Under the pieces are notes generated by a model, which was not told the DNA's origin, did not search any database, and was given only the letters and a program-made list of their open reading frames with translations. From assembly GCF_011397635.1 (NCBI RefSeq), contig NC_064753.1:36933822-36997821 (forward strand): DNA of 64,000 nt, read 5' to 3'. Source of the stretch: Epinephelus fuscoguttatus (taxonomy: Eukaryota > Chordata > Actinopteri > Perciformes > Serranidae). The position numbers were made by a program, and so were the translations under genes. Shown in pieces: positions 1 to 64,000 of the stretch (its first letter is position 1; the number at the start of each line of letters is the position of its first letter).

Positions 1-901
1 TTTATTTTGGGGTGAACTGTCCCTTTATCACTAATTATGTCAAGTACAAACACATCCTCTGTTTGGATATGACACTCGAGCTGAAGTGAATTGATTTCAA
101 ATAACACACTTCTCATCTTAAACCTACATATATACACACACTATAAAGGCGTCACGTTGTGACATCTGCAGGCACACTGGCGCTTTTTAAAGAGCCACAG
201 AGTTATGTTGCCATCAGCGCGAGATTTTGCGTAGGTGTAGCTTACTGAGCTCATTTTCAACACTCACACACAGCCGTCTCTGTAAGGGCTCATGCTGATT
301 TCACAGTGGTAGATACTGCCAGCATCCCGATTTTTAAAGAGCTTAATCTGATGAATAATGCAGGCACATGAAGGTGAAGGTGCTGAAGGTGTTCTCTGTT
401 CTTTTCCAAAAAGCTTGAATGCACAGCACGATGCCCGACAGCACCAAGGAATTCGCTGTGGTTTACCTTAAAAACTGTATTCCTAACACCCCTCCGTACG
501 CACAAACATGCATATACAGTAGCTGGCACGTTTTGAGTATGCATGTACACACAGACGCACTCACTTATTCATGTATGCAGGTTTTGGGGGTGTATCGAGG
601 GGATTCTCTGTTTTTACAGAGGCTTTATAAATAGATCAAAGGACTATAGCAGCCAGAGATTCACATCACAGTGTGGAATACCAAGTGAAAGATTCACTGT
701 GTCACATCTCTACAGAATTACAACCACTACAAAAGCAGTGTTGGCCTTGGCACCGGAGAGAAAGATCTGAATGATAACTAAAGCCTTACAACTGTGTCAG
801 AGTCCGACACAACACTGAAGAATGTGCTGACTAATTACAGAATCGCTAGGAAAGCTGTGGTTTACTTATGTTAATTAAAAGAAAGTGAGACACACACACA
901 C

Positions 902-1071
902 CCTTTGTCTGATGCCGTTTTTCTTGCGGTTGAGGCACATCTCCATAGCTCTCATATGCTGCAGAGTTTCCTTGGCCAACAGGAAGCGCAGTTTCTCCAG
1001 TCTGGGAGCTGCAGACGCCCAGGCAGCCGCTCCGAATCGACACTTATCCTCCTCCATCTGCTTTAACATAC
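902..1071 (-). CDS. whamm: whamm exon 4 (residues 302-358), last exon in window
   Basis: 170 nt. Acceptor TGCACTCAG, donor GTGTGTG read from a CA-rich stretch. It contains FGAAAWASAAPRLEKL and KETLQHMRAMEMCL and ends in phase 0. No further whamm exon is visible in 1-901, so the next intron crosses the window edge. Confidence 0.88.
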
Positions 1072-4000
1072 CTGAGTGCACACAAGGGTTTATGTCAGCA
1101 TCACACAAAGCACATACAGTATATATTAACCAGGGTAAAAGACACAAAACCAAGTAACAAATAGAGGTGTGAGAAAATATCAATGCACTTGAGTATTGCA
1201 ATTTTAAGTTTGTGATTGTGTGCCAATTCTCAAAAATACTGTGTTGATTTTTAATAAATAGTTTGCCTGCAAAAGTTTGTGGGTCATTTTGTGTTTGAAT
1301 CCTCAACCACGACATAGCAGCAGTGTTATTTATTTTCAGTAATTTGACTCTTTTCTTCCAATCCAACAAGATATTGCTTGCATAAACACAAAGAGCACAG
1401 GCCTTTAAAACAGGCAGAGTCCTAAAGAGCGCATTTCTATATCCTAAAATCACATTTAAAAAATACTGCAGCACATCACCTCGCTTAGAGCATCACACTG
1501 TATCGCAATATACTGAATCGTATCTTCTGTACTGTGATATGTATCACAGTATTGTCTAATTATTACAGAGTGGGGCTGGGTGATATAACGACTAACTAGG
1601 ATATATCGATATATTTTCAAGCAAGATTTAAATTCAGACAACACTGTTTATATCGATATAGGGTCAAGTTGCGCCACATAACACATACCAGTGTTCATCT
1701 CTCCTCTCTCACATTCTCTCACAGCTCCACCCCACTCACTCACTCACAAGTTCTCCAGCAACAATCAGAGAGACACAGAGCTGCTCCTCTGTTTAATCTG
1801 TCTTTTCATTAGTGAGACATCGGTCTATATGTTACACGTGCTACGCTAACTCAGTCTGTGAGATGATTGAAGTGACTACAGTAGCACACGTGCAGGACAG
1901 CACGATGCTGCCAGCATTTGTTTGCTAGTCTGTGTGTGTGAGGTGGATCATAGTGCATCGACGTTGTTCTTGGTAGTTGTGATCTAATGTGTGACACCAA
2001 GACAGCGCCTGGATGCAGGCGACAGATGACAAATCCCTGTGCTTGCATTCTGTTTTGGTGACAGTCTGTTTTTATAGAAGTGGCTGTGACATCTAGAATG
2101 TGGCTCTGACTTGCAAATGAACACATGATCCATTTAGCAGAAAATGCTGAAATATATGTTGTGTATCGCCGTTCAGCCTAAAAATACTGAGATGTGGATT
2201 TTTGTCTATATAGCCCAGACCTAATATCTACATTCACTAATTTGCCTCTTGAACTTTTATTGCAAAAAATGCAAACATTTTTCAGGAATGCCTTACAACA
2301 AACCTCCAGCAAACAGACATACATGTGTTACTTTAAACAAATGGTGGATTTAAAGGCACATACTGTAAATGTAACTACAATTACCAGTCTTATAGACAGT
2401 GGATCTAGTGTATCCATATAAATTGTCTGCTTCTTGTTAGTCTCGCCACCAGACAATCAGAGATCTCCGCCTTCTGATAGTCTGGGGACACTCCTTTCTA
2501 AAGTGTGTTTAACACACCGGCGAAAACGGCCGCCAACAAAGCAACGCCTCTTGCATTTTTGAAAAGGACACACCCTCCCGGAAATGTGCACTCCCCCTTT
2601 TCTCGTTTGCAAGGACACAAACACACAGAGAGCTTGAAAAAGGATGCTGAGAGATTTAACTCTGTTATATCAAACGTGTGCTCAGTCCACAAGATTGTGG
2701 ATATGAAGGACTTACAGCAACTTGAGCCATTTTGTACCGCTATATGTGTTTCTAGTGGGACTATGTTTACGAGCACAAAAGTTCAGCGAGCCACCAAAGG
2801 ACCGCCCTGCGGATTTACTATTGGTTCTGCAACGTAGAGAGCTTTTTTAAACTCTGAAATTGTATCTGCCCATCTAAACACAAAATCAGAGAGAAAGTCA
2901 TCAGTCTTTAGTTAAGCAAAGCGTCTAAAGACTGACTTGTGAGTCTAGCTTTTTGTCCTCTTCCCTCAGATCAAGGTAAAAACACCCACATCAAAGATGG
3001 CTGCCAAACAAAGCGAAATTCTTATCCAATTAAAGAGAAAAAAGAGCAGCGATATCCTCCCCCACTGCTTTTTTCCCCTCTCCCTCTTGCTTTGAGCATG
3101 AAATGTATCCCACAGCACAATTACCTGGTATGTTATTATATTTCTTTGAGTCATGATTTGAAATGGTTCTTAACACTTCTATTTCCTTTTAGATGGCAAT
3201 CTGCATTTTGCGTGGACTTTTGGTAATTTTAATATTAGGTAATGTAATATGAATATGTTGTTTACTCAACCCAATCCCCAGAATAAATGTTGGCATAGTA
3301 CGTTTCTACAAACCACAGATATGTTAATATTTATATGTTATTTTGTGGTGGAAATGTTGAAATTTTGTTTCTTAACACTTCAGCAACACTGTGGTTGATG
3401 TGTGGTTATATTTAGGTACAAAAAAACACTTGGTTATAGTAAAACAGAGATCATAATTTGACTTGAAATACCTGATTTTGGTGTCACAACCACAGCTGGA
3501 AATGCTGCTGATGTCTCACTAACAAATAACTGGCTTTGTTTGTTGTTCTCAAACAGTGGTCTGCAGCCGTCTCGCCTTGGTGTCACACCATCTACCAACC
3601 TTTTCACCTCCCAATGACAGTCAGCTCATGTATGTAATCTGAACTACGTCACTTTAGAAATTAATATGATACGTATGAATAGTACAAATGTAACGAATCT
3701 GTGGTTTGCAGAATTGAACAATGCCAACATTTTCTCCTGCCGACTGGCTGGTTTGTCTGCAGCTGCAGCGCAACTCTACTCTCATTTCCTGTGTGTTGAG
3801 GAATGACACAAAAAAGTCATTAATGAATTCACCCCTACACAAATAAAGAGAAATAAACACAGCAACTTATACCAGCCAGAGCCTTTGAAGTCTGTGCAAA
3901 GTAGGTGACAGTGATGTCTTGAATTGAGGCGACTGCGTCTTCCGCTTTCATTCTCCACTCCTCCGCCTCCTTCTCCAGAGCTGCGATTCTCTTAGGACCC

Positions 4001-7000
4001 AAGTCCTCAAACTCCAAAGACTTCTGAAGAAAACCACGGTAAGAGAAACAGTGGACAATTTTACACTTAAGAGCTTTAACGCAGACCTCTTACAGATACT
4101 TAAGCCATATACATAAAAGCTTTTAATTAAAGTTAGTTTAGTGGGAAAATAAAATTCAATCTCAGATTTTCCTCGAATGAGACATAAAAATATGGAATAG
4201 TGTCAAACACTCCACCATCAAGGGCCAACCCTTCCATTAGTGCTTTAAGAGGCTCTGCACTTATAAATTTCAATGCTAAGACTTAAAAAGAGAACTTGTA
4301 GTGATCACTGAATAAAACATACGTACAAATATTGTTTTTTCAGTAACAAAGAAGGCTGCAAGTTAGGGGTTACACAGTGATACTAACGGTGGGGAGGGGT
4401 CAGTGTTAACTGTGAGGTTATGACAAAGAACTAGCATCATGTAGCAGCTATGTGACTTTGAAAAATGTTCTGGGGCTGTAAATCTGATTAAATTTGGATA
4501 AATTTGAATGCAGACCTTTGCTTTGAGGTGAGGATGTTCTACAAAGCTCTTCTTAAATTTGTCTTAAATATTTAAAGGCACAATATGTAGAATTTAGGGG
4601 AATATATTGGCAGAAATGGAATATAATAAGTATGCTTTCAATAAGAATCATTGTGTTTTCATTACCTGAATGACCTGTTTATATGTACATAAGAAGCGGG
4701 TCCTCGCCCATGGAGTCCACCATGTTGCACCACTATGTTTCTACAGTAGCCCAGAACAGACAAACCAAACACTGGCTCTAGATAGTTTTCGTGTTGGCAG
4801 CTCCTTTGTGATGAACAGCTTCGTAAAAACACAGATTTTCTGACATAAAACTGCTTTACTTGGTGTTTTTACAAGTTTAAATCAACAGGTCTGTTTGCTC
4901 TGGAGAGGAGAAGACCTCTGCAGATAATTTGGCTCATGGTAAAAATATCCTGAACATCTGGATCAGAAAAAAAGGCGAGCACACATTAGCAGGTGCAGGG
5001 CTAGCAGCCTGTCTGTGACGAACTGAGTAGTGTCGGGGGAGAAAGTGATTTGTAACATGAAACTGCTTTATTCAGTGTTTGTACTGGTTTTAATTTAAGT
5101 TTTGGAGAGGAAGAGACCTCTGTGGATAATTCAGCTCCCAGCAAAAGCCTCCTTAACAATGAACACTGAAGGAACCCTAACCAGGAGTTCAGGTCTGGCA
5201 CATGGCACTAAATCTTACACATTGCTCCTTTAAATTCCTGATAAGTATATATTCAGTATACCAGAACAAACTGCAAACAGCATCCTGTGTATGAAATCGT
5301 TTAAAACATCCTAAAAAAAAAAAAAAAGCTGACAGCTGCTAAATATACATGTCTGTATTTACCAGGATCTCCATCTTGTAGAGGCAGGCCAGCTCTCTCA
5401 TGTCTCTGAAAGGCTGCAGCAGATACTGGAAGAAGGTGGTGGCCACAGTGACCAGGTCCTGGTAGGCCTCGTCCTCCTCATCATAGATGTCGAGCAGCGC
5501 CACCATTCGGTCTGTGCTGCCATGACTCTGCAGGAGCTGTGAATATGGTCGTAAGACATAAACACCATTACCTGGGTTTATTCTGAGCCCACAGCAGAGG
5601 CTTTGTTCTGCATGACTGTTCATATAGCACTGATTTAACAGTCGATATTAGCCCTAGCAGAATACAACCTTCATAACCAGCTGGGCTGAAGGTTGACCAG
5701 TGAAGCCAGTGGTTAGAGGTTTAATACCACTGGATTCCTGGAGGCTCTTTTCTGACACTCAGCACTAATGCTGAAACAATTCTATCTCTTCAAATTGATA
5801 TTAACAAACATTTTAAATCAAGGTTTCAAGTGATGACATCTTTGGACCACAGACCATATGTGCACCTCGGTCAGCTGGGTCAGAAACTGAAATGCTGTTA
5901 GGTAAAGGGGAGAATGAGGTAAGCTGCCGTAGACATAGAAGTGACTTTTTCTATGTCAGTAAAGATGGAAGATACACATGAGCGATTTGATTCCATGCCT
6001 GTCTCTATATGTGTTGATTTAAGGGGAGCAATATAATGTTTGGCTGTAAGATATAATGCAAATAAAATACAGTATTGCCACAAACTATCGCTTCAGATCT
6101 GCTCTCTGACACAGTATCAACAAAACATCATATGACGTTCATAAAGTTGGCATTTACTGCATCACTGTTGTATCAGATTGCAATATATAGTAGAGTAACT
6201 GATGCTGTGTGCACTGACTGTGTTTTCTCCAGTGTCTCATATCCCTAGGCTTTAACTGTGGAGTTGTAGGCTGCCATTCCACCGCAAGGCACCTCTCACC
6301 ATGTTATTTACTCGTATAGCAGGCACCTGGGGGGACGAGTTAAATTTCTGTGTACAAATCTTTTTAACTCAAATGCATGTCGAAGGAGAAAAAAGAATCA
6401 CAAGCTGAAAAACAAACATCAGTGCTGGTGGTGGTGGTGGTGTTGCAACATCTACAGCACTGGCTTTAACACACAAACAGCTAAATGTTTGCTGTGTCAT
6501 AGTGGACTTGTAACACCACTGTGTGGTGCTAGTCCTGCAGGGTAGCATTCAAAAAGATCTTACAGAGGCTTCTCAAGCTGTACTAAATCTTCCCTTTTCT
6601 TTTATTCAATTGAAACAGTCCCTCAGATAATAATAGTCTGCCGTGTATTTTTTAAGTGCATCAAAGCTAGCTTCTTAGCATGGGTGAATATGAGACCTCG
6701 ACTCGCACATAGGAGCATGACACACAAATTTGTGGTGGTTTTGCTTCTGTTTGTAGATGTGATGCATCTTTTTGTACTTTACTGTCTCTCTGTGGTCACT
6801 TTGTGTCCTCTTGGGGTTGTTTTGTGTCTCTTTGTAGTCACTGTGTGTCTCTGAGGCTGTTTTTTTTGCGGTCCTCTGAGTCTCTGAGGTAATTTTGTGT
6901 CTTACTGAAGTCATTTTGTGTCTCCTCATGGTTGTCTTGTGTCTCTTTGAGGTAAATCTGTTTTGCTTTGAAGTCATTTTGTATCTCCCTGTTAGTTGTT

Positions 7001-8644
7001 TTGTCTTTTTGTAGTATTCTGTTTCACTTTGAAATCATTTTGTGTCTCCTTGGGGTTGTTATTTGTCTCTTTGAGGTAATATGGTGTCACTCTGAAGTCA
7101 TTTTGTGTTTCTATGTGGTTGTTTTGTGTCTCTTTGTAGTCACTTTGTGTCTCTGCGGTTGTTTTGTGTCACTTTATAGTCACTTTGTGTCTCTGTGGTT
7201 GTTTTTTTGTGGTCTTCTGAGTCTCTGAGGTGATTTTTGTGTATTACTGAAGTCACTTTGGGTCTCGTTATGGTTGTTTTGTGTCTTTTTGTGGTCTTCT
7301 GAGTCTCTGAGGTAATTTTGTGTCACTTTGAAATCACTTTGCGTCTGTTTGTGGTTGTTCTACCCATTTTGGTAGTTATTCTGTATCCCTTTGCAGTTCC
7401 TATAAATCCTTTTGTGGTCATTTTGAGTCACTTCCAGGTTGGTACTGATTTATTTGAGTGACATTTTGAAAGTGAAAGCCAGGGCCCCCCTGAAACTCTG
7501 GACCCCTGGGCATGCATCGGGTAGGCGCATGCAGTAATCCATCAATGCCTCTAGACTTCCTCTATGAGTCATGGCTGTGATGCATGGACAAGCCTTCTAG
7601 TCATGATTTATATTCTATGAGCAAAACAAAACATAAGCATAATCATTGGTTTCATGGCATTTTCAGTTCTCTACAGTACAGTATGTGTCGTAGATGCCCC
7701 CACAATACTAGTCTAGTCTAGGTCAACAGCCCTTTAATAATGGTTATACTGTGTGGGTCAGTGCTGCATCATACTGAGAGGTGTCTATAGTTAGTCTATC
7801 CTCATCAATATATAGGATTGACAAAATATTGGAGGATACACCTCTCACTATCATCATCATCATCACTAGAGCCTCTAAACTGAAAATTAAGTTGAGTAAA
7901 CACCTCTACAACTGAACCTTGACGCAGGGTTGTGGTATTAGACTGCTAGGTGTCCCTAATAAACTGGCAGCTGACAGTATATGCAGTTACCCATGCCTCT
8001 TGCACGCTGTGACCCGGAAGTGAGCACCCGTGGCTCATTATCCCACAGCTGTCACAGCACCTCACCTGTCGCACGTGACCCTTGGCCCGCGACATCTCCT
8101 CCTGCATCGTCTTCCTCTTGAACTCCTGCAGGTTTTCAAAGTACTCCTCCACATCCCGCTCGTCCTGCGTGAACAACGTGTCGAGCACGATTTTCCGCCC
8201 GCAGATGTCGATAGCTGTGCTGAAGTATTTCTCCAGTTTCCGACACGGCGTGTCAAAGTCCCTCTCGTCGTCGTCTCCGGGACCTGACCTGCGGTTCAGG
8301 AAGAGCAAGTCCCAAATGTTGCCGTCCTCAAACTCAGACAAGTCCGGGAAGCAGGTCGCTAACACGTCAGCCACACATGTGAACTGCTGATGGATGTGTT
8401 TCAAATCGTTAACGGAGAAGAGTCCAGCCCAGCTCATCTGAGAGTCGCCGCCGACGACAACTTCAGCTTTGCGTTTCTGCCGTTGTAACGTCCGGTTGTG
8501 ACAAGTGACGGCGAACTTACACTCTATGACATTCCACTGTACGATAAAGCCGAGCTTAAACGTCTCCGGTTCTTCAAATATGTTGCTTTTAACCGCCACC
8601 CAGCCCTCCAGACTGTCTAACCGCTCTATCTCTACGTTATTCAT
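902..8644 (-). CDS. whamm: whamm, 5' part of gene (4 coding exons; continues past left edge)
   Basis: WASP homolog associated with actin, membranes and microtubules: a nucleation-promoting factor that binds Golgi/ER membranes and microtubules and activates Arp2/3. Four exons (8066-8644, 5363-5536, 3873-4023, 902-1071) join in one frame and give about 358 residues. The start has the family's DSLEGWV and FAVTCHNRT motifs (membrane-binding N-terminal region); then come MVALLDIY, FFQYLLQPFRDMREL, DLGPKRIAALEKEAEEW and SIQDITVTYF, the start of the coiled coil. These match WHAMM better than its paralogue JMY. The rest of the coiled coil, the proline-rich stretch and the WH2/acidic tail are absent and must lie left of base 1. 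The start codon is the only upstream ATG in frame and sits just below a CRE/YY1-like promoter. fsd2 lies head to head, as in the human 15q25 block. Confidence 0.93.
1571..2222. repeat. Inverted-repeat DNA element in whamm intron
   Basis: The left end GGGCTGGGTGATATA and the right end (reverse complement GGTCTGGGCTATATA) form imperfect terminal inverted repeats about 650 bases apart, the size of a non-autonomous DNA transposon. It has no coding capacity. Confidence 0.4.
2440..2850. repeat. Probable dispersed repeat in whamm intron
   Basis: GC-richer than its surroundings, with a 110-codon ORF on plus (2505-2837) that matches no family I know. Internal near-palindromic segments (CAGACAATCAGA and TCTGATAGTCTGG) suggest a transposon relic. 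Class not determined. Confidence 0.25.
3873..4023 (-). CDS. whamm: whamm exon 3 (residues 252-302)
   Basis: 151 nt. Acceptor TTCTTCAG, donor GTATAAG, leaving one base of a glycine codon that the next exon completes. It contains DLGPKRIAALEKEAEEW and SIQDITVTYF. Confidence 0.92.
4571..5233. repeat. MITE with terminal inverted repeats (whamm intron 2)
   Basis: The left end TTTAAAGGCACAATATGTAG pairs with the right end, whose reverse complement is TTTAAAGGAGCAATGTGTAA. Two internal segments are related: one with ACTGCTTTACTTGGTG and one with ACTGCTTTATTCAGTG. Related sequence recurs at 36170-36425 and near 39155. Confidence 0.65.
5363..5536 (-). CDS. whamm: whamm exon 2 (residues 194-251)
   Basis: 174 nt, phase 0 at both ends. 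Acceptor TTCACAG, donor GTAAAT. It encodes the conserved segment with MVALLDIY and FFQYLLQPFRDMREL. Confidence 0.93.
6680..7560. repeat. Minisatellite-bearing repeat (whamm intron 1)
   Basis: A degenerate tandem array of units such as TTTTGTGTCTCTTTGTAGTC, often with GTGGTTG, runs from about 6720 to 7430. It is flanked by sequence also found at 11430-11735. The array has no stop in some frames and yields spurious ORFs on both strands. Confidence 0.75.
8066..8644 (-). CDS. whamm: whamm exon 1 (residues 1-193)
   Basis: Start codon at 8644-8642. The 579-nt exon ends in phase 0 at CAG followed by the donor GTGAGG. It encodes the N-terminal membrane-binding region, ending in the residues GHVRQ. 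Confidence 0.93.
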
Positions 8645-8701
8645 CTTAAAAGAGCTGTTTCACTTCGGCCTCTGAGAAGCTGCTGGCTCTGTTTACAACG
8701 T

Positions 8702-8721
8702 CCGCCATTTGCGTGACGTAA
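8702..8721 (-). promoter_or_regulatory. whamm proximal promoter: YY1-like and CRE-like sites
   Basis: A TGACGTAA (CRE-type half palindrome) at 8714-8721 lies beside AAATGGCGG (minus strand, 8702-8710), a YY1-type core. They are 58-77 bases upstream of the whamm start codon, where such sites are common in TATA-less vertebrate promoters. Binding is inferred from motif match only. Confidence 0.5.
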
Positions 8722-8970
8722 GATGACTTCACGCACCTCGGACATATCCGGAATTTTCACAGAGACCATATTGACACAAGCGAATAAATCTAAAAAAAAA
8801 GCCACTTATCATATTTACTGAAAATACATGTAGTTATAGATTGCACAATAGAAGCCCTGTTATTTTGTGCTCATTATATCCGCTAAGACACTACATTTAA
8901 CAACACTGCCACTACGTTCTCGCCATTAATCTTCCTTTTAGTGTACTCAAGGTCAGTGTTGCTTGATTTC

Positions 8971-8978
8971 TGACGTCA
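8971..8978. promoter_or_regulatory. Perfect CRE palindrome between whamm and fsd2
   Basis: TGACGTCA, the full cAMP-response element consensus, lies in the 1.04-kb head-to-head interval, 327 bases from the whamm start and 710 from the fsd2 start. It could serve either gene. Confidence 0.4.
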
Positions 8979-9687
8979 AATTAACAGACACAGGAAACGT
9001 GCTAGCTTTTAATTTCTCTCACCGAGGTACAGCAAGAGCAAACAAGGTCATAACTGAGATATTTCCGATGTGTAGATGCGATTAATTCGCGGAATATAGG
9101 AGTTTACGAGGACCCGTGAAGGCACCACAATGCCTCTTGTATTGTGTTCAACTTCGACCTTTGAATCACATGCTGGGGAATTCCACCTCTTTATATCAAG
9201 GCACAAAGTCATACTGAAACTGGCACTAATTTCACTGTTTACACAATGTCAACAAACCTGGGACATCTAATTAGTCTATATTGTATGTTTTATTTAATAA
9301 TAACTGATTCCTGTATGGATGTTTGGCATGCCTGTGACATTTGAGCAATCTGAGTCCCATCTATTTTTGTCACAGCTTGTGGGTGAGGGTTGGACTGCTC
9401 AGAGTTGGCTTGTCGGACACCACAGTGGCCTGACATGGTTGTTTAGAACAGACTGGTTTGCTGAATTATTCAGGTAATTTTGCCATCAGCTGCTCATTCA
9501 TTACAAATTGTTATGCACATGCGTGTTTCCTAGTTCAAGTATTAGGAGAGTGTAGTTTTGAGATGTCATGTTCTGTTGTGTTAATGCTGTTTTGATGCTG
9601 GATTTTTTGAATGGCTGTTGATCCCTAAATTGACATAGTAAGAACAGAACATGTTGAATTAAAAAGCTGTTTTTATTAGACTCATAA

Positions 9688-9957
9688 ATGGATTGTAAAC
9701 CTCCCACAGCTGCCATCCTCATGGACCTGTATGAGATCAGAGAGGAAAGACTGGATGTGATTGCAGAGGAAGCTGAGCACCAGGAGCTAAGCATGGCGGA
9801 CAGAGGAGTGAGGCCGACCCGAGGAGTTTCCAGCTTCCAGAAGTTCTCTGTAGACACCGAGGACTCCCTTCGATTTGAGCCGTGTGAGGACAGCCTTCCA
9901 TCTCCCACCGGGGCAGGACTTGACGACAGTGATGTGTTTAATGAGGGACAAACTGAG
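9688..9957 (+). CDS. fsd2: fsd2 exon 1 (residues 1-90)
   Basis: 270 nt, ending in phase 0 at GAG before GTGGGG. The N-terminal end is the least certain part of the model: if the acceptor-like CCTCCCACAG at 9700-9709 is used, the true first exon lies upstream and this is an internal exon starting at 9710. Confidence 0.75.
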
Positions 9958-12900
9958 GTGGGGACACTAACACAGATTGGGCACATGATGCACTAATGGA
10001 ACATTTGATATTTTCTTATTTTATTCCACCTATGTTCAGACTGGTAGAAAAGATGTGAAACAATGCAAAGATGTAAGTGTGCAGAAATATCTTTGCCAAG
10101 ACTAAACTGGGTGGTGTGGTAGTTGCCCTGCATTATTCAACCTCTGTTTAATTATGGTGGTTTCTTGGGATTTAAATCACTTTTTCTAGAGGGTGTCAGT
10201 GAAATTGGCATCTTAAACCAGCACCTCAAGAAATACAAAGATTAGTGAAAAACAAGCTATTACAACGTCAAAATTCTTGACTTTAACACATGCACATTCA
10301 TCCATTTATTTCCCTAAAAAATTCCATGACATTCCACTCAAGGACTGTGGACCAACATCTGTAATTTCACATTTCTTTGTAGCTAACTTTCAGGAGATGA
10401 AGAAAGCCACATGAAAGCTTCTTTTTCTTCCAAGCTTCAGACAACATGAACAGAAAGTCCCGACAGCACCAGCTGCAAAATATTTACTGTTACTGTTTTG
10501 AATTAAAAAGAGAAAGATGTATGACTTTCACTTGTTTTCAGGATGAGATCGTCATAATCAGGAATCGGCTGCAGGGGAAGGTGGCTGAGATGGAGAACTT
10601 TGCAGGACATCTGGAGGAAATCTTTCTCACTGTAGAGGTAAATGTCGTCCTCAGAAGACTAAGTTCAGCGAAACAGGTTGTCCTAATGTGTTTTGACAGT
10701 GATTTATTATTTTATGGCTGTGTGAGGGTTTTGGGAATACGTACTTTTTTATTGTTATTTAGTTTTATTAAACTCATAGACAGTAATAAAGTTCAAGATG
10801 TCAGATTTCAGTTTTGTAAGTCCTGGAGGGCCTGAACACATCCATTTCATTCACTGCCTCCCTTGATCTGTCAGCTTTTTCTCTCCATATTTGGTTTAAT
10901 GCACAACACATGTAAATCTCTAACTATGAAATATATGTACAGGAGAATTTTGGCCGTCAGGAGCAGCACTTGGAGCAGCACTACAACGATGTGCTGCAGA
11001 CGTTGTCTCAGCGATATGACGAGAGGGCGGCTGGATTGGAGGATGAGAAAAAAAGCAAGCTGGAGTCCCTGTACAAGCAGCTGCTGGCCTGTGGTCACGC
11101 GATGGATGCCTCCAAGGAGCTCATCGAGACGGCCCAGGAGATTTACCGCAGCCAAGACAAGCGGCTGTTCCTGAAGGTGCCGTAGCTTGTGGTCTTGTAT
11201 GTATTGGATGCAGATTACAGTCACATGCATGATGATAAATGGCTCCAGGAGTTGGTTTAGCCGTCGTAGTCCTGATGTGGGTTTGATTTATTTGTATTTC
11301 TACATTTATTGACTTGGCTTTATTGCTGTCTTTGACCTTTATTGACAGACAGTTATGCCCGCCATTAAAAGGTAATTATGATGCTGCTCAGTAGGTATGC
11401 CGCATGGCGTGACAACTGCACTGACTGTGACTGCAGTGTGACCTCAGGAGACTAACCATTATTGGCACAGGGCTAATATTCATAGTAGGATTATGAGACA
11501 ATGAGTCCCTGGGCACAGATATGCAAAAGGCCCCACCACCACTCTTACACAGGAGCAAGACACACAGACTTTGGTAGTTTGGCCACTTTTTGTTATGTTT
11601 TGAGGACATTTTTTTTGAGCCTCTTCCAGGTCGGCATGTGTTAATTTGAGTGACATTTTGCGTGTAAAGGCCCCCTGACACCTTTGGAACCCCCTGGGCC
11701 TGGTAGGCCTATTCAGTAATCCATCCATGTTGATATTGTGTTTCCAAGTGTGTTGTGCCTGTAGTTTCAGACTAATATTATGTAAGTAGACACATTCGAA
11801 GAGTGACAGTAAATTCTTGGCCTTCGAAAGAAGAGCTTTGACATTAAAATCCGTACCAAAGGTCGACTTCCTAGCTTATTGAAGAGCATTGCAGTTGCTC
11901 AGTTTCCATGACAAATGAGCATCAATACGGAAGACCACAAAATGTTCCAGAAAAAGCTAGAAAGTGGATCTTGAGTTGTTTTTTTGTCAAACTAAATGCA
12001 TTTTGAGTGATTCGAATGAATGGCATGACACAAACTGCTTCACCTTAAATGCTACCTCGTAGTTTTCAGAGCTCATTTTGTTTTTCTTTCAGAATTGAGG
12101 AGTTTGCCAAAGAGGATGTTGACCTCACGTTGTCTACACGTCTGGAGTTTGACACACCACTCGCTGACCTGTCAGATGTCAAAACCATGATGGACTCTAT
12201 CAACGTTGTTCCAGGTAGGGGTAGGCAATACCACAAAATCTGGTTTCAGTTTGATACTATGTAATACAAGGCCAGAATCACTGACATCATTGCCAATACT
12301 TTTTATTATTAAAAGCAGCCTATGAACTTTCATGTAGGTAAGAGCAGTGTGTCATAGTTTATGAGGTGAGTTATCAGTCTGCAGAAGAAAAAGAAAAGAA
12401 AGAAAAATGTCCTCTTTGATTTTACTAACAGTTTATAATGCACTGGTAAAAGCTTTAGTGAAATCTCAGTTTTAAAGTAATTGTTTTATGGATAAGAATT
12501 ATAATAAACAGACCAAAGGTGTCAGTGTTGAGCTGTCATATTGCTTCTTATGTAAACTGCTCATCACAGGTTTAATAATGTTTCTCCAATATAAAAACAG
12601 CTCCATCTGCCCCGGTGATCAACCCCCAGATGCCCAACTCTGCCACCCAGACGTCCCTGCGCGTGTGCTGGAGCTTGTTCTCCGACGACACGGTGGAGTA
12701 CTACGAGCTTTACTACAGACCGGTGCTGGAGGACACACCAGCAGACAGCACCTGTGCACCACCTGGTATGACAAAGAGACACTGGCTGCAGATTCACACT
12801 GCATGATAACACCATCTACTGTTGAAATAGTATCTATTGATGTGGGACTTTGTCTGAAGGTTCCTGGTGACGTGTTTTGATCAGCCACATTTTAAATCTG

Positions 12901-15900
12901 TGCTGGCTTTTCAGTAAGCAAGGTGAACGTGAAGGAGACCCACTGCACCGTGACAGACCTGCTGCCCAATGCTCAGTATGAACTCTGGGTGACTGCTACC
13001 AACACAACAGGCATCAGCCCAGCCAGCGAGAAGGCCTTATACATGACAGGTAATAAAATGTTGCATTCCTGTAACTACACAAGGAGTCGTTAACCCTCTG
13101 AGACCCACCATAGACCTTTTTAGGGGGGACAAGGGATCTTTATGGGGGAGATAGCAGGTTAATAGTATACGCCATACAGAAGTGTTATGCATCATCTGAA
13201 AGCTGGGAATCTGAAGACTTATTTGAGATGCAGCTTGGCACTGTGTCAAGTTTTTCAAGTTATACATCTGTCCTATTCAGGGCTTGATTATGTCTCAGAA
13301 ACTGTTAATGCAATTTTTGGGTTGATACCATCTGTAACACAGATTTGGCGATCAATTTAAGCTTCTTTTCTTTTACATTTGAGGACCGATAAAAATGTCC
13401 CTCCAGAATACCACATTAAGACTCAAAGGCTTTGAGGAACACTGTAGAAAAATCCATGCTGTGATTTGGTATGAAAACTTTCTGTAAGAACTGCATTTTT
13501 TTGGTGATTGCACGGTGAGCACTTCTGTTCTGGAAATTGCTGAGAAACCCCCATATTGTCAATATACCTTTGAAAACCGTCCATCCTCTGCATGCCTTCG
13601 GTCTGTAGTTTGTGGTTGCAAAGTTTCATGTGGCTCTGATTATCTGAGAGGTCACAATAGGTCAATTTATACAGTGATGCCTGTTTCAAAAATGGCTACT
13701 TGGGGACAGACATCACACATGAATAAAATTGGGCTCATTGAGTCTGCAAGAGATGCAGTTTTCCAGCCATATTCAATTTATACAATTCCAAGACTGTTTT
13801 GGAACCCCATATGCAGAAATATTTAAATACAATAGGCGAAAATAAGATATCTGTACTGCATTCAAACAGCTGTGTGTTTTTTGCCACAAACTGCATGGGG
13901 TTAGCATGAAGTGGGCATGTCTGTAAAAAGGGGAGACTTGTGGGTACCCACAGAACCCATTTTGATTCAGGTATCTTGAGGCAAGAGGTCAAGAGACCCC
14001 TGTGAAAAATGGCCACGCCAGTTTTTCCCTCATCAAAATTTAGCCTAATTTTAGAGCGATATTCTTCCTGACAAGCTAGTAAAACATAGTTGGTTCTCAG
14101 CCCGTTCCAGCCTCTGAAAGACACAAATGTTGGCAGAGATCACCGGCAGTTCTGCAGTTGAAATAGTTGTTCTGTTGTCTTTCTCAGGATGTCCCCTAAA
14201 ATGCCTTATGTTTCTATGTTGTAGTCACTTCAGCCTGTTATGATTGATGATGGAGTGAATAAAGTCAAAATGGTTTATTCCTCTCTGTGTCTGTAGTGCC
14301 GTCGCCTCCAGTGATCAAGCAGAGGGAGTGTACGAGCTGTCCAGAGGCTGCTCTGATCCGCTGGGAGTCAGGGAACACCAACCCTGTAGACTCTTACACT
14401 GTGGAGCTCAGTGAGATGGGCACTGATGGAACAGAGAGCGGTATAACTGAGTAAGAGCTGTGTTACTAACATGCACCTACAGCTGACAGATTCAACATAG
14501 AAACAAGCTCAAGATTCAACTGTGCTTTCATTAAGATGTGTCATGTTTTTTAAAGAGTTCACACAAAAATAAACTAAAAATGGCGATGTTATTGGGAAAC
14601 TTCTGTATTTTTGAACCTGGGCCCTTTTTTTCCCATGTTTTGGGAGGGTGCTTTCACACCTGCCCTGTTTGGGTCAGTTCAATCGAACTCAAGTTTGTTT
14701 GCCCCCTGAATGCGGTTTGTTTGGGCAGGTGTGAACACAGCAATCACACTTGGATGTGCACCAAAACAACCAGATCAAGACCTTTTTGAAGATGTGGTCT
14801 CTGTCTGGTTACAAATGAACTCTGGTGCAGTTCGTTTGTTGTGAGAATGTGTTCCGACCTGGATCTGAACCAACTGCAGTCACATGACACATTGTTTGGG
14901 TTAAACATGAGCATGTTACAGTCCTGGAGGATTATTAATGTGTACCTCCTCCTGTACTGCCTTAATATGCACATTCAGCACATCCAATACATCAAAACAT
15001 TGTTTTCTAGTTGGAGCTGCGCCTCGTTTTCAAACTGTATGGTTTGACTAAAATGAACAATGACAGCAATATAGTCCACGATGAGCAGCGCTAAAATCAA
15101 CCTGTGTAGTTGTCCCTCCATTGTGACATTAGAAAGTGTCACACTTATCTTGCAAGTGTACTCTTCTTCAACGTTTGGTTTACTTCCTGGATTTTTCCCA
15201 CATGAAAATTCTGACCAATCGAGAGCAGCTTTCTCGGCAGGCTTTTGATCTGGTCTGCTTGTAAATGCTGCCGTGAGAACACAAACCACCTCTTGGCAAT
15301 TATGCAACAATGTAACAAAATTAGTCCCTAATTCGGACCAAAACAAGACAACTCTAGGTCTGAAAGCACCCTAAGTGACTAATGGAGACAACAGTTTTTG
15401 AAACTGGTCCACTACTGAGAAAGAGCACTGCAGCCGCATCAGCGAAACAGGCTGTAATGTAATCTCCATGGGCAATTGTACACCATCAATTTACGTCGAT
15501 TAAAAGTGTGTTTTTGTAACCGACAGACTCAGATCGTTAATATACGTGTCTGACAACATTACGAAAGGATCCTACAGAATAATTAAACAGTCCGTTTGTT
15601 AGTATGTGTAACCAAGTCTCGCTCAAGGAGAAGTCTTCTTTTAGAAACACTAAGCTAAGCTTTCTGTACACAGCAAACTCTTCCCAGCACTCCTTTCCCC
15701 AATCCTCGCTAACATTTCCGCCATTGTTTTTCCTGCAACAAGTCACCTCTTGCAAGATTTCAGAATGAGACTTCTCCTTGAGCGAGACTTGTTTACAGTA
15801 ACAAACAGACCAAAGGTAAGGGAAAATGTTTCATTTGTCTGTTGGATCCTTTCTGTAACGTTGTCAGACACTTAACAAAAATAAAAATTGGAGCCTGTCA

Positions 15901-18900
15901 GTGGCAAAAACAAACTGTTTTGAAGGATTTAAATTGATGATGTCAGGCTGCAATGTTCTCTCTTTATACAGGACTCATTTCAGAAAGTGTCTCCAGTAGT
16001 CACTTAGATATAAAAACAGGAGAAAATAGTCCAGGTTCAAAAATTGCAAAGTTTCCCTTTAAAACAAAAATGCTCCACTTCAAAGAAGCAGCACCCCCAC
16101 GATGTTTATCTCAACTGGCCCATCCTTTAATAAAGCTTTTGCTTCAATACATCCATAAACAAGCCTGTGTTAGTGCTTGCCTGGGATTTTTTGAGGTCCC
16201 ATGGTTATAGAGCTGCTGAATCAAGACACACTCTGTCCCAGAAAATCTATTCTTAGCCTCAGCTCCTGCAGCACTGTTAGCCTCAGCTAGAATACCGTCC
16301 TCGCGTTTGGGGTCATTTTCATTTTTCATCCGGTCACTTCGGAGAACAGTCAAACCTGTAATTTGAATAATCTGTGTTTTCATGCATAAAGGAGCCTGAA
16401 CTGTATTCACTGAAATGGATCCATGGTGCAAATATGAAAGAGCTCTTAGTTTAACACCTCATTTATCCACCTGGTGTTTCACAAGTTGTGAGACAAGATG
16501 TTATTTCAAGGTCTTACGCTCTGTTAGCGAGATGGAAATTAAAGCCCGTCCCAGAAAGTTGTCATCATTGTGCATTTAGTTTATTCAAAAAGGAAGTGAT
16601 ATCAGCCTTCTGTCCCATTGGTTAATCCTCCAGGTCTATAGTAGCCGTGCCCACCTGTCAGTGTCTGATCCAGCTGCAGACAGGACGCCGTTACCTCATC
16701 TCAGTGAGAGCAGTCAACATTGGCGGGCCCAGCGACAGGAGTGAGGTTATTACCGTCTCCACAACAGGTGAGAGGATCAGCCTGTTCATGGTACTTTTGG
16801 GCAACGGTGGGAGAAGTATTTAAATTATTTACTTAAAGATATACTGTGCAGGATTTTCTGAAAAAAACAAACAAACAAACAAGCAAAAACACAATGTTTA
16901 GATTAATACAGAAGTAATCCCTCTAAACCATGACCCACTGTATGCTTGGTGGTGTTTTTTTTTTTCTGCAGAGACTCTCCTCTGCCTGTAGTTATTTCCT
17001 TCTAATACTCTGTGTTCTTGATGTTCATGGGTGTGTACCCCCACAACGCTCAGGTGAGGTCAGGGCTTTGTAAAAAGGTAGTGACCAGGGGCTGTATTCA
17101 CAAAGCTGCCCAGTACAAAGAGTTGCTCCCAGTGATGAAATTTCTTCTCTCTCCAAACTCTGGATGACAGTGAGATGAAATGCTACAGACTAGACTGTGT
17201 GGGGATAATATTTGTGGTTAATGTGATGAGGGATACGCACACATTTCCCACCGAACACCATAAATAAAATGATCACAACACTAAGATATTTGGAAAACTG
17301 GAAAAATTCAACAGTGCAGCAATAATGACCCGAGTCTGTCTCAACCTCCCATCGGCAGAGTGATCACACTAACAATGACACTTTCACAGTCAGCAGTTCA
17401 TTTCATTTCCACTGGGTGTTCACACCTTGCAGGCTCACAAAGGGGCGTGTCAGTGACAACCAATCACATCTGTTAAAGAATGCATCATACCAAGCAAAGG
17501 GGTCACCCACACCTCCTCACCCAGGTAAAAGTTTCTGTCCCTTCCTTGCTCAGAGTTGCTTTGAAAACTTTCCTAAATCACTCCTAAGCTCCTCCTTACT
17601 AAAAACATTCAGGCTAAGTTTAGGAGCTCTCTGAGAGTGTTCTCAGAATGTTTGTTAATACGTCCATAAAGTGGCAAATTGGCTTTTACTTTCACTTTTG
17701 CTGCCAAGTGTTTACAAACAGTAACTGACAATCCTGCATAGTATGCCTGTAAGTAAAGGTAGCAATACTGATTTATAAAAATATCCGGTATATTGGGTAA
17801 AAGTTCAGAATTTTATTTAAGCATAATCCAGAGGTATCCGCAACAAAATGCACTCAAAGCATCAAAGTAAAAGTACTCAACCCAGCCTCAGGTGACCACT
17901 GAGATTCATCTTTTACAACCCTGTAAAAGACCTGTACGTCCTGAGTTGCAGGTTGGGAACCGCTGCATTAACATGTAAGTGATCAAGGTGCAGCTAATCT
18001 CATATACTGTTAGGTAGTTTAACTTTAAAAATGCATCATATTTTATACACTTGTGCTTTTTGTTTTAGATATAACATTGATCTGAAAAGTGACTACTAAC
18101 TAAAGCTGTTTAATAACTGTAGTGGAGTGGAAGTATAAGTCAAGTTAAAGTTTATTACAGCCTAATATCATGAAGCATACCTTAAAGGGCTGAACAAATA
18201 ATAGTTTTGAATTAATCTCAATTTTATTTTATTAAGTCCAACATCACACAGTGATCACAGCTTTAATCACAGTTTGCCTCAAAGGGCTTTACAGCATTTA
18301 ACACCCTTCTCTCCTTGTATAATTGGCATTAAATTGCCAGTTCAAGTCCCTGTCCACACCAAATATGGAGAGTGGACTGGTCGCTGGAGAGGTGCCAGTT
18401 CGCCTCCTGGGCACTGCCAAGATGCCACTGAGCAAGACACCAAACCCCCAACTGCTCAGGGTGCCTGTTCATGGGCAGGCATCTTTAATGTATAGGTCCT
18501 GTTTGCATGTGTGTGTATTTCAGGCCTGTGTGTATTTCAGGTCTGTGTGTGTATGACAACTGAGGAAAAAACACTGCGTTTCCCCTTTCTTCAAAATGGC
18601 GCCTTAAAATTTTATTAAAGTACTTCAAAATGTATTTAGTCACCTTTCATTCCTACTGCTTTTTATGCTGTTTACCTATTTAGGTACACTGTTCTATCTC
18701 CTGGAGGACACTGCTCATCCCTGCCTGTCCCTCTCTGAAGACGGCTTCACCATCTTCTATGGAGATGAGGAGCTGCCAATCAGCGCGATGGCCTTAGACG
18801 ATAACAACGCCTTCACCAGGTAAAGTATACATGGCTGTGTGTGTGACAGTGAGTAATGGGAACTGTTAAGGTCAGAGTGTAGATGTGTTAAATGTGTGTG

Positions 18901-20637
18901 TGTACAGATGTGTAGCTGTCCTGGGGGACCTGATCCCAGTGCGAGGCAGGCATTACTGGGAAGTTGAGGTGGATGATGGGACGGAATTTCGGATTGGAGT
19001 TGCATCCGAGGACACGGAGAGGAACTCGTACCTTGGAGCCAACAACACCTCCTGGTGCATGAGACACATTCTCACTCCAACCAGGTAACAGTGCACCATC
19101 TCTGTTAACATAGCATCACTGCGGATATTAACTTTAATGTTCTGTTTGGAGACCAGCTGTAAGACAGTTACATACAATAGATTTTCATATGTTTTAAATC
19201 AGATTTGTAACGATTAATCGATTGTCTATTAAATTAATTGCCAAGTAATAGTTTGAGTAAGAAAAAAATAAGTCAAATTCTCTGATTCCATCTTCTTAAA
19301 TGTGAATATTTTCTGGTTTCTTTACTAATTATCTTTGGGTACATACACACAGATAATTTGACAGTGAAAATATTCATCAGTTGCACCCCTACTTTATATC
19401 TCTGATTGGCAGTGACGGTATTTTTACTTTTACACAACACTACTCCTCCCAAATCCCAAATAAGTTGATTAGGATTTCTGTTAATGCAGTTTCATAACCA
19501 TCTGATCCAAAGTGTTCAGTAATGTCACACCACATGATGCAATACTGTACATTTCCTTCTTTGTGAAAGCAAACAAAAGAAATAAATATTTGTACAGCCC
19601 ATAATTTCCAAAACAATAATTTTGTCTTTGTAAAACTTTCCTGGAGCCAAGAAAAGTGATTTAATAATCTGTGACATTATCACAATGTAAAGCAGGGACG
19701 CATGATAACATCAGCAGGTCATCAGCAGGGGAAAAAAAGTTGATACATCTATATCGTTAATGGTCAGATGAGTTGTTGCACGACTGCATATTCAGTGGCC
19801 CGTAAACCCCAGAAGTTCACAAACTTTTTTGGCAAAAGCATCAGTCAAGCAACTCCACTGACATGAACAGATGCCATCTTGTGTTCCTTCTGCACAATGA
19901 TACAGTTTGGTACAAAGAAAATTTATTTCATCTAACTGCTCACAACAAGGTCTGTGGATTAACGTAACCTGGTCCTGATATCTGCAGAGACATTGCTGTT
20001 GAGTTTTCCAACTGTATTTCTTGGCCCATTGTCATCTAGTTCCATCATACTTGAGAGAAGGCAGACATCTGTACAGCCGAAACCTTCAACACTCAGTAAT
20101 TCCAAAACAATCAAGATTGAGAAGTGGCACAACAGGAATGAGGAAAAATGTGTACTTCTATTTTGTGGTCAACTGTCCCTTTGTCATTTCCATAATTTGT
20201 AGTTTTGTTTTATCAAAGTCTGTTTGTGGCAGAGAGAAGGGTTACCACTTTAATACTTTTCCATTTATAGTTTATTAATAGTTAGAGGAAAATAAAAAAA
20301 AAACACTCAAAACATATTTTGGGATTAAATTATTTTTAGACAAACCACTGTGGGGTCTTTGAGTTCCCAGACAATGACTTGTAAATTAAGTTTCAACAAA
20401 ACCCCAGGGTTAAAGTAGCTTTGGTTTTCTGCTCAGTCACTGCATGAAATTTACTTCTCCCCGTTTCTTCTGCACGCTGGGGAAGAACTGGCTTTCATGT
20501 TCACATGACTACACAGACCAAGTAGATGTAGTTCTGATAGCACAATTAGCATGCTGATCCTCCGAGGGACGACTACTGCAGTACACAGAAACTGGGCCAA
20601 GACTTTATTTATAGCCACCAGAAATTTTCCTTTCCTT

Positions 20638-20675
<38 letters not shown>

Positions 20676-21339
20676 CGCATCTGCTCCATGTAAAACTAAG
20701 CCCATTGAAGGTAGAAAAGCCCACAGTTGAATATCTGTGACTTTTATGAGTGTTGCTATGGCAACTCTTCTTGGAACAAAGCAGGACAGTTGAATTGTCA
20801 CATCTAGCAGATCATTCAGTGCGGCATATCACACAAGCCCTGAATGTGGTTTCCATTGTGGGCATCTTCTTGGTGATTCTGCCTACGCACAATTTAACAA
20901 TCACATTTCTCATTTTCTTTAATCTGCAGCCATTTGAAATCCTGCTATTGGCTCATGATTCAGCATCTGCTTTACTTACGGCTGACAGAGTGGGAAAATT
21001 ATCTGGACGGGATGAGAGAAGGAGCTTTATATTTAGAACTTCTCTGCTTTACAACCATGATGTTCACCCTCTTATTTTTTACCCTTTAGGCATAAGTTTG
21101 AGTTCCTGCACAATGGCTGGACTCCTGACCTGAGGATTACTGTGAACCCAGTGCGGATAGGAGTGGCACTGGACTACAACAGGGGAACTCTGTCCTTCTT
21201 TAATGTGGATCTGGAACAACACCTACACACCTTCCAATGTCATTTCCGAAATTATGTCCACCCCTGCTTTGGCCTGGACAACCCAGGAGCTCTTACTGTT
21301 CACAACGGCATAGAGGCTCCCGAGTATGCGTTCATCTGA
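9688..21339 (+). CDS. fsd2: fsd2, fibronectin type III and SPRY domain-containing protein 2
   Basis: Twelve exons join in one frame to about 631 residues (human about 750). Layout: a short acidic N-terminal part with [13 protein letters not shown], like the human N-terminal MDLYD; a coiled coil (about 95-245) with [19 protein letters not shown]3 domain 1 (about 248-348) with [10 protein letters not shown] and [14 protein letters not shown]3 domain 2 (about 349-444) with [10 protein letters not shown]; and a B30.2/SPRY domain (about 450-631) with GRHYWEVEV and [15 protein letters not shown]. In mammals the protein is muscle-enriched and linked to the sarcoplasmic reticulum. The cysteine/histidine zinc-binding segment of human FSD2 before the coiled coil was not found here. 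The start is the first ATG in frame (9688); 9721 is an alternative, and a splice-acceptor-like CCTCCCACAG (9700-9709) lies between them. It converges on khdc4. Confidence 0.93.
10040..10072 (+). CDS. fsd2: Possible 33-nt microexon of fsd2
   Basis: The stretch sits between TATGTTCAG and a consensus GTAAGT donor, is open, and is 11 codons long in phase 0 at both ends, so it can be included or skipped without changing frame. The peptide [11 protein letters not shown] has no match I recognise. It is not counted in the 631-residue model. Confidence 0.3.
10542..10637 (+). CDS. fsd2: fsd2 exon 2 (residues 91-122)
   Basis: 96 nt, phase 0 at both ends, acceptor TTGTTTTCAG, donor GTAAAT. It encodes the start of the coiled coil, [17 protein letters not shown], very close to human FSD2. 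Confidence 0.92.
10943..11176 (+). CDS. fsd2: fsd2 exon 3 (residues 123-200)
   Basis: 234 nt, phase 0 at both ends. It is charged coiled-coil sequence beginning ENFGRQEQ, with [13 protein letters not shown], and ends FLK before a GTGCCG donor. Confidence 0.92.
11349..11371 (+). CDS. fsd2: fsd2 exon 4, a 23-nt microexon
   Basis: Exon 3 ends in phase 0, but exon 5 needs two bases before its first one. This segment, between TTATTGACAG and GTAATT, has exactly the needed length. It encodes TVMPAIK plus two bases of the next arginine, matching the human DAVAMAD segment in length and position. Confidence 0.85.
11430..11735. repeat. Second copy of the 6680-7560 family, without the array
   Basis: It shares GAGTGACATTTTG, AGGCCCCCTGA-like and CAGTAATCCATC blocks in the same order with 7420-7550, and the GGAGCA(A/T)GACACACA block with 6710. 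The tandem array seen in the other copy is missing here. Confidence 0.6.
12093..12214 (+). CDS. fsd2: fsd2 exon 5 (residues 208-249)
   Basis: 122 nt, acceptor TTTCTTTCAG, donor GTAGGG. It ends the coiled coil and contains [16 protein letters not shown], matching the human linker before the first FN3 domain. Confidence 0.92.
12601..12765 (+). CDS. fsd2: fsd2 exon 6, first half of FN3 domain 1
   Basis: 165 nt, phase 1 at both ends. It contains [10 protein letters not shown] and [16 protein letters not shown], with the FN3-type tryptophan. The donor is GTATGA. Confidence 0.93.
12915..13049 (+). CDS. fsd2: fsd2 exon 7, second half of FN3 domain 1
   Basis: 135 nt, phase 1 at both ends. It contains [21 protein letters not shown], the FN3 F-G strand region with its conserved tyrosine. 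The donor is GTAATA. Confidence 0.93.
14297..14450 (+). CDS. fsd2: fsd2 exon 8, first half of FN3 domain 2
   Basis: 154 nt. It contains VPSPPVIK and [18 protein letters not shown], nearly as in human FSD2. It ends GA before GTAAGA. Confidence 0.93.
14646..15371. mobile_element. TIR DNA transposon relic in fsd2 intron
   Basis: Termini GGGTGCTTTCACACCT and AGGTCTGAAAGCACCC are near-perfect inverted repeats, 726 bases apart. On the minus strand it encodes [20 protein letters not shown] and following residues, also found at 27314-27472. The superfamily was not determined. Confidence 0.65.
16634..16767 (+). CDS. fsd2: fsd2 exon 9, second half of FN3 domain 2
   Basis: 134 nt. It contains [23 protein letters not shown], an FN3 F-G strand. 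The acceptor is ATCCTCCAG and the donor GTGAGA. Confidence 0.93.
18243..18560. repeat. Dispersed teleost repeat in fsd2 intron 9
   Basis: Contains GGAGAGTGGACTGG, GGCACTGCCAAGATGCC and CAACTGCTCAGGGTGCCTG, segments I recall from many fish genomes, followed by short TGTGTGTATTTCAGG tandem copies. Assignment is from memory, not a search. Confidence 0.5.
18684..18819 (+). CDS. fsd2: fsd2 exon 10, start of B30.2/SPRY domain (PRY part)
   Basis: 136 nt. It contains [17 protein letters not shown], the PRY-type opening (compare DTCHPWLTISEDG in human). The donor is GTAAAG. Confidence 0.92.
18908..19084 (+). CDS. fsd2: fsd2 exon 11, central SPRY
   Basis: 177 nt. It contains [19 protein letters not shown] and NTSWCMRH, core SPRY strands. 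A TG-rich tract precedes the acceptor TGTGTACAG. Confidence 0.93.
20641..20672 (+). repeat. 32-base poly(A) tract in last fsd2 intron
   Basis: An uninterrupted run of A within the last intron of fsd2. It could be the tail of a retroposed sequence, but no body is recognisable upstream. Confidence 0.8.
21090..21339 (+). CDS. fsd2: fsd2 exon 12, end of SPRY and stop
   Basis: 250 nt including the TGA stop at 21337-21339. It contains [27 protein letters not shown] and [18 protein letters not shown]. Confidence 0.93.
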
Positions 21340-21356
21340 CACCAGCAATTACATCT

Positions 21357-21373
21357 AATAAACATGAAATAAA
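21357..21373 (+). promoter_or_regulatory. fsd2 polyadenylation signals
   Basis: Two AATAAA hexamers (21357-21362 and 21368-21373) lie 18-34 bases after the fsd2 stop, implying a very short 3' UTR. Confidence 0.6.
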
Positions 21374-23231
21374 ACCCATGCAATAACTTTGTTTTTAATA
21401 CTTACCAAGGATCTGGGTGCCAACACTGTAAACACCCCCCAAAAAATATTTGCCGACCTAGACAATAAGGTGTTTTTTTTTTAGGTGTTTTTATTATAAT
21501 ATTCCATGGGAACAGGCATACACCATTTTCCAAGATAAGAAAAAAGTTTCACTGAATTTTACAATATGTATTTATAGCATCAGTAATTGCAGCAGACCAA
21601 CTGTTTAAGTCCAAAAAGAGGAAAGAAGGGCTTGTTTTTGATTTAACAAAAGATGCTTTGAAAAAATGAAACAAGTGTTTTAAGAAATAAAAATCCATTT
21701 GTAGTTATTATACAAGTGTATTCACATCTTAAGAAGAAAAAATCCACCCTGAAAACTTCCACACTGTTAAAAGTGAGTATTTTGGATAGTAGTGACATAT
21801 TGTAACAGAAAATGTCTCTTTTGGTGAAATAAAGGTTTTAGAGTCAGTATCTTCTGCCCGGTCTACACGAATACAAACATTTTTTGAAAATGTCCATTTT
21901 CCCTCAACGTTTTGGCCTCTAGTCCACACGCAAACTGAGTTTTTTTTTTTTTTTTAATTTGTTTAAGAAATGATGAGGTCATCTCCTCAATTTGCACATG
22001 CCTTTTGTTACTTTGTGTAATGAGCGTGAGCCAGAACCCATAACAACAACGGTGGGCTACCACTTTGTTACCAGAGCTTTGTCTCATGATAATTTTACAT
22101 TTAAAACTTAGTGCTGCTGCACCAAATGTTTAGTCCAGCATCCATGGTTTGAATCAGTGGTTCCCAACTGGTGAGTCCCGGTCCAAAAGTGGGTCACAGG
22201 TCCATTCTGAATGGACCGCGAGTGACTCGTGAATGTTTCAAGTTTGTATAAAACACACTTTATTTTGATGTACAGTGAATTTCCAGCACAGAGGCTTTAC
22301 TTTGAAGTGCTGTTTCTTGCTGTAGAGGAAATGATTAACAGACAGCTACCTGACAGACAGCAAACTAGCTCGGCAGCATGGCCAAACGCCAGTATGACAC
22401 TGACCTTGAACTAATGACTAAGGAGAAATCTGGATCCCGTGGCCGGACCAGTTGGGAACCACTGGTTTTGGATCAGGCCCAGGCGAAATGGCAGATGGTG
22501 GGATAATTTTGAGTGGGATTATTGTTCATGAGGACTAGAAGGAAAACTTTAGCATGTCCAGAGCATCACTCGAATCTTTTAGTGAGCTCCTTCACCTCTT
22601 TATAGAAGGAGTAAATTTTTTTTTTTAAACAGGTAACATGAGCCTGTAGTCTTTAAAACCTTTGCAACGAGTGGAGAATGTGTGAGACAGCCAACAGCAG
22701 TGAACGTCTGGAGTTGTTTTTGCATTCTAGTGTGTGCAAAGTTATTTTATAAAACAGAGATTGTGTGGACAGTTTTTTTTTTTTTTAAATGGAGAGGGGA
22801 AAATATCCATTTTAAAAATGATCCATATACGTGCAGACAGAGCCTTAGAGTAAAGAAAGAAAGGCTTCTATGAAAACAGCAATAACACAAGGGAGGAAAG
22901 ACTTGTATGTTCTGAAATCATACCCTCAAAATGCCCCAATGAGCATGAAGCCACAAGATGTGCTCCATTTTAAGTTATGTGGCTACAAACATTTAATGAC
23001 AATGAAGTAGTTGGCGGGCCGTCTATATTTCTATATTTACAGCTGCTATATAGGTGGGCATAAATTAAAATAAGCCCAACAGATTTACACCCACTGTGTG
23101 ATGGGTGACAGGTAGGTATTCTGGAAGAAAAATTGAAACAAATGCACAAACAAACCTAAGCCAGGACCCTTAAGAGTCCAGGGGAGCAACAAACATCAGA
23201 AACTGGTGATAATTCAAAGACCATACCAGGG

Positions 23232-23262
<31 letters not shown>

Positions 23263-23662
23263 AAGTTCAGCCTGTTTACTACAAATCATCTGTTCTTTAC
23301 ATTACTGCTATATTAAGATTGTCAAATCGACAGTGTCAGCTGTCTTTTAAGTCCTCAAATGGATGTCAGTACATAAAGTGGAACCACAAATTTCAAGTGT
23401 GTAAGTAGACAGAGATGAATGGAAAACCATGACTGCTTGAATGGAAAGGGGGGTTGCACAGAAAATGGTCAGCAATAGCAGATAAATCTTTTGTAGTAAA
23501 TGGAGTAACACTTGGCAAAACACTGGTATGGTCCTAAAACAGTGTATGAAAATACGAGGGTGGATTTTTCCTTTGATGGAGTTTGAGAACCGTGTCAATA
23601 TTGTGAATGCAGACTTTGGGTCTGAGGGTGTCCTGGACAGTGGGGATGGGGCAGGGCAGGGG
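21374..23662. other. Convergent interval between fsd2 and khdc4
   Basis: No gene was recognised. It holds the khdc4 3' UTR (read leftward), an inverted-repeat hAT-type element at 22155-22464, T-rich tracts and a 27-base poly(T) at 23232-23258. A minus-strand AATAAA at 21490-21495 would give khdc4 a 3' UTR of about 2.1 kb. Confidence 0.5.
22155..22464. mobile_element. hAT-type non-autonomous element, copy 1
   Basis: Perfect 18-base terminal inverted repeats, CAGTGGTTCCCAACTGGT and its complement, the pattern of hAT/Charlie ends, with only an approximate 8-base target duplication. It is 310 bases long with no full transposase. Confidence 0.75.
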
Positions 23663-23793
23663 TTATGAGTTATCTGTCTTACTGCTGCGTGTCCTCTCCT
23701 CTTCTTCATCGGAGGAGTCTCCTCCGTAGGGCACTAGCCCTGATGCATCTTCGTCCACTTTAGACTTCTTCTCGCACACCTCCTCTTCAACAC
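23663..23793 (-). CDS. khdc4: khdc4 exon 14, C-terminus and stop
   Basis: 131 nt, ending in TAA at 23665-23663. It contains [14 protein letters not shown], matching human [14 protein letters not shown]. The protein stops soon after, so the human tail beyond this motif is shorter here. Confidence 0.93.
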
Positions 23794-26700
23794 CTGCAAG
23801 GGCACAATAAAAATATAGAGACAGAGAAAAGTAGAGAGAAGGTGGGGGGACATGAGAAAGAGAGGGGGGAGAGACAAAGCGAGAGAAAACAAAAAGGAAA
23901 CCCATTGCGGAGCCCCATGTTAGCGGTGGTTTTGAGTTCGTTTGATCCGCAGCCAGGGGAGGGAAGATATCAAATGAAACGGCAGCAGAGCACACATCCA
24001 TTACAGGCAGGTCCAGGGACACATGTTGAGAGAGAAAACAAGGGAAAGACAAAAAACATATACAAGAAGAGCATGTTAGTGGTTTCTACCAGTGGAGGGA
24101 GTCACACAGGTCTCCACTCCTCCCCCATTCCTCCATGGGGGGAGATGCCATTTCATGCAACAGACATGTCTGAGCAGCGTTGCCAGATGTACAGTTACTG
24201 TATTTGTATGATAATTTTGCCCCCTGTACGACAGAGTGTCACCATGTGTCATTAAATTTTAAGGGGCTTTACCCAGCTGATGATTTGGGGGCAGCTCTAT
24301 TATATGACACTTACAATTAGTACTTGATTTTAGTCTGTGCTCTCTAATTTTAATTAATTTACCGACATGAACAGGACAGCAAAAATATGGATACTGCGCC
24401 TGTGTTTATGCAGTCCTTTGCGACCTCCTTTAAACTAATCTTGCTTGGTGTAGGCTCTGATGAGCATGACTCGTGACCACGGTTGTTGTTTAGGAGCTTG
24501 AACTTTCTCACTAAGGTATGCTCAGTTTAACTGGGGTAGTTTTGAATGCACCAGTAAGCCCAATTATTCAGTTACTTTAGCTTGTGACCATGGCTGTTTC
24601 CTGCAGAATATGAAAAAGGTTTCCAATTGTGCCGTCTTGTATTTAATTTTGTAAGTGGGCTATTGCAAAAACGGTCAGACTTTCGGACTCATACTCCTGT
24701 TCACGCATCATAGCTACATCAGCTTGCTTTTAAAAAATTGATGTGGGAAAATTTGTAGGCATGTCAGGGAGTTTTAAAATACTTGTTTTTGTGAAGATGA
24801 CTTGCGTACGATTTTTGTTTCTCAAAATCCAATCATTTTAAGCTTCTGGCACCATAGTTAAATATTTCCCATCTGGCAACGCTGTTGTCTGAGTACTCGG
24901 GCTTTCAGAATATTTGGAGAAAGAAAGGCATACCCATCGACGCGGCGCTGCCAGGCACACTGACTGGATCTTCTGTCTCCATGTCTCTCAGCCTTTTGCG
25001 TGCAACAGGGGCAGGAGCCACAAAGACAGGTGGTGGTGGAGGCATCAGAATCCTGAAGAGAGAAAAACATCAATATCCACACCACACAAGCTTTACGAAC
25101 AATAATACACAAAGGAAATTAGATCTATTAACAGACCTTTCTACAACTTTTTCTTCTCCAACACTGGAGGCAGGAGGTACAGCTTCTTCATGAGCAGCAG
25201 GCTCTGGAGATCTGCTGGTGGGCTGAGAAGAAAAGTACAAAATATTTAAGATGAGAAGTACTGCTCATATTTATACTTTTTAATTTCAAAATACACATTT
25301 CAAATTATTTTAAAGGGTGAAAAGTCACTACACTAAATTTAATTGCCACCATTGTAATGGTTTTAATTTAAATCTTCACAGATGTGTCTCATGACAGACA
25401 AAGATATGAATTTGACAGAGCTTTCAGGGTTGATAGTTAATGTCGGGAGTTTCCAAATGGTCAGCATTGTATATCCATTTTCAAACCAGCACTGATGCAG
25501 CCTGCGGTGAAAAAACACTGCTCGGCTTTGTTTAATGCCCATTTGTATTAGGGATGGTCATTTGATCTTTAAATAACATTTGCGTGACCTACTACTCAAC
25601 AAGTCGCTACAGTGACAGCATGCACGTAGGATGAACAAACTGACACACTTTTCACTTTTCATACCATCATTTCATGGAATATAATGGTGTGTAATTTCAT
25701 GGTTTTTGCAGTGATGCTTGAAACTACTTCATTTTCTATGAATGGTGAAGACTGGACAGTGAATCTGCCAGTAGTAACTTCAACAGGTCAACTATTAAAA
25801 AAAAAAAGACAGTTATCTTTCAGTGACATGTACAGGTGGTACTCCTGAGCTAACCTCTTCTTCTTTAGCCCCCTCCTGGAAATGACGTTTGGGACTTCCT
25901 GGGTCAGCAGGGGTGTTTAAAGATCCTTCAGGCTCCACTGTCTCACTGCTACCAGGTTCCTAAAGAAGAGCAAAACCAACACAAAAAAGCTAAACTCCCT
26001 TGACACTGTCCTGACAACTTAATGATATAAATTATTACACAGACTATGAGCTCAGAAGCTTTTAACATGACATTTTATGAAGATCATGGCATGTGTGTGC
26101 AGATTTAAACTCAGTAAGTGGTCAGTCTATTAAATGACTGACAAAGCAATGGCAATAAAATAATATAATTTAAAATATTTTAACTGTTTTTCATGCTTTA
26201 TATCATAAAATTTTTTACAAGTTACATCAATCAACATAATGAAAAATACATGAATGTAGAACACAGTGATTAGTGGCAGCCTTAATCTTTGGTAATTACC
26301 TGGACGAGATAGGGATGCGGTTTCCTAGGACACACCGGATACTGAACCATTGCCTGAGAAGATGGAGGGTTTGTCGACATGTTAGAATGACTTGGGGGAC
26401 CATTTGCATTACTCCAATAACCACTGGCTCCTGAGTACGCTGGATAGCCGCCAGCATACCCATTTGCTGGGTAGTTATACCAGGACCCCTGGCTAGAGTA
26501 ATTGCTATTAGGTGGAAATCCATGTGCTGGGTATGCTGAAATGAAAGTATAGAACGTGGGGTTAATAGCACATATCACATGAATCATTAACGGTGTTTTG
26601 ACAAGTGTGACGTACTATTTCATCCTATTGTTGAGTCACTAAAGACGTCAAGGGACGATCAATTACCACAAGAAGAATGCAGGCAGCTAGTGGCTGATAT

Positions 26701-29700
26701 TTGGTCACCCTGTGGGATTAGTTACAAGACATAAAAGAGTACTCACGTTGTGTTGAGCCTGTGGCTGTGTACATCGACATCATACGGGTACTTTCAGCTC
26801 TCACCTGGAGAGTCAAAGAAAACCAAAACTATGTAAGGAGCTACAAAACAATTCACAAAGGCTGTGCTGATGTATTTTCAACAGCTGAGTTGCATTGTGG
26901 GTAGGTGCAGAGCACTCAAGACCTATCTCTGGAGATCAGGTGGTTCACGCTACCACTTTTACTTTAGGAGGTGGGTATCAGTGAAAACTATATGCTTTAA
27001 TAGTTTCACCTTCTTAAACCTCCCATCAGACTCATATAATACAACTAAACTTACACAACTTCATTTGTGGTGACAATATCATGAACTTACAGTTTCCAGC
27101 AGACTCTCAGTGAGTTTCTTCGCTGACTCCAAACCAGCTGCATTTGGGTGGCTGTGACACACAGATGGTCATGTGTTAAATATGATGAAACAGAGAGCAA
27201 AAAGAAAGAGGTTTTAGCATTTATATGCAGCAGGGCACGTAGACAGCTGATTCAGGGTATATTCAGATGTACAGTTGTCTTGCTTTGGTCTGAATGAAGC
27301 AAAGCAAGACACAATGGAGGGACAACTACGCAGGTTGATTTTAGCGCTGCTCATCGTGGACTATATTGCTGTCATTGTTCATTTTAGTCAAACCATACAG
27401 TTTAAAAATGAGGCGCGGCTCCAACTAGAAAACAATGTTTTGATGCATTGGCTTGCTGTATGTGCATATTAAGGCAGTACAAGGGGAGGTGCACATTAAC
27501 AATCCTCCGGGACTGTAACATGCTCATGCAAAGTATTCAATAATTGAAAATTTAAAATCCCATTCTCGACATTATGATCACCTTTGACAATTTAATAAGA
27601 CCAGGCTGTATGTTCTTTACGGATGAATCAATTGGATGGTGAAACATAACTTAATATAAACATTTGTGTTATGTTCACATTTTAAGCTAGGCTACTTCTG
27701 GAGTTTTGGTGAGGATGGCTGAGCGACAGCAATCGTAAATGGATGCAATCTGACTAGCACCCCGTGCATAAAAGCCAGTGTATGGTCGCATTTTGGCTTT
27801 TATCAAGTCGAAGGACAAAGGGACTTGGACAAGAGCCACACTGTATGCAAGTTGTGTCTAACTAACATTTGTTACTATTGTATTAATGAAAGGTAACAAA
27901 AAGTAAATTCATCTGTTCATTAATTATGGATCATCACAAATACACTGTAAACGTATATAAATGTGGCAAGTTGTCACAGAGTGAGAAAACATAAATCAGT
28001 AACAATCATAAATCCTGAACAGTTAACAAAAGGTGACCATTTGAAGTGAACATACCTGATGTAGACGTAAAGAGGCTCAAAGGACTCTCGTTTTGATGCT
28101 TGTTCAATGTAGCCAGAACCTTTTCCCCTGAGAAAGACTCGAGCCCCTGTCTCTGACTGGATGTGACTCAAGTACGAACCTCCTGGACCCTCAACCTTTT
28201 CGTTCACGTTGAACGAGGGCAACACGTGGTCCAGACCCACAAAAATCTTTGTGTGCACAAAACTCTGTGGATGTAGGAAAAATGTGATAAATAATTAGGG
28301 TTCTTTATTGACATCTATAAGTCAGAATAGGATGTAGAGCGGCTTTGTAAGCAGGTGCAGAAATCCAAGGCTTTTCCCTTTCAACCAGGGACGTTCTCTC
28401 TGCTGCTTAATTTAGGAGGTGGGTATCAGTGAAGACAACATGGTCTTCATTTGCCTCACTTTCTTAACCTCCATTTGTAAAATCCTGACTCTGACATGAG
28501 ACGTCACAGAGAATAGATATTCAACACAGAAGACATGAGCTACATTATGAATTGTATACAACATAATCCTGATTTCACTTTGCACATAAACTGATTTTCA
28601 CGTGCCACAGTTACACATCAAAATAAATGACTATTGCTTTATTTTAGAGCTCAACTGATTCATTGGTTTGGCCGATGAAGCAGCACCAATAGGACTTTTT
28701 CTACAAGCTAGTGGCCGATGACTGCGCTGCCTCCGTTTTTACAGTTAGTTTGATGTTCAGTTCTAGATTTGTTTGTTAATTCCTTTGAGTTTGTTGTTTA
28801 GTTACAGGCAGATAAATATTAATATAAACACCATGCCCGTTTACCCCTGAATGAGGAGCTGCCGGCCGATGTCCTGGCACTGAGTTGGTGGTGGGCATCC
28901 GTGGCACAGGTGGGGTGACAACGGGGCGAGGAGGCTGAGGGTAGAGTGTGAGCGGTGGCATTACAGGCACCTGTTGTCCTCCTGATGCTGCTGAGGCCCT
29001 CAACACGTCCTCGGAGATGATCTCCTTTATCCTCTGCACAGCCTCTGATGATGCAGAGATGTCAACAATCAGCCGTAAACAACAGGCATTTGTGAATTGC
29101 ATTAGATGAAGATGATGCCAGACTCTGCATACTGAGGAGATTTTCAAAAAGTGCTACTTACTATTGACCTGCTCTTGGTTCTTTCCCTGGACATGCAAAT
29201 ATAAAGGTCTTTGTCTGAAAGAAAGCAATCAGAAATGTCATGGACAACACAGAACTTCTACATTCTTCCATACTGCTGTTCTCTTATCTTCTCATTATCA
29301 TGGCAACACTAGTGAATTTTATTTCATATGGTAACTGACTGATTTAATTTTTATTCCATGGCGGTGCCCTTAGGACTGTGTCAATAACTGCAATACCACA
29401 GTCATGTGATGCCTACCACAGGGGTGAGCTACTAACCATCATCACCACCATTTTTGTTCTTCCTTTTATTGGCTGGTGAAAGTTACAGGAGTGCATATAA
29501 TCTTTGTTTAATTGTTATCATGTATCATGACCCGTCTGCACCGGCTGTGTGCAGGCTCGAGTCTCGGCTGTGTCTCATGGGCAATACAGTGACCTGAAGT
29601 GTTTATTTACCCTTCAAGTATTTATTTATTTTTTTTACAGTAAGCACATTAAAGTGAGGTTAATGCCAAATGAAAAAGACACTGAACATTTTGCAAGCTA

Positions 29701-32700
29701 AGCAGATCAACATGTGCTGTCTCTGGACTGAATCCGAGAGCAGCACACTGTGACTCTCCCTTTACTTTTAGCTGGAAAGGAAGACACGGTGAACATCTTG
29801 GGTCTTGAAGAGCTGCATTGTTTATTCATGGGCAAACTGTAACCTACATTGTACATTTACTGCCACTTGACAACTTCTGGTAACCTGAGCACAGCCTCTG
29901 TCACTCTCTCGCTCAACCATATTATTTATTATTCCTTGGCTGGAGTACTTACGACTTTGTTGTTCGTACATGATTTTAAACTGCTGGGGTTATGGTACTT
30001 GTTTCCTTGTATTAAAAAAAAACCCTACCATTTCAGGCCTAATTGCACTCCTGTTAAATATAGTGACATTTCATTAAAACAACTAAACACCATATTGTCT
30101 AGTTTACCATCTGGCATCAAGTAAGTATACTTGCAAAAGTGATGTCAAACTTTAATTTATGGAATATGTCTTTGATAGGAACAACACCATGTCTTCATTA
30201 AAGATGTCTGGAGCCAATACTAATGAAAGGTGTGCCAAATAGTAGGTTACAACTCTTAATGCGTCAGATACATAATCAGGGCTCAACAATAACGATTGCC
30301 CGATTGCCCGGGGCAAGTAAAACTCAAGGTCAGGCATGTAAACTAACAACTCACTTGCCCGATCGGGCAAGTTGCTCAAAATAGTAAAAGTTAATAACTA
30401 ATTGATAAAATAAATGTATTTTAAAACGCGCTCTTCTGCTCTGATGCAGCGGTCTCTCTGCCTGAAGTCACAGACACATGCTGTGTAACGTCCTGCCCAC
30501 AGCCCCCATTGATATTATTTTGCACGACGGACGCTTCATATAATAACATAACAATATACTATTTATGGTGTTATGTCATCGTGTCATTTCTGTCTCTACA
30601 TGGTCACGTGTTAACAATTCTCCTCTGCTCTCTGTATCACGCATGGCAGAGTTCCGCCACACACACAGGTGAGGACGCTACAGTTTCCTGACCAAAGCTG
30701 ACCCCGAGCCCGGTGCAGTTTGTCAGCTGACAAAGTTATTGTTATGGACACTGTGTAAATAACATCAACAGACTGCTGTTACGCACAGACAAACAGCTGC
30801 TGGCACAGCAGCGCAGCACGGCACTCGTGCTGAGCTCGTGTTGCGTTCAGGCGTTGTCACGTAAATAACAACTTCCAACACTTAAATAGGTCATAGCACA
30901 AAACAGCAGCATGTCATGTGACTTTTTACTTTTATTATATTCAATAAAATTGTATGGTCCTAAATCTTGAGACACCTCATATGTAAGCTAGACAGACATT
31001 TCACCTGCTCATTACTGTGCACACATGTACTGTATATACTTAGTCCTAAAGAGCTCTTCTGATGCCAGTAGATACATAGAAACATCCCAGCAGGCTGTGC
31101 TTTGCAAGCATATAAAAAAATTTCACGCATATGAAAATTATTTTTCCTGCGTGTGCTTCACCTCCACTGCTACAACTCCATCCTAGGGGAAACACTGCTG
31201 TGTGCGTTTTGTGCAACAGGTGGATGTGGTAGTCTACTGATAGAGTAGAGCAGGGCAGAGAGATGGAAGCAAAATATATTAAACCCGGTGTTAATACAGC
31301 AGAACTGGAGAGAGGGGTGAAAAATAAATAGAGGTGGGCATGGCTCAAGCAGGGCGCAAAATTACAGACGGAGAACGACTGACAAATTTTTCACTTTAAG
31401 CCCTGACACTGTCATTTTTGTGTAGGAATTAAGCTACAATACATGACATATGTTGTTTTAATTAATAAATACAGTGTGAATAAAGATTACATAACATAAA
31501 AATAACTGCAGTCTTTGTTATTTGATAGCCACTTAAATTAAACAATTTTTATAGGGCAAGTGAAAAAAAACCTTAGTGTTGAACCCTGATGATTATTGAA
31601 CATGATTTGGTTAAATAAAAGTATCAGATTGGGCAGTAGTAAAGAATGTGGATGTGTATATGGGCAAGAAAAACTTGATCGGGACATCTCTGGTCTTTGT
31701 ACATACCCTGCTTTTCCCTTTTCAGCATCAGACATGTAATGACCTTTCGTTGAGACGACTGCTCCACTAAACTGTCGGATCTGAAAAAGGTAAAAGGAAG
31801 TTTGACATTAGAGGGATTTATAGAGAAGATGTTTATTCAAAGTTGTTAAATACCTTTCTTAACCTTTTTTTTCCCCTCACATCTCCCATTTATTTTAACC
31901 AATGTGGTGTTTCAAATGCAACACTACCACTGTCATCATAAGCGCTATATTGTAGACAACTGGACTTGCTTGCGTTTCTTGAAGACGTTTCACCTCTCAT
32001 CCAAGAAGCTTCTTCAGTTCTAAAGGACTGGTACAAAGTTGCAGGCTTTAAACCTTGTGTGGGTGGGAACCCTTGCAGAGTCGTAGGGGTCACATGTGAG
32101 TTCTTAGTTTCAGAGTTGTTAAGGTCACAATGTCAGTCATTGACCCACCTGGCCACCATGTGAGTCGTTAGGGTCAGGAGGGACCAGGTGTGAAGTCATC
32201 TGGGGAGGGTTTCCAAGACTGCATTGTAGGTGGGTGATAAGTGGTGTCGTAAGCCACCCCCTCTGTTTAACGATGGTAGTTCCAGCTTGACGTAGATGGC
32301 TTCTTTTACTCCTCTTTCAAACCATCTTTCCTCCCTGGCCAAGATGTGCACATTGCTGTCGTCAAAGGAGTGTCCCTTCTGTAGATGTAGGTGGACAGCT
32401 GAGTCTTGACCTGAGAAGCTGGCTCTCCTGTGCTGTGCCATGCGCTTGTGGAGTGGTTGTTTTGTTTCCCCAATGTATAAATCTGTGCATTCATGGCTGC
32501 ACTGAACTGCATAAACTACATTACTTTACTCATGCCTGGGTGTTTGTCCCTGGGGTGGACAAATTTCTGTCTCAGTGTGTTACTGGGTTTAAAGTGCACA
32601 GGCATGTGGTGTTTATTGAAAATCCTCCTGAGTTTCTCAGACAGTCCTGCGACATAAGGAATGGCAATGTTGTTACGTTTTGTGTCTCTTCCTCTCTGTC

Positions 32701-34783
32701 TGCTCTGGGTGTTTTTGAGGTTTTAGCAAAGGCCCACCTGGGACAGCCACAGGTTTGAAGTGCTTTCCTGATGTGTTTCTGTTCCTTCACCTTCCCTTCT
32801 GTCCTAGTGGGCACATTTTCAGGCCGATGATTCAGTGTCTTGATAACTCCCAACTTGTGCTCCAACTAAGAGCTCACATGTGACCCCTACAACTCTGCAA
32901 GGGTTCCCACCCACACAGGGTTTAAAGCCTGCAACTTTGTACCAGTCATTTAGAACTGAAGAAGCTTCTTGGATGAGAGGCGAAACGTCTTCAAGAAACG
33001 CAAACAAGTCCAGTTGCCTACGATATAGCACGTGCGATTACCATGACCTGGATGACTGAGAATCTTCACCGACAAACTACCACAGTCACTTTTCACTTAC
33101 CTCCTCCTGTGTTTTGCCTTTAGTAAGAAGGTCCCTGCAATTAAGCGGTACATCGTTTATGTCGACCTCTGTTACTACCATTTCTTCTGTAGTGGCTGGA
33201 AGAGGCACGCTTGGAGGGGTCTAAAAGAAATGTGGGGTGACAATGAAACTATAAGCCCTCTCAGGATGCCATAAACAAGAAATGTTATGCAGTTATTTTC
33301 AACAACTATTTCCATCATACACACCTTTGCGAGTAATGGTGGAGGAGTCAATAGCTTTCCTTTTGCCATTAACATGGCATTTATTTTAGCAGCCATGGCC
33401 GCAGCCATTTCAACTCCTCCCTGAGGTGCTGGCTTTTCTCCTGTTTGTGGTGGCTGGGAGACTGTGCTGTTTGAACCAGCAGTGTTGACGCTTCCTGATA
33501 ATGAGACAGACTGGGCAGCATTTTCACTACTCCTCTGCTGCTTTACATCTACACTCTGTTTAGATGGGGCTGGCTTATCCCATCGGCTGGATAGGCACCT
33601 TAAGAATAAAAGAAAACAACATCAAACAGACAATTAAGTAAGCATACTTTAAACGTTTACTGCACCATTTTAACAAGAAACTACTTAAAAGCAAAACATC
33701 AACAGATAACGGACTTTCCATTTCAAGTTGATATTATCTATCATGTATATAACAATTACAGAGAAGCAGTCGCTGGCAATCACGTTTCAGGCACCCTTCA
33801 ACATTTTACAGTCATTGCAAATGTATTAACTGAATGTAGTACATATATATGCACAATGACGAACTGAAAGGTGTAAACAGTTGGATAACAGTCAGTAAAA
33901 GTATATGAAAAGTAAACTAACAGTATAATAGTGAAGTGTCAAGTAACGAGCTCATAAATATTTAATCTGGTGAATCTTAGATGAGAGGTGAAACAATTGG
34001 GAGATTAAAATGGCCATTTCAGTGTCTTTGCCTAGATACTCTTGGTGGTAATAATGCTAGTTAGATAATTGAGTTGTGCAAATTGAAGACGGGGACACGT
34101 TTTAACTTTCTTTCTCTGTTATGCGCCATTTATTTAGACAAAGTTTTACACGTTTATATACAAGGGGTAATAGTACACACTTATGTAATGTTTACTGATA
34201 GCGTTTTGTGGCAACCAAACGTGTACTGACGTCGCTTAAAAGTTAAATGGTGGCGCTTTAAATATATTTTTGTTGATAAAGGACCCGTCTTTCTGATTAA
34301 GTTAACAAAACCATATTTATTCTGTGCCAACTGCCAGAGGCGTTGCGATTTCGTAACTGTTAATTGTCAGCTAAGCTAACAACAGCCAAAGTTAGCTAAC
34401 GTTAACTGATACTAAAGCTAATGCTGAGCTAGCCAACTTAGCAAGTAACGTAACTTACAGTCGTATTTTTGGGCTTTCCTGATATTAATACATTTATCTG
34501 AAACGTAGAGGAATGCAGTTTTCAACAATTCTCATAACTTTTTACGCGCGCAGTTGATAGCCCGCAAGCTAACGTTCGTTAGCAGGCCACAACAGAGTAT
34601 GCTAGCTGGTTGATTACACTGGCAAATACGGCGGCTAGCGTTAGCTTAGCTGGCTAGCTAACCGATCGGCGCAAATATGCAGTGTGGTGTTAGCTCGTAT
34701 TACTCAAGTTATCAAATGTATTTAATTAAGAAAACAAAGTAAATGTGAACTCACGGTGTTTGTCCAGTCATTCCCGAAGACAT
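23663..34783 (-). CDS. khdc4: khdc4, KH domain-containing splicing factor (KIAA0907/BLOM7 family)
   Basis: Fourteen exons join in one frame to 584 residues (human about 614). Layout: N-terminal [24 protein letters not shown] (conserved); a first KH-type region (about 110-200) with [30 protein letters not shown] and [10 protein letters not shown]; a proline-rich linker; a second KH region (about 253-345) with [34 protein letters not shown] and EPLYVYISHP; a Tyr/Gly/Pro-rich segment; and a C-terminal [14 protein letters not shown]. The family binds RNA, associates with spliceosomal proteins and acts in the nucleus. Every junction keeps phase with GT-AG introns. Two introns carry H/ACA RNAs, as the human gene also hosts small Cajal-body/nucleolar RNAs. 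The first start codon lies 140 bases below a TTACGTAA palindrome. Confidence 0.94.
24934..25052 (-). CDS. khdc4: khdc4 exon 13 (residues 502-541)
   Basis: 119 nt. It contains [20 protein letters not shown] (human LMPPPAFPV). Acceptor CTCTTCAG, donor GTATGC. Confidence 0.87.
25137..25222 (-). CDS. khdc4: khdc4 exon 12 (residues 474-502)
   Basis: 86 nt. It reads [20 protein letters not shown] then VGEEKVVE and has weak homology. It is supported by phase and by acceptor CTTCTCAG and donor GTCTGT. Confidence 0.78.
25855..25959 (-). CDS. khdc4: khdc4 exon 11 (residues 439-473)
   Basis: 105 nt, phase 0 at both ends, acidic/proline-rich, with [10 protein letters not shown] (human KRRFTEE). The donor GTTAGC departs from the usual GTRAGT. 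Confidence 0.85.
26300..26535 (-). CDS. khdc4: khdc4 exon 10 (residues 360-438), Tyr/Gly/Pro-rich
   Basis: 236 nt. It contains [16 protein letters not shown] and PHPYLVQ. The sequence is low-complexity, so the frame was fixed by phase with both neighbours; another long open frame is a shadow. Confidence 0.88.
26747..26804 (-). CDS. khdc4: khdc4 exon 9 (residues 341-360)
   Basis: 58 nt, starting VRAESTR (human VHAEYSR). Acceptor TCTCCAG, donor GTGAGT. Confidence 0.88.
26893..27025 (-). ncRNA. scarna4: H/ACA guide RNA, copy A (SCARNA4-like), in khdc4 intron 8
   Basis: About 133 nt in the intron between exons 8 and 9, ending 88 bases before the acceptor. The RNA folds as hairpin-hinge-hairpin-tail. 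Hairpin 1 has outer stem GGAGGT/ACCTCC and inner stem GTGAAA/TTTCAC. The hinge holds AAAGTA, fitting the H-box ANANNA. Hairpin 2 has outer stem GGTAG/CTACC and inner ATCTC/GAGAT. The tail is ACA plus three bases. In the hairpin-1 pocket, TAAGAA and GATAC can pair with U2 snRNA on both sides of a UG, placing U41 as the modified base. SCARNA4, resident in the human KHDC4 gene, is known to guide U2 Ψ39/Ψ41. The target of hairpin 2 is unclear. Confidence 0.85.
27091..27151 (-). CDS. khdc4: khdc4 exon 8 (residues 320-340)
   Basis: 61 nt. It contains [20 protein letters not shown], end of the second KH region. Acceptor GTCACAG, donor GTAAGT. Confidence 0.92.
27255..27528. mobile_element. Truncated second copy of the 14.6-kb TIR element, in khdc4 intron 7
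   Basis: Relative to 14646-15371 it is inverted, internally deleted and cut at one end. It keeps the ORF starting [20 protein letters not shown] on plus, with few substitutions. Confidence 0.65.
28056..28264 (-). CDS. khdc4: khdc4 exon 7 (residues 251-320), second KH region
   Basis: 209 nt. It contains [34 protein letters not shown] and FEPLYVYI. Acceptor CATCCACAG, donor GTATGT. Confidence 0.94.
28343..28473 (-). ncRNA. scarna4: H/ACA guide RNA, copy B (SCARNA4-like), in khdc4 intron 6
   Basis: About 131 nt in the intron between exons 6 and 7, ending 78 bases before the acceptor. It has the same architecture as copy A: hairpin 1 with GGAGGT/ACCTCC and GAAGAC/GTCTTC, hinge with AAATTA (H-box), hairpin 2 closed by AGCAG/CTGCT, and ACA plus three bases. 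The hairpin-1 guide halves TTAAGAA and GATAC are the same as in copy A while the stems have changed on both sides, which points to conserved function and structure. Hairpin 2 shares only the CTGCACC segment with copy A. Confidence 0.85.
28845..29044 (-). CDS. khdc4: khdc4 exon 6 (residues 184-250)
   Basis: 200 nt. It contains [10 protein letters not shown], the end of the first KH region, then a proline-rich linker. Acceptor GCATCATCAG, donor GTAAAC. Confidence 0.9.
29162..29214 (-). CDS. khdc4: khdc4 exon 5 (residues 166-183)
   Basis: 53 nt. It contains [15 protein letters not shown], matching [10 protein letters not shown] in human. Acceptor TTTCTTTCAG, donor GTAAGT. Confidence 0.92.
30277..31588. 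mobile_element. hAT-like TIR element in khdc4 intron 4
   Basis: Ends CAGGGCTCAACA and TGTTGAACCCTG are inverted repeats with one mismatch, 1.3 kb apart, and both ends carry a GGGCAAGT-type subterminal motif. No intact transposase was seen. A related left end is at 49932. Confidence 0.55.
31707..31780 (-). CDS. khdc4: khdc4 exon 4 (residues 142-166)
   Basis: 74 nt. It contains [16 protein letters not shown], the KH core. Acceptor CTTTTTCAG, donor GTATGT. Confidence 0.93.
31941..33032 (-). mobile_element. Penelope-like retroelement fragment with GIY-YIG domain (khdc4 intron 3)
   Basis: Arms of about 169 bases at 31941-32109 and 32864-33032 are inverted copies of each other. Between them the minus strand encodes, in broken frames, [20 protein letters not shown], then [20 protein letters not shown] and [16 protein letters not shown]. 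These are the GIY-YIG endonuclease and following region of Penelope-like elements in fish. The reverse transcriptase is nearly all lost, so the copy is 5'-truncated and inactive. Confidence 0.75.
33101..33220 (-). CDS. khdc4: khdc4 exon 3 (residues 102-141)
   Basis: 120 nt, phase 0 at both ends. It contains [20 protein letters not shown], start of the first KH region. The donor is GTAAGT. A Penelope-like element begins only 68 bases into the next intron. Confidence 0.93.
33325..33598 (-). CDS. khdc4: khdc4 exon 2 (residues 10-101)
   Basis: 274 nt. It contains SSRWDKPAP and [16 protein letters not shown], both hallmarks of the family. Acceptor TTCTTAAG, donor GTGTGT. Confidence 0.93.
34755..34783 (-). 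CDS. khdc4: khdc4 exon 1 (residues 1-9)
   Basis: 29 nt coding MSSGMTGQT plus two bases of a proline codon, followed by the donor GTGAGT. The exon is short, so the start rests on frame agreement with exon 2 and on its promoter-proximal place. Confidence 0.8.
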
Positions 34784-34922
34784 AGCACCACTCCACTAAA
34801 TCTGCAGTAAAATTAAAACAGTTTCTAATACAGCCGACGGTGGGCGACGGGAGCCATCAGTCTGCTCGCTCCGGCGATTTCTTCTGACGACTTGTCGCAA
34901 AGTCTGACGAGCTGTTTTTATG

Positions 34923-34930
34923 TTACGTAA
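34923..34930. promoter_or_regulatory. TTACGTAA palindrome upstream of khdc4
   Basis: A bZIP-type palindrome (ATF/PAR-bZIP class) lies 140 bases upstream of the khdc4 start codon, in GC-richer sequence. It is a plausible proximal promoter element by place and motif only. Confidence 0.35.
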
Positions 34931-36169
34931 CATGGGAGCGTCTGTGAGAGTGGACGAGTCCAACGTGAAACATAAACGATGAAAAATGTGTAAATGTATT
35001 TATCTATTTTTAGAAATATAATACTCTTTTATTGCTGCAAACAATATTGGAATTTGAGAATATTAATTAACAATTAATCGTGTCCTAATATAACAAACAT
35101 TTTGTTAACAATAAGGTTGGTGAGGTGTATTTTTAAATTATACACTTAATCTATAAAACAAACTATTTACATAAATACAGGAAATATTTTTTCTAATTCC
35201 TGTGTGTTCTGTAATTTATCTATTTTATGAATGTATTTATGTAAAATTGTTCTGGATAGATGTTGAAAATTTCTTGATGTTATGTGTAACTTATTTTTTA
35301 TTGTGGCAAGTGATCTGATAGAGGTCATGTTTCTATTTTAAATCTTCTCATTTTATATGGTAAGTTTTTCATCCTTAAATGCAAATGGTCTGAAAGGAAA
35401 CCCAATAATTCACCACCTCAACCATGAACTGAAACTGTGACTTGAAAACACTTAAAAGACAAATCAAATTTTAAGTATATATGTACCCTTTGTTCTTCTT
35501 GTTATTGATTGTATTCTTCCATGCTTTTGTATCATTATATGATGACCATATAAAGGAAGTAAAAAAAAGATTCAACGTGTAAACTGACAACATTATAAAC
35601 ATGCATAATTGGAAAATGAAGTTTAAGACTGACTCATTTCTCCAATATTTCTGTCCCCATGCATTACCTTTTTAAATTATCATCCTGATTATTTTCTTGA
35701 AAATGTGTCAATTATTTAGGCCTTCAGTATATGCCTTCACAATGTAGTGGAGTGGATGTTAAAGTAACATAAAATGGAAATGGGCCTACACAGGTCAAGT
35801 TCTTCAAAACTGTAGTACAGTACAGTTCTTGAATAAACGAACTTACATTCCACCAGTGCATCACACGTCCACTTGGATCAGTTCCAGCATGTGTTTCCAG
35901 TTTTCCAGTACTTTCTCCAGCCAGCTCCGGCAGACTCACAGTTCAGAGTTCACCTTGTTCAAGTTTTTAGTCTATTTGATTTATTGACCACATTCTAATA
36001 TATTATAGTGTGAATTATTGACTCTCCAGGAAAGAATTTGGCGGTTGAACGGCATCTTTAGTATCACAAAACCTTTAAAAGAAGAGGCTGCAGTGGATAG
36101 ATGTGTCAACAAAGTGATCTAGACATGGGAGACCCTTTTTGTTTTTGTTTATAGCAACCCGTCTGCAAC

Positions 36170-36425
36170 AAGAGCATCAGAAAAACAGTTTTTTAAATGT
36201 GAAACTGCTTTATTCAGTGTTTTTACTGATTTAAATCAATGGGTCTATTTGTTTCAGATCGAAAGAGAGCTCTGCAGATAATTCAGCTCCTGGTACAAAC
36301 CTCTCAAACAAAGAAGGAATTATAACTGGAAGTTCATATTTGGCACATGGGAGAAGTTTCAGCTGGTTGTGGCCGCAATCCTCACCACTAGATAGCACCA
36401 AACCCAACACACTGCTCCTTTAAAT
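36170..36425. repeat. Relative of the 4.6-kb MITE, intergenic
   Basis: Shares AACTGCTTTATTCAGTG, CTCTGCAGATAATTCAGCTC and CTGCTCCTTTAAA with the 4571-5233 element, in the same order. The left end is missing. Confidence 0.55.
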
Positions 36426-37359
36426 AAATTAATAAGGCAATATTGTAGGCTAGAGAATGAGAGAAAAAAAGACGAGAAGAAAGATGCTGAATCAGGAAAC
36501 AGACGGCAAACTTATAATTGACATTATTTTATTTTTCATTGAATAGTTTCTAAATTTTTTTTCTCCGTGCCTTCAGACCAAGATGTGAATCAGAAGGAAC
36601 AAACAAATCCCCTGATTGAGTGTACAATTCTGTCATAAGAGAGAAACAAAGATAACCGTGGTCAATGCGTCTTATTAACCATCATTTGCTTAGCTGTTAT
36701 GGCATTTATATACTGTTTAAAGAGGAAATATTTCTTAATAAGCAACAATCTTTCACATATATTAGTATCCTAATCTGAAACCAGCCTTGAACAAAAAGCT
36801 GTTCCCTGGGGCTGTGCATAAGGATGTTGGACAAGTGGCCAAAATTGAATGACGTTTGATCAAAAATCAATGCAAGCTGGCCTCTAGGAGACTGCTTAAA
36901 GACAGTGATAGACAACTCTGCGATCCACATCCTTTGTAACCATTTAGTTCTCTGTATACATGCTCTGTGTGACCGTCCGATTCACAGGTACTCAGATAGC
37001 TAGAATGGTTGATCTCATATGCTGCAAATCCAGTGTAAAATTCATTGTCTATAAAAATATTGAGATTTACTTGAACATAACCTTCTGACTATGTTATAAT
37101 AAAAACTCCAGATGTCCGTTGCAGTTGCACAGTGGGATGTACTGTATAAATATTGTATAAAATAAGGCAGTCTTTTCAGTAGGATAAACCAGATACAAAA
37201 ATTTCTGGGAGAAAAAATTTTCAAGTCCAAAATGTTTTCACATATTTCTGCTGTTGTCAAATGTCAAGCGGTTTACAGCATTAAACCAAGAGTAAGGGAC
37301 TGTTGCAACAATGAATACACCCACGCGCCCACACCTACCACCCAAACACACTCACATGT

Positions 37360-37391
37360 ACACACACACACACACACACACAAACACACAT
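37360..37391. repeat. CA microsatellite
   Basis: A run of CA dinucleotides with minor interruptions, flanked by degenerate CACA-rich sequence from 37318 to 37410. Confidence 0.85.
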
Positions 37392-38548
37392 GCACGCACG
37401 CATGCACACACTCAAACTCCTGATGATCAACAATAACAGCTTATTCTACAATGCAACATCCCATCCCTGGACAAATCACTGAGACGTAGACATTTCTAAT
37501 ATTGTTTACAGTGCAATACAAAAGTGTTCATTCAAACTGGTACTGTACTTTTGATAAGAAAATAAAAATGTTTAATATGGTAATGCTTCATATGAATAAT
37601 AATTGTGAATTTTTTTGAGAGCTATAGTAGTATTTGTCTTCATCAGCTTTGGCTTTTCTCTCTCTTGTTGTAATTTGTTCTTATTTATCAACTAATTCAT
37701 TTATTAATCTTAATATAGAAAATATGGAACATCTAGGAAAAAATTAACATACCAAATCATCTGTAATTAGTTACCTATGATCATGATGTTGAGGTGTTTG
37801 TCTCTCAGCAGTGGCCTAAAGTAAGGATCCACTCCCTGACCCAAAAGGAAAGCATCTCCTCCCACATGTCTGTTCTGTTATGACAGCAATGTGTCAACTT
37901 GGATGTGTTTCTGAAGGACACATGAAAATATTGCTGACAAAAAAAAAAAAAAAAGCAGTGGAGTGTTCTTTCATGGTGTGGCCTCCAGGGGCAGAAGTAG
38001 CAGTCCTGCCTTGCTGCGAGCACAGGGATGGAGGTCAGAGGTGATTATATGACCTGACACCTTCATATGCAGGCCACACTTCCACCCACTCCTCCAGTGT
38101 CGCGCGCTCCTTCAGTAAACAAACAGTTTTTAGTCAAACAGCAACTTCACAGGCAGACAGGATTGCCCACGTGGTAATTAGGGGACGGATGCTTTGCCAG
38201 GAGGCCTGTAAGGACCCTCTCTCAGTCATGTCACTTGACCAGCTACACTGCGAATGCCCGAGAGGCACGAGAAGTTCATAAGGATGCTGTATGTCCACAT
38301 CTGTTTGTCACAGTTCTCGTCTGACAGGGTTGTAAAGCCAGCAATATTGCTGCAGCAACTGCCCGTCAGGAAGTCCTTCTGTGGTTTCTGGATGGACGGA
38401 CATGTGGACGCTCGGCGTGCTACAGAAGCAGGAGAGTGAAGGCGAGGAGGCCCTTTGGCTGGCTGGGCTGGCAGGGAGAGAGACGCCCCAGCATGAGAGA
38501 GGAGGGCTGCCCCGGGCTGCAGAGTCCCAGGGCCCAACACTGCAGCGC

Positions 38549-63260
<24,712 letters not shown>

Positions 63261-63602
63261 CTGCAAAAAAGAGAGATGACAAAGCATATGTATCCAACTG
63301 AGGAGTTTGTAAACCATAGCAAGAGTGACCTCTTGCAATATCACACTACTACTACTACTAAAATGTGTTACTTATCAAGAGACAGAGAGGGCTCAGGAAA
63401 AGCTATGATATACAAGGATGGTAAATACTCATAGAGAACAAATGAAGACTGCATAAAAACATTGACTAAGAAAAGGCAGGATTTAAAAAAAAACAAAACA
63501 ACATCAGCAAAGAGGTGTAAACAAACAAATTTGCGAGCATTTTTCGTTTGGTTAGTCACAATTATACAGTAACTAAAGTGTTTAAAATTAGCTAGAAAAA
63601 AG

Positions 63603-63735
63603 TCACTTCAAATCAATTTTATTTATAAAGCCCAATATCACGAATCATACAGGGCTTTACAGCATACGACATCCCTCTGTCCTTTGGACCCTCACAGCAA
63701 ATAAGGGAAAAACTCCCCCAAAAAATCCCGTTGAC
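63603..63735. repeat. Dispersed teleost repeat at right edge
   Basis: ATTTTATTTATAAAGCCCAA followed by CAGGGCTTTACAGCAT and a GACCCTCACAGC segment resembles a common teleost interspersed repeat. The assignment is from memory. Confidence 0.5.
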
Positions 63736-64000
63736 GGGGGGGAAAAAAATTGTTATATAATATTACAGAGTTACAGGGCTGATTGATGTGTAGCTGTGAT
63801 CTGATGAGGAAAATTGTCTTAACTAATCACAAATCATCTGCCTACACCCTGCGCTATAGAACTGGTTGAGTAAGAAAACAAAGCATTGATGCTTCATTGT
63901 ATCACCAGCTCCGAGTTGTCAAGTCATCATTGGTGCATTCATGCTCATTTGCGCCTGTCGTCCTAATCAGCCTGCAGCGTGGGCATGACTGTGACCTCAG
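63736..64000. other. pde8a intron, right edge
   Basis: No exon or repeat was recognised. This is intron sequence upstream (in gene sense) of the first visible pde8a exon. Confidence 0.5.

Follow-up and report, generated by a model that had tools for sequence, protein, structure and literature searches.

It has been reported that human KHDC4 hosts two box H/ACA RNAs, SCARNA4 (ACA26, RF00423) and the 18S guide SNORA42 (ACA42) (PMC6466398; articles are cited here by PMC number, from excerpts). This confirms the host that a preliminary description of the present locus had named for human SCARNA4, and means that a pair of H/ACA RNAs in KHDC4 is not new in itself. Human KHDC4 is located on chromosome 1 (PMC10682241). 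In Xenopus, the 5' pocket of SCARNA4 has U2-41 as its target (PMC8522698), and a chicken relative of ACA26 pairs at U2-41 over 6+7 nt through its 5' pocket and at U2-39 over 7+4 nt through its 3' pocket (PMC2653536). SCARNA15 (ACA45, RF00426) is carried by a non-coding host gene, SNHG21 (PMC8271217), which lies at 15q25 antisense to FSD2 (PMC4924754). One account assigns ACA26 to U2-39 and U2-41 and ACA45 to U2-37 (PMC7960923), the latter in partial conflict with a SCARNA15 knockout in which U2 Psi39 was lost and Psi37 was not significantly changed (PMC8271217). SNORA47 (HBI-115, RF01234) is a 28S guide (28S-1766) hosted by ZBED3 (PMC6466398). Chicken also has an orphan H/ACA RNA, GGoACA5, in intron 6 of KIAA0907, for which the excerpted text gives no target (PMC2653536).

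The window analysed here, a whole stretch of 64,000 nucleotides of Epinephelus fuscoguttatus DNA, contains a splicing-factor gene of the KHDC4 family (khdc4) with two related H/ACA RNAs, copies A and B, in separate introns (Table 1). We consider it likely that these form an intragenic pair of guides in a KHDC4 paralogue at the place held in human by SNHG21 and SCARNA15, and that the guides of both places descend from a common ancestor in a KHDC4 intron.

Two H/ACA RNAs in introns of khdc4

By its sequence the host is a KHDC4-family gene, as had been proposed: it has the KH domain listed in Table 1, and this exon and the next are identical to human KIAA0907 (2yqr, the best solved structure) at 61 of 88 residues. 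Exon and intron bounds were set partly by eye, and a single 904-nt intron, free of copies, separates introns A and B. If one exon precedes the exon at 33.4 kb, copy B also lies in intron 6, like GGoACA5, the comparison being one of host position. The last khdc4 exon found (23666-24085, minus strand) stops shortly past a DSSDEEEE motif; the C-terminus of human KHDC4 we take to be longer.

Table 1. Features of the khdc4 locus and its neighbours, by position in the window. All pairing is with an assumed U2 sequence.
Feature	Position	Strand	Remarks
WHAMM-like gene	875..8659, approximate	-	PF15920 E 3.2e-92, PF15871
FSD2-like gene	9688..21336, approximate	+	SPRY E 7.3e-8; named from domains and position
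khdc4 exon	26747..26804	-	downstream of intron A
Intron A, 286 nt	26805-27090	-	carries copy A
H/ACA RNA copy A (predicted)	26893..27026	-	hairpin-hinge-hairpin-tail
Copy A ACA box	26896-26898	-	ACA + 3 nt, RNA end at 26893
Copy A 3' pocket, 3' arm CUCUGCAC	26905..26912	-	has UCUGCACCU in common with copy B
Copy A 3' pocket, 5' arm GUGAACC	26942..26948	-	eroded counterpart, by alignment
Copy A H box AAAGUA	26960-26965	-	
Copy A 5' pocket, 3' arm GAUAC	26975..26979	-	pairs U2 36-40
Copy A 5' pocket, 5' arm UAAGAA	27011..27016	-	pairs U2 43-48
khdc4 exon	27091..27151	-	upstream of intron A; frame continues from KH exon
khdc4 exon with KH domain	28056..28264	-	downstream of intron B; PF22675 E 2.2e-31
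Intron B, 580 nt	28265-28844	-	carries copy B
H/ACA RNA copy B (predicted)	28343..28474	-	H box, ACA and folds
Copy B ACA box	28346-28348	-	RNA end at 28343
Copy B 3' pocket, 3' arm UUCUGCAC	28355..28362	-	pairs U2 31-38, mismatch at U37
Copy B 3' pocket, 5' arm GAGAACG	28392..28398	-	pairs U2 41-47, 7 pairs
Copy B H box AAAUUA	28408-28413	-	
Copy B 5' pocket, 3' arm GAUAC	28423..28427	-	against assumed U2
Copy B 5' pocket, 5' arm UAAGAA	28461..28466	-	against assumed U2
PDE8A-like gene	38552..59796, approximate	-	PDE8A_N E 4.7e-12, PDEase_I

Both copies have the H/ACA layout of two hairpins, a hinge box of the form ANANNA and an ACA three nucleotides before the 3' end, and the RNA ends lie 88 nt (A) and 78 nt (B) from the 3' splice site. 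With boxes and ends located, the earlier proposal of two H/ACA RNAs ending 78-88 nt before the 3' splice site is confirmed at the level of prediction: A and B are two predicted intron-encoded box H/ACA guide RNAs. The CAB box has the consensus UGAG; a motif scan combined with the folds finds UGAG once in each copy, both times outside the terminal loops. The 5' loop of copy B, AUGAAG, has the loop letters of the SCARNA4 consensus.

The two RNAs align with 98 matches over 140 positions and 7 gaps (E 1e-15), and this similarity ends close to the ends of the RNAs, the flanks having none that could be detected. Retroposition was considered from the extent of the homology, which stops near the RNA ends, and was not adopted. 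The best explanation is that A and B probably arose through copying of one RNA inside the host gene, which is the main route by which chicken snoRNA paralogues arose (PMC2653536). A similarity search of the intron between them gave no third copy (best match E 1.2). A model built from the A and B pair gave one further match in the 64 kb, at 32221-32329 (22.7 bits, E 0.0025), and two weaker ones (E 0.64 and 8.6); the first was judged a chance match and rejected as a third copy because it has neither UAAGAA nor GAUAC and lies inside an open reading frame with weak GIY-YIG similarity. This frame (32199-32525, minus strand; E 0.0007, 20.3 bits against a cut-off of 22.6) is in a khdc4 intron, and by resemblance we take it to be perhaps a Penelope-like retroelement.

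Folding of the whole RNAs was more stable than that of shuffled sequences (z -2.70 for A, -2.79 for B), that of the 5' hairpins was far more stable (z -4.46 and -3.78), and the 3' hairpins were no more stable than shuffles (z -0.62 and -0.46). Among ten 5' hairpin pairs in register between the copies, six are the same, two have changed on one side and two are compensatory. A further seven pairs were counted in A only and nine in B only, six of each being an identical lower stem displaced by a one-base slip of the alignment.

Complementarity to U2 snRNA

All pocket tests used an assumed U2 sequence. Vertebrate U2, LSU and the two RNAs gave no match in public collections of viral contigs, genome contigs (LSU stretch only), plasmids and phages (copy A only), where vertebrate DNA is not to be expected. 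Against the assumed U2, the identical 5' pockets of the two copies form 6+5 pairs around U41, as the preliminary description had it, and in both the 3' arm begins at the canonical distance from the H box, 14 nt. When the pocket edges were kept narrow, U2-41 was the best site for A and the second best for B among seven RNAs of assumed sequence; with free edges and one mismatch, it ranked third (A) and fourth (B) of 236 uridines. A fit as good at that site was reached by 36 (A) and 34 (B) of 2000 shuffles, and at any of six U2 sites by 356 and 354 of 2000. Energy by itself is therefore not the main ground for the assignment, which depends chiefly on the two copies having the same pocket and on the U2-41 target known for Xenopus SCARNA4 and the chicken relative of ACA26. 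The arms UAAGAA and GAUAC are, letter for letter, those of the SCARNA4 consensus. Both copies probably direct the same modification, at U2-41, as predicted from these pockets.

The 5' hairpin of copy A (26958-27010, minus strand) also gives a weak match to snoR104 (23.9 bits, E 0.012), a family that we take to be of plant origin. The snoR104 consensus also has GAUAC, and this RNA is perhaps a plant guide of the U2-41 type.

The 3' pockets of the two copies differ. In copy B, U2-U39 is flanked by seven pairs on one side and by one pair, a mismatch and six pairs on the other, and ranks first of 236 uridines (assumed U2, one mismatch allowed). Fits of this quality were reached by 5 of 2000 shuffles at that site and by 18 when any of six U2 sites was accepted, and the pocket is suggestive only, because an equally good site occurs in 17 of 200 random RNAs of the size of U2. 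Copy B may keep a 3' pocket for U2-U39, as is predicted for the chicken relative of SCARNA4 (PMC2653536). By the same assumed target, the candidate pocket of copy A is eroded and fits U2-39 poorly: with the aligned 5' arm GUGAACC it gives -11.6 kcal/mol, fifth in the list, and with free edges U2-39 ranks ninth of 236 uridines, is equalled by 73 of 2000 shuffles and draws its letters from the lower stem. As a 3' target, U2-37 was rejected: of 2000 shuffles, 988 did equally well for A and 498 for B.

The 3' arm letters that the copies have in common, UCUGCACCU, could instead serve to guide 28S rRNA rather than U2-39, which would make A and B mixed snRNA/rRNA guides. Chicken provides a precedent in H/ACA RNAs with predicted targets in rRNA as well as in snRNA (PMC2653536), and both copies have nine nucleotides of complementarity to a conserved LSU stretch, although this comparison is biased because the stretch was of assumed sequence and selected for matching. 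Copy A reaches -30.8 kcal/mol there, where 20 random RNAs of LSU size go no further than -30.0, but copy B reaches only -24.0, inside the random range (best -26.5), and the stretch is tied to no known pseudouridine at that uridine. We regard an rRNA role for this pocket as improbable.

The state of the 3' halves also bears on whether either copy, or each of them, is a pseudogene in decay, one working U2-41 guide being enough and copy A being on its way out. Decay would account for 3' hairpins that fold no better than shuffles and for the poor U2-39 pocket of copy A, but not easily for 5' hairpins that are intact in both copies and carry compensatory changes, nor for boxes and spacing kept while the flanks have no detectable similarity. 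Such decay we think the least probable of the alternatives considered here, and we infer that both RNAs are expressed.

Placement among the RNA families

Searching Rfam with both copies gave no match at gathering scores, which are 60 for SCARNA4, 65 for SCARNA15 and 45 for SNORA47. Below these thresholds, copy A matched SNORA47 (42.4 bits) and SCARNA4 (38.6 bits), and copy B matched SCARNA15 (43.6 bits) and SNORA47 (39.6 bits), with E-values from 1.6e-5 to 7.6e-4 for the whole window. The lack of any Rfam H/ACA match, which the preliminary description had named as evidence that would count against it, is therefore found at the gathering cut-off and not by E-value. SCARNA4 and SCARNA15 are members of one Rfam clan; no SCARNA4 match is listed for copy B, presumably because a lower-scoring match in the same clan is left out. 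Neither copy matched the SNORA42 family.

The 5' hairpins alone gave SNORA47 as the best raw match (36.7 bits for A, 35 for B). Identity with SNORA47 was rejected: although no family scores higher for A, the pocket arms fit U2-41 and are unlike those of the SNORA47 consensus. Comparison of 5' halves among A, B and the consensuses of SCARNA4, SCARNA15 and SNORA47 showed resemblance in all ten pairings (z 2.9 to 10.2), with no more than 7 of 1000 shuffles doing as well in any of them; the set consisted of these five sequences.

The label of a duplicated SCARNA4, under which the pair was first described, holds in that there are two H/ACA copies with a U2-41 pocket in introns of a KHDC4-family host; the Rfam scores are not specific to SCARNA4. 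The resemblance to SCARNA4 lies in this pocket, the host and the H/ACA architecture. The differences are a score for copy A well short of gathering, two copies in one host and a gene neighbourhood other than that of human KHDC4. To SCARNA15, the locus is linked by the best clan score of copy B and by the possible U2-39 pocket in its 3' half; the SCARNA15 consensus has a UAAGAA-like 5' arm without GAUAC, whereas the window copies keep GAUAC.

Gene neighbourhood and a possible origin of SNHG21

In the window, khdc4 belongs to a block (875-59796) in which WHAMM-like, FSD2-like, khdc4 and PDE8A-like genes follow one another, with khdc4 and the FSD2-like gene converging from opposite strands and the PDE8A-like gene coming after khdc4. 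The FSD2-like gene also has PRY (E 9.2e-5) and fn3 (E 0.053) matches, each below its cut-off. The WHAMM-like gene is closer to WHAMM than to JMY (36 against 29 of 48 residues identical, and 27 against 24 of 44, all with human pieces of assumed sequence). The PDE8A-like gene is identical at 67 of 74 residues to human PDE8A (3ecm) and is closer to PDE8A than to PDE8B (67 against 63 of 72, and 28 against 18 of 32; human pieces of assumed sequence, except PDE8A in the 72-residue piece). This neighbourhood matches human 15q25, with SNHG21 and SCARNA15, and not the place of KHDC4, which we take to be 1q22; the match is built on WHAMM, FSD2 and PDE8A and leaves out the SCARNA15 neighbours AP3B2 and CPEB1. 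Human PDE8A we take to lie at 15q25.3 and human SNORA47 near PDE8B at 5q13.3, the window copies being near PDE8A, and the three regions 1q22, 15q25.3 and 5q13.3 are, we assume, left by early vertebrate genome duplication. As a locus, then, the supposed duplicated SCARNA4 has the expected KHDC4-family host but sits in the region of human SNHG21 and SCARNA15 and not beside the neighbours of human KHDC4.

Published maps place CPEB1, AP3B2, FSD2, WHAMM and HOMER2 at human 15q25.2, PDE8A being absent from the 12-gene human list in the excerpt of that article (PMC7487592), and in dog AP3B2 adjoins FSD2 (PMC4461293). The host of the window copies has the FSD2 and WHAMM neighbourhood of SCARNA15 and the same orientation antisense to FSD2, and differs from SNHG21 in being protein-coding.

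A simpler history would be a plain duplication of SCARNA4 within the orthologue of human KHDC4, moved in one lineage, the match to the position of SNHG21 being coincidental. It is consistent with a KHDC4-family host, KHDC4 being the human host of SCARNA4 (PMC6466398), with a 5' pocket that has the very letters of the SCARNA4 consensus, and with the prevalence of intragenic copying in chicken (PMC2653536). It leaves to chance the match of three neighbours (WHAMM-like, FSD2-like and PDE8A-like) to human 15q25, and copy B has its top clan score with SCARNA15; we hold a moved orthologue to be unlikely.

In the history that we prefer, one guide RNA in a KHDC4 intron would have been copied within its host gene to give A and B, and this host would be a KHDC4 paralogue standing where humans have the non-coding SNHG21 with SCARNA15. 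A single ancestral guide in a KHDC4 intron would have given rise, through the genome duplication of early vertebrates, to SCARNA4 (host KHDC4), to SCARNA15 (host SNHG21) and perhaps to SNORA47. On the way to humans, the host at 15q25 would have lost its protein and its RNA would have specialised on U39, and A and B would be sisters of SCARNA15 that retain the SCARNA4-type pocket for U2-41. The absence of GAUAC from SCARNA15, together with the loss of Psi39 in its knockout (PMC8271217), would agree with the two RNAs having shared out the work, position 41 falling to SCARNA4 and 39 to SCARNA15. We lean, with somewhat less assurance than for the history above, towards human SNHG21 being what is left, in non-coding form, of a KHDC4 paralogue that is still a protein gene in this vertebrate, and towards SCARNA4, SCARNA15 and SNORA47 being sisters derived from a guide for both U2-41 and U2-39, whose targets were split or changed after duplication. 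Gene order and RNA similarity hint at this origin of SNHG21, which was placed by position. It is the surprising part of the proposal, and a search of one literature collection with the two words KHDC4 and SNHG21 (not KIAA0907) found no paper naming them together.

The proposal would give the snoRNA host gene SNHG21 a concrete and checkable origin, and likewise the split of U2-41 and U2-39 guides between two human scaRNAs. The fish gene would also be a natural case in which one gene makes two guides to a single uridine, only one of the guides having a good second pocket, by which the worth of Psi39 and of Psi41 in branch-site recognition could be separated.

Elsewhere in the window, a weak SCARNA7 match of 30.4 bits, below its threshold of 65, lies at 8738-8882 on the minus strand, just upstream of the N-terminal exon of the WHAMM-like gene.
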